Part shown: piece by piece, positions 1-64,000 of the stretch
Numbering within the stretch: the first letter of the stretch is position 1
Layout: each line of letters opens with the position of its first letter
From: Isoetes taiwanensis
Lineage: Eukaryota; Streptophyta; Lycopodiopsida; Isoetales; Isoetaceae
Assembly (NCBI GenBank): GCA_021234155.1
Contig: JAJEKV010000031.1
Coordinates: 1,543,614 to 1,607,613, forward strand
Reading direction: 5' to 3'
DNA length: 64,000 bases
The notes under the pieces: model-generated
Told to the model about the DNA's origin: nothing
Seen by the model: the letters and a program-made list of their open reading frames with translations, nothing else
Databases searched by the model: none
Translations under genes and position numbers: made by a program

Positions 1-363
1 AAACTGTTAAATGTTAAAGAATGTAATAAGGCCGCTGCATCTGCTATACTTAAAATGCATTGCTCCTATACTGTTACCTTTCGTGCTCATGATGCATTTT
101 GACTACATGTCGATGCGTAGAGTGACCATGCCCTTTGTCATTGCCATGTTAAAAGCATCCTTCTAGAGCTTAGAAAATGAGGCTCATTGTAATATTGAAT
201 CATGCTCCCATAGCAACTACATGTGCATTCTTCTTTTCTTTATGCTCTGGAAACTTGGCTAGATGATTAGGGATGCCTTATGTTGCATCAAGATGAGCTA
301 GTATGCAAAAGAAAAATCCAATGGATGAATCAAGAATAATTTGTTATTGAAAAACTTTACCAA
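1..363. other. Spacer downstream of the APO fragment
   Basis: AT-rich sequence with no coding signal recognised on either strand. It lies just 3' of the APO-type stop codon at 364-366 (minus strand), so it probably includes the 3' untranslated region of that gene. No repeat or hairpin stands out. Confidence 0.4.
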
Positions 364-1163
364 TCAAACAACCAGGTCAAGTTCTTCAATATCTGGGATT
401 GCAACATCTAACCTCATGAATGGCTTCCACAGACCTGGGACTTCTGCTCCTGCTTTAATACAAAGCTCAACAACTGCAGGAGCTTGTCCATAGTACTTCC
501 TTAACTCATTAAGCACCATCCCGAACATGCCAAACAAATTTAGGTGGCACTACATCTAGAGTTGCTTCCTGCCAACCATGTTGCCCATTTCTCCATTGAT
601 ATATAAATGCCCCACAAAGTTGAGCCTTGTGGCCTCTTGGTCTAACCTGAACTTCTAGGCAATAGCCACAAGCCCTGACAGGATATCTTTTCATTAATTT
701 CTTAACACCCATACTCATTGCATGCCATGCCTTTATAGTTCTAATAGCAGTGGCTTTTACCTCATCTATTTTATCACAAGATGTCTCTTTCGGCTCATCG
801 AGAGGGGCTGTATCAACTGAATCTTCGTCCTCCACAAGGTTGCCAGAACATTTAAACAGGTCACCCATGCTTGTGCTTTTAAGATGAGTTTCACTCTCTG
901 CCATCGACCAAGCTGTTATCTTCTAAATTATACTAATATGCTCCATTACCGTCTATACACGTTGGAGCACCTGTGTTTGCCTCTTTCATCGCTGTTGCTT
1001 GATATTCAAATGCCAATTCCGTCGCACATTCCTGTACCACCATGGGACTACTTTGCCTCACGGCTGGATACTCAGGAATGTCAACTCCTGCTTGGATGCA
1101 CAATTCTACTACTGCTGGTATCCGCGGGACCTCAAACCATTGCACATGCCTTATTGGAGGATT
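364..1163 (-). pseudogene. APO-family protein (organelle RNA-binding), 3' exon, broken
   Basis: APO proteins are plant organelle factors with two Cys/His-rich repeats; APO1 is needed for splicing of certain chloroplast introns. Read on the minus strand, this stretch gives the end of repeat 1 (PAVVELCIQAGVDIPEYP, about 1095-1042), a variable linker, then repeat 2 with MKRYPVRACGYCLEVQVRPR and CGAFIYQWRNGQHGWQEA (about 700-560), PPKFVWHVRD, and the terminal block KYYGQAPAVVELCIKAGAEV ending LDLVV at a stop at 364-366. The frame is broken: a stop and frame change lie between about 905 and 935, and a one-base shift near 515 separates VRDGA from VLNELRKYYG. At 1164 the coding sequence runs straight into a transposon terminal repeat; the preceding part of repeat 1 resumes at 16155. 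I therefore call a pseudogene or inactivated allele split by a transposon. Family assignment is from remembered motifs, not a search. Confidence 0.8.
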
Positions 1164-1327
1164 GGTCGGGCGCCCGTATATCGAGTCCGGGATCCGGTGT
1201 TTCTGGACAATTTGCCTGCGGTGTTTACGGGCGTCGAAACACCCAATGCATGCCCATCCACCGGTCCATGCATGCATCGATGCCAGGGGCGCCGGATCTA
1301 TGCATCCCGCCATCTTCAACCGCGCAA
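1164..1327 (+). repeat. Left terminal inverted repeat of the MULE
   Basis: Begins GGTCGGGCGCCCGTATATCG and matches, with scattered substitutions and small indels, the reverse complement of 15985-16154. The match stops after CCGCGCAA near 1327. It contains two GTGTTT and one GAAACACC word, the same core as the internal arrays, and a CATGCATGCATCGATG palindromic stretch. Confidence 0.88.
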
Positions 1328-2083
1328 GCCCGAACCCTACTTGTTTTTGTCGAAACACCACCTATGCTTTGTTTTTGAAGGCAGTTGGACAGTTGGACGT
1401 GCCACTTTTTTTGACTTGTAACTGTGGCAGTGTCCCCTGTACTTGTTTGTACAGGTGCATTTAATGAATGTGGTGGTGGTATTTCCATCCCAAGGTTGGT
1501 GGGGTGTTTCCGGCCCAATTCAAACGCGAGTGGGAGATCTTTTTTTGTTACCACGAAACCAACCGGCCCCTTCGAAAGATCTATTGGAATGCCTGGGCTC
1601 GGGCCAGGCATGGAGGCAGAGGATAATGGCGTCCAGGTAGAACAGGTAAGGTTCTATAGAGGTTGACATTGGGTTTAGTTTTAGCAGTGTGCCAAATCTG
1701 TGTAACTTAGTAATTTTTGTCTTCCAGACTCTTTTGCATCTCCCGGTTCAAGATCCCCCCATTGGTGTATTTTCGAGACTGCAATTGCAATGGCAGATAG
1801 AGCAGCATTCTGTTGTGCAAGTAACCTACCCTGGACACCAAACTATTCTAGTGCATGCATGCTATATCCCCACAAATTGGGTGCAAGATTTCGTGGAAGG
1901 GAAGTAGAATTTGCCAGGGTGCAACACCAACTTCAGGAAGCGTGGATCTCGGGGTAGAGAAGAGGGATCTGCCAAGAAAAGAGTCGACCAAAATGCCTAC
2001 CTTAAAATAACCAAGTAAGTCAAGTGAAGTGAACCGGGAACTGTTATTTCTCAGCTGTAACTTAGCTTTATTCTTGAGACTTA
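1328..2083 (+). other. MULE subterminal region and possible transposase 5' part
   Basis: Between the left TIR and the recognisable transposase. Two short open stretches (1424-1666 and 1689-1907) are on the transposase strand, and the second, with the segment FSRLQLQWQIEQHS, could be an N-terminal exon or decayed N-terminus. A GAG|GTAAGG-like donor near 1645 and a TTTTTGTCTTCCAG acceptor near 1728 would allow splicing. No domain is identifiable, so I give no function. Confidence 0.35.
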
Positions 2084-4942
2084 TTGCTTAGGTTTGTAAC
2101 CCAACAACTATTTCTCAATTGTAGCTCTTGCAGATGCGGTGGCCCTATTGAAGATTATCGTGAACGTTCTCAGGAGGTCAAAGATAAAACAACCCGAGCT
2201 CTAATTGCTGAAGAAAAGAAGAAGAATCCTTCCTATTCAAGGAGACAGAGAAGAGGAATGAGTATTCGGCGAGGTTGCAGGTGCCACTTTCGGGTGAAGC
2301 AGTTGTATTTGAGGCCTGAGATATGTAAAATTACATACTATGAGATGAGGCACATTGATAATGAAGAGAAAGTCTGCCATGGATTTGAGGATTCCCAATG
2401 TGCAAGAACAAGGCATGATGTAGCTCCATGAAGAAGGCTTGGGCCTACCAACAGTTGCTCCATAACCACACTCCCAAAGAGGTTTTCCGTCAACACGAGG
2501 AACAATGGGAGATAGAAAAAAGGATGGATCCCAATGCCCCCAAGAACAGAGATGCATTCTTAGCCATGGATGATTTATATAATTTGTCCCTTAAGGGTCG
2601 ACGACGTGGATCTTTGCCGCACAAGAATGTGGCCCACAAGTGTTAGGATGTGGGTTGATTTACATTCAGAATATGTGTTCATGTATCAGGAGGAAGTCCC
2701 TTTCACATTGGGCATCATCACACCGTTCCAAATGAAGATCCTGTTAGAGCATGGAAGGGGGAATGCTGTAGCCTTGGATTCAACCTTCAAGATCAATGAC
2801 CACTGCTACAGCCTTTATACCTTGCTAGTTTATGACACGCATGGAAATGGTGTTCCTGTTGCTTGGGTTCTATCCTCTAGTGCCACCGATGAGGACATCC
2901 ATCCTTGGCTGATTGCAATGAAGAACTGCATACATAGGGAAGACCCAACTTGGGAACCTGCATGCTTCATTGTAGATGATGCACAGGCTGAGATCAATGC
3001 CTTGAAGGATGTTTGGCCCAAACGAAAATTCAGCTTGTGTATTTGGCATGTTCAAGAAACGGGATGAAATTGCTTTTAAAACACGTGAAGAACAAGAAAG
3101 TTAGGGGGGGGGGATGTTTAAGGAGCTCGGTCGTATTATGTATGACACTAAAGTAGATATTGACCCAAGAAGGACCATGGAATAATTTAAGGGCTAAACT
3201 TAGCTATTTGGCGATTTTTCAGCACATTTTCAAAAAAATTTGGCTAAAGTAAATGGAAAAAATTGGGAAAATAAAAATAATTTTAGCTTAACTTTTTCCC
3301 GGATTGCACCAAACCATGAGCTCTTTAATAAACGCTAGAAAGTAAGAAAGTGAAATTTTGTATTGTTTAGCCAAACCATAGAAACTTTTAGAATGAATTT
3401 TGGGCTAGTGTAGCTAACATCATTCTAGTTTATATGAAATATATGAATTATTGTTTAGTTTCTAGCATTATGAATTAATTTGAGTCCTAGGCTTTGCTAA
3501 TTAGCATTATGCTAAAATGTTTTCACATAGAAAATGACTAAAATAAGTGGAAACAATTGAAAAAAAGTATATTAATTTGGCTTAATATATTTTGTTGGCC
3601 GCAACATAGAAATTTTTGGGATGATGTTTGGGTTAGTTTAGCTAAACGCTAGAAACTATGAGAGGAAAAACGTGTAGAGTTTAGCTAAACCACAGAAAGT
3701 TTTGGGCTTAATATCAAGCAAGTTTAGCTAAAGTCATTCTAGCTAATCAGAAATATGCGATTAGTAATTTATTCCCTGAGAAGGACTAGTGATTATGTGG
3801 AATCATGCACCAAAGAGGCCAAGAAGTTGTTGGAAGAATTCAAGGAGGGTTGTGAGGTATATGAATAGAGTTTAGACCAATAACATCACACATTGGATAA
3901 TTGCCACAAGGACACATTGGATAATTGCCACACGCTAACCAAGAGACTAATGCTGGTATAGAGTCCTACCATTCGCACATGAAGAGGAGATTGGGGGTAT
4001 CCAAGCATGCCTTGAGAGGAAGGAGAATAGATTGGCTCATTTACATGCTTACAGGTACATTACAAACTCACTTGTCCTTTGATAGGTTCATGAAGGATTC
4101 GGGTTTTAAAACCAACAAGAGACAAGGAGCACATAGTTGAGACCCTGCCATCATAGGTGCTCGAGAACTTCAGATGTAGCCGTTAGATGGTTGAACTTCA
4201 AGGAGGGAGAGCCGAGGTGTGGGAGTCAAAACATGGACAAGCCGGGATGATAAACCCAGAGGCTTTGCCTTACTTAGTGGAGGTTGCACATGAACATTGG
4301 TCATCATGTGATTGTCCATGGGGTATGAAAGGGAATATGTGCAAGCATCAAGTTAAGGTGATCGATGATGTCCAAGTACAAAGAGGAAAGACATTCTAAG
4401 GTTTTGTGGTACTCTACATGGTTCTCGTTTGGCCGGGTCTGTCAATCTAAGGTCCTTTGCGAGGGCATATGATGACACCATGCCTTCTTGGGAAGAGGCC
4501 ATGCACAGGGAGTTGCATCCAGATGATGAAGAATTGGATTTTAAAATTGGGGCTGGTTTGGTGAAAACCCCAAGGTGTTCTGAAAGCATAGACGCGAGAC
4601 AATGGCAGGTCTCAAGGCGACATTGCTAGGAGCCCCCAGGTATGGAATCAAGCTAGGTTCCTTTTAGCTGAACTTAGCAATAAGCTGGCAAGGCTAAGTG
4701 AAAGTAGAAATGTCAATACCATGGCACTGAGTCTAGCCGTGGTACAAGACTTCAATGGGAACACCATTGCTAGACTAGTACCTTTCGTGGAGAGCCACAA
4801 GAAGAGGAAGAAGAGGAGTTCACTTAGCGTTTTCTCGAAGGAATGCGAAGATCATATCACACGATGTGAAGGTATTGCAATAATTCTAATACTCTCTTTG
4901 AAATTATTTCCTCTACTTGCGGATAGTAATGTTGAGTGGTAA
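2084..4942 (+). pseudogene. MULE transposase with SWIM zinc finger, frame-broken
   Basis: Cuts and joins the element at its TIRs in this family. Parts in order: a Cys/His-rich N-terminal module (RRGCRCHFRVKQLYLRPE, about 2265-2330); a linker with NRDAFLAMDDLYNLSLKG (about 2535-2600); the DDE catalytic domain with first Asp in NAVALDSTFKIN (2777-2779), second Asp in CFIVDDAQAEINAL (about 2970-2980), and the C/H block SLCIWHV (about 3035-3055); the Glu region NAGIESYHSHMKRRLG (about 3950-3995); then a SWIM finger CDCPWGMKGNMCKH (about 4310-4350). Frame changes occur near 2430, 2640 and 3065, a stop follows near 3185, and about 600 bp of AT-rich sequence separates the second Asp from the Glu. 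The tail continues to about 4942 with a basic KKRKKR segment. The breaks make it inactive as it stands, unless some are introns. Confidence 0.8.
3185..3780. repeat. AT-rich TTTAGCTAAAC-repeat insertion within the transposase
   Basis: This AT-rich block splits the transposase between its second Asp and its Glu. The palindromic word TTTAGCTAAA or a close variant recurs (for example near 3618, 3640, 3690 and 3720), each followed by a CAnAGAAAnTTTTgGG-like phrase. I see no coding content. It could be an intron that expanded by local duplication or a separate insertion; no target duplication was recognised. Confidence 0.5.
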
Positions 4943-5214
4943 ATGCCATGTTGCTCTTAGGTGATGGTGGAGGCGATGCCAAGGGGGTCTGACCATGGAT
5001 GCTGCAGTTAGCATAAAGGGGTACATTGCTTGAATATTGCACTATTAAGATCATTAGTCATATGTGTGCTCCATGTTTTGATGACTTCTGATCATTTGAA
5101 AGATACTATAGTTGCTCCTTTCGGATACATATGGATACATATGGATTTTCAATCCCATCTTGTTGTTAAGTAATCTTGTTGTTAAGTAACTTATGTCAAG
5201 TAACCATGCTTATG
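4943..5214. other. Spacer between transposase and repeat array
   Basis: AT-rich sequence that presumably holds the transposase 3' end. The words ATATGGATACAT and CTTGTTGTTAAGTAA are locally duplicated near 5120-5190. No gene seen. Confidence 0.35.
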
Positions 5215-5700
5215 TCCAGAAACACCGAGACTTGGCCAGAAACACCACTGGCTTAGCTAGAAACACCACTCATTCTACGAAACACCACTCTTTTGGCGAA
5301 AACACCAAGAATATGGCCGAAACACCAAGAATATGGCTAGAAACACCAACGACCGGCCGGAAACACCATATACCTGGCGGAAACACCACTCAATTGGCGG
5401 AAACACCACTCAAATTGACCGTAAACACCATATGCGGCGTAAACACCACTCTAATTGGCCAGAAACACCATTCAAATGTTCTAGGTATTGTATTCCAATT
5501 GGAGGTTGCAAATATGTGTTCACAACACTTGGTAGAAACACCACTCAATTGGCCAGAAACACCATTTGCATGGCCAGAAACACCACTCAATTGGCCGAAA
5601 CACCACTCAAATTGGCGAAACACCACCTAAATGGCCGAAAACACCACCTAAACGGCCAGAAACACCACTACCTTAAACACCACTCAATGTTTTACATGTT
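5215..5700 (+). repeat. GAAACACC array 1 of the MULE
   Basis: About two dozen degenerate units of 16-24 bp, each with the core GAAACACCA preceded by GGCC, GGCG or GGCCA (for example GGCCAGAAACACCACTCAAT). All point the same way. The array is interrupted at 5478-5520 by a second repeat type (TGTTCTAGGTATTGTATTCC). The same core occurs in both TIRs, so this is an expanded subterminal repeat of the MULE rather than an unrelated satellite. Confidence 0.85.
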
Positions 5701-5905
5701 GTATTCTTGTGGCCAGAAACACCAAGGATGTGGCACTCATATTTCTACAAGGGGTTGCACTCACTTGTTGAAAGTTGCAATTCAAGGTTTTAGATATTGT
5801 ATGGCAACCACTCTTCTCAATGTTTTAGATATTGTATTCCATTTAGAGGTCTCAATGTTCTATATATTGTATTCCAATTATCCTTCCCAATGTTCTAGAT
5901 ACTTG
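5701..5905 (+). repeat. GTTTTAGATATTGTATTCC-type spacer repeats
   Basis: Three or four copies of a phrase resembling CAATGTTTTAGATATTGTAT lie at about 5785, 5818, 5850 and 5890. Similar copies occur at 5478 and, in the right half of the element, at 15528 and 15630. This second repeat type alternates with the GAAACACC arrays, so the two may have been amplified as a composite unit. Confidence 0.65.
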
Positions 5906-6425
5906 GCCAGAAACAACACTAGCTTGGCTTGAAACACCACTGACTTGGCGAGAAACACCACCGCTTGGCGGAAACACCACTCATATTGGCCGGAAACACC
6001 ATATGCCCGGCCGAAACACCCACTCAATTGGCGGAAAAGACCACTCAAATTGGCGAAACACCACCAAAATGGCCACCAGAAAACACCAAGAATATGGCCA
6101 GAAACACCACCACCTTAAACGCCACTCAATGTTTTACATGTTCTATTCCTGTGGCCAGAATCACCAAGGATGTGGCTTGAAACACCACTTTTCTGGCCAG
6201 AAACACCAAAGGTATGGCCAGAAACACCATCTAAATGGCCAGAAACACCAAGAATATGGCCAGAAACACCACCTAAACGGCTAGAAACACCAAGAATATG
6301 GCCAGAAACACCAAGATGTCTGGCAAGTTTCTGGTCATATACTTGGTGTTTCTGGTCATATACTTGGTGTTTCTGGTCATATAGCAGGTGTTTCTAGTCA
6401 TATACTTGGTGTTTCTGGTCAAAGA
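5906..6425 (+). repeat. GAAACACC array 2, with an orientation switch near 6330
   Basis: Same unit as array 1. From 5906 to about 6325 the units read GGCCAGAAACACCAAGAATA. From about 6335 to 6420 they read in reverse complement (TATACTTGGTGTTTCTGGTC, repeated four times). The head-to-head junction near 6325-6340 makes an imperfect foldback. Confidence 0.85.
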
Positions 6426-6608
6426 GACACCATCCATACTTGATTCGCGAGGAATCTTTGTACAAGTCTTCTGTGACATAGTTATGCAATAACTTATGTT
6501 GTAAATCATGGAATAACTACAAAATCTGCTACCATGTTCCAGCCAATCAAGAGTTTAGAAGCCAACACTGTTCAAGAGTTTAAAAGCAAAAGAAAAACAG
6601 AACATTTC
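6426..6608. other. Spacer 3' of the Ulp1 gene
   Basis: Short AT-rich interval between the inverted repeat units and the stop codon of the minus-strand protease gene. It should contain that gene's 3' untranslated region and poly(A) site. No clear AATAAA was identified on the minus strand. Confidence 0.35.
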
Positions 6609-8051
6609 TTAGATTGTCTTGGGTGGCTTTTTGGCCTGCACCACGGCTTCATGTAGCCTGCCCAGCATGCTGCTAAATGTGTCTCTGCAGTTTGCTACAT
6701 CAATCTTGTCAAACCAGTGCGGAGTCACCTGCATTTCAGCTTGTTAGTGTGATTGCACAGTAGTATCTTCACACAACCAATACCCTTACCTCGACATGCA
6801 GCAGCTGGAAATTCTTAAGAATGAAATCTCGTACAAAACACCTTGCATACAGTAATGTGTACACCCCACAGTCTGAACCATTTTGCTGCTGTGGACTACG
6901 CATTTCAATTGCTTGAATGTCAACCATTTCTGGTGCAGGGCTGCCCCAACTAGCATGCACTTCCTTGAGCAGCCTGCAGCCATCTCATGCTAGTGAGAGA
7001 TAAATTTAAAAAAACCAACAAATAGTATTGCATGCAAACAACTTACTCCACTACTTCTCGGACAATATCAGCAGAATGATATCTCATCATAGAATCAAAA
7101 TGCAGCAAGGCAGGGTGTGGCACTCCAAGTGACTTACATATTTCCCAATCAGCACAATACAGGTAAAGGCTCCAATGGTGGCTGCACTTAAACGAGGTGA
7201 GAGAGACAGAACTGTAGAGCAGTGATAAATGGACGAGTATTTTAAATGTAAATAAATGTCATCATGCCAAAAATAACTTACCTTCTTACCAGGGGCAACC
7301 AGTAGAAGAGAGATGGTTCTCGAGGTCTAGGAGGAATAATCTTCCTCCAAATTGACTCTCTCTTATTCATGTAGAGGTCTACCAGTCCAGGATGAAAAAA
7401 CACATGACTTCGTCTCTGGTGGACTGGTATGGTATGAGAGACCACCCTGCATAGGAATTTTGAATTCAAAAAAGATCCACAATTAGACTCTATAAAAGGG
7501 AAGGCACTTACATCAAGTAGGCACCCACGCATTGCTCATTCAGCCAAGACAAGCCAACCTTCTCAGGATTATCCGAACCGGGATGCTCAAAGGAAATGGC
7601 TTCTGATTGACGTATCACAAATTCACCTTTGCCATCTTTTACAGTAGCCCAAAGTGGGCTCCTAAGATGCACGGGCCATTGAGGATCGTATGAAAGAATT
7701 GGATTGGCCTTGGTGGCTTTCCCTTTCTTCTTTTTGTTAACCCATTCCAAGGTAGTGAGGTCATCAAGATGCATGAAGAATTCAAAATCCAAAATAAAAT
7801 CCTCGGTCATAGTTACCATTGTTCTCTTGATCACATCTGTCTCTCCATCATCTACCACATCCAAGTAAGTAGACATCTGGTGCACGGGAGAAGCTGCGGC
7901 AGCACTCAAAGGGGTACCCAAAGAAGTTTCGGCCCCAATCCTCAGCCTTGGTTTCTGTGGAGCTTTAAAATTCAAGCCAGCAACTATGGATTTTGTTAGC
8001 AATGTAACTGGTGTGGATGGAGATTTGGGGACACTAGAGCTGCCCTCAAAC
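6609..8051 (-). CDS. Ulp1-like cysteine protease (peptidase C48), transposon-borne, catalytic exons
   Basis: Ulp1/SENP proteins cleave SUMO or related modifiers from proteins; the target of transposon versions is unknown. Predicted minus-strand exons with GT-AG introns are 8051-7512, 7446-7282, 7181-7047, 6973-6790 and 6728-6609 (stop TAA 6611-6609). All four junctions keep frame: YLM|VVSHT, LVR|SHHWSL, VVE|LLKEV and HVE|VTPHW. The C48 signature is complete: WLNEQCVGAYL at the domain start, His in HHWSLYLYC (about 7176), Asp in LLHFDSMM (about 7095), Gln in PQQQNGSDCG (about 6890) and Cys in SDCGVYTLLYA (6870-6868). The gene faces the transposase convergently inside the same MULE. Unlike the transposase, this part shows no stop or frameshift, which suggests recent function or selection. 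The 5' part is listed separately because its frame is less clear. Confidence 0.85.
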
Positions 8052-8995
8052 CTGCCACAATAAAGAAGCCGTGTCTGCAGCCCCAGCTTGTCTCCAAATT
8101 CCCATAAGCCTCACGGTCAGCCCATTCCTTTCGGTCCACAGAATCCAAACTATAATAGTGTGCTATGTACCTCTCATACTGAGCAATTTTTTTCTCTTTC
8201 ATTGCCTCCCATTCCGTCCTCCGCCGAGCTACATACCTCTCAGCATAAGACTCCAAAGTGTTCTCTTTCTCCTCCCCATCTTCAATATTCTGGAGCATAG
8301 CCCGACCAGCACCCAGAGCTAGCTCTTTGCATCTCTTTAAAAACCTGGACAGATTTAACTTATACTTATATTACGGATCAAGGGCTGCATGCGAAAAACA
8401 TCTTGGGATAAATCTCGCCCTTCCCTTCTTTTTACGCTTGGTAACAGCCAATCTCTTTACGCCTTTGGGCACCCCAGCACAACCACATGCAATCCGTGCT
8501 CCTTTGCCAAGTGATCTTGCAGCCTTTGCTTTTTAACGAAGACCAAATACAACCTTGAAATAAACAAACATGCTTATTTTTCTTATTGCTTGTAATAATA
8601 CACTGCGTTCCCAAAGCCGCTTCATCGATCTCGAAATCCTCCTCCTCGAAATTAGCGGCAACTACCTTGGCATCTGAGGGTGCTCCCGCGGTGGGCTTCC
8701 CATATCTGTCATTTTTTTGCTTCTTGATCTCTCTCAAAGACTTAGTTTGAATAGCATCGGCTGCCCAGCTATTTTCTTTTGCCACGGCTCTCATTTGCGA
8801 CAAAAGTTCCTCTGGAGATGCCTCGGCCCGACCACCGCTTCCTCGGCTGACCACAGCTTCCTCAGGGAAGCTTCCCGAGAAGCTGTAATACCAGTCAGAG
8901 CTCTCGAGGCTTCAGCGTTTTCTTCATCCGAGCTGCCATTGTTACAGCCCCAACTCGGCACAAAGGCGTCGCCCAGAGCCAGAAGCGCCATAGCT
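8052..8995 (-). CDS. N-terminal part of the transposon Ulp1 gene (uncertain exons)
   Basis: Two open blocks on the same strand lead into the C48 exons. The outer block (about 8991-8432) begins near MALLALGDAFVPSWG and continues into acidic and Lys-rich sequence (FEEEDFEIDEAALG) followed by a possible C2H2-like stretch around 8580-8480 (Cys pair, then DHLAKEHGLH). The inner block (8298-8050) reads ESYAERYVARRRTEWEAMKE, probably a helix-rich linker. A frame change between the blocks near 8870 and the junction at about 8050 mean introns or small indels are present. Similar long N-terminal regions occur in transposon Ulp1 genes. Placement is by continuity only. Confidence 0.5.
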
Positions 8996-9317
8996 GCACA
9001 AAAGCGAACACCTTGCTTGTTTTTTGGATGTGCTTTTGGAGTGCAATGCTTTCCTATTTAAACCAAGCCATACACAGCCAAAAAAACAGCCCTGTTTTTT
9101 GGGAAGTATTTTTGGACATGTGCTTTTCGTTTCGACCAAGATACTTTCTGACAGGAACATTCTATTTCGAACCATTAGATTTGCCCTCAAATTTAAAAAT
9201 CTTGTGATGATTGATGTCGTACCATTGACACTGATGTTTAAAGAATATTTAGTTTCGACCCACTTCAAGTGCATTTAATACTAGTACTCCCTTCCGAACA
9301 AAATTACCCATAGTTAT
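8996..9317. other. Putative Ulp1 upstream region
   Basis: Between the protease gene 5' end and the next GAAACACC repeats. It has a local duplication of a TTTTTTGG/GTGCTTTT phrase (about 9012-9130). It should hold the minus-strand promoter, but I cannot point to a TATA box with confidence. Confidence 0.3.
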
Positions 9318-9364
9318 GGTTAGAAACACCCAGCCAGAAACACCATAACATTGGCTAGAAACAC
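9318..9364 (+). repeat. GAAACACC repeat split by the copia insertion
   Basis: Three units (TTAGAAACACCCAGCC, AGAAACACCATAAC, GGCTAGAAACAC) end exactly at the copia insertion. The sequence resumes at 14822 with AACACC, so the copia target was a MULE repeat unit. Confidence 0.8.
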
Positions 9365-9940
9365 TGTAAATTATCTGAGTAGGTCACCACACAGGTTTAC
9401 ACAGAAGATCTCTGATCAGATAATAATGCAAGTGAGAGATACAATGGTTGCAATGGTTAACCATTGGGAATGCATAAGAAAAATGAAATGCATGGTTAAC
9501 CTAGGTTACGATATCATTGAAATAAGTTTGAATGGTCGAAGGTTAAAAGGGCAGAATGAAAATGTTATTGCAGTTGGATAAGAACGGATATTGGAGGGAA
9601 ATGCATCTTCGAATTTATAGAAAGTCCCTGTGAGCAAGGAGGACTGCACACGAGACCCCTGAGCGGCCGGAACCATGCCTTAACGGTAGGATCCGGCCCT
9701 ATAACACAAGAAGTATAGTGATTCATTCTCATTCATATAGACTTGAAGCTGAACTTACGATATGATCCAGTAATGCCGATATGATTCAATTTTGAATATT
9801 ACTTTATTTTCAATGGTTGAATATATGCACATGGTATGCTTCGTGAAGCTTGTTTAAAGATGCATTGATCATATCTATATTTGCAAGTTGCTCTAGTATC
9901 CAAAAAGAAAGATTGTTCTTATTGTATTCAAAGTTTTTCA
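9365..9940 (+). repeat. 5' LTR of copia
   Basis: 576 bp, starts TGTAAATTATCTGAGTAGG and ends CAAAGTTTTTCA. Differs from the 3' LTR by one missing T (CAATGGTTGCAATGG here, an extra T there) and one G/A in CATATAGACTTG. Confidence 0.95.
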
Positions 9941-9955
9941 TTTGGTATCAGAGCC
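9941..9955 (+). promoter_or_regulatory. Primer binding site, initiator-Met tRNA type
   Basis: TTTGGTATCAGAGCC immediately follows the LTR terminal CA. The core TGGTATCAGAGC is the usual plant copia primer site for minus-strand DNA synthesis. Confidence 0.9.
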
Positions 9956-9961
9956 AGAACA

Positions 9962-12961
9962 ATGGCAACAAGGTTTGGTGCAGGATTACTAAGTGCAGTG
10001 CAGGTGTACAATGGTGGTTCTGGTTTCCAGGTGTGGAAAGATCAAATTCAACATATTTTAGATGTTGAGGATCTTTGGGAAATTGTTGATCCCACTAAGG
10101 CAGATGTGGTAGATACTAGTGCAGGTGGCACATCCAGTAATATAGCAGCTGTAGAGTCAGCTGTTGGAGGTGATGATGCTAGTTCTGAGACCTCTGGTGG
10201 TAGGTCTGCTGCAAGGACTGTAGCTGCAGAAAGAGCTGTACAAACAGGAGGCATGCTTTCTACAAAAGTTAAGGAAGCAAGAGGTATAATTACAAGTAAA
10301 GTTGGACCAACAATTCAGCTGAAACTCAGAGGTATGTCTCCTAGACAGATGTGGATTTACATGCTTAAGCACTATGAAAGTAAAACTTCATCACAAATTG
10401 ATGTTTTAGAGAAAGAATTGAGAAATTTGAAATATAATGAAGATGAGGAAGTTTCAGATTTCTTCAATAAGTTTGATAATCTTGTAGCAGATTTAGATGG
10501 TGCAGGAGTTGCTTTGTCTGAAAGGTACTTGGTATTAGCAATTGCTAGAGCAGTAAGCTTTAATCCTCAACTATCTCTTTTGATTAGAAACGTGGCTAAG
10601 AGTAGGGAAGAAGCAGAAAACATGCTAAGAACAGAAATCGAACAGAATAAATTGATGAGGGAAGAAGATAATGCTGCTGAAATTCTATATGCTGGAAGGA
10701 AGAAAAAGCCTCAGGGTGATAAAACAGTTTGTTATAACTGCTATGAGGCAGGGCACATCAAACCAAACTGCCCTAAACTTAAACAGGAGATTATGTGCTA
10801 TAATTGTAAAGGGAAAGGACATATAGCTGCCAAATGTCCTAGTCCAAAGGAAAAAGAGTATGGCAGGGGAAGGGGAAGAGGACGAGATACAAGAGGAAGA
10901 GGATATTTTTCTGGAAAGAGAGGAGGAGCAGCTGGGATACATATCACTCAGGAGAAGACTGAAGTAAAAGAAAAGGAAGAAACAAGTGATGATGAGGTAC
11001 ATTGTATTTGCTCATTAAATACCATTGATTCACAAACTAATGAGAAAAATTCTGTGATTGTAGTTGATAGTGGAGCTGAGAGATCAGTAGTAAGATCTCT
11101 GGATATGCTCAAGGATCAAAAATCAGCCAAATCAAAACATGTGCAAGTAGGGAATGGAGAATTGCAGGCTGTTGAAGGATGTGGAATGTTGCAGCTATTG
11201 GACCTTGATGGAAATGTTGTAAATATTGAAAATGTTCTCTGTGTTCCTAGTTTGATAAAGAATCTTGTTTCAGTATGTCAATTAGTAGATCTTGGTTACA
11301 AAATCTTCTTTGAGAAGAAAATATGTAAGATCTTTATGGAGAATAAACTGAAATTTTTGGCAAGACGTGTTGGAAATTTGTTTCAAATTGAAAATGGCTC
11401 TATTGATGGAATCAATGCAGTAATGTTGACTGATTTGGATACTTGGCATAACAGACTTGCACACACACATTATAATAATGTGAAATTCATGGCAAAACAG
11501 GGACTTATAGCATGCAATGTGGAGGACAATCATAAATGCATATGTGAAGGATGTATGCTAGGCAAGATAACCCGATTGCCTTTTCCAAAAACATGTAAAC
11601 GGGCTGAAGGAGTGCTGGATTTGGTACACACAGATTTGTGTGGCCCTCTAAATGTCAGAGGTAAAACTGGAAAAAGATATTTCATAACTTTTATAGACGA
11701 TCATAGTAGAAAATGCAAAGCATATTGCTTGGCTCGAAAATCACAAGCTCTTGAAGCTTTAAAATTGTATGTTTCAGAAATGGAAAGGCAAACAAACAGA
11801 AAATTAAAGTGCATAAGGTCAGATAGAGGAGGAGAGTATTTATCTGCACAGTTTAGATCTTATTGCATGACAAAAGGAATCAGAAGACAACTGACATGCA
11901 GGTACACACCACAACAAAATGGAGTTGCCGAGAGGAAGAATAGGACATTACTTGATGCAGTTAGATCAATGTTGAAGTTTTCAGGTCTGCCAAATTATTT
12001 GTGGGAGGAAGCTTTGAAAACAGCAATTTATGTGCAAAATAGGCTTCCAACTGCAAGCCTAAAAGGTAATATACCAGAGGTTGTTTGGTCAAACAAAGAA
12101 AATACAGATTATGACATGTTCAAATGCTATGGATGTCTCGGATACATTCATGTGCCAAAAGAGTTGAGGAAGAAGTTGGATAATAAAGCTGAAATAGGAT
12201 ATTTTGTTGGATATGATGAGCAAAGCAAAGCATATAGAATGTTTGTGCCGCTTATGAATAAAATTGTGATAAGTCGTGATGTGGTTTTTGATGAACAAAC
12301 TTATTACAAAGATAGACAGAAGGAAAAAGTAAATAATGATAAGCGGACTGATCAGATGCAAGCAGAAGGATTCAGGGTTGTGGACAATGATGATGACTAT
12401 CAGAAAAATAATGACAAAGGAATGGAGAATACGGAAGAAATGAAAGCAAGCTTAAGTGAAGAAAAAGAGGATGGTGGGAACTTGGACAAATCTGCCAATA
12501 ACAGTACTCAAGATGTGCAGCAAGAAAAAACAAAAAGAAGAAAAACCCAAGTAGAAAAGTTAAAGGAAGATCTACCACTAGCAGAGGGAGAATACGGCAG
12601 ATTAGGTAGTGGAAGAAGCAGACGAATTGAGAAGCTGGCTGAAATACCTGATCAAGAACAAATATTGGCAATTTTAGAAGATTATATTATCCCAACATCG
12701 TATGAAGAAGCAATGAACAGCACTGAAAAAGATCTGTGGATCCAGGCAATGAAGGAGGAGATAAAGTCTTTTAATCATACTGGTACATATGATGTTGTAC
12801 AAAAGCCAGAAAATACAAACATTGTAGGAAATAAATGGATCTACAGAATTAAGACAAATAGTGATGGCTCAAAAAGATTCAAAGCAAGATTAGTAGCTCG
12901 GGGTTTTCGGAAAGAAAGGGAAAGATTACAACGAGATTTTCTCTCCAAAGGGTTAAATTGA
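9962..12961 (+). CDS. Copia gag-protease-integrase and start of RT
   Basis: Start ATG at 9962 follows the primer site closely. Residue positions are relative to it. The gag domain has LRNLKYNEDEEVSDFFNKFD (about 155-175). Two CCHC knuckles are present, CYNCYEAGHIKPNC (about 257) and CYNCKGKGHIAAKC (about 279). The aspartic protease motif is VVDSGAERS (about 368). Integrase has its His/Cys pre-domain HNRLAHTHYNN...CICEGCMLG, then Asp in VHTDLCGPL, Asp in IRSDRGGEY and Glu in NGVAERKNRT. The RT begins at SYEEAMNSTEKDLWIQAM with WIYRIK and KARLVARGF. The frame leaves the expected RT sequence after KARLVARGF near 12910 and ends at 12961. The rest of RT continues in other frames, so this copy is not a single open polyprotein as sequenced. 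Confidence 0.92.
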   Translation: MATRFGAGLLSAVQVYNGGSGFQVWKDQIQHILDVEDLWEIVDPTKADVVDTSAGGTSSNIAAVESAVGGDDASSETSGGRSAARTVAAERAVQTGGMLSTKVKEARGIITSKVGPTIQLKLRGMSPRQMWIYMLKHYESKTSSQIDVLEKELRNLKYNEDEEVSDFFNKFDNLVADLDGAGVALSERYLVLAIARAVSFNPQLSLLIRNVAKSREEAENMLRTEIEQNKLMREEDNAAEILYAGRKKKPQGDKTVCYNCYEAGHIKPNCPKLKQEIMCYNCKGKGHIAAKCPSPKEKEYGRGRGRGRDTRGRGYFSGKRGGAAGIHITQEKTEVKEKEETSDDEVHCICSLNTIDSQTNEKNSVIVVDSGAERSVVRSLDMLKDQKSAKSKHVQVGNGELQAVEGCGMLQLLDLDGNVVNIENVLCVPSLIKNLVSVCQLVDLGYKIFFEKKICKIFMENKLKFLARRVGNLFQIENGSIDGINAVMLTDLDTWHNRLAHTHYNNVKFMAKQGLIACNVEDNHKCICEGCMLGKITRLPFPKTCKRAEGVLDLVHTDLCGPLNVRGKTGKRYFITFIDDHSRKCKAYCLARKSQALEALKLYVSEMERQTNRKLKCIRSDRGGEYLSAQFRSYCMTKGIRRQLTCRYTPQQNGVAERKNRTLLDAVRSMLKFSGLPNYLWEEALKTAIYVQNRLPTASLKGNIPEVVWSNKENTDYDMFKCYGCLGYIHVPKELRKKLDNKAEIGYFVGYDEQSKAYRMFVPLMNKIVISRDVVFDEQTYYKDRQKEKVNNDKRTDQMQAEGFRVVDNDDDYQKNNDKGMENTEEMKASLSEEKEDGGNLDKSANNSTQDVQQEKTKRRKTQVEKLKEDLPLAEGEYGRLGSGRSRRIEKLAEIPDQEQILAILEDYIIPTSYEEAMNSTEKDLWIQAMKEEIKSFNHTGTYDVVQKPENTNIVGNKWIYRIKTNSDGSKRFKARLVARGFRKERERLQRDFLSKGLN

Positions 12962-13067
12962 CAAGTCTAAGAGTGATTTTAGCAATTGCAAATGCATTGA
13001 ATCTAGAATTGCATCATATGGATGTGAAAACGGCTTTTTAAATCTCGACCTTAAGGAGGATATCTTC
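12962..13067 (+). pseudogene. Copia RT segment with frame breaks
   Basis: The RT continues here with the recognisable block LRVILAIANALNLELHHMDV (about 12967-13026) in a different frame from both neighbours. Breaks are near 12910-12950 (GAAAGAAAGGGAAAG and CCAAAGGG) and at the T-run GGCTTTTTAAATC (about 13033). All are small indels next to homopolymers, so assembly errors are as likely as true mutations. Confidence 0.85.
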
Positions 13068-14249
13068 ATGAAGCAGCCTGCAGGTTATGAAGATAATATT
13101 TCAAGTGTTTGGAAGTTAAGAAAAGCAGTGTATGGGCTGAGGCAATCACCCAGGGAATGGTATTTTTGCATAGACGGTTTTTTAAGAGCACAAAGATTTG
13201 AGAGATTGCAAAATGATGGCAACTTATATAAATTTAAAGATGGAGAGAATTTTTGCTTGATTGCCTTATATGTAGACGACTGTATAATGATGTCTAATAA
13301 TCAGAGAACTTTAGCCCAGTGCAAAGGAATATTGAAAAACAGGTTTGAAATGACGGATCTTGGAGAGTTGAGGCAATTTTTGGGAATTGAGGTATGGAGA
13401 GACAGGGCAAGAGGTGTTCTGACACTAAAGCAAGGAAGGCATGTACAGAATATGCTAAAAAGATTTCATCTACAAGATGCCAAAGCAGCAAAAACACCAA
13501 TTGTGGCTGGTCACAAATTAACTGATCATATTCAGACAGATGCAGATATAAAAGGAATGGAAAATATTCCATACAGGGAAATCATAGGTTGCTTGCTCTA
13601 TCTATCAAACAATACGAGACCTGACATTTGTTATTCAGTTAATGTTCTTAGCAGATATTGTAGCAATCCAACCAGAATGCATTGGGAAGCAGCAAAGCAT
13701 ATATTAAGATATCTTAAAGGGACTGAAAACTATGGGATCACATTTACCTCCGATGATCTAAATCTAAATAGCTATAGTGATGCAGATTGGGGAGGGGACA
13801 GAAGCACAAGAAAGTCTACCTCTGGATATGTTGTTTTTCTTGGAGGAGGAGTAATTACATGGAGAAGTAAGAAACAAAACGCTGTAGCTATGTCATCAGC
13901 TGAAGCGGAATATGCAGCTAGTTCATTGTTATCTAAAGAACTTGTCTGGTTGAGAAGATTGTTGGAAGAACTTGGCTTTAAACAAAATCAGCCAACTGTG
14001 ATTATGACTGATAGTATGAGCTGCATAGCAATTGTAAAAAATCCTGTGCAACATGAGCGAACTAAACACATTGAACTAGATGTTCATTTTATTCGAGACA
14101 TGGCAGAAAAAGGATACATACAAATGTGTTATGTTAACACAAATTTGCAGATTGCTGACATATTTACAAAGGCTTTAGTTGAAAAGAAGTTTACAGGTTT
14201 CAGAGATAAGCTAAAAGTTGTCAACCTGTGTGTTGAAGGAGGAGTGTAA
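13068..14249 (+). CDS. Copia reverse transcriptase and RNase H
   Basis: Continues RT with MKQPAGYED, WKLRKAVYGLRQSPREWY and the catalytic ALYVDDCIMM (about 13262-13290). DLGELRQFLGIEV follows. RNase H has YSDADWGGDRSTRKSTSGY (about 13770-13830), AMSSAEAEYAA (about 13890) and MTDSMSCIAI, and the usual copia terminus KHIELDVHFIRD...IADIFTKAL. The stop TAA at 14247-14249 lies inside the first bases of the 3' LTR (TGTAA), a compact arrangement. Start coordinate is the first Met of this frame; the true protein begins upstream. Confidence 0.92.
   Translation: MKQPAGYEDNISSVWKLRKAVYGLRQSPREWYFCIDGFLRAQRFERLQNDGNLYKFKDGENFCLIALYVDDCIMMSNNQRTLAQCKGILKNRFEMTDLGELRQFLGIEVWRDRARGVLTLKQGRHVQNMLKRFHLQDAKAAKTPIVAGHKLTDHIQTDADIKGMENIPYREIIGCLLYLSNNTRPDICYSVNVLSRYCSNPTRMHWEAAKHILRYLKGTENYGITFTSDDLNLNSYSDADWGGDRSTRKSTSGYVVFLGGGVITWRSKKQNAVAMSSAEAEYAASSLLSKELVWLRRLLEELGFKQNQPTVIMTDSMSCIAIVKNPVQHERTKHIELDVHFIRDMAEKGYIQMCYVNTNLQIADIFTKALVEKKFTGFRDKLKVVNLCVEGGV
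14235..14244 (+). promoter_or_regulatory. Polypurine tract of copia
   Basis: GAAGGAGGAG directly precedes the TG of the 3' LTR and serves as plus-strand primer in reverse transcription. It overlaps the last codons of the RNase H frame. Confidence 0.85.
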
Positions 14250-14821
14250 ATTATCTGAGTAGGTCACCACACAGGTTTACACAGAAGATCTCTGATCAGA
14301 TAATAATGCAAGTGAGAGATACAATGGTTTGCAATGGTTAACCATTGGGAATGCATAAGAAAAATGAAATGCATGGTTAACCTAGGTTACGATATCATTG
14401 AAATAAGTTTGAATGGTCGAAGGTTAAAAGGGCAGAATGAAAATGTTATTGCAGTTGGATAAGAACGGATATTGGAGGGAAATGCATCTTCGAATTTATA
14501 GAAAGTCCCTGTGAGCAAGGAGGACTGCACACGAGACCCCTGAGCGGCCGGAACCATGCCTTAACGGTAGGATCCGGCCCTATAACACAAGAAGTATAGT
14601 GATTCATTCTCATTCATATAAACTTGAAGCTGAACTTACGATATGATCCAGTAATGCCGATATGATTCAATTTTGAATATTACTTTATTTTCAATGGTTG
14701 AATATATGCACATGGTATGCTTCGTGAAGCTTGTTTAAAGATGCATTGATCATATCTATATTTGCAAGTTGCTCTAGTATCCAAAAAGAAAGATTGTTCT
14801 TATTGTATTCAAAGTTTTTCA
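14245..14821 (+). repeat. 3' LTR of copia
   Basis: 577 bp, near-identical to the 5' LTR (two differences seen). Ends TTTTTCA and is followed by the target duplication AACAC (14822-14826). Confidence 0.95.
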
Positions 14822-14972
14822 AACACCTTACCCTTAGTCAACACATTATGAAATCATCATTTCCATTTGAGATTTGAAAGTTACAATTCAATATTCTATA
14901 CATTTTCAGGTTGTCATTTCCAGCTGAGATTTTTAATTATTAATAAGTTGCAATTGAGATATTGTGGATTGC

Positions 14973-15506
14973 CAGAAACACCATAAAATTGGCCAGAAAC
15001 ACCATGCCTGGTCAGAAACACCAATGGCTGGCCATAAACAACATGCCTCAGGCCTTCCCCATGCTAGTGGCCAGAAACACCATGCCTCTGGCCAGAAACA
15101 CCAATGTCTGGCCAGAAACACCATGCCTCCGCCGAAAACACCATTGCTAGTGGCCGAAACACCATGCCTCCGCCGTAAACACCATTGCTAGTGGCTAGAA
15201 ACACCAATGTCCGCCGGAAACACCATGCCTGCGCCGTAAACACCATTGCTAGTGGCCGAAAACACCATGCTTCGCCGAAACACCATTGCTAGTGGCCGAA
15301 ACACCATGGCTCGGCCAGAAACACCATGCCTCGCCGAAACACCAATGTCGGCCGAAACACCATGCCTCGGCCGAAACACCAATGTCCGGCCGAAACACCA
15401 ATGTTCGGCGGAAACACCATGCCTCGCCGTAAACACCATTCCTCCGCGCCAAACACCATGCCTCTGGCCAGAAACACCATGCTTATGGCCAGAAACACCA
15501 TGTCCT
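14973..15506 (+). repeat. GAAACACC array 3 of the MULE
   Basis: About 25 units, same core as arrays 1 and 2 but with different spacers, mostly GAAACACCATGCCTCNGGCC or GAAACACCATTGCTAGTGGC (17-22 bp). Spacer homogeneity within the array points to local amplification. GTTTTAGATATTGTG-type repeats follow at 15525-15660, as in the left half. Confidence 0.85.
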
Positions 15507-15984
15507 TGTGGCTAGAGTTGCAATTCAATGTTTTAGATATTGTGTTCCAATGTTCTTAGCATTATTAAGTTATCAATTCCAATTGAGATTTATGATTAAT
15601 AATTGGTTGCAATCGGGATCTTGTGAATTGCAACTTAATGTTTTAGATATTATGTTCCAATTATATGTCTCAAGATGTAAAACCCCGCAACTCCATGTTG
15701 GGTTGCAAATTTGGCATTCACAATATTTATCTACACTATGTCAATGGGATGGCTCTATAACATTTGTATCCTGTGGCCAGAAAGACTTAGCCCATGACCA
15801 GAAATACCTATGGCTAGAAATACCAGGTATTGTCCTGAAACACCTACCACATTGGCATGGCCAGAAAAACCATACCCACACTACCGGATTTGCTCACGCC
15901 TGTGGGGAATGCAATCCCATTTGAATTTGGCGGGGGTACAATCATAACCCTGGATTTAATGCACCTGGCAACCGCGCGGTTCAG
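15507..15984. other. MULE right subterminal region
   Basis: Holds two copies of the GTTTTAGATATT(G/A)TGTTCCAA repeat (about 15530 and 15638), scattered decayed GCCAGAAA(C/T)ACC units (15777-15880), and an ACCGCGCGGT palindrome at 15971-15980. No gene seen. Confidence 0.5.
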
Positions 15985-16154
15985 TTGCGCGGTTGAAGAT
16001 GGCCTGGATGCATGGATCCTCGGGCGTCCTGGGCATCGATGCATGCATGGACCAGCGAATAGGCATGCATTGGGTGTTTCTGGACGTCCAAAAACACCAG
16101 AGGCAAATTGTCCAGAAACACCGGATCCCGGACTCGATATACGGGCGCCCGACC
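15985..16154 (-). repeat. Right terminal inverted repeat of the MULE
   Basis: Reverse complement of the left TIR with a few substitutions; ends ATATACGGGCGCCCGACC. The APO gene fragment begins directly outside it. Confidence 0.88.
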
Positions 16155-16310
16155 TAGCCTGTCATAAACATGATAACATTCTACAGGAGGAATAAGATCT
16201 TCAAGTTCGGCATCAATCTAATGATGATGGCCCTTTCGTTGTGAACAACCAGGTCCTCGACAGGATCTCAACCGATGCCCTCACTCCTAACAAATACTTC
16301 CTCGCAATAG
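16155..16310 (-). pseudogene. APO-family protein, repeat 1 exon, cut off by the MULE
   Basis: On the minus strand this exon gives YCEEVFVRSEGH, then (after a frame change) SCRGPG and QRKGPSS, then (after another) LEDLIPPVECYHVYDRL, the first APO repeat in order. It ends at the MULE TIR at 16154, and the missing continuation (about PIRHVQWFEVPRIPAVVELC) starts on the far side at 1163. A 3' splice site TTTTTATGCAG precedes the exon at 16311-16321, so upstream exons should lie at higher coordinates; I did not find them. Two small frame changes within 150 bp show decay after inactivation. Confidence 0.75.
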
Positions 16311-18620
16311 CTGCATAAAAATTGTTAATAAGTTAATGATTTTTTCTGTCAAGTATATTGCCAATGCACAAAGACTTGCCAAAACGTTTTCTGACAATAA
16401 AAATAATCATCACATTATTACTAGAGGGATGATTACACAATCTTATCCACATCTATGAAATACAAATGGGCACATATATAAGTGTCTATTATTTACCAGC
16501 AACAAGTTGCATCGTTGTAGAACAGAGTTTACACTGGCAAAGGCTGATAATTTCAAAAGAATTGGCACACTCTCCATTATATAGTGAAAACTTAAAGCTG
16601 CTCTGCTTCAATAGTTCTGTATAGTCTGCAAAAGAGATATCAATTATACAGAACTTATAACTGTATGTCCCTTTTGCTATACAGAACTATTCACGCATAG
16701 CGAGACACTTATAGCAATGTCTGAATCTAGAACACTTACAAAAATACACCAGATATTACTAATTTAAAAGGAGATGATATAAAAAAATTTCTCTCCTGAT
16801 CAACTTTCAGTATGTCTGTTAAAATGGCTCAGTGAATGTCTGCCATGGTTAGTAAAGCAAATAGCCAATGCAAATGAAATGCCAAAAAGTGTCAAACCTG
16901 CAAATGTTGACAGGAAAGTCCTTCATTATCCTGAAAACCCCAACATATGCCCAATGTTTACAAGTTAGATTGGAGCTATGAAGACAGTGGTGTATTTCTC
17001 TGCTTGATCTAACAAAGAAAGGCATGTATAGTGACTTCTTCCAAAACACACAAATGCATTTGCCTTATGTAACATGCTGCCAAAGAAGCCATGAAGTGAT
17101 TCAATTACACAAGTCAGACAATCAATCATACAAATCAGACAATAGGCACATGCTTCCTCTCAATCTCAATCTTTCATAAACATTCTGAAGTTGTTTATTC
17201 CATAAAGCCAAAGATGTATCCTCTCCTTGATATAACAAAGATAGGCATACCGGAAGAGCTTCTGGCAGGGGCAATAGAAGGGGAACAAAAGATCTATGGA
17301 GTGCATCACGCCTAGCTCTGTTAGTTAGACGGTTTCAGAGAGGCCGCCCATCAACTGGTTTGAAATACTGGTTATATCAAATGTACCGCTTTGAAATATG
17401 ATCTGGTGCTCGTACATGGAAATACTCAAGAAGTATTAAATCTACATAGACAAAAGCTACAGCTATAATGAGTGTCAAATGCAAACTTTGAAAAAAATCT
17501 GAAAGGCAAAAGCGAGAAGATTGCACATTTCAGAAGAGTGCCAAATTGTGCAATGCAGTGAAAGTGAAAGATTGCCTATTTGAGAATATACCTCATAATA
17601 TCCTTGAGGGCGATAGTGCCAGAATCCAACCTAGATTGTAGAAGCATCTGTAGAGCTCAGTAGCTAAAGCTCGTGCTTTCTTTTATAGGAGGACTTTCAA
17701 CATATAGTTTTATGTTTTATCTCAAGCATTTGAGCTAAGGGGTCTAAAGCTCCGAATGGGCAAAAAGCCGATGAGCGCTTGTCGGGTGCAAAAGAACCAG
17801 AACCCTTAACGGACCTATACTTATCTTTTCTTTGTAATGATTTTCAACGGCTAGAACATTTATCAAGACCGAGGCTGAAGCTTGAGCTCCAATTCAAGTG
17901 TAGGCGAGCCGAGCTGAGTTGAGCAAATTGGACTCTCGTCAATTCCTTGAAACACCAGGACAACCATGTGGTGCCGATTAGCCAATTTGCACATTGGCCA
18001 CCCAGCAACACTGGCGACCTCCAGTTTACAGGCAACAATACAATAAGGCAACAATAAGTTTGGAGCAGTTTCCGACATATCCTAGGCATATTCCAGCATA
18101 TACTTAGGATATGCCAGAAACCCACATGAGCAAGCTAGGGGAAACCCACAAAGTACTGGTTTTTTAAAAGAAGTAAAATCTAACAACATAAAAAGCTAAA
18201 GCATTTATAAACCAACACCTCATTCGCAACATGGGTTTCTCATATTTCATTTAGAGAATATTATTAATTTCAATTTAAATACTTTGTCTGGTACATGTTT
18301 TCCCAATGAGAAATTGAACCCGAGCCTAATACTGCCCATGCCTACTGTTGCATCTTTTTGCTAGTTATTTTCTTTGTGCTTAACACTGTGCACTTGTTAT
18401 TGGTTAGATAGAAATGATTTTCTTACCCACTTCACATCAAAAATTACTTAATCCTGACATTCCAATGGAACTGCAAAGTTTAAAACCATTCAAACACCAT
18501 ATTTCCTTGTTTTAACTATGGGGTTGGATTTGTTCTCCAATAATGTGGCCGAAATTTGGAATCATATTTTTGTAACCTAAGGTTTTTAATGGTGTAAATG
18601 GGTATTCATATGTAAGTATA
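16311..18620. other. Spacer, possible APO intron and upstream region
   Basis: Mostly AT-rich non-coding sequence. The first bases form the acceptor of the APO exon. A TTATAcAGAACTaTtCACGCATAG/ATAACTGTATGTCC segment near 16630-16700 has short inverted repeats of CTATACAGAACT. No upstream APO exon, RNA gene or transposon end was recognised. Confidence 0.35.
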
Positions 18621-18839
18621 TTATTTTGCTGATGGTGGCAGTGTGGATTCGAAACCCTGGAATGTAGGCCGAGCATCTTGTGCCCGTTTGGCCAGAACTG
18701 GTAGGTTGCTCCAGGGATGGCGGAGCTGCTGAGGCCGGAGGTTCTTATGTGTCCTGCCTCTGGGCTTGTTGCTTTTTTTGGGTTTTCGGATAAGCAGGGG
18801 TCGGGTTGTTTGGTGGGGAGCGGAGGTGGAGTCTTCGCG

Positions 18840-18905
18840 AAGGGGATTTTGTGCCCGAGGTAAGCTGGCTGTGTTCTTGCCTTTGTTTTTGTCTGTAATT
18901 TCCTG
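18840..18905 (+). other. Possible 5' intron of the Rep gene
   Basis: GCCCGAG|GTAAGCTGG looks like a plant splice donor and is followed by a T-rich stretch just before the ATG at 18913. The 52.6 kb relative keeps GCCCGAG|GTAATTTTC and the ATG block but with a shorter T-rich stretch between. Either a short 5' intron or an open upstream coding extension would fit. Confidence 0.3.
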
Positions 18906-18912
18906 CCACATT

Positions 18913-19946
18913 ATGTCTCTGAAGAGGGCAGCGAGAAAGGGGAAGAGTGTTGGTTGCTTTGTCCCTGGTTCTCTGAGCCACATTATAAACCTGAGTTCTT
19001 CCAATTCCCAAGAACGTGAGACCGGGGGATATGGTGGTTTTTCTGTTGAGCAGGACTGGAATGTTATAGATGTGAGTGTTACCTTAGGTCTGTCTGGGCA
19101 AGATGTGCCCATGAGTTTTTATGATGGTCTTGTGGGGTTTTGCAATCGGAGGTGTGTTGCTGGAGCTGTGGCCATGGAGCGTGGTGCTACTGTAGATCAT
19201 TTGCATTCTTCTCAGGCTGTGTTTAGAGCCCGGTTTAAAAGTCCTAGGGCCATGAATGATGCCGTAAAAAGAAATTTCAATTGGGTTTCTAAGCCTCCTG
19301 GTGTGATATTGGTATGCAAAGCCCTTAAAAATACTCGTCTTCATTGTTTTGAGGGTATGATTGGGTACTGTATGAAGGATGTGGGAAAAGTTCATTATAT
19401 ATGCCATCTTCATAATGTGAGTGAGGCTGCCATCGAGAAAGGTAAGGATTTGTATTTGAGATGGGGAGCTGGTGATACCAAAAATTTAGTTGTGCTTGAT
19501 GACAAAAACTTGTTGAATCGAGCTGCCCATTTCGTGAATTACCACGGGAACCGTAGATTGACTGCTAGTTTGTTGTATACACTGGCCAGGATGATTCGTT
19601 CTGGAAAATTTACCTTGTCTAGTTCTTGGATTATCCCTTCTAACACTGCCCATATCAATGAGCACCATGTCCGGGCTGCGTGTTGCTCAATCCTAGTCAC
19701 TGCATGCCATCGGATATGAGGACCATTTTGTTTGGCCTGTCAGCAGGTTTTGTACCTGTGGAAAGGAATGGGCCTGGGAGGAGGCGGTATTGCGATGATG
19801 CTATTCCTGCTAATGAACAAGATAATAACTTCGAGGATATTCATGATGCTTCTTATAGTGGAGACAGTGATGATGTTGTGATTCTTCAGCCTGGTGTAGA
19901 TTTCATCCCTGTGCACAAGGGTGATCGTACCATGGCTGTTGGGTGA
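18913..19946 (+). CDS. Rep-like HUH endonuclease, one frame break
   Basis: Rep/HUH proteins nick single-stranded DNA and attach covalently through a tyrosine to start rolling-circle replication or transposition. Start ATG at 18913 (CACATTATGTCTCTG), the block also conserved in the 52.6 kb copy. Residues from there: a strand DWNVIDVSVTLG (about 47-58) in the position of motif I; motif II in MERGATVDHLHSSQAVFRAR (about 88-107), HLH being the metal-binding His-U-His; then PPGVILVCKAL and motif III GMIGYCMKDVG (about 148-158), where Tyr is the candidate nucleophile and Lys-Asp follow as in Rep YxxKD. A later region reads LLNRAAHFVNYHGN. One frame change near 19678 shifts the reading from HHVRAA to LLNPSHCMPSDM, after which it runs to a stop at 19944-19946 with an acidic tail. 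No helicase (Walker) domain is present. A start upstream of 18913 is possible because the frame is open to 18766. Confidence 0.75.
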
Positions 19947-20019
19947 TGAACTTGGTTGCCTCTTCATTGTACAGTTGGGTTTGTTTTCATAGCTTTGTTT
20001 GTTTTTAGTTGCAGAAGTT

Positions 20020-20388
20020 ATGGAGACTGATGGGGAACCAGTTGCTGGCGTGGAGCAACCTGCTGTGTCCTTGCCTGAGTCTTTTATTTCATCTGCTGTA
20101 GAAGCATCCCATCCGGACCCTGTTGTATTCTCAGCTGAGCCTGAGGCAGCATTTTCTGCTCAGGAGTTCGTGAATAGTGTTATCCAGGTTGGAACTGAGG
20201 CACATAGGATTGCGACATCCTTGCGCTTGCTTAGGCGGCAGCTTAGAGGGTTTTATGTGTCAATTGACAATGCCATATCTGTTGTGGAGTGGGAGCATTT
20301 GGGAGTGCCCGTTTCTGAGTTGCACATCTTGCGCTCTCATATGAGCCTTGCGCGAGGGTCTTGCTTGTGCAAGAAATACAGCAACTAG
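20020..20388 (+). CDS. Second ORF or 3' exon of the Rep element, unknown function
   Basis: 122 residues from ATG 20020 (METDGEPVAGVEQ...) to a stop at 20386-20388. Acidic, Ala/Glu/Pro-rich N-terminus, then a helix-rich part (GTEAHRIATSLRLLRRQLRG, then VEWEHLGVPVSELHILRSHM). A TTTTTAGTTGCAG acceptor sits just upstream (20003-20014), and the frame is open across it, so it may be spliced onto the Rep frame that ends at 19946 rather than being a separate gene. I recognise no domain. Confidence 0.5.
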   Translation: METDGEPVAGVEQPAVSLPESFISSAVEASHPDPVVFSAEPEAAFSAQEFVNSVIQVGTEAHRIATSLRLLRRQLRGFYVSIDNAISVVEWEHLGVPVSELHILRSHMSLARGSCLCKKYSN

Positions 20389-20519
20389 ATGCAGTTATTA
20401 GGCATGCACAAAGTGGCTCGGCTATGAACTGATATCTTTACATGTTCTTCTTCTGTTGGCTTGTGATTTTGTGTGTGGAGTTGATAAACCTTGATCTGGA
20501 TTTCTATTGCTGAAATAAT

Positions 20520-20735
20520 AGGTATGGTTTGCTTCTAAATAACGTGTTCAATAAGTTTGAGCAGGCTGCAATTGGTTAACAGGTATGGTTTGCTGGTTCT
20601 GAAATTGGTTGTGGTAAATGCTTGTAAATGTGACGTGTTGAACAAGTTTCAGCAGGCTGCAATTGTTTAACAGAATTGTCTATTGTAAATATGACATGTT
20701 CAATGAGTTTGAACAGCCTGCAATTGTTTAACAGA
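20520..20735 (+). repeat. Imperfect tandem repeat in the Rep element 3' region
   Basis: Three units (about 61, 90 and 61 bp), each running GTGTTCAATAAGTTTGAGCA then GGCTGCAATTGGTTAAC or close variants, ending near 20580, 20670 and 20731. Repeated subterminal blocks could be Rep binding sites (inference). Confidence 0.7.
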
Positions 20736-20798
20736 ATTGTGTATTGAAATGATATACTGGTACTGACTTGTTTGCTTTGTTAGTGGGCTTCGACCCCT

Positions 20799-20840
20799 AA
20801 GCATACTAGACATCCCTCTTGTGGGATACCTAGTATGCTT
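20799..20840 (+). repeat. 42-nt hairpin near the 3' end of the Rep element
   Basis: AAGCATACTAG (20799-20809) pairs perfectly with CTAGTATGCTT (20830-20840). Inside the loop ATCCC (20812-20816) pairs with GGGAT (20823-20827). HUH transposons commonly use hairpins at their ends for recognition. Confidence 0.85.
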
Positions 20841-20842
20841 GG

Positions 20843-20886
20843 ATGAGCGTCGGAACTTATACTGGGGTTCGACTCCCCGGGCTCAT
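20843..20886 (+). ncRNA. tRNA-like T-arm and acceptor structure
   Basis: ATGAGC (20843-20848) pairs with GCTCAT (20881-20886). Inside, TGGGG (20863-20867), loop TTCGACT (20868-20874) and CCCCG (20875-20879) form a canonical T-arm with an RNA polymerase III B-box-like core GGTTCGACTCC. The remaining 14 nt are too short for normal D and anticodon arms, so it is not a tRNA gene. The 52.5 kb copy keeps the same T-arm with the closing pair T-A instead of T-G. Confidence 0.6.
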
Positions 20887-20910
20887 TGTTTGTCTGGTCA
20901 AACTTTCAAA

Positions 20911-22054
20911 ATTTAAGATTTTTTTTATGCTCTATTTTTTTCACCTTTTCCCCTTTTTGACATGCAGAGCTCAAGCGGGTCCAAAATAGAGCTTCTCCAT
21001 TTTTTGTTTTGAGGTTCCACAGATCACGATTGCTCAGAAGACAAGCTTTGTGATTCGTGGTAGATTGTGCACATAGGTTTTGTGGTTCTCTTAGATTGCT
21101 CAGATAGAGACTGCTGCTGCAAGCATATTTTTTCTCCATCTGTTACTTTGAATGCTATGGGCGATGAAGCTCCAATAGCAGCTTAAGGTACGAATCTTTT
21201 ATTTCTTTCAAATCTCTCTTGAACTTATGGGCATGTTTATTGGTTTTAGATCAAGGATTAAATATCATATCGTTTTTTCTGTGTCTACGTTGCCGTAGTT
21301 CATTGTTTCTAAATAGGTTTTTAAAACCGTCCTTATATACTTGTCAACGGTCCTTTAAAGGCCCGATTATGGACCTGACACACCAGTCTCTCGCTTCTGC
21401 TAAATATCAAGGCTGCAGAGCAACTTTTGCTGCAACAAACGCTATACAGATCCTTCGAAATCCTTATCTGAAGCTCTTAATTATGAGAACTAGAAATTAA
21501 AGAAAAAATCCATTGCATTTACAAACTCCAACTCTGGATAAAACCTTAAAAAACAAGATCTATTCGATTTGAGTTAGGAAGCCTCAAAATCCATCGGTCC
21601 CAACTATCCGACAGGTCTAGTAACAGACGTGCCACTTGTAAATTTGAGTGCCATCTGGCCATGTTACAATGATTCTGCATGTTGATAATTTTTGCAACTG
21701 TTGCTATTTCATCCAACTACTATTATTTTCTGCAACTGTTGCTATTCTCTTTAGCTGCTACTATTTGATGGTTATATCCTAAACTACCATATTCAAAACT
21801 CTGGATGAAGTCATATTCGAGCCATTTTGAGCTACGCCATATTTCTCTTGTCCCCCAGCCTTAAGTTTTGTTAGTTTCATGTATCATACTTGAAAGTTTG
21901 TTCCTCCTATTCCTCATGTGCTTTTGTTTTTCAGAAAAAATAAATTACTATTTTTATTCTTTCAATCGTATCTCTATCTCATGATGCAGAAGGAGACAAG
22001 AAAAAATAAGCTTTATAAGATTTTTAACAAAAAGAAAAACTAATATATGAAATA
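20911..22054. other. Spacer between Rep element and LINE
   Basis: AT-rich, with repeated CTGCAACTGTTGCTATT phrases near 21690-21760 (two copies of a roughly 40-bp unit). A short open frame at 21219-21500 has no recognisable content. No gene called. Confidence 0.35.
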
Positions 22055-22110
22055 TGTTTCTTGGCGCTTCTCTCTGCGCCTGTGGGTAGGGCGGCCATGG
22101 GAGAGAGACC

Positions 22111-22112
<2 letters not shown>

Positions 22113-22193
<81 letters not shown>
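22113..22193 (+). repeat. (CT)40 microsatellite in the LINE 5' region
   Basis: 81 bp of uninterrupted CT. It lies in the LINE 5' untranslated part, downstream of a GAGAGAGACC block, so GA and CT tracts face each other. Confidence 0.95.
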
Positions 22194-22198
<5 letters not shown>

Positions 22199-22560
22199 CG
22201 ATGGAAGAAGGAAAAAGACTAAAAAATACTGAAAATCCAAGCCCCATTGTTTAACAAATATTTACGGATCTGATTTACAGTGGTCGTTGGTCTTTTTTCT
22301 ACTGCGTCCGCATCTATTGCAGGTGTGTTAGGGAAAGGGGACACATCCGTGGCTCCTATAAAAACAAGCGGTGAAAGCAACAGCCAAATCGGGCTGCTGG
22401 GGTTTAGGATCGGACCACCGATAGTGTCCAGGAAAAATCTGCTAATGATACCTCTGCCAACGATTTAGGGTCTGCCATTGATGTAGAAGAAAAGCTTGAA
22501 GATAGTGATTTTGAATCGGGTGAAAATCTCAGCCCTAATAGCAATAATAAATCTGGGGAG

Positions 22561-23397
22561 ATGTTCTTGAATGCAGGAGCCATACACACAGGCCTGATGC
22601 TCAACTCTGGTTTATTCCAGCAACAGGGGATGCCACAGCATGAGATTAGCGGTCTTTTGGCAAATCTGAATCTTGTAATGATGAAGCTTATGGATACCAT
22701 GGAGCAAATGCGGAAGGAGGCAGCAAGCAGAGAATTGGAGGCAACAAGAAAGGGATCTGAATTGGTAAGTGCATTACGTAAAATCTCTAGTTCTTTATCT
22801 GAAGTTCAGCAGGATAATAGATTATTGAAAGAAGAGTTTGCAGCCATGAGAGCAGAAATGAAGCACGAAAATCAGAAGTTGAGGGATGAAATTACTAGTT
22901 TGAAAGAAAGGGAAGATGAGAATGAGACTGATGACGATGATGAAGAGGAGGATGATTCGGAAACAGTGAAAGAGGTAGTTAATAAATTGAACACACGCAT
23001 GAATGATATTCTGGAAATGCAAGAACGGAGTAAGAGAGCACTAAACTTGAGAGTTGCGGGTTTGCCTGAAGTGGAAAATGAGAACACAAAGAGTGAAGTG
23101 GCGCGCCTCTTTTCATCGCAAATGGGACTGGAAGGGATTGAAATTGAGGACGCTTTCAGAGCAGGTATGAAAGGGGAAAAACCACGAAATATAGTAGTTA
23201 AGTTTTCGAACCGCGCTAGTAGAGTTCAGGTGCTCCAGAAAAAGATGGAATTGAAAGGAAAAAATATCTGGATCAATGAGGATTTAACAAAAGAACAATA
23301 TGAAAGTCATAAGCTGGAAATTGAAAAATTCAAAGCAGCAAAGCAAAGCAACAAGAGGGTGTTCTGGAAGAATGGGAAGGTGCAGGTCTCAGACTAG
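22561..23397 (+). CDS. LINE ORF1, coiled-coil RNA-binding protein
   Basis: 278 residues from ATG 22561; the frame is open upstream to about 22410 without an ATG, and an earlier ATG at 22280 lies in another frame. Residues 30-120 are a long helix with heptads (LMDTMEQMRKEAASRELEAT, LKEEFAAMRAEMKHENQKL), then an acidic run ETDDDDEEEDDSE (about 122-134). From about 145 an L1 ORF1-type RNA-binding fold follows: RSKRALNLRVAGLPE, FRAGMKGEKPRNIVVKFSN, LKGKNIWINEDLT and FKAAKQSNKRVFWKNGKVQV. In L1 elements ORF1 trimers bind element RNA. It ends 21 bp before ORF2. Confidence 0.85.
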   Translation: MFLNAGAIHTGLMLNSGLFQQQGMPQHEISGLLANLNLVMMKLMDTMEQMRKEAASRELEATRKGSELVSALRKISSSLSEVQQDNRLLKEEFAAMRAEMKHENQKLRDEITSLKEREDENETDDDDEEEDDSETVKEVVNKLNTRMNDILEMQERSKRALNLRVAGLPEVENENTKSEVARLFSSQMGLEGIEIEDAFRAGMKGEKPRNIVVKFSNRASRVQVLQKKMELKGKNIWINEDLTKEQYESHKLEIEKFKAAKQSNKRVFWKNGKVQVSD

Positions 23398-23418
23398 GGA
23401 ATAGAGGCCATCAGGGTT

Positions 23419-24015
23419 ATGGCGTGGAACGTTAATCAGTTGAGCATTGACAAAATATATTCGATGGGGGATGTGTTAGCAACAGTTGATCTAGTATTCT
23501 TTTTAGAAACATGGGAGCATGAAGAATTTGGTCTACCTGATATACATGGATTTAATATCCTACATTCAGTTTGGAACATGAAAGGATGGAGAAGAAGAGG
23601 TTTTGGGGGAGTGGCTTGTTACATACGGCAGGAGTTGTCACATCTAGTTAAAATGGTGAAGGATTCTAAACAATGCATCTGGGTAGAATTCTTGGGAAGA
23701 GAACGCAGGGTTTTTATTGCAGGTTGCTATTTCCCTCCTCTAAAACAGCAAACATACCAGTTGTATAATTTAGACATGGATGATCCGTTCCAAATGCTTG
23801 AGCAGGAGATTTCAGGTTTTATGGAACTAGGAGAGGTGGTGCTTATGGGGGATTTCAATGGGAGAACAGCAGGGAAACAAGCAGCAGTTTCAAGTGAGCA
23901 TGGAGACCCGCTTTGGATGGAGCAACTAGACACACAAGAGTTATGTGACATTGGATGGGACCGTATATCATTAGATACGGGTCAGTGGTCAACACTATGG
24001 GCACTGCCTTGCTGA
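23419..24015 (+). CDS. LINE ORF2, endonuclease part (5' frame)
   Basis: Starts MAWNVNQLS, the WN motif of AP-type endonucleases. Catalytic Glu in LVFFLETWEHEE, then GVACYI, VFIAGCYFPP and the Asp/Asn motif VLMGDFNGR (about residues 141-149). Nicks target DNA to prime reverse transcription. The frame runs into a stop at 24013-24015, and the rest of the domain continues in another frame after a one-base change near 23970-23985 (LDTG then SVVNTMGTALL). Confidence 0.88.
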   Translation: MAWNVNQLSIDKIYSMGDVLATVDLVFFLETWEHEEFGLPDIHGFNILHSVWNMKGWRRRGFGGVACYIRQELSHLVKMVKDSKQCIWVEFLGRERRVFIAGCYFPPLKQQTYQLYNLDMDDPFQMLEQEISGFMELGEVVLMGDFNGRTAGKQAAVSSEHGDPLWMEQLDTQELCDIGWDRISLDTGQWSTLWALPC

Positions 24016-26732
24016 ACATGTGTAGTGGTTTGAATTTGTTGTTGTACAATGGGATTAGAAATTTCCCGGAGAGCTCCAAATGCACATGCAGGGGGAAGAG
24101 TATAGTAGACTATTTCATTGTAGCAGCACATTTTAGGGAACAAGTGATCTCGTTGCTGGTGCTAGATGAGAGGAGTGAATCCGACCATGTACCTGTGATT
24201 GCCTCTATTTTAGCAGCAAGTCATCTTCCAGAAGCAATTAAGGAGGATAGAGATGTGGAAAGAATATACGTGACTGGCCGGAAAGAGGAAGCATACCTTG
24301 ACATGTTTGAACTGAAATATGGACAAACAGTATGGCCTGAAGGGGTAGATGGGATAAGCACCACATTGACATCTTTAATTACTACCACCGCAGCATGCTT
24401 TAGCTCAAAGCGCAGACAGAAAGGGTTACCTTGCAATGGTTGGTTTGACAATGAATGCAAAGAAAAGAGGAGGCAATATAAAAGAGCAACAGGGGCAGCC
24501 AAGGCACAACTGATCAAAGAGTTTAAAACTCTTACAAAGGCTAAAAAGCGGGCCTTCCTGCGGTGCAAACAAGAAGAGATGGTGAGAGATTTGTTAGTGG
24601 ACCCTTTTAAGTTCTGGAAGAAGATCAAACAAAGCATACATAAGGAAATTCCTTTGCAGTCGGAGGACTTGATAAATATGGTGAGAAAATTGTATCATGT
24701 TGAAGGATTGCAAGAGGCAGTACATGAAAGGAAATGCTTATTGCATATCTCGGAGGATGAGGTAAAAGATGGGCTTGATAAACTGGCAAACAGAAAAGCG
24801 GCTGACTCCACGGGGTTAGTGGCCGAGCTTTTAAAGTGGGCAGGAACTAAAATGGTAGAGGTGCTTACACGGATGTTCAATGCAGCATTACGAGATGGCT
24901 TTCCTTCATCGTGGCAGGTCAACCGAGTGGTACCAATTTATAAGGCAGGGGATAGAAAAGATCCGGGTAACTACAGAATGATTATGGTTAGTAACTTGTT
25001 TGCAAAATTGTATGCCACAATCATAGAGCGCAAAATCAGCAGTTGGGCAGAGAAACATGATGTCAGGGCCAAAGGGCAAGCAGGATTTAGGCCTCGGAAA
25101 TCCACAATTGATCACCTTGTCACTTTTCGTGCTATGATAGATGCTGTGAAGGGGACACGTAAACCACTTTTTGCTGCGTTTGTAGATTGCACCAAGGCCT
25201 TTGATACGGTCTGCAGGGGGAACCTTTGGGATAGTTTGGAACGGACAAATATTCCAGAAGAGTATAGAGATGCGGTAAGACTGCTCTATGAGAAAGTGTT
25301 GGTTAAACTCTCTAGACCCTTTAGTGAGGAGTGTAATGAGGTAGTGCTCAGCAACATTGGAGTCAAGCAGGGCTGCCCCATGTCTCCGACCCTCTTTGGG
25401 ATATTCATAGATGAATTGGAGGAGTGGATACAGAACATGGGAGGAGATGGGACCCCATTGGCTGGATATGTTATTCTTGTGCTCTTGTATGCAGATGACG
25501 TTGTGCTGATTGCTAGGAGCAAGGAGGGGATGCAAAAACATTTGAATGTTTTAGCCGCTTTTTGTGATGCCAAGGGTTTGAGGGTGAATCTGGACAAAAC
25601 TAAAGTGGTGATCTTTGGGACCACCTTGGATAAGAATTATACTTTTTCATATAAAGGTAACCCTGTGGAGATCTCCACGTCCTACAAGTACTTGGGGCTT
25701 GTGGTAGATAAAAACTTTAGATGGAACCAAACGGTAGAGCAGAGGGTAAATGGAGGGCTTAAAGCCTTCTTTGCAATGCAGCGGAAATGTGTAAAGGCTA
25801 ATGTTTGGAGCTTCGGGTTGAAGAGGATGTTATTTAAGACGTTGGTGCAGGCGGTGGTGCTATATGGTTGCGAAGTATGGGGGCCGGGGCTTTCATTGGA
25901 GCTGTGGCAAAAGATTGAAAAGGTGCAAAAGAAATTTTTTCATGCCGAGTTAGGAGTCAAAATGCAAACTCCTTATGAGATGATGTTGGCTGAATGCGGT
26001 ATGATGCCATTGGAGTGTGAGGCTATATGCCAATTCTTAACCTATTTGTGCAAAGTAGGTAGCCTGGATGAAAACAGTTATCCTCGATTGGCTCTAAAGG
26101 AGACATTTGACAAGGGGTGGTATGCAGATGGTATGGTCTGGTTGAGGAAGTGGGGGATAAGCATAGAAGATCTGGAGCATAATAAGGGCAAGATTCGAGA
26201 ATGGGTTGTTGAGACAGTTATGCGGAGGGTATGGTCTAGACCAGGTACGAAGATGACACACTACCGGACTCATATGAATCCTTCCCTACGGGAGATGGAT
26301 TACTTGAATGCAAACATCTCGACCAAGAAGAGGCATGTCATTTGCAGGATGAGATTGAGCGCGCACCACTTGGGTGTGGAGGTAGGCAGATGGATGAGTA
26401 TAGCACGTGAACACAGGGTGTGTCGAGCTTGTGGTTCAAATAAAGTTGAGGATGAAGCACACGTAATTCTGGAGTGTCCAACATATCAGACACTAAGAGA
26501 CAGGTTTGGCATTAGAGTCGATGACCTGGGAACCTTTTTTCGTCTCCCAGCGACTCGTATTGCAAGTTTTCTCATAGATTTACTACAAATCAGAGATACA
26601 ATGGTAAAGATATCTAAAGGGATAATTGATGAGGAAGAGGAGAGTGAGCTTGAGGATGAGCCTCTCTTTTCTGAGGGCTCATTACACGATAATGTTTTTA
26701 ATTTTGAGCATGTTTTTCTTGACGTCTCATAG
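23955..26732 (+). CDS. LINE ORF2, endonuclease end, reverse transcriptase and zinc finger
   Basis: Completes the endonuclease with SIVDYFIVA and the His motif SESDHVPV (about 24175-24195). The reverse transcriptase carries LANRKAADSTGLVAELLKW, NYRMIMVSNLFAKLYA, GQAGFRPRKSTIDHLVTF, FVDCTKAFDTV, GVKQGCPMSPTLFGIFIDEL and the catalytic LLYADDVVLIAR (about 25480-25510). The thumb has YKYLGLVVDKNF and VLYGCEVWGP. A CCHC-type finger CRACGSNKVEDEAHVILEC lies at about 26420-26480, then an acidic tail. The domain order and length fit plant L1 ORF2. The start given is the first Met of this frame; the true protein continues from the 23419 frame. Confidence 0.93.
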   Translation: MGPYIIRYGSVVNTMGTALLNMCSGLNLLLYNGIRNFPESSKCTCRGKSIVDYFIVAAHFREQVISLLVLDERSESDHVPVIASILAASHLPEAIKEDRDVERIYVTGRKEEAYLDMFELKYGQTVWPEGVDGISTTLTSLITTTAACFSSKRRQKGLPCNGWFDNECKEKRRQYKRATGAAKAQLIKEFKTLTKAKKRAFLRCKQEEMVRDLLVDPFKFWKKIKQSIHKEIPLQSEDLINMVRKLYHVEGLQEAVHERKCLLHISEDEVKDGLDKLANRKAADSTGLVAELLKWAGTKMVEVLTRMFNAALRDGFPSSWQVNRVVPIYKAGDRKDPGNYRMIMVSNLFAKLYATIIERKISSWAEKHDVRAKGQAGFRPRKSTIDHLVTFRAMIDAVKGTRKPLFAAFVDCTKAFDTVCRGNLWDSLERTNIPEEYRDAVRLLYEKVLVKLSRPFSEECNEVVLSNIGVKQGCPMSPTLFGIFIDELEEWIQNMGGDGTPLAGYVILVLLYADDVVLIARSKEGMQKHLNVLAAFCDAKGLRVNLDKTKVVIFGTTLDKNYTFSYKGNPVEISTSYKYLGLVVDKNFRWNQTVEQRVNGGLKAFFAMQRKCVKANVWSFGLKRMLFKTLVQAVVLYGCEVWGPGLSLELWQKIEKVQKKFFHAELGVKMQTPYEMMLAECGMMPLECEAICQFLTYLCKVGSLDENSYPRLALKETFDKGWYADGMVWLRKWGISIEDLEHNKGKIREWVVETVMRRVWSRPGTKMTHYRTHMNPSLREMDYLNANISTKKRHVICRMRLSAHHLGVEVGRWMSIAREHRVCRACGSNKVEDEAHVILECPTYQTLRDRFGIRVDDLGTFFRLPATRIASFLIDLLQIRDTMVKISKGIIDEEEESELEDEPLFSEGSLHDNVFNFEHVFLDVS

Positions 26733-26790
26733 ACCTGATGGTCTCAAAAGACGGAATAATACACTACACTTCACTTCACTTCACTTCTCT
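26720..26790 (+). other. LINE 3' stem-loop and (ACTTC)n tail
   Basis: AGACC-TGAT-GGTCT (26730-26743) forms a stem-loop just after the ORF2 stop, followed by AAAAGACGGAATAATACACT and about four ACTTC units. The same GACC-N4-GGTC stem occurs in the other LINE tails of this window. Confidence 0.75.
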
Positions 26791-27783
26791 CTTCTTTCGG
26801 CACTACTGCAACAAATTTGAGGACATCACAGATCTTTTCCGGTTGCTAATAGAGGTTCTAGCAATTTTTTAGAGTCTTTATGGTTCTTTTTGAGATGCCT
26901 TTTCTTACAGCGGGTTGTGGTGGATCTTTCCATTCTCCTCTTTGTGTGGATCTGCTCTTTGGTTTCTGAAGCATAATGCTATCTGTTAGGTTAAGAAAGG
27001 ACGTTCCAAGCAGCCGCTAATGGTATGGTTTTGTGGGAGACCCTATTTTCCTATGCACAGGCACACTGAAACGGCAAAAAATGGCCGATAAGATGGAGCA
27101 GATCTATGCAAAGTTTGGTAAGATAGCTGCCTATAGGTTTAGCATCAAGACTTTTTATTATTCAGGATTCTCTAGCAGATTGTTCGATCCTTCTCCCATT
27201 CTTTCTTACTAGCAGAAAGGTTCAGAATATTCAAAGATATGATCAGAATCCATCTTTTATCAGAAGGTCTATTGTGAAATTTTGGAATTATTAGAATCGA
27301 TTTGAAGTGCAAGAAATGGGATCAATTTAGAGGCCGGAGCTAGGGATATTATGTGAGCAGGAAGAAGCTTGTATATCATGAACCGGACTTTAGGGAGGAG
27401 TCTTGGCGACTGAGCATGTGTTTCTAGCCTACTTTGATTGACTATTTTACATCCCAAATGCAGCAACTAAGTCGATCTCATATCATAGTACTTCCTTCTC
27501 TGTTCAATGTCTCCAAATTATCCGCTGTGGTTCTTCAATATGTAAAAGAAGGCTTTGGGAGCCTATTTTTCCTAGTATCTTCTTATTTGCTCTGGTTACC
27601 ATATGGGAGATTATCATGGGCTTCATGTATATTAGCTTACAGAGCAGAGAATATGTTTCTGCATATTAAGGACGAAGATGTCGAGATTACTTCTATAGTA
27701 ATCCTTTATATGTCGAAAAATTGTACTTATTATTTTGAAATAATATAAAAAACTTCTTTCCCTCAAAAAAAAAAAAAAAAAAC
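26791..27783 (+). mobile_element. Poly(A) retroposon, copy 1 (no ORF)
   Basis: Related along much of its length to the copy at 31589-32840: TTCGGCACTACTG at its start, AGATGGAGCAGATCT and CTTACTAGCAGAAAGGTTC in the middle, GAAGATGTCGAGATTACTTC near the end, then TTGTACTT...ATAATATAAAAAA...CCCTC and a poly(A) run at 27766-27782. No coding capacity recognised, so it must be moved by another element's machinery. 5' boundary approximate, abutting the LINE tail. Confidence 0.65.
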
Positions 27784-29298
27784 AACGTGCTGCACATGGA
27801 GGGTTGCCCTCCAGTGGCCTGATGGTGTATTTGCATATTGTTTTATTTTGTCTAAATTTGTCCAGCGACATAGCAAACAATCTTATTCCACCTTTCAACC
27901 TCGCATTTAATTAGAAAGCAAAATGGTTCTATTTGTATGCCGGACAAGTAGAGGAAGTATGGGCTCCTACATTCTTTATGCCGCAAGTAGTGAACGAATT
28001 CAAGAATAAACCCTATACTATTGTTTAAGTTGTGCCTAAGGACTCTCAAAACTTTTGGGCTTCATTAACAACAAATGTTAAAGATTTAGGAATGCAAATG
28101 TAAGAAGACCTAGTCTACACATGCAAGAATAGTTCATTTTGCATCGAAGTAATGTGAAGAATCTATATATAGTACTAAAACCGAAATAAGATGATAGTTT
28201 GTGCGCGATCTTGGCCGTTCATTTTGTTGTTTTTCACAACTTTAATTTTGAGCCATTTATTAGTTAGTTATTATTTTGCCCTTTCCCCCTTTTTTTTCTA
28301 GCTAGGTCAATAGCTACGAAAAACGACCTGAACAATTTTACTCAATTTTCTTTGAAAAGCTTGGATTCACTTGGATCATGAAAGCTTATGATCGATACTT
28401 ATTTGGCTTGATCTAATTGCACAAGAATCAATTTGTTGGCGAGTTCTAGATGGCAGGATTGCCATGCAACTATTACAGTTCATCCCCTGCTTACGCTTAC
28501 GGTGGCCAGAGTAACCATATTTCCTTCTTGGATCAGATACTGCCTCTTTGTGTTTTTGTGGCCACTTTGTAAATCTTATATTCTCTTCAAGTTTTTTTGC
28601 CAATTTATAGATTTTTACATGGAAAGACTCTAATCAGATTAAGTACAATAACTTATGAGTATTGTTGACATATCATATCAATGCATCTTTTTCATTTCAT
28701 GCATCGCGAAGTATAATATAACTCAACAACTCAAAATTGAAAGATTTCAGATAAGTTAGAGCATTTTAGGACATATTTCTTTATAACTTTTTAACCTTTC
28801 CTATTTAAATATAGTATAACATTCTGCCATTAGAATTAAATACTAGATATCTAGCATAACAACAAAGGGTTGCTTTTGTATTTTTGTACAAGCTTTTCTA
28901 TGATTTTCATACGATTTTCATGATATATTACATGGGTGCTACTAGTCAGTATATCTAGAGTGTGCCTAGTATTTAATGATTAGGAATCCATGTCCTCCAT
29001 GGTTTACCCCTTCAATTTTCCTCCATAAATAATGGAATGGCATGCAGAGCTTGAATTCTTCTATCCCAGGATTTTTTATTTCCTTTTGTTCCCTCTCTTC
29101 TTTGGACTCGAGGATTTTTCTGCTGCAATTTATTATGGCAGTGATTGGAAGACGACCGACCTTCTTCCAAATCGTGTACTGGTAGGGTATTATTTGTGCA
29201 TCACTACCCCTCTATCTGCCCCCACTTTCTTTTCTTGATGGAAGTTGCAGGTTGTACAGAACTAATGCCCATGGAAACAATGTTATCTCTACCATATA
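27784..29298. other. Spacer
   Basis: AT-rich sequence with several short open frames that show no domain, signal peptide or repeat relationship I recognise. No transposon ends found. Confidence 0.35.
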
Positions 29299-30165
29299 CA
29301 GAGTCCAGGTAAGTTTAATTGTCACAAAAGTTCTGCCATTTTTTCTTTTAGGAATAGAATAGGCTTGTTCGGCATTTTTGTAGTATGACCTTCAGAAGCT
29401 TCAGCATAACCAGACCCAGACAGTTGTACCAACTACAGGAAAATTATGTTCAGCTTCCTCTTTGCATAATTGATGGCCAACATTCTGGAGCAATAGTTGA
29501 CGATGTGGACAGAGGAAATAGAGATACGAGCCCTCATACAGGCAAGATTCAGGCCTCTACACTCCACCATTGATCACATCTTCACATTGCGCACCTTGTT
29601 TAAGGATAGCAAAACTGATGACAGGACCTCTACTGCTGCTTCATTGATTTCGCAAAGGCCATTGACACTGTGCCTCGCGAAAAGTTGTGGAAGAGATTAA
29701 GATAGTTGGGAGCCCCTACAGACTTGGAAAATGCAGAGTCCAGGTAAGTTTAATTGTCACAAAAGTTCTGTCGTATTTTCCTCTTGGGAATAGAATAGGC
29801 TTGTCTGACATTTTTGTAGTATGAACTTCAGCAGCTTTCGCATAACCAGGCCCAGACAGTTGTACCAACTATAGAAAAATGATGGTCAAGTTCTTCTTTG
29901 CATAATTGATAGCCAACATTCTGAAGCAACAGTTGATGATGTGGACAGAGGAAACAGAGATACGAGCCCTCATACAGGCAAGATTCAGGCCTTTACACTC
30001 CATCATTGATCACAACTTCACATTGTGCACCTTGTTTGAGGATAGCAAAACCGACGATAGGACCTCTACTGCTGCTTCGTTGACTTCGCAAAGGCCATTG
30101 ACATTGTGCTTCGCAAAAAGTTGTGGAAGAGATTAAGATAGTTGAGAGCCTTTATAGACTTCCAA
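29299..30165 (+). repeat. Tandem duplication of about 433 bp inside the LINE fragment
   Basis: GAGTCCAGGTAAGTTTAATT at about 29302 recurs at about 29735, and the two copies stay alignable through GACAGTTGTACCAACTA, the RT block and GTTGTGGAAGAGATTAAGATAGTT (29680-29705 and 30120-30144). Divergence is modest, so the duplication postdates much of the LINE decay or was homogenised. Confidence 0.85.
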
Positions 30166-31485
30166 AATGCAGTGTACTGAGACTTTCTCACCGATTGACG
30201 CCGATAGGACAACTTGTCAACTGTAATATTAGGGTTTGACAAGGATACCCATTTTCTCCAACATTGTTTGACCTCTATGTTGACCAATTGGAAGGGTGGC
30301 TTATTGATCACAAGGGTGACAAAGCTCAATTTGTGCACCAGATTATTAAGCAGCTCATACATGCCGATGATGGTGACCTTCTATCCCACACCGTGAAAGA
30401 CATGTATCAATGTTTTCATGCCCTGAACGCTTTCTGTCGTGTCACGGGGGAATGCGAGTCAATTTGCCCAAGACAGATAATGTGGCAGTCGATTGCTAAC
30501 CACTGTAAAGGTAAGAGACCTGTCTCTTGCAGAAGGATATGGTAAGGGACTGTGGATTTCACCAAAGTGCCCGAGCTAGGAATTTCTTTTGTACTCATTC
30601 CAGTTCATTCCAGGTGGCCAGGCATATGAGCGGGTCCAGACTTTGATACCGTATAAAATAATAGATTCCACTAAGACCCTGAACAAGTGTGATAGATGAG
30701 CCCAGTCATATAGATCTACCTTGTGACTATTGCTTTGTGTCTCATACAGTGCCTTCCAACTTGTTGTCACCTGTAATCAGATGGAAGTGTCCCAGTATGT
30801 GGTAGTAGGGAACTCATGCCCAGGTACTTGTAGGTGGGTGCAACTTCCACATTTTGCCCCTGATAAGTAAAGGAGGAAGGCCTCAGATGGCAGAAGATGA
30901 GATAAGTAGTATCTTTTCCAGAAGATAGTTGATATGGGCAATGATCGTCTTTCCAACCAGGCTTATATAGTGGCCATAGGTCCTCAGCGCCTCAAAGCTT
31001 GTTGGATCTCAATGGTTCTCTCAATATGTGCATACAGGTGCAAACTGAAGAGGATAGACTTTGTTAATGTTGCCACCAGAGTGCCATTGAGGATGAATGC
31101 CACACACTACAGCAACCTCTAGCATTCAATCACATCCGAGCCTGCTATATAGAGTTGATTCTGCCTAACCAATTGCTTCATGCACTCCTGGACACAACCT
31201 CAGTGGGTTTGTTAGGATCTTTTCTATTCTATTCTATTCAAGACATTATGGATGCACACACTTAGTTACATCCTCAAACATGCTGATGAGATTAAAATGT
31301 ATCATAGTATATCATTGTACAGTCTCTTAGCATACCTATTACTACCAAAGTTTTTCCCTCGAAAACCCTCCATGGCCAGGGTCTTTTAATCCTAGCAGTA
31401 ATACGCTTGATGGATCCTTTCTTTGAGTCCTATAGACCAATTGGTCTCCTAGCGGGCAATAAATATCAATTCAATTCAAGTTAAG
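29299..31485 (+). pseudogene. Degenerate LINE with a tandem duplication and an internal inversion
   Basis: RT fragments on the plus strand: RFRPLHSTIDHIFTLRTLF (about 29550-29610) and, duplicated, RFRPLHSIIDHNFTLCTLF (about 29980-30040), then GYPFSPTLFDLYVDQLE (about 30240-30290) and a decayed catalytic box LIHADDGDLL (about 30350-30380). Then 30590-30905 reads on the minus strand (VEVAPTYKYLGM and RVLVESIILYGIKVWTRS, the thumb). The plus strand resumes with the C-terminal finger (CHQSAIEDECHTL, about 31065-31100), and the 3' tail with stem-loop AGACCAATTGGTCT and AATTC repeats ends near 31480. All frames are broken. The inverted piece lies between two plus-strand parts, so it arose by rearrangement after or during insertion. 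Confidence 0.8.
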
Positions 31486-31572
31486 TTATGTATTTCTCTT
31501 AGTCAACCTGTGTTATTTTGATTTTGCGATATATCTGTGTCTCCAACCTGTAAAATTGCGCATCTAATGTTC

Positions 31573-32856
31573 AAATGCTAATGATAAGATTTTAATCTTG
31601 CGAAAATGGTTCTTGGCGCAGGCGCAGGCGGTAGCGGCTAGGGCAGTTCCGGAGGGAGAGAGCCGCCTCTGCCCTCCATTTCCGGCACTACCACTGTTTT
31701 ATTGCTCTCCTCTAAACTGATCTGTGGTGCTAGCTAGGAATCGGCCATTCTGGCAGAGGAAATCTGGAGTTACCTATTCTCAGAAATCTGAAGCTACATC
31801 AGGCGACTCTTCATAGTTTCTTGCAGTAAGCCTCTAACGTGGCATTTTACTCTTCTGCTTTGCCTGTGAAGCAGTATGTTTCAGTCTTGGGAGTGATCTT
31901 TCTTGAGGCAAGAACACATCGAAATGGCGTAGATGCCTATAAGATGGAGTAAAGATTTGCTGGCAGATCTATCAAGTGGTGCAGTTTCAATTTCTTGCAA
32001 CTTCATTTTCTTATCATCCAGGTTCTTTCGCATTTGGCTATTTCTTTCCGCTTCCTACTCCTTCTTTCTAGCAGAAGGGTTCAAATTGTGCATTAGATGG
32101 TTAGGAAGATTCTTTTCTTAGCAGTACCTTCATATGGGTCTTCAGTTTTGCTGGATTCTGGTTGGAAAATGCAAGGTTACAGGTTGAAAAGCAGATCGCA
32201 AGTGAATTGGTTTCCTTTTAGCACTCGGTTCCTATCTCAAGTACTGCTATGCTTGAGTGGTTGCCAATTTTTGCTGTGCTTTGGTATTTTATGCCAAGAA
32301 CTCTCAAGTACTGATATGCTTGAGAGATTACTGATATTAATTGGCTTTGGTATTTTATGCCAAGAACTCTCAAATACTGCTATGCTTGAGAGATTCCTCA
32401 TTGGCTTTGGTATTTTATGCCAAGAACCTCACAATCTTCACAAGTACTGATATGCTTGGTCGATTATGCTCAAATACTGATATGTTTGAGTGAGAGCTTC
32501 TTGGATTTCATATTATCTTGCTGCAGCCTTACAGATATGAAGCCTTACACTTTTTTGCCCTTTTCATCATTTTTGAGAACTTTTATGACTCTGTCAACTG
32601 TTATGAATCTTCGGGGGCCTTTCAGGGCTTGTCTTTAGCATCATCAGGCACTATTTGGTCACCACGTGGGAAGATTTGTGTGAACTTCAAGTGTATCAGC
32701 TTCAAGAGTAATCCATAATAAGTTTTGTGTTAGTAAAGAATGAAGATGTTGAGATTACTCCTGTAGTTATTCTCTACTAACATCAAACATTGTACTTCTT
32801 TATTTATATAATATAAAAAAATTCGTACCTTCAAAAAAAAAAATGCTAATGATAAG
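31573..32856 (+). mobile_element. Poly(A) retroposon, copy 2, with 16-bp target duplication
   Basis: The direct repeat AAATGCTAATGATAAG at 31573-31588 and 32841-32856 flanks a 1252-bp insert that ends in poly(A). The insert starts near ATTTTAATCTTGCG and has a GC-rich 5' block (GGCGCAGGCGGTAGCGGCTA) resembling the LINE start at 22058. Inside, a 60-bp unit with TTGGCTTTGGTATTTTATGC is repeated three times (32272-32430). No coding frame of note. The target-site repeats and tail are diagnostic of LINE-type target-primed insertion. Confidence 0.88.
32272..32430 (+). repeat. Three-copy 60-bp tandem repeat within retroposon copy 2
   Basis: TTTGGTATTTTATGCCAAGAACTC followed by an AGTACTGATATGCTTGAGAG variant occurs three times (about 32280, 32344 and 32405). 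TGGTATTTTATGCCA is itself an imperfect palindrome. Confidence 0.8.
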
Positions 32857-33084
32857 TGAAATTATACTTACCTCAGGGATTACCCACAAAACTTCCTACC
32901 ACTGTGTTTGATTTATAGAAGATAGGTCAATGACCCCATGGTTGACCCCATGATTGTTTTGATCTGACAGTCTATCTGCCGCAGGGATGCATTAAGAAGC
33001 CATGATGGTATAGGAATTTGCTAAGAAACAAGAAGAGAACTTTTATACATAAGAAGCAGGAAGATTTAAGCAAAAAATTATATG
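32857..33084. other. Short spacer leading into a LINE fragment
   Basis: AT-rich; the last part (about 33020-33084) reads in frame with the LINE RT fragment that resumes at 33407 (EDLSKKLYEN before the insertion). Confidence 0.5.
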
Positions 33085-33712
33085 AAAATCCCAAAGGCTA
33101 AATATCTTTGGTAGACGCAGGGTGGAAAACCTGACCATACAAGACTTAATTGCAGCACAAGAGGGGTTCCAGGTTCCAAACTAAATTTCTGATACAACTG
33201 TTTTTACAAGTTTAAAACTCTAAAGTTTGTATTTACTCCATGATTGGAGTTATCTTTTTGGACATGGCAGAAGCTATATCTCTGCATGCCTTTATTTGGT
33301 ATATCATTTTCCAATGGATATACCCCCTTTTGATGTACTTATGTTAACATGAATATAAAAAAAAACCTTGCCTTCAAAAAAAAAAAAAAAAAAAATCCCA
33401 AAGGCTTTTGGAATACGGTCCTGAAGGAATTAGCTCAACAAAATCTAAGTATGGATGATCTTGCACAACTAGTCATTTCAGTATATAGTTGCCCATATGC
33501 AAATAGCATGGCGACAATAGAGTGCAGAGAGGGCATCTTTAACATAGAAGATATCAGATTTGCTCTAAAACACATGGCTAATGGGAAGGCACCCGATCTG
33601 GAGGGCCTATGTATGTATAGAGTTATTGAAGTGGAGCAGCAAAAAGGCAATGCAAATATGGACCTAATTTTTACAATGCATCTGTGCAAATATTGATCTA
33701 ATTTTCACAATG
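33030..33712 (+). pseudogene. LINE RT N-terminal fragment split by a retroposon
   Basis: The segment before 33085 (KKLYENPKG) joins the one after 33406 (FWNTVLKELAQQ, then EDIRFALKHMANGKAPDLEG) across an inserted poly(A) retroposon with matching target duplications. ALKHMANGKAPDLEGL is the conserved start of LINE reverse transcriptases (A/S-x-NGKAPG-type box). The frame ends near 33696 and only a decayed GATCTAATTTTCACAATGC repeat follows. Confidence 0.75.
33085..33406 (+). mobile_element. Short poly(A) retroposon, copy 3, with 15-bp target duplication
   Basis: AAAATCCCAAAGGCT occurs at 33085-33099 and 33392-33406. The 292-bp insert between ends in ATATAAAAAAAAACCTTGCC then TTC and about 20 A, the same terminal pattern as the copies ending at 27782 and 32840. 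No ORF. It is either a short SINE-like member or a 5'-truncated copy of the family. Confidence 0.9.
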
Positions 33713-33719
33713 CCTTTGT

Positions 33720-33800
33720 ATATATATTCCGACAGCTCTCGAGGCCCGGAGTCGCCTCTCGTATGAATATGCTCAAACAACAGGGGTTTGCAAGGCGGTT
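33720..33800 (+). repeat. Fragment of the 39.6-kb foldback element
   Basis: CGACAGCTCTCGAGGCCCGG and AGTCGCCTCTCGTATGAATA closely match the right arm of the element at 39936-39990 (CAACAGCTCTCGTTGCCCGG, AGTCACCCCCCGTGTGAATA), including the following GGGGTTT. A decayed second member of that family. Confidence 0.65.
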
Positions 33801-33892
33801 ATTATGTATATTTTATATTAATGAATGTTATTTGGTGTAATTGTTTAGTGTTTGGGTGGGCTGAAGATATAAGTACCCTGGGGAATCTAGGA

Positions 33893-34279
33893 CGTGGTGA
33901 TCCCGTCCTCGGGATCACCAAAAAAAAAAGATCCCCTCCCCTGGGATCACCACGTTATAACTGCGCAGTTAATGGGTTACTGTGCAATTTGGGGCTGATT
34001 TTCAGCCGGATTGGAACTTGCTTATTGTAGCGGTGCTCGCCCTGCTTCCTCCTCCGCTGCTACCGAATCCTCTGCTCCAACCGATTCCGACCACCCAGGA
34101 ACAGACCCCATCCGATTCCGTGGAGGATCGACCGAGAAAAACCCATGCAAAGTTTGCTCTGATTTTCCCTATAAGGGGCACGATTTTTGTGCAGCTCTCG
34201 CGACAAGAAGTCAGACGCCTCGTGTGATCCCGTTCTCCGGGATCACACCCCTGGGGATCCCACCCCCCGGGATCACACG
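33893..34279. mobile_element. Foldback element with paired GATCCC hairpin modules
   Basis: Left module: CGTGGTGATCCC (33893-33904) pairs with GGGATCACCACG (33943-33954). Right module: CGTGTGATCCC (34221-34231) pairs with GGGATCACACG (34269-34279). Each module encloses a second smaller GGGATCAC/GATCCC pair. The two modules are variants of one another and flank a GC-rich core of about 265 bp, so this looks like a small non-autonomous element with complex ends. No target duplication identified. Confidence 0.6.
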
Positions 34280-35040
34280 TTTGGGATGCCCCAGACCAGG
34301 TAAATATATCCTGCTCCGTTTGGGTGTAGATATGGCCATGTCGTTAAAAAAAAGAAAAAGAAAAAAAAATTAAGTAAAGTGCATTTGTAAAGTGCTTATA
34401 CGAAGCAAACTTTAGAAGGCCTTGGTGACTATTCATAGAAGGATTTGAAGTCAGGCTATCTATACCAAGGGGATTTAAGATTCAATATATTGGTGAAGTT
34501 CGGCTATTCATACCAAGGAATTCAATATTGTAATAAAGTGCCTGTAAAAATGTAAATGAGGCTTAGTGTGGGGTTGTTGATGCAAGAACTTTTCAATGAA
34601 TGCATATCAGCTTGGTACAATGCATGGAGCCTGAAATATCTTTTTCAGAATGTGGCAACATCTCTCAATATCATGAAGGACATGGGGTGAGGTGAGCTTG
34701 TGAGAAAATTTCCATAAATGCAGGGAGGTAGTTGAGTCTCAAAATTTAAATCTTGTGGGGACATGAGATGTACATTGTGGGGAACAATGTGTTGGAAGGG
34801 AGGAATATTCCTAAAAATCGCAACGTGCGGTCAGGTAGAGGTTTATGTTGGTCAGGTGGAGTTGATGTTGCACAGGGACAAAAGCGAACCACTTCTATAA
34901 TGTTGGTTGCCCACTCTTATAATGGCAAGCATGTTGGTTCTCCAGGTGATTTGGAACCTGGATGGAATCTAGAATCTTATTTATTTATTGCTAATAAGAT
35001 GTATTTTTATATATTTATTTATTTGTTTATTTAATCAATT
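34280..35040. other. Spacer upstream of the small secreted peptide gene
   Basis: Contains A-rich runs (34338-34372) and two imperfect copies of a phrase like CTATTCATACCAAGGnATT (about 34453-34535). The last 100 bp are an ATTTATTTA-rich stretch before the TATA box. Confidence 0.4.
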
Positions 35041-35048
35041 AGGAAGGA

Positions 35049-35055
35049 TATAAAA
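35049..35055 (+). promoter_or_regulatory. TATA box of the cysteine-rich peptide gene
   Basis: TATAAAA, about 105 bp upstream of the ATG at 35159, followed about 30 bp later by CACTACACTTCC, a plausible start region. The leader between is C/T-rich with CAACAACAACA before the ATG, typical of plant 5' leaders. Confidence 0.6.
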
Positions 35056-35158
35056 TGAGGCAAACTCACTACACTTCCAAGAACAACATTCTGCCTTGAG
35101 CTCTTCTTCAATCTCTACCTCATTTTCTATTTCCTCATCAACAACAACATTCTAGTTG

Positions 35159-35446
35159 ATGGCAGGAACAAGGGCAGCGGCGGCGGGGCGAAGGGTTCAG
35201 CTGGTGGCAGCCATGCTGCTGGCTGCAATATTTCTACTCAGCTGGGCAGAGGGGTCTAAGATAGAGGTGGCAAAAAATCTGCACTCCAGCTATGGTCCAA
35301 AGCTGACCAACACAAGCCGGGCAGGAGGGCTGGGCGATTCCAAATATTTGCTCTGCCCATGTCCAGGCTATGTATGCAGCCATCTCTTCGAGGTCTGCAC
35401 TTGTTTCCAGTTCAGCTGCCACTGCTTCTGTCACCATCATCCCTGA
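35159..35446 (+). CDS. Small secreted cysteine-rich peptide
   Basis: 95 residues. N-terminus MAGTRAAAAGRRVQLVAAML continues into a hydrophobic core LLAAIFLLSWAEGS, a clear signal peptide with a likely cut after AEG. The mature part is basic and polar (KIEVAKNLHSSYGPKLT), then a C-terminal cluster CPCPGYVC, EVCTC, SCHCFC with eight cysteines and a final HHHP. A TATA box, a C/T-rich leader and an AATAAA signal (35517-35522) frame it, so it looks like a functional host gene rather than transposon debris. Small secreted Cys-rich proteins act in plant signalling or defence, but the spacing fits no family I know, so no specific role is given. A spliced alternative 3' end cannot be excluded. Confidence 0.65.
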   Translation: MAGTRAAAAGRRVQLVAAMLLAAIFLLSWAEGSKIEVAKNLHSSYGPKLTNTSRAGGLGDSKYLLCPCPGYVCSHLFEVCTCFQFSCHCFCHHHP

Positions 35447-35516
35447 ATATACATTCTTCCCATTTTTTGGTGCATTGGATTAATTGCCTGATTTAGAGCT
35501 CCTCGGCCTGATGCTT

Positions 35517-35522
35517 AATAAA
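35517..35522 (+). terminator. Poly(A) signal of the peptide gene
   Basis: AATAAA about 70 bp after the stop codon, followed by GT-rich sequence (CATGTGTTTGTG). Confidence 0.5.
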
Positions 35523-36786
35523 GAGCTCCTTCATGTGTTTGTGAAATCAGAGCCTGGCTTTTTAGTATTTTGTGTTTAGAACTTGTCTCGTATCCAAGCT
35601 CAGCCAGTCCCTAACGTTGGCTCGGCTCTGCTGTACGTTTATTTGTGGTCGATACCTGGTCCCTGTATCCGCCATGGCATAACTATTTTTGACACTTTCA
35701 AAGCAATATATTTGAAATTTAGCTCGATTTGTTTTGCTAGTTTGAATTGAAGTCCCCATCTTTAAAGTGAACAAGCAATCAAATGCTTCATTACGTGAGG
35801 ATATCCTAGAAAAGGATCATGTTCCTTGATACACCTATGTTTGTTCATGAACGCAATGCATGTTTGGCTCAAATTGTGCCCTTTTTTTGCACGCTTGGTA
35901 ATTTCTTTGGGGGAGGGGCTATACCCTTAAAAGGTCTCAGTGCTACTAGACTTGGCATGATTTGTGGCTCCGCCATTCGTGACGCCTTGTCTTCCAGCCG
36001 CCTAAACTTTTTATGCGGCGTAAAGCTCCCCATAAAAATACCTAGTACATAGTTGTTGAAAATTACCTAGTACATAATTGTTGAATATTCAACCTTTAAC
36101 AACTTCATCCCTGAACTCCCAGTCCAATTCTTTTTCTATTCCACGCACCACCATATTGCATGCTTGGACTCTCTTATATAAATAGTGAGTAATGAATGTG
36201 CATACCCGCTTATTCTTGAGCTTCCTTATGTTTGAAAAAATCAAAAGAAGTATGATGTGGTAATGTCTCTGGTCCTTATTATGTTCAATAAAATTGCCTA
36301 TAAGTGATGTTTTGCTTGCCACCAAGAAAAGAGCTCATATGTATTTTATCTCCTTTACAACGCCTTTTAAAGATGCAATAGAGTTTTTGCAATATTCGAC
36401 AATAGTTTTTGCAAATTTCTTGCAAGATCTGGAGTTTCACAGATCTGGCAAAGACTTTGTAAGATCAAAAGAGTTTTTACTTTGTTTTTCAATTGCTACT
36501 TCAGAAATTTGAGTAGAAATTGTACAGCAAAGCCTGGCACGCAGACTGGATCGACTCTACTTCCATTTTGCAATGTAGGGAGATGTGGCATGGCGGCACA
36601 AGAATTCAAACCAGCAAAGACTGTCAACCCTCTTTCTATTTTGTCATCTATAGATCACAATTTCAAAAGAATTTTGGAAATGAACATCTTTATTTAAAAG
36701 ACCTTTTATTTTGGCATGTAAATTAAGCAAATATCACAAAATTTTTAATTCCCAATCAAAAAGTGAGAGCTGCATTAACTCCATCT
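35523..36786. other. Spacer
   Basis: No gene recognised. A short duplication TACCTAGTACATAnTTGTTGAA occurs at about 36039 and 36066. Confidence 0.35.
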
Positions 36787-36858
36787 AAGAGCATGAATTG
36801 AATTGACTGGTTTTAGCCACAAAGATCAATGGGCCTATGGGACCCAAACAAAGAGCAT
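36787..36858 (-). mobile_element. Extremely truncated LINE tail (56 bp) with 8-bp target duplication
   Basis: AAGAGCAT at 36787-36794 and 36851-36858 flanks 56 bp that on the minus strand reads TTTGGGTCCCATAGGCCCAT, TGATCTTTGTGG and CAATTCAATTC, the terminal part of the LINE tails at 47.45 and 57.04 kb (GGGTCCCATGACC, ATTGGTCTCCGTGG). A minimal 5'-truncated insertion. Confidence 0.7.
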
Positions 36859-38758
36859 AACAGACATATCACAATATCATACGGAAGTCACTTCATTGGA
36901 GAGAGACCGCAAATTACTAAACATATTGATTAATGCATTCCTCACCTTGAAACTGACATAAAATAACTATTTTGTATGAAAGGATTTAGTGGGTCAGTTT
37001 TGCACACTTTTGGGAGTTGAATCCAATAACTAGATGCTATGTGGTGCCACGTACCAAAAGAGCATTGAGGTGGGGGTTAGTGCTCCATCTGCAGCAAAAG
37101 GTGGAATGGATTTTTTCTATACATTATCTTAAAATATATACAATTACTACTTGAAAACAGCCACTCAAGTATATGTACGCCCATCAAATCCAGTGAAAAG
37201 TGTTACTATATAGATCTAAAGCAATAGATCTGTTAGCTTCCATAGTCTTCTAGCGCCCCATCCTAAACATCTAATCATTTACAAGATGGCAGAGATCTCC
37301 CACTATTTAAGTATAATAGAGAGTTGTTCTAGAGGTGATGAGCCCCCGCCTTCGACCTCCGCAAAGGGGGTTTGTAACGTAGCCCTTTAACCAACTCTCC
37401 AAGCGATGAAGATCAATGTTGTTCTTGATGACCCTTGCAATTTGTGCTCCATATACATCAAATTATAACACCATGTTCCAACTTGTGGCATTTCTAGAAT
37501 GTATTAGCCCTAATTAGCTCCAGTTTGCTAAAATCGGATATTGAGGACGTTAAGAATCAAGATGCCATATTTGCTAAAAATAGAGGTATTTCTTGTTCCC
37601 ACTCTTGGCCTAGATTAGTTGCTTCCTCTATGCTTAGATAGGGGTAATATTTCCCTGCACGACATTTCTTGGGGTAAGGGCTTGGCGAGCCCCCACAAAA
37701 TGTAATGTTTTATTTTTATTTTTTTTTGGGGGGGCACTAAATTTGAGGGGTTTTGATGAGACCACGTGATAACTTTTTAACTTCTTGGGAGATCATTATA
37801 GGATGTAGGATATCCTTATCTTGAATTGAAAAGTCCCGAAGGTATGATCCTGGAGTATGGGATCCCTGCTTGCTGCATAATAACAGTGCAAAAATCCTAA
37901 CATTTATAGCAAATTTGAGGGGTTTTTTTTCCAGTGTGGCTTCTTCCTCCAATTATCTACAAAATCAAATCACTTCCATGCCTCTCGGAATTGGCTGAAC
38001 AAGAGCTGCAGGTAAGGAGCGAAGGAGGAATCAAAGCGAGCTCTACTATGAGGAAGCTCCAACTCGGCCTACAAATCCTAAGGTGGAATATCCTCCTCTC
38101 TCTCATTACAAACAACAAACTTCTGTTACATTTTCAGTGTTAAAAAGAAATTTCGCGACATCTAAAGCGCGTAAAAAAATTCCACAAATATTCATTTGAC
38201 ACTGCCTTTTTTTTCCATCTAATTTTATGGGTAGAAGAACATGTAAATGTTTCAAGGTAAGGAAATGGTTAAAATAGTAGGGCACCTAAAAATTAGATGC
38301 CAACAATGATCCAGTGCCTCACTTAGAGCCACGTGATCTTGGTTTAGCACTTAGGGCCACATGGCTTTGCCACATTAACCAACATTTGCATGTCATCTTT
38401 AGTTTACATAATATTCTCATCGAGAGCTTTCCAATGAGTGGTGAATTGACTACCCTTGAAGCCAATGGGAAAGAATCTTTGTGGAATCTTCTCCACATAT
38501 GGTACAAAATTTAATGAGCTAAGCTCCACTCTCCCTCTCTTGGGTTTCCACTCCATGCTTATATTCACCCAGTGGATCCAGAGCTTGGCATGTTTCGGTG
38601 ATATGAATATGTAGCATAATAACAGGGGGTTTTCTTTGTGTTTTTGTACGCTTTTCACTAAGGTTTTCCTATGATTTCGTGATGTATTCAACTGGATGTA
38701 CTAATGCGTACATCTAGAGTGCACCATTTCTGAGCCATTGATTTTAGCCTTTTTTTTT
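36859..38758. other. Spacer
   Basis: AT-rich sequence without recognisable genes. Short open frames at 37934-38143 and 38404-38691 show no domain. Confidence 0.35.
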
Positions 38759-38760
38759 CC

Positions 38761-38914
38761 AATGGTCAACAACCAATGGCTCACAACAAAAGCCCATTTT
38801 TTGTGCGTGCGGTGCATAATGGTCAACAACCAATGGCTCACAATGCATGCGGTGCATAATGGTCAACAACCAATGGCTCACAACAAAAGCCCTCTTTTTG
38901 TGTGTGTGGTGCAT
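38761..38914 (+). repeat. Three-copy tandem repeat with AATGGTCAACAACCAATGG
   Basis: Units 38761-38817 (57 bp), 38818-38857 (40 bp, internally shortened) and 38858-38914 (57 bp). Each runs AATGGTCAACAACCAATGGC then TCACAA and ends TGCGGTGCAT or TGTGGTGCAT. The word CCATTGGTTGTTGACCATT appears on the other strand. Confidence 0.9.
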
Positions 38915-39608
38915 AATGGGCACATGAAGGGCTTGAAGGGCGCATGTAGTGCAGTTGTCCCGCCGGCAACACATTTCTTATCATAACTTTTGATCCAGAG
39001 CTCTGTTTGAGATGATGTTTATTCCGTTGGAAAGCTCTCTCCGAGATCTTTTTGATAGTGTATGATATGGATATGTTTGGTTAAGTTATCTATGCTAAAA
39101 CAGCAAATTTTCGGCCGGGTTTGGTAGGCTTTCACATCCTACCAGCTGATTAATACAGGATTGTGCTATATTGTTTTATGGCTCATTCCGAATGAAGGTT
39201 GCAAAAAATTACCATGCACTTTTAGATTTTGAGGCAGTTATTAAGCAAATTCCAAGGCTTCTAGATCCTTGTGCTAACAAGCAGAAAAGTTTCCCACTTT
39301 GGTTTCTCACCACAAGAATCCATGGAGGCCAAAGGCTGCTGTTAAATTCCAGTTGAAAAATGTTTGTGTATGGGTATTGCAAACTTTATGACTTTCAGAA
39401 TAATGGGATCAATTCGCTCTATCTTTATGGTAACTTTTACTTATGTTCAAAAGCTACAGGTGATGAAAGCCTCAAATGAATTCTAGTTTTTTTCTGGTTT
39501 GAATTCTAAAATTTTTGTCTGAGGGCGTTCCTAAGGCCCCGAAGAACAAAAATTTTTTTTGCAACACAAACCATTAACATCCAACATATAAAAATTAAAT
39601 CCCCCAAC
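38915..39608. other. Spacer
   Basis: No gene seen; a possible open frame 39171-39356 has no recognised feature. Confidence 0.3.
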
Positions 39609-40088
39609 ACATAACAACCAACACATAACAACCCCCGACACTACCATTGACATTAATTAACACAACCATTGGGTCCAACACATTTAAATTAAAATCCCCC
39701 TTAAACCCCCTTTGGTTTGGGTGCATATTCACACGGGGGATGACGTAGTGCAGCGAGAGCCCTCATAATTGTATTTTGCACATACAAAATCAACACCATA
39801 TAGTATTCCGTTTGAAATCTTATAGTATTTTGCTAATTTTGTTATACAGTATAGCAAATTTTGTACTTGCATACCCCACAAACGAGGAACTTTACGTACG
39901 GTGTAGATTAAGGAATAAGGGGTGAATATGCCTATCCAACAGCTCTCGTTGCCCGGAGTCACCCCCCGTGTGAATATGCACCCAAACCAAAGGGGGTTTA
40001 AGGGGGATTTTAATTTAAATGTGTTGGACCCAATGGTTGTGTTAATTAATGTCAATGGTAGTGTCGGGGGTTATTATGTGTTGTTATG
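39609..40088. mobile_element. 480-bp foldback/MITE element with about 150-bp inverted arms
   Basis: Left arm 39609-39763 and right arm 39938-40088 are near-perfect inverted copies (sharing CCCCCGACACTACCATTGAC, CAACCATTGGGTCCAACACA, AAACCCCCTTTGGTTTGGGT and GCATATTCACACGGGGG). Core 39764-39937 is AT-rich. The left end carries a duplicated AACACATAACAACC. A related fragment lies at 33720-33800, so it is a dispersed family. No coding capacity. Confidence 0.88.
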
Positions 40089-43000
40089 GGATGCTATATG
40101 ATTTGGACAAAACTGGAAGTGATTTTAATGGTGCAAGTTTTGAGGGTCATGATGACGATGGTGCTATATGAATTCAAAACATAAGGGCACAATCTAGTAA
40201 GTTACATGTAGAAATGGGTGCCCATCATTGCCTCACATGAGTTAGAGCAACAATTTATACGGATCTTACGACAAAAAATAATATTAAATTTCATATATCT
40301 TCGTAGTCTTTAGATTGAGGCTTGCAGATCTAACACATTTAAGTTGTTAAGATGTAGGGTATAGTTTCGTGACTATGTGAAAACAACTAGTCCTGAAGAA
40401 CGTGAAGACCAACAACTCCCATGTTTCAACAATGTTAAAAGGGGTCCTTAATAGTACAATTACACACAACATGATCATTGGAATGAAAAATTATTTCTGT
40501 AGACCATCTGCAATGTGTTCATTTGCGATGTGAATTGCTTTAGTTGACCATGTGAAATAGGAAGTGTAGTCCACGTAACCAGATTGGATATCATAATTGG
40601 AAAGTAAAATCATTGAAATTATGATACTATGGCTATAAGCAACTTAAAATCATATGTCCATTAACAAATCAAACAACATGTGCGTGGAGTATACATCATC
40701 AAGAATAATACTCTGAACAAAACACCACCCACATAATAAACCATGCATATGAGTTTTTGATTTCCTTCTTTTGGATTTATGTCTTTTACATGGACACATT
40801 ATAGAAATAAGTTTTTGATTTATGTGTTCTGTCTGGACACTTAGCAACTTGACTGGGAGCCTGAAGAGACTTGCCATTATTTTTCTGGCAAAGAAAACTA
40901 TCATTTTTTACTTTGCCATAATTGGAAGCTATCATTGTGTACACGTAATGTGCTCAGAATGGATCTTGAACTTTGTTGATTCAACTTTAGTAGACTATAC
41001 CATGGATAATTTCTTTGTTTTTTTAGGAATAAAGAATATACCAAGAGCATGGCATGTATTAACAAGTGATTACAATGTTTTTGACCGAACTCTCAATGAT
41101 GATATAAACAATAATGAAGTTAGTTTCATAACATGGAATTCCAGCTTGTAATACCATTGCAAAATTTTCCTAACTCGTCAAACTTACCAATCTTGAACAA
41201 TATAATGTACATTTGAAGGGGCATTGGTTGTTGCAGATATTTTAGTCCATGATTTCTGATAAGGTTTCCATGTATGCTTCCTCACTAGAAGAAGGAAGAA
41301 TATTATCTTCTTTTTCTTCCATCATGTTATCGAAATCAGATTCCGTATTCACATAATCTTGAAACATCATAGAACCAATTAAGAATGGAGAGAGACACAT
41401 GTAAACTACAACCTAGCAAATACAGCACATCCTAGACATCATAGACAAATACACCACATAGATCGATCAGGAAATGGCTTCTTGAGAACCACCATAAGAC
41501 ACATTACCAACCCAAAAATGCAACTGAAACAGGAGAGCCATGATGATGATCAAGAACAGCAATTTACATTGCTCTAACTGCTTAGTATAGGATGGGACCT
41601 TGGCTATTCAAGTAATTCAAGTACATCATGCATCATTACACGAAGAAAAGATTGTAGGGGTCCAACTCTGATTTCCTTTGTGCATGTACCTATTGGAAAA
41701 AAAAAAAAAATAGTAGTTACATAGATATCGCAGACCAGATTTGGTAACTTTAAAAGCCTATCAGAGAATCAGGAGTGAAAAACAAATAGTTGCCAATATG
41801 GGCTACCTTCCATTGAGAGAGCAATATGAGTAATATGATTTGCTAGCTTTGAGCTTTGTCAACCCCAGCTTTGTTTTCAGAATTAAACAAATAGCTACAT
41901 GAAAGTTCTCATCTCCTGCATGTAATATGATGCAACTGAAAAGAATTTAGATCACTTATAAGACACTCAGTTGCCATCATACTTTCCCAAAAAAGAATCG
42001 CACACGTATGCCAGATACATGATTATCACAATGCATCAGGACGGGATGCTCCATAGCTAAGGTGGAAGAAGCTTGCGTCAACTGAGGTTGTTATTTTGTG
42101 TCTATAGAAAAAGGCCACGATCATTTGAAAATTTGCTATCTGGTCATTTATGAAGTGGAAACACATAAAATGCAAATGTATCATGTATGTAACCTCTTCA
42201 ATAATGCATTAATAATGTGTTTATACAAGCACATGTGTAACAATAATTTCCAGGTCTCCAAGACATCCAAAAGTTCGAATCCTCTTTATATAATATAGGG
42301 CCACAATTAATCCTGTAAAGTATACATTGCATGTGATGAGAATCCAGAGAGTGGATACAACTTTACATTTTGGGAAACAACCTAAGAATAAAGAATAAAA
42401 CAAGGCGAAAGCAATAGCTGCAAAACGAAAGTTGAGTTGCAAAAGTGAGGAAAATAGTTCAAAAGATCTATGCTTTATGCATTATTGTAGTAGACACTGC
42501 AAGTATGCCCTAGCTCTTATGATTGCAGACCTTGATTTTTGTAGAAATACGTAGAAAACCTTACTATGCAAAGAAGCTTTTGTATGAGAAGAAGTAAAAT
42601 ACTAAGAAGACCAAAACGAACCCATCAAGGAAGAGCAAAAGAATTTGAAAGGTTTCAGTCAAACTGCAACTGAAATTTCGAAGTACAGGCAATGCTCACT
42701 TTGTAATTTCTGCGATTGTCTTTCATGCTAAATTGGAGCTCCAAATTGATCAGAATGGAAGCATAAACAAGCCACCATAAAGCTCCAAAAACTTTAGCTA
42801 CAAAAATCAAACAACAGCAAAATACTTATCGAAACTGCAAAAAACTTAATTTTGGCTGCTAACCTCTTTCTGAAATCCTTCCAATATTCTGGAAATCCTC
42901 GAGGGAAAAAGACCCCTCTATCTGTTAATCTTCCCCCTGCTAAAATATGGAAACTCTTCCGATAATCCATATAAATCACTTCTGGATCACCCTAAAGCTT

Positions 43001-43581
43001 CGTATAATCTAAACCCTTCTAAAACTTTTAGATAAAACACTTGCAGATCATCCTAAAACCATTCAGAAATGATTGCTCTAACTTAGACTATTTGCAAGTG
43101 CCTAAACTGGAGATAATAGTGCGAAATAGTAGTAAAACCTTGGCAGCATGCAATAAAATTAGACGAAGTTATTGCTGGTGGATGAAAATTCTCTAGGATT
43201 TTTAGAAAGGCTTGCGTAACCCTCTCTACAACATTTTCTAAATTTCTAGCCCATCAACATTTCATGACACATCAGCAAAATTCATTCTTGATCACGAGAT
43301 CTTTTAATTTCTCTATGAACGGCTGAGAAAAATAGAAAAATTCATGGAATTTTTTGCGGCTTCTCTAGCATGAAGATCAGAATTGTATTTTTCAGTGTAG
43401 TTTGGTCCAAAAACTTCCTTCCACCGCTTTTCCTTCCCTCTATTGTTTGCTTCATCCGCCTGGCTAGACTATTGATTGTTAAGCCGTCAATTCTTAGAAC
43501 CAGTCGGCTCTGCCTGAGGCCTCTGTCTTGTACTGCACGACAGGTATCAAGCATTAATCTAAGTTTTGTCATCAGAAAATA
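40089..43581. other. Long AT-rich spacer
   Basis: Short open frames occur on both strands but none has a domain, signal peptide, splice context or codon pattern that convinces me. No transposon ends or tandem arrays were recognised. Confidence 0.35.
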
Positions 43582-44338
43582 ATGATGGCAGTGGCCTGCA
43601 TGAGAGTCCTGTTTGAAAATTGCAAGGATCCAAGCTACAAGAGAAGCATAAATTCAGAAGGTGATTCTTCCAAGCAAGAAGAAAAGAAAATAAGTAGTGG
43701 TGCAAGTAAGGGTCTTAGTATTTGTTGTTTTAAAAAGTGTAGCGAGAAGCTTTATGCAGGAATGCATACCTAGAAAGGACATGACAAGAGCAAGGCCTTA
43801 TGGAGTTCTTTAAAAGCATAAGGGAAGCTTGATAATGATTTGCTTTCTTGGAACTCATAAAATATATTTGACTTGGCTTGCACAGTCAAGAAGTCTTTTA
43901 TTGCAGAATATATCTATCATAGGACTGGTGTGTCAGTCTATTGGATAAAACAAGAGACATAAACATCTACGAACAACTTGTACAAGGCTTTACTATGCCA
44001 AACCATGGGAAGTCAACCAAGGATCTTTTTAATTTAATATGTGATAACGCTGTGGAAACACTAGTTCGAACCAATGCTGAAGTCATTCGTGAGAAAAAAC
44101 GTGCATCCTATACTGATAAGGAAAACAATAGAAGCAGCAAGTGATCAAATGGGAGCCAACCACAACTTCAAGTTTAGTAGGACCCTTGCATTCTGATTTG
44201 TATGAAAACTTTTATGCGAGCGAATTCCAGTATAAGATGTTGTCTCTTCATGGTAGTGATAGAACATTTCAAGGAAGTTCTAGCAAGCAAACATGGCTGC
44301 ATAGTATTAGCGGGATTGTTGCTATTCCAAACAATTGA
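43582..44338 (+). other. Three consecutive short open frames, possible decayed or spliced gene
   Basis: Frames at 43582-43773 (MMAVACMRVLFENCK...), 43941-44144 (GFTMPNHGKSTKDLFNLICD) and 44141-44338 (GPLHSDLYENFYASEFQYKM) follow each other on one strand. The middle one has a balanced soluble composition. I recognise no family; they could be exons of an unknown gene, a pseudogene or chance. Confidence 0.25.
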
Positions 44339-46613
44339 CAACTTATCATAGACATGGTCGGGTCAATAACTTTGGAAGTTGTACGGTCCACTCTTGATGT
44401 TCTAAGCAGCATCTTTTCCTTTTGTTTTAGGCAAGCTTAGATCTTGGTGCAATAGGACTAACACGACTAAGATTGGAAAAACCAAAGAAATCGTAGCCAA
44501 GACTCCCTTGATCTTATACTGGAATGGCGTGTCATGTACAGATTAATGATGTAGGTAATCTTACACATCCAGGATTTGGATTATATTTTTAGTACTATTC
44601 TAGTTTAAGAATGCTCTATTAGAGGTCAAACTCTCAAGAAACCTTTTGGCAATATAATTAATTTCTAGTTCTCTAACTTTCTTTTCGCAATATAAATTGT
44701 CTGTTCAGCAACACTAATCTAGCTGGACGAAATTTCTCCCCACACCATGATGGCTCTGGCTTTGGGTCTCTTTCTCTTTCCCCAATACCTCCCTCAACAC
44801 TTTCTCTTTAACCTGAAAAATGCCTTTCATAATAATAAGAAGGACAAAATCAGTGATCTTAGTGATGTCAAGAGATTAAGCATCATATCCTATATCCAAT
44901 CATAAGAATGCATATCTCGGTATATAGTGCATTGCTTTAGATTTGCGATGGGTCAGCTATGTATATTTTTTTCAAATAGAAGCAGATTGTGAATTAGAAA
45001 GGTGATAATAGAACTGCTTTTACACTTTATTTAGTTTGGATAAAATCTAAGTTACTGCATCATATAGTGTCTAATGCACACTGAGTTTCAGTGTCATTTC
45101 TATTGTCTTCTCATAAAATACAGTACAATTATATTTTTTTCAATGACTAGCTGTAAGAATGTGGCGATGAAATTTTGACCATGCGACGATCAATTAGAGA
45201 GCTTTGACACTGTAGTATAATAAATAACAGAGATAAGTGTTCCATGTTTACAGCTATGAATAGAATAGAATAGACAACAGTATTGCTGAAGGATTAATAA
45301 CTCCGCATTATACAAGGACACAAAACCTTGGTTTTTATTTTAGACTCAAGATTTATTGTACAAGTTTTTTTTTCTGTTTTTTTTTCATACCATGTGCCCA
45401 AACCTGCAATTTTTAGATCTATTTGGCATCATAGAGTTTTGAACTTTTAAATCTGTGGCAACAGTTATCTTGAAAGATTAATACTATTTACATGGACATG
45501 GAAATTGTGTTTTATTTCTAGACTCAAGGTTCATTGTATTTTCTCTCCTTTATGACCCAAACCTGCACTTTTCAGATTTATTTGTTGTCATAGAGTTTTT
45601 TGAGATGTTAACGTTAAAATCTTTTGTACTGAGTATTTAAATCTTTGATACTATTATATCTATATGCAGATAAATAGGCCTATACTGAATGTATCAAGAG
45701 TCAAATGCATTCATGATTTTCTGGCTGAGCAGCGGAGAGATAAAGAATCATTGAAAACTGCAGGAAAAGCATATTGTCATTTAAATTTGATTCGCTCGCA
45801 CATTGCCTTACTATATCTTTTGTTTCTACCATTCAGCACGTGACAGACGAACTCTATAAATTTTGGCTCCACCTTGTAGCAATATAGATAATGCACAGTT
45901 TGAGTTGTATAGGATGACAAATATATACACTATATGGCTTTCTGTTGATATTGGTTAAATGTTTAACTTAGAAATGGCAGTACATAGTCGGGCCAGTTGG
46001 TGGAATTGTTTAGTTGACAGTGGAACAGAAAGGGTTTGAGCTTCAGTGAAACTAATGATCCTGATTTGAACCAGTAAAATCACTTGTAGTGCCTGATGTC
46101 ATGCTAACATATATATGTGAGAGAAACGAATTTGATGTCTATGCATATTGTGTAATATAGTAAATTACTGATTGCGATGCTAGCCCTTAATTATGCTTTC
46201 TAGCCCTGCTCATGCCATTGCTAAGAAACTACTTAGTTGTGTCATATCCTCTGTCTTTTTTGCCACCTTAAAAGGAGAATCAACTTAGGCATTTTGTGGG
46301 GATGGGCAGATATTAGAGCCAAAGAACATAGTCAGCAAGTCCTATAATAATGCTGATGCAAGGGCTTAGAATAACTTTAAGCTTTTCTAGTGTGGAGCTA
46401 ATAGACTGTTCTTTTACTAGATGTTGTCGCAGGCCTGTGATTCATGAATTTAGAGGCAATGATAGTGAGGTTTTCGATGTGTTAAATGTGGTTTCCAAGT
46501 ACAAGATAGGGAGATACAAGTCATTAAGGTTTTCATCAGACGCACGTTCCTTAATGTCGTATCATAAATGCATTTGTTACTGGTTATGTAAAAAATAATG
46601 CTAAATATTTGGA
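44339..46613. other. Spacer with an imperfect 180-bp duplication
   Basis: At about 45332-45455 and 45512-45605 the blocks TTTTAGACTCAAGATTTATT, CCCAAACCTGCA and TTGGCATCATAGAGTTTT recur in order at about 180-bp spacing. Otherwise no gene or transposon end recognised. Confidence 0.4.
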
Positions 46614-47342
46614 TGCATTTATGACATATTCAACAAAATTTGGACTTATTCAGATTTAATAGATAACACTTCAAGAACGCATGTATTGTGTGATTCTTCT
46701 TGATTGTTATAATTTTTATAACTTTATCTTTAAATTAAAACTATAATGGTTATCAAAGAATAAACTTGATTTTCAAACTAATTTGTATTTGAATCTATTT
46801 AGAATTAGACATTTCAAGAATATAAAAATTTCAATTTTTATTGATTTAACAGATTCAAGATTTAGCAATCATGATAATTAAATGAAATTTGATGGTTTGA
46901 TGTTTATTGACTTAAAACTATTATTAGAATTTCACAATTTACAAACTTTTACACTTTTAAAAATACTTTAACGAAGGTTTTAGGTTGAAATTAATTAAAT
47001 GATATAAAGTTATTGGTTTAATAATAACTATTAAATATTTTTTTTGATGAAATAAAAATATTTAATCAAACATAGACGTAATCATTTAATTAATTTCAAT
47101 GTAAAACTTTCTTTAAATATTTTTAAAAAAATAGCATTTTAATTATATAGGGTTATCTTAGATGAAAATTTAATTCTAAATAGATGAACCAAGAATTAGT
47201 TTAGAAAGCAACTTTAAACTTTAGTAAGTATCATATTTTTTATCTGAAGATAAACAGAACAAATTATTAAAATCATAAAAAGCTAAAAATACATTTATTA
47301 GATTTGAATAAGTCCAAATTTTGTTAAATATGTCATATTTGC
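46614..47342. mobile_element. AT-rich 729-bp foldback element
   Basis: The outer ends GCATTTATGACATATTCAAC (left) and the reverse complement of the right end, GCAAATATGACATATTTAAC, begin long imperfect inverted arms that continue with AAAATTTGGACTTATTCA. Internal pairs extend inward to the centre near 47040 (AAATTAATTAAATGAT against ATCATTTAATTAATTT), so almost the whole element can fold on itself. It has no ORF. A MITE or small non-autonomous DNA transposon is the best reading. Confidence 0.75.
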
Positions 47343-47354
47343 TTTAGGATGATT

Positions 47355-47528
47355 CAAACAAGAGGTTCTGCATATCAATAGAGTTACATAAGATGTTTCC
47401 TGTGAGCTTGTGGCATTACACATAGAGATGAACTGTAATGATTGTATGGGTCCCATGACCTATTGGTCTCCGTGGACGTTAAAAAATATATTCTATTCTA
47501 TTCTATTCTATTCTCAAGACAAACAAGA
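47355..47528 (+). mobile_element. 5'-truncated LINE tail with 9-bp target duplication
   Basis: CAAACAAGA at 47355-47363 and 47520-47528 flanks about 156 bp ending GGGTCCCATGACCTATTGGTC, TCCGTGGACGTT, then (TTCTA)n. The stem-loop is TGACC-TATT-GGTCT. Same family as the tail at 57.04 kb. Confidence 0.8.
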
Positions 47529-49760
47529 TGTATTTGATAACTACAGTTCAAAATGAGGATCGTAGATTCTATCTATGTTCTATAGGATAATATTCCACTT
47601 GCAACAAGGAGCAATTCTCTATTTCATCAGAACTACTTGCCTTTAAAAAAATGAAGTTGCTCGACTGGCTAAAATAAAGTCCTGGAGCAAATTTGTCAAT
47701 GATGAGAAGTGCGTGTCAAGATCTCTATGCATGCTAATTTCTTTGCAGCAAACTGTCGAGGTCAATTGTAACGGACCTGGCAGTTTAGTACCAACATGAA
47801 TATGTAAGTAACGTTGCCATTATATAAGAGTGCATTTTCAATGGTTAAATAAATGATTATGCACTAGGAATATATGCATGCAATGTGTCCATGCATATAG
47901 TGTGTGCATGCATGCGGAATGTGCATGCATGCAAGGCCATTGTTAGATTATATAAGTGCAACAATATTATTCTAAATTTCCTGGGAAGGAGTTTTCCATG
48001 GGAAAGAAGCGTTTTTTGTTGTGGAGGATGCGCTTGCGCCAGATTGATCAGAATTGAACCAAGGAGGAGCACAGTATTTCCAGGTGGGGGTCAAGTCTTA
48101 CACCTGGGGTTCTTGTGATGTCTATGTTCTGGTTGACGTAATTTTGGGAAGCCTAATGAGCTTTGATGATGGTTGTAGATTTAATGGATTGAGGCATGAT
48201 CTAAATTGAATTAACATAATCAAAAATAGATTCTTGAATGTAAAAGAGAAGAAAGAGCTGTGATTTTTATATAATCATATAGTGGAGATTGATTTTGAAT
48301 AGCTGTGAAATATAATCATATAATGGAGCTTGATTCTGAATAGCTGAAAATTTGATGAGTTTAACACATATAATTGTATTACGGTTGGATGGTTATTAAA
48401 TTGTCTTAGGTTGTTGGTCCTTAAAAGTATATCACGTCAGTGATTTAATCGTTCTAGTAGCATGGGATCATACTTACTATTGTCAACATAGCTTGTTGTT
48501 AATGTTTGTATTTAATTAAAGGAATAATGATTTATCATATCTCTGATTTGGCTTAGTAAAGTACAATTATACATGCATGGACTATTGTTAAAAGCATGTT
48601 TTTGGGATGTAACACAAGGCCCCCAAAAAGTAACTCGCATTCATAATCATGATGGAAACCAGTATAATGGTGGTTTTTAGTACATGCAACTCGTAATGTC
48701 AATGAAAACTAGATGACTTTTATGGTTTTGTAATATCACTACTAGTTTGATCATAGTTTTTATACTAATTCTATGTCTTACACTAGTTTCTTAAAATTAT
48801 TGCTAGTTTAGGAGGTGATTTTTGAGCCTACATTGTCAATATTATAATCTACGATGATTTTACATACTAGTTAGCATGATCAGATACATGGTTTTAACCT
48901 AGTTTCAATCCTCCCAAGCTTTTCTTATTAGTTCAAGAACCATGTTTAATTTTGGAAGTGTGTTATATGTTTTTGGCACATGCTTATTTACTATGCATGT
49001 TAGCAGGCTATTATGTTGGTTTATGATGTTGTTTTTTTATACAGTTTTTTCAATCCTTAAAATCACTACGGACTTTGAGCATAATTTCTTATATGAATTA
49101 GTAATTCCAACGATTATATCTATTTTTGCACTCCTTTTAGAGCATGATCCTTATTCATAAAACTTATGTTATGTACATCGACTTGTCTACTGGTTGCATG
49201 GTGTGGTCTATGTTTTCTACCATTATATGTAGCATAGTTTTATGTTGGGCCAAGTGTATATTTGTACTTATAGTTGCCAATGTATTCTTTGTGGTATAGT
49301 AGTTAGTATCCATAGAGTGCACATTTTGTATGAGGATTATTTTAAGTGTTTATCATGCATGATTTAGAGGTCCCTTGCATAATTGGAGTGATAAGGAGCT
49401 CTAGAGGTATGGTGTAGATAATAACCCTTTTGCTACCAACAATGTATCTTTCTAGTGAAGGTTGAGGTCATAACTGACTTGTGACAGGGATATCTAGTGT
49501 CCTAATGCAAAACTCTATATAATGTTATGTTCATAAGCCGTTTCTTCCTTATAATTAGCAATGTTCAATTGTAGATGAATGGCCAGAGAAACAATGTGGT
49601 GAATCGATGATACATTTCTCCATTCTCATTTCTAATTAACCTTATTTTAGAAGTGCGTATATCACTTAGCCAAACCGAACTTACTAAATGTCAAGAAAGT
49701 ACATAAGATCCTTTTTTTAAACTCAAACAATATTCATACCCATTGTACCATCTAACAAAA

Positions 49761-49785
49761 GATAGATAGATAGATAGATAGATAG
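49761..49785 (+). repeat. (GATA)6 microsatellite
   Basis: Six GATA units plus one base, uninterrupted. Confidence 0.95.
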
Positions 49786-50682
49786 TATTTTAACGTCACG
49801 CCACTAGGCAGCAACTTAGAATAAAACATGCTTCACATTCATGCAATAAAGAGTTATGAGAAATGCAAAAGCAATCTTGAATTCAAAGCATGATCCTAAT
49901 TGCATATATTCACATTATATTAACTTATAGGGGAATGGAGTCGGGTTGTAGATGCCTAGTTGGCGCTTCTATTTATACTCTCGATCCGACGGATCGCCAA
50001 GAAATCATATGAGCTCTATGAATAACAATTTTCCTTGGCAATCGTTTCATTCGATCGATTGATAAGGACCTATATTTAGCTATAAGTATCAATGGTCATA
50101 TGAGCACCAACAATGTTCTCATGAAATTGCTAGGTCAAATATGCATGAGCATTCATTCATTAAAGAAATTCGCTAGATCAAAGACTCATAATGACGCAAT
50201 CGTTGACCTTCAAGTCTAGAATCGCATCACAAATATATGACTTTGTTATTTTTTCAAGCCATGATACAAGCCATTCAATATAGTGGCGACAACTCACATG
50301 TTTTTTTTTTTAAGCCATTATAAATATAAGCCATTTAACATTTTGGCGACACAACCGGCGACACTCAAGAATATTATCGGTGTTCAAATGGCTAGGCTTG
50401 GAACTAAGTTTTATCGCTCCATTTTCGCCTAACTCTAAGTTATAATATTTTATGATGAAGCACCAGACACAAGTATTATAATTTGCTTGGAGAAATTGAA
50501 TATTTTTTAAAATATTTATACATTTACTTACTATAGCAACGGGATTGTAATAAATTTATGGAAGGGACAAGTTTCAATGGTTGCAAAACACAATTTATTT
50601 ATCATTCCAACTCTCTCAAATTAATTTATTGAAACCTTTTTCCATTGCTCTCCATATCTTTGCCTACATCACACATAGCAAC

Positions 50683-50758
50683 ATGTCATTTCCGAAATCC
50701 AGCAATAGGTTTAGAGCATCATGTCATTTCCGATATCCAGCAATAGGTTTAGAGCATC
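50683..50758 (+). repeat. 38-bp direct repeat, two copies
   Basis: ATGTCATTTCCGAAATCCAG then CAATAGGTTTAGAGCATC occurs twice back to back with one substitution (GAAATC/GATATC). Confidence 0.9.
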
Positions 50759-50935
50759 CGACGATAGAATAGCTCGGATGTAGCATGCTTCCAAAGTTGA
50801 ATCTGGACCTGTCACTAGGTTATTCGCCTTTGAACCTTAGTCCTTAATTTTAAACAATACCAGAAGGTTGAAATTTCAACCATGTACTATTAAACATCAA
50901 ATGCAATGTGCATATGAAATACTTCAGCGATCAAT

Positions 50936-52187
50936 CTGCTGATCCCACCATTCAAATGGTAGCTCATGTCCTAAGAAACGTCTTCGAAAAGAAAAAATGG
51001 CCATCCCCCGCACGGATGTGACAAGCCCCAAATTTTTCCCTTTCTGACGTAGGCGGGCGACGGGGAAATGAAGTGTCACCCCAGTTCGGCTGTTCTGATA
51101 AGCTTGAAATGCAGTTTTGACTTCGTATATGAATTCAAAGCATTCAATTTACTCTTAGACCAATCAAGTAGGACCAACAGGCCAAACTCCGACCGCCATG
51201 GGCAATTACTAGTGGACCTTTAAAACCAACATGCTCGCCCCTCGCCTACTAGTGTAATAAACATAGCATGCAAGTTTGAACCCCAGGTACACGGGAGAGG
51301 TTTTATTGTTCTCCTTCCTTCAACCCTCAAAGGAAACCCCCGCATGCAAGCTCGAGCCACTTCAAAGGCGGGGGGGGTGCTAAAACGCAAACCCTACAGA
51401 TTTTGTAGGGTTTAAGTATCCAGGTACCAAAGATGCTTCATCTGCTAATCCCACCGTTCAAATGGTAGCTCATGTCCCAAGAAACGTCTTCGAAAAGAAA
51501 AAATGGCCATCCCCGCGCCGGATGTGACAAGCCCCAAATTTTCCCCTTTCCGAAGAGGGCGCCTTGGCGGGGAAATGAAGTGTCACCCCATTCGGCTATT
51601 CCCGATAAGCTTGAAATGCGGTTTGACTTCAGATATCGGGCTCAAAGCGTCCAGTTTACTTTTAGACCAATCAGTAGGACCAACAGAGCCAAACTCGACT
51701 CGCCATGGGCAATTACCAGTGGACCTTTCGCCCAACATGCTCGTCCCTGCCTACTAGTCTAATAAACATAGCATGCAAGTTTGGAACTAGTGCCTGGGAG
51801 GGGTTTTATTGTTCTCCATTCCTTCGAACCCTCGAAAAACCTCAAGACGCAAAGCTCTCACCATTTCAAAAGGCGAAAGGTTGTTAAAACGCAAACCCTA
51901 CAGATTTTGTAGGGTTTAAGTATCCGGGTACCAAAGATGCTCCATCTGGTAATCCCACCATTCAAATGGTAGCTCATGCCCTAAGAAACGTCTTCGAAAA
52001 GAAAAAATGGCCATCCCCCGCACAGATGTGATAAGCCCCAAATTTTCCCCTTTCCGACGTAGGCGCGCGACAGGGAAATGAAGTGTCACCCCAGTTCGGC
52101 TGTTCCGATAAGCTTGAAATGCTGTTTTGACTTCGTATATGAGTTCAAAGCATCCAGTTTACTCTTAGACCAATCAGTAGGACCATT
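50936..52187 (+). repeat. 505-bp tandem repeat, two and a half copies
   Basis: Units start at 50936, 51442 and 51946 (periods 506 and 504); the third stops near 52187. Shared landmarks: CCACCATTCAAATGGTAGCT, AAGAAACGTCTTCGAAAAG, GAAATGAAGTGTCACCCC and AAACCCTACAGATTTTGTAG. Units differ by several percent with small indels. Short open frames inside (for example 51472-51762) are not shared between units and carry no domain, so I treat it as non-coding. Confidence 0.92.
51389..51413 (+). repeat. Perfect hairpin in the 505-bp repeat (unit 1)
   Basis: AAACCCTACA, loop GATTT, TGTAGGGTTT. Conserved base for base in unit 2 at 51893-51917. Confidence 0.85.
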
Positions 52188-52447
52188 ACATCATTGCCCA
52201 AACATTAAAAATAATGGGTCCTTAATGTTGGCCAAATGTAACATTTGAGCCAACATGAATGCCCAAACAAACACGGCCGGTCCCTTCGGTCGTGTTTGTT
52301 TGGGGTGTCTATAGATTTTGGCCATCGAATGCTGGCATATCTCACAACATATGCCATGGGGCAGAATTCCAGCCCTCAAGTGCAAGTCAAGGTGGGGTCA
52401 AAACCCACATATTTGACTTACCCCTAACATTCCACTAAACCATTGAA
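52188..52447. other. Two strong hairpins between the tandem repeat and the Rep derivative
   Basis: GTTGGCCAAATGT/ACATTTGAGCCAAC at about 52228-52255 (one bulge), and CCCAAACAAACACG (52262-52275) with CGTGTTTGTTTGGG (52291-52304). They may be ends of a small DNA transposon; GTTTGTTTGG-type termini are common in plant MITEs. Confidence 0.5.
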
Positions 52448-52724
52448 TAAATACAATATCTCAAAATTAACAGCTTGACCAAATAAAAAATTATGAGCCT
52501 GGGGAGTCGAACCCCAGTAGAAGTTCCTAGCGCATGAAGTGGAATCCATTTTGGAGAATGAACCTAGAGCACATATCACATATGGGTTTTGTTGAGATAA
52601 CATAGAACAGGGCCGTGCACTCTTCAGAGACATAATGTGGCGTGAACACAAATAGAAAATTACCTCGGGCACACATCCCCTTCGAAGAAGACTTCGGTTT
52701 CTTCGATTTGACAAGATGCCCGGC
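52448..52724 (-). mobile_element. Internally deleted copy of the Rep/HUH transposon
   Basis: On the minus strand it shows, in the same order as the 18.6-20.9 kb unit: GGGCATCTTGT (about 52720), GTCTTCTTCGAAGGGGAT then GTGCCCGAGGTAA, the 20-bp block CCACATTATGTCTCTGAAGA (52640-52621, identical to 18906-18925), then after about 100 bp of linker the tRNA-like tail CTACTGGGGTTCGACTCCCC ending GGCTCAT (52493), and a TTTGGTCAA block. Nearly the whole Rep frame and the 42-nt hairpin are missing. It keeps the start codon region and the 3' structure, as expected of a non-autonomous derivative. Confidence 0.7.
52493..52536 (-). ncRNA. tRNA-like structure in the deleted Rep copy
   Basis: Same T-arm as at 20863-20879 (TGGGG TTCGACT CCCCA). 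The T-G closing pair of the other copy is a T-A pair here. The outer acceptor-like stem is weaker (ATGCGC against GCTCAT). Confidence 0.5.
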
Positions 52725-52785
52725 ACTAATTCGTATGCCTTGCTATAAGAAGCATGGAATTCAAAGACAAACACAATAGATCAAG

Positions 52786-53142
52786 TTAGAAAAGCCTGTT
52801 GAAGAGCCTGTTGGTCGGAACTGCATATCCATCCTCAAGAAAACCGCCGCCTGGCTCTTGCATAGAACCAACGAAGATGAAGGAAGCAAATCGACACCTA
52901 TCTAGCCAGGAATAGCAGCATGCGCCATCTGCGGCCCGCCCATGTGAAGCACAACCCTCCCCGGCCACACAAATGGGAATCCAAACCCTAGATTCCCCGT
53001 TTGGAATCTTGGGTGCCGAAGATCGCTTTATCACGGTATTTACATACCGGATACAACACCAAACCATGCAAAATCTTATGTTACACAAAAATACGGTTTC
53101 GATTTCGGCAAGATTATACATTTTAGGCGTAGGACTTGGCAA
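52786..53142 (-). other. Unrecognised open frame of 118 codons
   Basis: Open frame MPSPTPKMYNLAEIETVF...RLFNRLF directly upstream of the deleted Rep copy on the same strand. It contains several Cys and a Gly-rich GSMQEPGGGFLEDG. No family recognised, and no promoter or splice evidence. Confidence 0.2.
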
Positions 53143-56100
53143 GGGTAAAAAATTTAGGCATGAACATAAAGATTTAATATGAAATTGAAAGGCTTAAGAT
53201 AAAATAGGTGGATCACGGGGAAGTTATCACCATATGACGAATAGGGCAAATAAGGCAACGGGAGGAAGCGTGATATGGCGGAAGAGTGCGGGTGGATCTC
53301 GGATAAGGATACAACGAAGCGAGAAGGATATCTTTTGAAGAACCAAGGTTTGCGGTGCAAAGTAGAGCAAAAAGCTTGTCTTTGGATTCATAGATATGAC
53401 ATAACTTTCTTGCAAATCCGCCTTTGTTGTGCGTGGTAAGCATAGAAAAAGCGAGCAAATACATGGCTATGGCGATTTCCGGCAAATCCGGCATTTTTTG
53501 TACAGGTAAGCATAAAAAGCGAGCAAATACATGGCTATGGCGATTTCACAAAAATCCGGCATGAAATAAGGATGTGGGAGAGTAATGTTGAATGCCTTTG
53601 GTAATGGTTTTGAAGCTACATTTTCCTTAGAATTTGGAACCCTTAATAAAGAACACAAGGCTCAAGGTCCCGAAGTAACCAGGTGCTAGCGGCGCCCGGA
53701 TGAGCAATAAGCGGGGTTAGTCTTCTTTATTATTTGTATGTATAATGATGTTTTACGAAGGTTTATCTCTATTGCTTTGCTTCCTTCATGTTGTTCCCCT
53801 CATTAGGACAATGCCTCGTGAAGAAGATGAAAAAAATAAAAACGTCAATTCAGCATTGGGAAGAGCAAGGTGCTTAGTTTGATGCTAAAAAATTTGCAAG
53901 TCGATGCGGAACAAAGTTGGATTTGTTGGGTAAATGAGAATTCTAGCATTTAATTTTCCGAATTACTTGCCCATAAATGGAAGTAAAGTTTGCAACAAAA
54001 ATGTATCTGCAAAAATGTCAATCCTGCCTTGAGGACTAGGTCACTAGGATTAAGTTGGGCTTCCATCTTAAGTGTAATATGATATGGGAGCTATAATGAG
54101 AGTGGGCCTCACGGGTGTCACCTTCACAAATTTCACATCTCTTCTATTTTCTCAGTAAGCATCCCTTTTTTGTAGGACTTGAAAGATTTCATTTTATTCT
54201 TGTCCCAATTTAAATATCTTAAGAAGTTTACAATTAAAATGCATCTTAAGGGGCGGTCTTTGGGACTAGGTTTCAAAGAAACAATTAGAATTCGTTGTCA
54301 ATTCCAAACTTCATAGAATAAAGTTTTCATAAATAATATGGCGCCTACACCTTTGTATGCACCTCTCGGATGGGGTGTGTGGTAGATTTAAATTGTGGCT
54401 TGGGTCCATCGGCAAATACCTTACAAGTTTAGATTGGCAGGATTTGAATGGAAATGCAAAGCTTAATTCAATTAGGAGCAAGGGAGAATGGAAAAATTAT
54501 ATATTTGAGAAATATATCCAAAGGGTCTTTGAGTGTCAATGTTAAATCGATGGTCAATTCAATGCGGCCAAGCTTCTTGTTCCATTGATATGCTTCTAAC
54601 ATGCAAGTAGATATTAGAGAACTACTTAACTCTCTATGTTGCTTGTTTATTAATTACTTGAACATTGTAATTTGAGTAACCGACTTGATCCTGATGTGCA
54701 AGTCTCGGTTAGTGTAGAGAACCCAATATTGACCAAGGATCCCGTTCGTGCAATGCCGCAAAACCAAAGAACATAACGAGAACGGAACTCTTCTTGCTCC
54801 TCTTCCTCCTCCTCCTCCTCCTCCTCAGCCTCAACCTGCAAAACCCGACCGGGGTATGCGGAGCGCGATCATTATTCCTTTGCACCTACAACTTTAACTT
54901 ATCCAAAGATTTGGGCTAGTTCCAAGTGGCCGCGATCATATGAAATGCCCGAATCTTAGTCTCCGTGTTCACGGTTGGCAAACTTGATGGTAAATAAACA
55001 TGACGCTGCATTCAAGTTTAAGAATAGTACATGTTCTCCAAGATTCTGAATTGTCTTGTCCCCGTTGTTTGCAAAGCATTATGGTACGCATCCAATGGGA
55101 AGCTATTATGCACCAACTTTTCGGCCCCGGGTACGGATGGTGATGCGAGATTTTGCCATTCTTGACAACAAAACCGGGGGAACAAGTTTCCTGCGCAGAC
55201 CGACCATATTATTTTCTTGCGGATCTGTCGGACCCGAATTTAACAGAGAGAGCATGGATTGGATGCTTGAATTCGTTTTGCACGAAACCACCATATTTTT
55301 TCTTGATGGAGTTTGCGGTCTGGGGATGAAACGAGGTATCTTCTCTCGCACATCTTTTGGCCATTTGAATTGTTTCTCTTGCGGGTAAAATCCACCAAAA
55401 ATTTGCTTTAGAATATATTCGGCTTTCTCGGACTATGGATTTTGCATCATTACCGATAACACCAATAAGTATGGATCTTTTAGAAAATATCTCTGCTGCA
55501 CCTTTTGCTCTTGCTCTTCAAACAAATCAAGAACCGAGATTCATATGGGGAAGAAGACCACCTCTCAAATGAACAAGATGTCCTAAGAACGAACCAACTA
55601 TTATCCATAAAAAAATGACAACTCAAGTATACCATTTCCAGATTATAGAAAGAGGTGTATGCCTTATATTATTGTACTTTTATATCAAAATTCAATGGAA
55701 AAAAAATTGAGCATCTTGGTCTTCTGTAGTCTTTGCTTTTGTAATCAAAATACCGAAAATACCGATAATAAGCAAATTTGGATTTAAAAAAAAGAAAAAA
55801 GAAAAAAACAAAAATGCTTAAATGAACCATATGCTGAAATAATACTAATTAATAGGAGACATCACAATTTAGAATCATGTAAAAAAAAATCATGAACCCT
55901 CAAATTTTATTACGCTAATACATGAAGGTTGAATACTATGGTCTCTTATCGTATTACCAAACTTGCCACATGAAGCATAGTAAGGTTGATATCATGAAAA
56001 AAAAACACACTAGTTTTTGACATTATCATGGAAGGAAAATCATACTGGTATATCTAAACCAAGCATAGTTTTATTATTGATAATAATTAGTCACTATAAA

Positions 56101-56579
56101 ATACCATAATAATTATACACTAAAATAACAAAGATGATTAATCGCTGTAAAATATCATACTAAATATGCACGTAAAATTACAATGTCAATAAACCAAGGA
56201 TAATAGATGTGATCAAATATCATTCCGATAAACGTGATAAATTAAGCAGTAGCACATATCATATATTCAAGTTGTCATAAAAACTAGCTATAAATTATCA
56301 TCTTTCAATACCATGTGAAGAAACACTATTTGTATGTCATGTTACTAAACTGCATTGATGAACTATATGGTATAACTAGACATGATTTGTAAACTTTTTG
56401 GCCCACATACCGGTATTGATTTTAGGAGTTGGTTTTTACTACGAAATCATTAGAAAAAGATCATACTAATTCAATTTTGGGGGCCTTGTGTAACATGGTG
56501 TGGTTGGTTACCCACTAATATGGCATTACGGTTTGCTACATAATTTGGTCATTATCATGCACACATAAATCCCACCTTG
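53143..56579. other. Spacer with short repeats and weak open frames
   Basis: A 74-bp duplication (CGAGCAAATACATGGCTATG then GCGATTTC) lies at about 53440-53565. A CCT repeat (54805-54830) gives a Glu-rich minus-strand frame. A 110-codon plus-strand frame at 55056-55388 (YYAPTFRPRVRMVMRDFAIL...) has a gene-like composition but no recognised domain. 55600-56560 is very AT-rich with nothing identified. Confidence 0.35.
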
Positions 56580-57088
56580 GCACCAGGGCTTGCTTCATTG
56601 TCCAGGAACAAGCTTGTAGCTATTGCATCAATTCGCACGAGGTCCCACAGGCTACGGATTGAGACAGGTAGATGGGAGCGGCCGCAATTGCCGCGAGAAG
56701 CGAGACTATGTGCCTGTTGCTAGTTACAGGTTATTGAAGATGAAAGCCATACTCTTCTGAGTTGCCCATCTTTTGAGATAGTCTGGAATCATTTTTTGAC
56801 CTTAGCATTCCATTCCACGCTTCCACAACTTCTCAGAGCACCATCTGTGCATGACTTGGCATTATACATACTTGAGGTTCTAGATAAACGTCTGCAATTA
56901 CTGAGCCCTCAGTAGTCATTATCTCCGTTTGTCTAGTATCATCATTACTGCAAAGGTTTTTCCCTTGAAAACCTTTCGAGGCAGGGGTTTTTTAATCCTA
57001 GTAGTAATGATTGTACTAGCCCATTGTATGGGTCCCATGACCCATTGGTCTCCGTGGACGTTAAAAAAACTATTCTATTCTATTCCTT
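56580..57088 (+). pseudogene. LINE 3' fragment with C-terminal finger and (TTCTA)n tail
   Basis: Reads ASIRTRSHRLRIETGRWERP, then a broken finger (CACC ... VIEDESHTLLSCPSFEIVW), matching the C-terminal region of the LINE at 22-26.8 kb (CRACG...VEDEAHVILEC). The 3' part has GGTTTTTCCCTTGAAAACC, the stem-loop TGACC-CATT-GGTCT (about 57037-57050) and (TTCTA)n. The GAAAACC...GGGTTTTTTAATCC stretch also occurs at 31350-31395 in the other LINE. Confidence 0.8.
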
Positions 57089-58204
57089 GTTGGAATATGC
57101 GATGATATATTTTTATGCAAAGTGCTATAATAGTATTGGAATGCTATGTAATATAATCCTTTAGGGCAAGAGTCTAGGTGCGAAGGTCTAGACTGGTGGT
57201 TATTGCACAGTGATATATGAATGGTTTATTTGGAATATCGGGCATTGGTACCTTAGGGTACAATGTCTTGCACAGTTAAGTGGTCCTCCAATGCTGGACG
57301 CAACGTGGATGGGTGTGTATACACGTGGTTTACCCCGCCTCTATGTCACTGGCTTGATCAGCCGAGTTGACCATACTCAGACCCAGAGGAATATTGGTTG
57401 TTATCTATGTTGCCATGGTTGCTAAGCTGTTATTATGTTAATTGGGATGTCTTGTATTGAATTGCAATGGTTGTAGTATGTAGTAGATATTCATGTGTAA
57501 ATAGTGCATTGTTGGACATGCTTGTATGGATTACTAACTTGAGTTTCAGGTACGAGGCTACGGTAAAGTTAAGTTATTGTTTCTGGATGGATGCATTATG
57601 TTGTTGATGCTTAGGCATGTCCTAGAACCTCAATCCCCAGGGTAAGAGTAGAAATTGGATTGCAAATATAAACTTGTTGATTATTATAAGAACTGGCTTG
57701 AAGCTATAATTGCTAAGTTCATGGATGTAACGTGAGAATATTGTTATTGGTTATGGGGGAATAGTTTTTTGGACTTTGTAATGTTGATATAAAGATTAAA
57801 TTCTTTACCCAAGTGTTATTGTTGCGGATCTCTAGTTACCATAAAGGTAACTGGCAAGGGCCATCACATCAATCCATTGATAATCATCACACAATTTATC
57901 GCTCCAGTGCCCATGCTCCACATCATCACATAAACCTAAATTACCTTTGCTAGTGGAAGTGTAGTCCCAGAAGTTTGAAATCATTCTCTTTGCTATTGAA
58001 AGCAAGACACTAACGGATGCCAGTGAAATATCTGACTAAGTGTAGACCTAGGATGCAATTTTAAGGTATATCTTGTGGAATATATCTCAATCTAATGGTT
58101 CACAAGCCATCTAAACATATATAATTCAGTTTCATTTTTTTCTTCCTGCCCTCTTCTTCGCTTTTTTCTTTTTGCTTTTGCCATAAAATCCCTTAGTGAC
58201 ATGT
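57089..58204. other. Spacer
   Basis: AT-rich; no gene or repeat recognised beyond a short TTACCATAAAGGTAA palindrome near 57836. Confidence 0.35.
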
Positions 58205-58829
58205 TATGTGGAATGTAAAGAGGGTGTGCATTCCGGCCATGGCAGGGGCAGCTGGTTACCATCAATCAAGGCTGCCTGGTGACTTCGTAATATGGACCTT
58301 AAACAAAAAATAAAAAATACTCGTGACTTCCTAAGGCAGGAGATATCTCTGCCTACAAAATGTGCATGTACCACAAAAGTTTTGCTCAACGGATGTGTGG
58401 CGAGTTGGTATAGACCTAGTAATGCCTAAGATTTGTGCACTTTGGTCAGGGGTCCAAACCTTACCTTAGATGTCATTTCTTGATGGGAGTTGCTAGGGGT
58501 TATATTAATGATGAACCCCGACGTAGTAGAGCTTTCTATTGATACATGTTCACTATGGTCCATTCGGCACAACCCGATATGGATAGAATATGCAGGTGTC
58601 TACTAGACTTGCCTGTCTGGTGACTTCCTAATATGGACCTTAAACAAAAACATAAAAAATACTCGTGACTGGCAGGGACACCTGGATGCCACCAGCAGCA
58701 TGACCTGCTGCTGCTGGTGGTAGCGAGCTGCCCCTGCCATGGCTAGAATGCACGACCTCTTGTGTTCCACGGCGTCAAGGAAAGCAGGCCCCTGCCATGG
58801 TTGGAATGCACGACCTCTTACGTTCCACG
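58205..58829. mobile_element. Composite inverted-repeat element enclosing a SINE-like unit
   Basis: The left arm (about 58208-58253, reverse complement GCTGCCCCTGCCATGGCCGG, AATGCACACCCTCTTTACAT) matches the right arm at 58728-58772 (GCTGCCCCTGCCATGGCTAG, AATGCACGACCTCTTGTGTT), and that arm is duplicated at 58789-58829. Inside each half is a direct repeat CTGGTGACTTC(G/C)TAATATGG followed by ACCTTAAACAAAAA (58272-58327 and 58617-58672). A CCACCAGCAGCA/TGCTGCTGGTGG hairpin sits at 58689-58720. Boundaries approximate. Confidence 0.6.
58393..58600 (+). mobile_element. tRNA-derived SINE head
   Basis: A-box TGGCGAGTTGG (58398-58408) and B-box GGTCCAAACC (58451-58460), 42 bp apart, the spacing and sequence of an RNA polymerase III internal promoter. 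The flanks do not form a complete tRNA. The 3' end is not defined. Confidence 0.6.
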
Positions 58830-58887
58830 ATGTCAAAGAAAGTAGGGATTTTGACTATGGGGATGCTACAACATCAAGGGAAGCAAG

Positions 58888-59075
58888 ATTCAGGTTTCAG
58901 CCAGAGTTCTGGAGTTTGAAGCAGGTCTTACATTTCAGCCAGAGTTTCGAATTTCGAAGTGGGATTTAGATTTCAGCCAGAGTTTAGCTATGGAGTTCAA
59001 CTCGAGTTTGAAGCGGGCAGGTTTCAGCCGGAGTTTGGCTATGAAGCTCAGCCAGAGCTTGGCTATGAAGTCTTG
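58888..59075 (+). repeat. TTTCAGCCAGAGTTT minisatellite
   Basis: Five copies of a core TTTCAGCC(A/G)GAGTTT or TCAGCCAGAGCTT separated by 20-57 bp (58890, 58932, 58970, 59028, 59047). It yields short repeated peptides (GFRFQPEF, FQPEFGY) in open frames, which I treat as incidental. Confidence 0.75.
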
Positions 59076-59975
59076 TCGGAGTTGCTTCAGTCGTTTGAAG
59101 CTTCACGCAGTGCAAAGCTATGGAGTCTTTTCGTTCCTGTCGTTTGAAGCTTCGCGAAGGTTCTTGATTGCGTAGTAATTGGCTGTAATAGGTCAGACTA
59201 TGCGATATTGATTTCCACGTGACAGTATAACATTGGATGAGAAACAAGAATTGATACTAACTTTCTTTGACGTATTATAGGGATTGCTTTGCAGCCAGCA
59301 GTGGGATTTTTTCATGATAGTTGTTGACATTCAGGCAAAAAGATTTGCTTCGAAGCAAAGTTGGCAGCCATGGATGCAAATCTATAGAGAAATTGAAAGA
59401 GCAATTCGATAGAGAAAGGGCTCGCTGGATTTATTCCAGCATAGCAATAGGGCAAGAATCATGTTCTTCTTCTATTTTTTCACTCCCATCTGTGTCGATG
59501 GCTTTCTAAGGCTCTGGAATGGGCGTCTAAGCCATTCTTGAAGCCGATTAACTTCTAATCTTAGTATTTGGGTAAGAAGCATGTGAAAGGTAACTTCGGC
59601 AGTCTAGTGGCCATAACTCTAGCCCATGTAGCTCTACTCACATAGCAAGCAAAGGAAGCACAAACAAGCAAAGCTGCACACATAGCCTGGTCCTCTGATT
59701 TTGATGGGCAACGCAACACAAAACCCTTAAATATGCAAGAAGCCTGCTAGATTCCATGGTGCCGAATGCCTCTTCCGCATAATTAGAAGTCCTGCCCGTC
59801 AAAAGTAAGGATACTTCTTATCTTTCTTCATCGACACCTCTAAAATAAAGAAAAGGGCTAAAGGATTTGAATCTCCAGGCCCTGTGGTCCTCACCAGAGC
59901 CCTGGCCTATTCAACAAGAAAATCGAAAACTAACACCAAATACTTCCGCCCACTTTATTGGCTCCCGAATCCAAG
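59076..59975. other. Spacer
   Basis: No gene or element recognised; composition rises in GC toward 59950. Confidence 0.3.
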
Positions 59976-60451
59976 TTCGCGAACCAAGTGGGTTCGGCCT
60001 CGGCGAACCCTCGAAAATTCGCTTGGGCGAACCCACTTTGTTCGCGAGGGTTCGCTGGCGCAGCGCCTTCTGGGGATCGGCTCTACCGGTTCGCTTTGGC
60101 TTAACCCGCGAACCGTTAGTTGCGCTTGGCGTGCCACGCTGCCACGGGCGGTTACGGGCGGATCAGTTTAACGCAGTTCGCCTGGCTAAATTCCGGGCTG
60201 GCAAGACGCCGCCAGGGGCCGCAGGGTACGGCCGTGGGTTTATTGCTACCGGGTTCGCCACAACTCGGCGCAGGCCCACGGTCAGATCGGTTGGGGTGGC
60301 GGGGGCGGGCGGGTTATCGCGCCACCCCGGTTTCGCGGAGCTCGCGAGCATCGCCCATGGAATCGGCCCTCCGGCAGATTATAAACAATGGAAGCAAAAT
60401 TTTTTTCTAGAGAATTTTTATGCTCGCCTCGACGCTCTTGTGCCGGTATAG
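59867..60451 (+). other. GC-rich open frame of 194 codons, unrecognised
   Basis: Open frame across the GTTCGC inverted repeat and a CpG-rich block (60120-60370). The translation is rich in Arg, Gly and Ala (RAGKTPPGAAGYGRGF), and the antisense frame is also open, so the openness probably reflects GC composition. No domain recognised. Confidence 0.2.
59976..60047. repeat. GTTCGC-rich inverted repeat
   Basis: TTCGCGAACCAAGTGGGTTCG (59976-59996) and CGAACCCACTTTGTTCGCGA (60028-60047) are inverted copies with one mismatch, and each contains the palindrome TTCGCGAA or a variant. Possibly the end of a DNA transposon. Confidence 0.7.
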
Positions 60452-60958
60452 AACGAGCTCCTCAAGCAAGAAGAAGCTCCGTAAGCAACTCCAGGTTGGA
60501 TCGATTGTGAACGTAGCCATTTTGTTGGCTCCTTTGTTGGATCGATTGGAGAACGTGTGGCTCCTTAGCCCGTTAAAAACAAGTATTTCGCCTTCCTTTT
60601 TTTCTTTGTTTGGAGCGATTTTTGAGTTGCATTGAGATTTTGAGTCTTGTTTTGAGCTCCATTGACAAAATTATAAGTGTGCTCGTGATTAAAGTGCATC
60701 TAGGTTCCCTATTGCCATCCCTATTGCTTTCTGATTGGTGAGAGTTGCCCATCATAATAAAGTTTGTTTCCTTAAGTGGGCTTTTATTTATATTTGTTGA
60801 AGCTTATTTGTATTTGCTTGAACGTTGAACTTATTTTTATTTGTTGAAGCTTTCTTTTTATTTATTTTTTTTTCTTAAAGCTTCTCTTCGTCTGACTCAT
60901 AATCACCTGGAATTCAGATATCTATTTCAGAGCAATCTACATTTATCCGCCAAAGACC
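60452..60958. other. Spacer or 5' region
   Basis: T-rich with repeated TATTTGTTGAAGCTT phrases (60790-60850). A T-rich tract ending TCTATTTCAG (60930) could be a splice acceptor for the following open frame. Confidence 0.35.
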
Positions 60959-61102
60959 ATGTCTCAGCCAGAGGCAGTTCCCCGAGTCGGCATGGATGAG
61001 CGTCCCTTGCCATTTGGCACTCGCAGAGCTACTGTGGATGTCCCCGGACGATCGGTAGCATTGTTGAATGGTACCCCAACTGGCACTGTCTTATCCCGCT
61101 AG
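60959..61102 (+). CDS. Short open frame at the start of a CpG-rich gene-like region
   Basis: 47 codons, MSQPEAVPRVGMDERPLPFG...TGTVLSR, stop TAG at 61100-61102. The stop overlaps a good splice donor (TAG|GTATGT), and a TTTTGTGACAG acceptor lies at about 61133-61143, so this may be an exon rather than a whole gene. No domain recognised. Confidence 0.3.
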   Translation: MSQPEAVPRVGMDERPLPFGTRRATVDVPGRSVALLNGTPTGTVLSR

Positions 61103-63710
61103 GTATGTTTTGTGTGCTTGTTAACCGTATTTGTTTTGTGACAGGGAATACCATGGCATTTGGTGCCTGGTGCGCAGGGTCACGTCTGTTGAGAGCGGTT
61201 CGGGCCCACACCGCTGCTTGGCCGGTGGATTTGCACAAAGACTGGGTGTACACACTTTGTGGATAGAAGTCGCCCAGCGACCCTCGGTTTCCGGATTGAC
61301 CCGCGATGGGGCTTGGGGGCACCATCGAGCCACCATGCAGATCAATGGTGGCCCACGCATGCATATTCCGCCAAGGGGTGCAACCCCGCCAAATGCGAGA
61401 GAGTGGTGTCCGAGCGGGAGAGGGTCTGCAAAACGCCGAGAAGATCCCCGCAAAGCTGCACGTATGATGGAGGCCGCCGAGACATAGAGAGAGGCGAGGA
61501 GACAAGGAGCAACAACGATGCGCCACAAAGATGTCCTTACCCTCGGGCGGCCCTAGATGCCTTCCCCGAGGGGCCGGACGCCATGTTTTATGAGGCCAGA
61601 CACAAGACAAAGTGAGCGCTAGAGGATGCAGCCTATCATGAAGGTCGATAGAGTAAGAGCTAGTGGCAGGTGGCGTTGGGGGAAAGACCGACCGCCATTA
61701 CGCTATGCTCAATGACCGGGCCATTGCACGCAGGATGGGGTGGCCATTTTCCCAATGTGGAGGAGAGCTAGCTGGGCTCCCACAGATAGACGGGAGTTCT
61801 CGGCCACGAGGGTGAAAGTCTTTGCCAATCGGTTAATTCACTCCAATCGTCCCTCCATTGCCCGGGAGGGTGAGTGGCTGCGGCGCGAGGGGAAGAGTTC
61901 CGCCGGAGGTAGGACCACTTCGCATCCAGCCCCAGTCATGACACACCCGTCACGCCGGCCGATCTCGCATATTACGGCCACCCTCCTTCCATAGGGCAGC
62001 CTGTGAGGGCTGACCGCCGAGGGTCGCTGTGTCCCCGATGATATCATGAGGACGGCGATGGCATGCACGCATGGCACACACATTGACTTCCCCCATTTCC
62101 GCTGATCGCAATGTCGAGGGAGCGAGGCATGGATAAGAGACCGAAAGCACGCCGCTTTTTCATGTACCACCGGAGAGTTCGACAGTAACACCATCCGGAG
62201 CTACCGGGTGTGTGTACCCATTCGAGGATGGTCTCAAAATTTCCACATCTGCCGGGCGACAGCCCCGTGAGCACCTACGCATCCCTCGCCAGGTTACATC
62301 TTCAGTCCCTTTCGAAGAGGTTAGGGGTGTTCACGACTTTTACCAAACCAGACGCACCGAACACCTTTGCCATGGTTGCGAAAGCGTATGCCGATGAAGC
62401 GCGACGGATATTGCAAGAGGGCCGGGCCGAAGATGATACGCATACTAACATCCGACCTCCTCGAGGCGCGCCCTCGATGTGGACAAGTGGGGAGGAGGGG
62501 CACATTCGAAAGTGTTGATGAGGTAACGCGGTCGGGTTTATGTTTAGTTTGTATGGATCGACAAAAATCGATATTTGGCGTGTGCTTATATGTAGCGTGT
62601 TGCGCCAGATGCTTGGAGAGGCGTTGCCGAGTGGCTGATGATAGACCCCGTTACTATCACGACTATATTCGGTCGGTGTCGAAAACGCCCTCCCTCCAGG
62701 AGTCGTCTCCCACCTTCTTCCCGTGAGCATCCCGACCGGGTGCACTACGCCCGTGCTCTGCTCGCCCATCGTCACGGGGTAAGTACTCGATTCTTTGCTT
62801 TACTTTCAATTCCCGAGGCAATCCTCGACTTTTAAGGGAAGCGAAAAGTCATACATCTTTAGGCGTGTGCGGTGGTCATTGGATGCTTGTTGCTCTCATA
62901 CGATCCGCCGTGCGCGCACTTTCGCCTAGGCCTCGGAGATGACGATCACGTGGGCTGGTGGTACTGACAACATGCCTTCACGGTAGGGGTTTTGAGAGTG
63001 CGCATCAACCTACCGGCCGCTCGTGAGTGTTTCTAGTCCCCGTCTTTCCCAATGTGCCGCCACTGGTGATCGACACGTACTCTCTTTTGTGCGGTAGCGG
63101 CGACCGCTTGGTCTTGGCCGAATGGGGCACCGGTGGGTTTACATCCGATGGGTCTTTGCCTCAAATGTGCGGCTGCATTGTGCCCGGCCGCAGTCGACAA
63201 CAATACCGGCATGCACATTGGTTTCATCATCGCCACCTCGTGCGGGGCGTGTGGCAAACCCGGCGGATCTTTTATACCGATAAGCCGGGGTGGGTACGGC
63301 GCGATGTCTTGTTTTAGAGTGAGTGGCCCGTAGTAGTCGGTCGCTTTATTGTAGGGTGTCTTGGTACCAACAAAGGCTCGGTGGTCCTTTATTAGTCTTT
63401 TTGGGATCTACCTAGCTAGAAGCTTTTCTCTCGTAATCATGTAATCATGTATGTAACATTATATGCGACATTATTTATGTGACAATGCTATGAGTGATGG
63501 CATATCAGTTTGCTGTGTGGCCTCTCATTCGTGCGCGAGGTCGTGGTGGTTGTTCCTCGCCGGTCGGCCTTGCACGCCATCTGTGGACTCCATCTGCGGG
63601 CATGTTCTTGCTGCCTATCGTAACCGCCATGAAAGACGTGAACCGGGGGCGGCCAAGCGTCTCTATAGAATCGACCGACTGCGAACCTTGGATATAATTT
63701 CACGCATCTC
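61103..63710. other. CpG-rich region with fragmentary open frames
   Basis: GC and CpG are clearly higher than in the rest of the window. Several overlapping frames on both strands (for example 61259-61615 and 62302-62775) are open for 100-160 codons, but none reads continuously or shows a domain. A decayed gene or transposon of foreign composition would explain it, as would an exon-rich gene I cannot parse. Confidence 0.3.
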
Positions 63711-64000
63711 TCACGGGTCAAGAGCATGAGCATCTTGCATAGTGGCTTGCATGGCTCGGCGTTCGACCATGAGCAACGCATCCCATTGTTGTAGCAGCGG
63801 CATGAGGACATCGACGTCGTTCATTGGTGCGGGCGGTCGCGGAGGCATGGGCGGAATGAATTGTCGGTTGGGAAATAGCTCATTGTACAATGCGGGGTGG
63901 CTGCGGTAAGAAATAGTCTCCGCTATGAGATGTTTGCACCACGGCCTTATGAGGGCATGGCGTCGCAATATCGCATCCTCATATGCCGAGTGTATCTCGG
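63711..64000 (-). CDS. Partial open frame running off the right edge
   Basis: Continuous minus-strand frame from the window end (EIHSAYEDAILRRHALIRPW...) through HLIAETISYRSHPALYNELF and PPMPPRPPAPMNDVDVLMPL to a stop at 63711-63713 (...QDAHALDP). The composition is protein-like (helix, Pro-rich linker, helix). The N-terminus is outside the window. No family recognised. Confidence 0.4.
   Translation of the reverse strand, partial: EIHSAYEDAILRRHALIRPWCKHLIAETISYRSHPALYNELFPNRQFIPPMPPRPPAPMNDVDVLMPLLQQWDALLMVERRAMQATMQDAHALDP

Follow-up and report, generated by a model that had tools for sequence, protein, structure and literature searches.

The stretch of DNA analysed here, a contig segment of 64,000 nucleotides referred to below as the window, almost certainly contains a decayed copy of a Replitron with two ORFs from Isoetes taiwanensis. 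Replitrons reportedly received their name only in 2023, in work by Craig in PNAS, and are said to have a single catalytic Tyr and no helicase. The group is therefore already known, and the find is one more Replitron, a member of a large family carried by a non-seed plant; its second gene and its manner of insertion may be partly new. One published review describes Replitrons in non-seed plants, lycophytes included, and gives a length range of 0.9–4 kb, short terminal direct repeats of 5–11 bp and, as a possibility, target duplications of 2–8 bp produced by insertion (PMC10741241). With at least 150 HUH domains, some copies still intact, selection on a second ORF, apparently non-autonomous relatives, usable empty sites and a published host genome, the Isoetes family permits direct testing of Replitron target choice and of the stop of copying.

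As shown in Table 1, the copy in the window has a complete 5' end and a truncated 3' end, and its limits are set by homology to fetched copies, which starts at window positions 18,537–18,541 in 15/20 of them and extends no further than 20,928 in any of the 20. The sequence-only reading had bounded the element at 18625..20910, and these limits had to be moved outwards on both sides. The copy is dead, with both ORFs frame-shifted and the 3' end cut.

Table 1. Replitron features in the window, with positions counted from its first base.
Feature	Position	Strand	Basis or remark
Replitron copy with complete 5' and truncated 3' end	18541..20928 (end approximate)	+	homology to fetched copies
5' terminus TAATGTGGCCGAAAT	18541..18555	+	copies align from here, flanks differ
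ORF1, putative transposase, up to the frame-change stop	18913..19719	+	ATG conserved among copies at 18,913
Replitron HUH domain, PF21859	19075..19455	+	ORF1 residues 55–181, E 8e-20
HUH motif His-Leu-His	19198..19206	+	DHLHSSQAVF; His codons at 19,198 and 19,204
YCMKD block, presumed catalytic Tyr	19366..19380	+	54–56 residues after the His codons; Tyr is residue 152
Rest of ORF1 in shifted frame, ending AVG and stop	19680..19946	+	intact copies run into the same sequence
ORF2	20020..20432	+	frame shifted near 20,355 in the window copy; C-terminal portion read in a different frame
Three tandem copies of a 61-base repeat	20531..20743	+	repeat listing, family D13
Subterminal hairpin AAGCATACTAG...CTAGTATGCTT	20799..20840	+	fold and covariation
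Arm ATGAGC...GCTCAT closing GGGG-TTCGACT-CCCC	20843..20886 (inner 20,864–20,878)	+	consensus structure of 28 sequences
Second Replitron copy, internally deleted, another subfamily	52299..52693	-	identity over 52,299–52,527: 88% with L028, 87% with L027

The translation of 18,913–19,719 matches the Pfam family PF21859 (Replitron_HUH) over profile positions 1–127 of 128, scoring 71.9 bits where the cut-off is 28.5; up to E 10, the scan of this frame gave no other family, and no viral Rep family in particular. The lack of a helicase domain, noted in the sequence-only reading, held for the ORFs scanned, where Pfam returned no helicase family. PF21859 is likewise found at near full length in three intact copies and in the two divergent relatives L059 and L060, while Replitron_C (PF21860) has a weak similarity in the three intact copies (13.3–15.2 bits against a cut-off of 27) and was not found by Pfam in L059 and L060. 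A search of a set of 5.8 billion proteins, at E ≤ 0.01 and then at 0.1, gave no relative elsewhere; the viral contigs searched held no confirmed relative; the PDB search with ORF1 gave five matches, every one at E ≥ 0.88; PHROGs gave weak unnamed matches only; and NCBIfam assigned no family to the four proteins submitted. The structure predicted from the sequence of the window protein alone has a mean pLDDT of 31.8, which makes it unusable as a model.

The open frame around ORF1 spans 18,766–19,719. Its His-Leu-His and YCMKD blocks, first noted as lying 50–60 residues apart, are present at the distance given in Table 1, and the Tyr, earlier numbered 151, is shifted by one residue. Both HLH and Y-x-[ML]-K-D are retained in 23/23 sequences (20 fetched copies, the window copy and two divergent relatives, with L009 and L019 being duplicates of one insertion by their common flanks), and each sequence has only one Y-x-[ML]-K-D block; in L021 the motif continues differently from the rest of the set. 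The extra residue in DHLHSSQ occurs in the window copy only, the remaining 22 sequences reading DHLH-x-Q. The frame change suspected near 19678 is real and lies near 19,680, since 10 of the 18 copies listed (20 fetched) read through to a single stop, giving 339–345 amino acids ending in VG; the other listed copies are broken or altered. The summed dN/dS of ORF1 is 0.198 over 66 pairs of 12 sequences, with single pairs reaching 1.03; the pairs, like those of ORF2 below, are not independent. Judged by its sequence, ORF1 of the intact relatives encodes a one-tyrosine HUH endonuclease, the catalysis being putative.

The family is large. A protein search of the genome gave 4,214 first-look candidates, and 143 of the 143 matches scored reached E ≤ 0.001; the Pfam model gave 2,165 candidates, and 150/150 scored domains were over the cut-off, compared with 0/14 control genomes. 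These counts, together with the E value of 8e-20 for the window copy, speak against a chance match; 143 and 150 are both lower bounds on copy number. Four relatives (L030, L037, L045, L053) have nothing but the end regions in common with full copies and, from this layout, look non-autonomous. The second, deleted copy that had been noticed at 52.5 kb was recovered on the minus strand, where the main segment is accompanied by two pieces, 52,616–52,641 and 52,660–52,693, that match the 5' leader. The earlier proposal of a Rep/HUH transposon in a plant nuclear genome is thus borne out by PF21859, by at least 143–150 copies, by their common 5' end and by the relatives reduced to end regions.

Two other origins were weighed against that of a transposon. 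In the Rep proteins of CRESS-DNA viruses, the HUH motif precedes YxxK, and the Isoetes element has its HUH and YxxKD motifs in this Rep-like order and spacing, as would an old captured Rep gene from a plant single-stranded DNA virus; such a capture is nevertheless very improbable, since Replitron_HUH is the sole Pfam family above cut-off, no viral Rep family and no helicase is matched, the viral contigs lack a confirmed relative, and the element is integrated in many copies with a 5' end in common. The purifying selection on ORF1 and ORF2 might point to a domesticated host gene of Replitron origin, but the selection spans a multicopy family, which is expected of an active transposon, and in the window copy both ORFs carry frame shifts and the 3' end is truncated, so that domestication is scarcely credible.

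At the 5' end, the base preceding the terminus is A in 25/28 junctions (A|TAATG), a count from which L019 was left out because it duplicates L009, L005 because it lies at the same place as L012, and C919a, C919b and C985 because the 5' end is unreadable in the first two and unclear in the third. At the 3' end, most relatives extend some 200 bp beyond the break of the window copy at ~20,928; copies with this end preserved reach CACCCCAAATGATAAT, often followed by ACACCCCAAAT. The 16-base 3' motif has 150 exact matches genome-wide, and the reversed pattern has none. Thirty loci, picked for reaching at least this motif, represent 29 distinct sites, of which 11 end exactly at ACACCCCAAAT, while the rest mostly stop earlier or differ, one site having a further unit; the 3' end is therefore loose in the motif-chosen set, while the 5' end is fixed. 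Five bounded copies, with limits set by the analyst, measure 2,432–2,480 bases, which is inside the Replitron range (L009 was left out, its 3' limit being guessed). As a candidate terminal direct repeat, TAATGTGGCCGAAAT and TAATACACCCCAAAT agree in 10/15 bases, a weak score that is equalled elsewhere within the last 390 bases. In L015, L020, L021, L023, L024 and L025, a direct repeat of the 5'-terminal sequence precedes the hairpin; L020 has an exact second occurrence of the first 15 bases, 364 bases ahead of the end of the examined stretch.

The terminal structures that the sequence-only reading had expected exist as the 3' motif and as a 3' hairpin with an adjoining arm. DNA folding of 20,780–20,890 gave z -4.5 for the window strand and z -4.7 for the complement, and no fold was obtained for the 5' end (z 1.17). 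In the consensus of 28 sequences, 3/34 pairs are changed on both sides (in 6, 5 and 7 sequences), all of them within the hairpin; the ATGAGC...GCTCAT arm is nearly invariant in these sequences, and covariation is thus no test of its pairing. The TTCGACT arm resembles a tRNA T arm and a Pol III B box, and the B-box pattern was found in 23 of the 30 motif-chosen loci. A true tRNA at this place was considered and rejected, with ARAGORN predicting 0 genes and Rfam giving 0 matches at the gathering score; sub-threshold matches, such as one to tmRNA at 20,864–20,878 (8.9 bits, the gathering score being 47), were all that appeared, and the arm is kept as a likeness.

ORF2, first described as an accessory ORF, gains weight from selection and from its homologues in two divergent relatives. 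Its summed dN/dS is 0.225 (11 sequences, 55 pairs), with single pairs up to 1.92, and by this sequence measure it is under purifying selection, with dN/dS of about 0.2. Homologues stand behind ORF1 in L059 and L060 (E 1e-8 and 3e-8), relatives with a transposase identity of 46% and 42%. The Pfam search with ORF2 of L017 gave no match, ORF2 of L059 gave a DA1-like match below threshold (14.2 bits against 25), and the PDB search with ORF2 gave no solved relative. ORF2 most likely encodes a helper protein or contributes, by alternative splicing, a part of the transposase. That it is simply the last exon of the transposase, with no separate gene, is quite conceivable, if somewhat short of probable: an acceptor-like TTG[CT]AG is conserved directly before ORF2 in 16/21 main-family sequences, and an in-frame donor AAGG|GTGAT is present in those copies that were listed, but the intact copies all have the ORF1 stop codon, L022 is without the donor GT at the position used by others, and the divergent L059 has a TTGTAG acceptor without an in-frame donor within 60 bases. 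ORF2 of L059 (1632–2060) and of L060 (1598–2077) carries IVISDESED and IVITDSSED, respectively, which are candidate SUMO-interacting motifs by their pattern.

Insertion was studied by searching the joined flanks of 12 paired copies, which gave 446 first-look candidates, of which 40 were scored; these yielded empty sites for four copies, and the 40 scored matches held none for the remaining 8/12. Compared with the empty sites, the element replaces about 4–7 target bases in L015 (five sites), about 11–15 in L030 (four sites) and about 6–10 in L045 (two sites), the ranges reflecting bases common to element and target. Target duplication was found at 0/3 resolvable sites (L015, L030, L045), and L020 is ambiguous. 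A GAA pair flanking L045 was considered as a duplication and rejected, being already present in the empty target. Ten of these 11 empty targets have A|T at the point of the 5' junction, and the remaining one (L069) has A|C. By the analyst's reading, C1007 and C1044, which lie inside tandem repeats, look loss-free and speak against a general rule of target loss, and some of the 12 paired copies have short matches from flank to flank. Paralogues compared as empty sites may differ for other reasons. In three empty sites, 11/15 bases are like TAATG, a sample too small to use.

Compared with known Replitrons, the Isoetes element has the same named HUH domain family, one catalytic-type Tyr motif and no helicase found, and it is similar in being about 2.4–2.5 kb long, in its many copies and in its lycophyte host. 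It differs in having target losses at the three resolvable empty sites instead of duplications of 2–8 bp, in its variable 3' end, in a C-terminal domain below the Pfam cut-off and in the unclear state of the 5–11 bp terminal direct repeats (10/15 at best); the second conserved ORF is a possible further difference. Helitrons are characterised by an HUH transposase fused as Rep-helicase, two Tyr, insertion between A and T, a subterminal 3' hairpin and TC...CTRR ends. The Isoetes element shares with them the HUH transposase, the insertion between A and T and the subterminal 3' hairpin; unlike them, it has no helicase domain in the ORFs scanned, one Tyr motif, another Pfam family and no TC...CTRR ends.

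A mechanism can be proposed from these features. The ORF1 enzyme would use its Tyr to nick the transposon strand at A|TAATG, the fixed 5' end, and would remain joined through this residue during the displacement of one strand. The 3' region, comprising the hairpin, the T-arm-like arm and ACACCCCAAATGATAAT repeats, may mark the stop of copying, loosely, and the 3' ends would therefore be variable. The displaced strand would then be joined to the target at A|T by copy-and-paste, with repair perhaps costing a few target bases. More broadly, the quillwort Replitrons might be two-gene elements with a conserved partner protein, which insert at A|T with target loss in place of duplication and carry a T-arm mimic followed by repeats as a loose strand-transfer stop, and which would have an integration mode of their own among Replitrons, closer to that of Helitrons than in the published account. 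This wider view is put forward tentatively and is less likely than not; the insertions that look loss-free and the lack of an in-frame donor in L059 lower its odds.

Other repeats are found in the window. A Copia-like LTR retrotransposon occupies 9365–14629 and holds two long frames; its end repeats, 9,365–9,747 and 14,245–14,628 (families D6, D16), are 100% identical, which indicates a recent insertion. It is flanked by arrays at 5215–6431 and 14964–15808 with a unit of ~20 bases around GGCCAGAAACACCA, partly inverted at 6,327–6,421. A LINE-like element at 22561–26732 has, as read from the translations, a coiled-coil first frame followed by endonuclease-like and reverse-transcriptase-like frames. 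At 39619–40083, an inverted repeat has 142-base arms that are 95% complementary and 181 bases apart, like a small foldback element.
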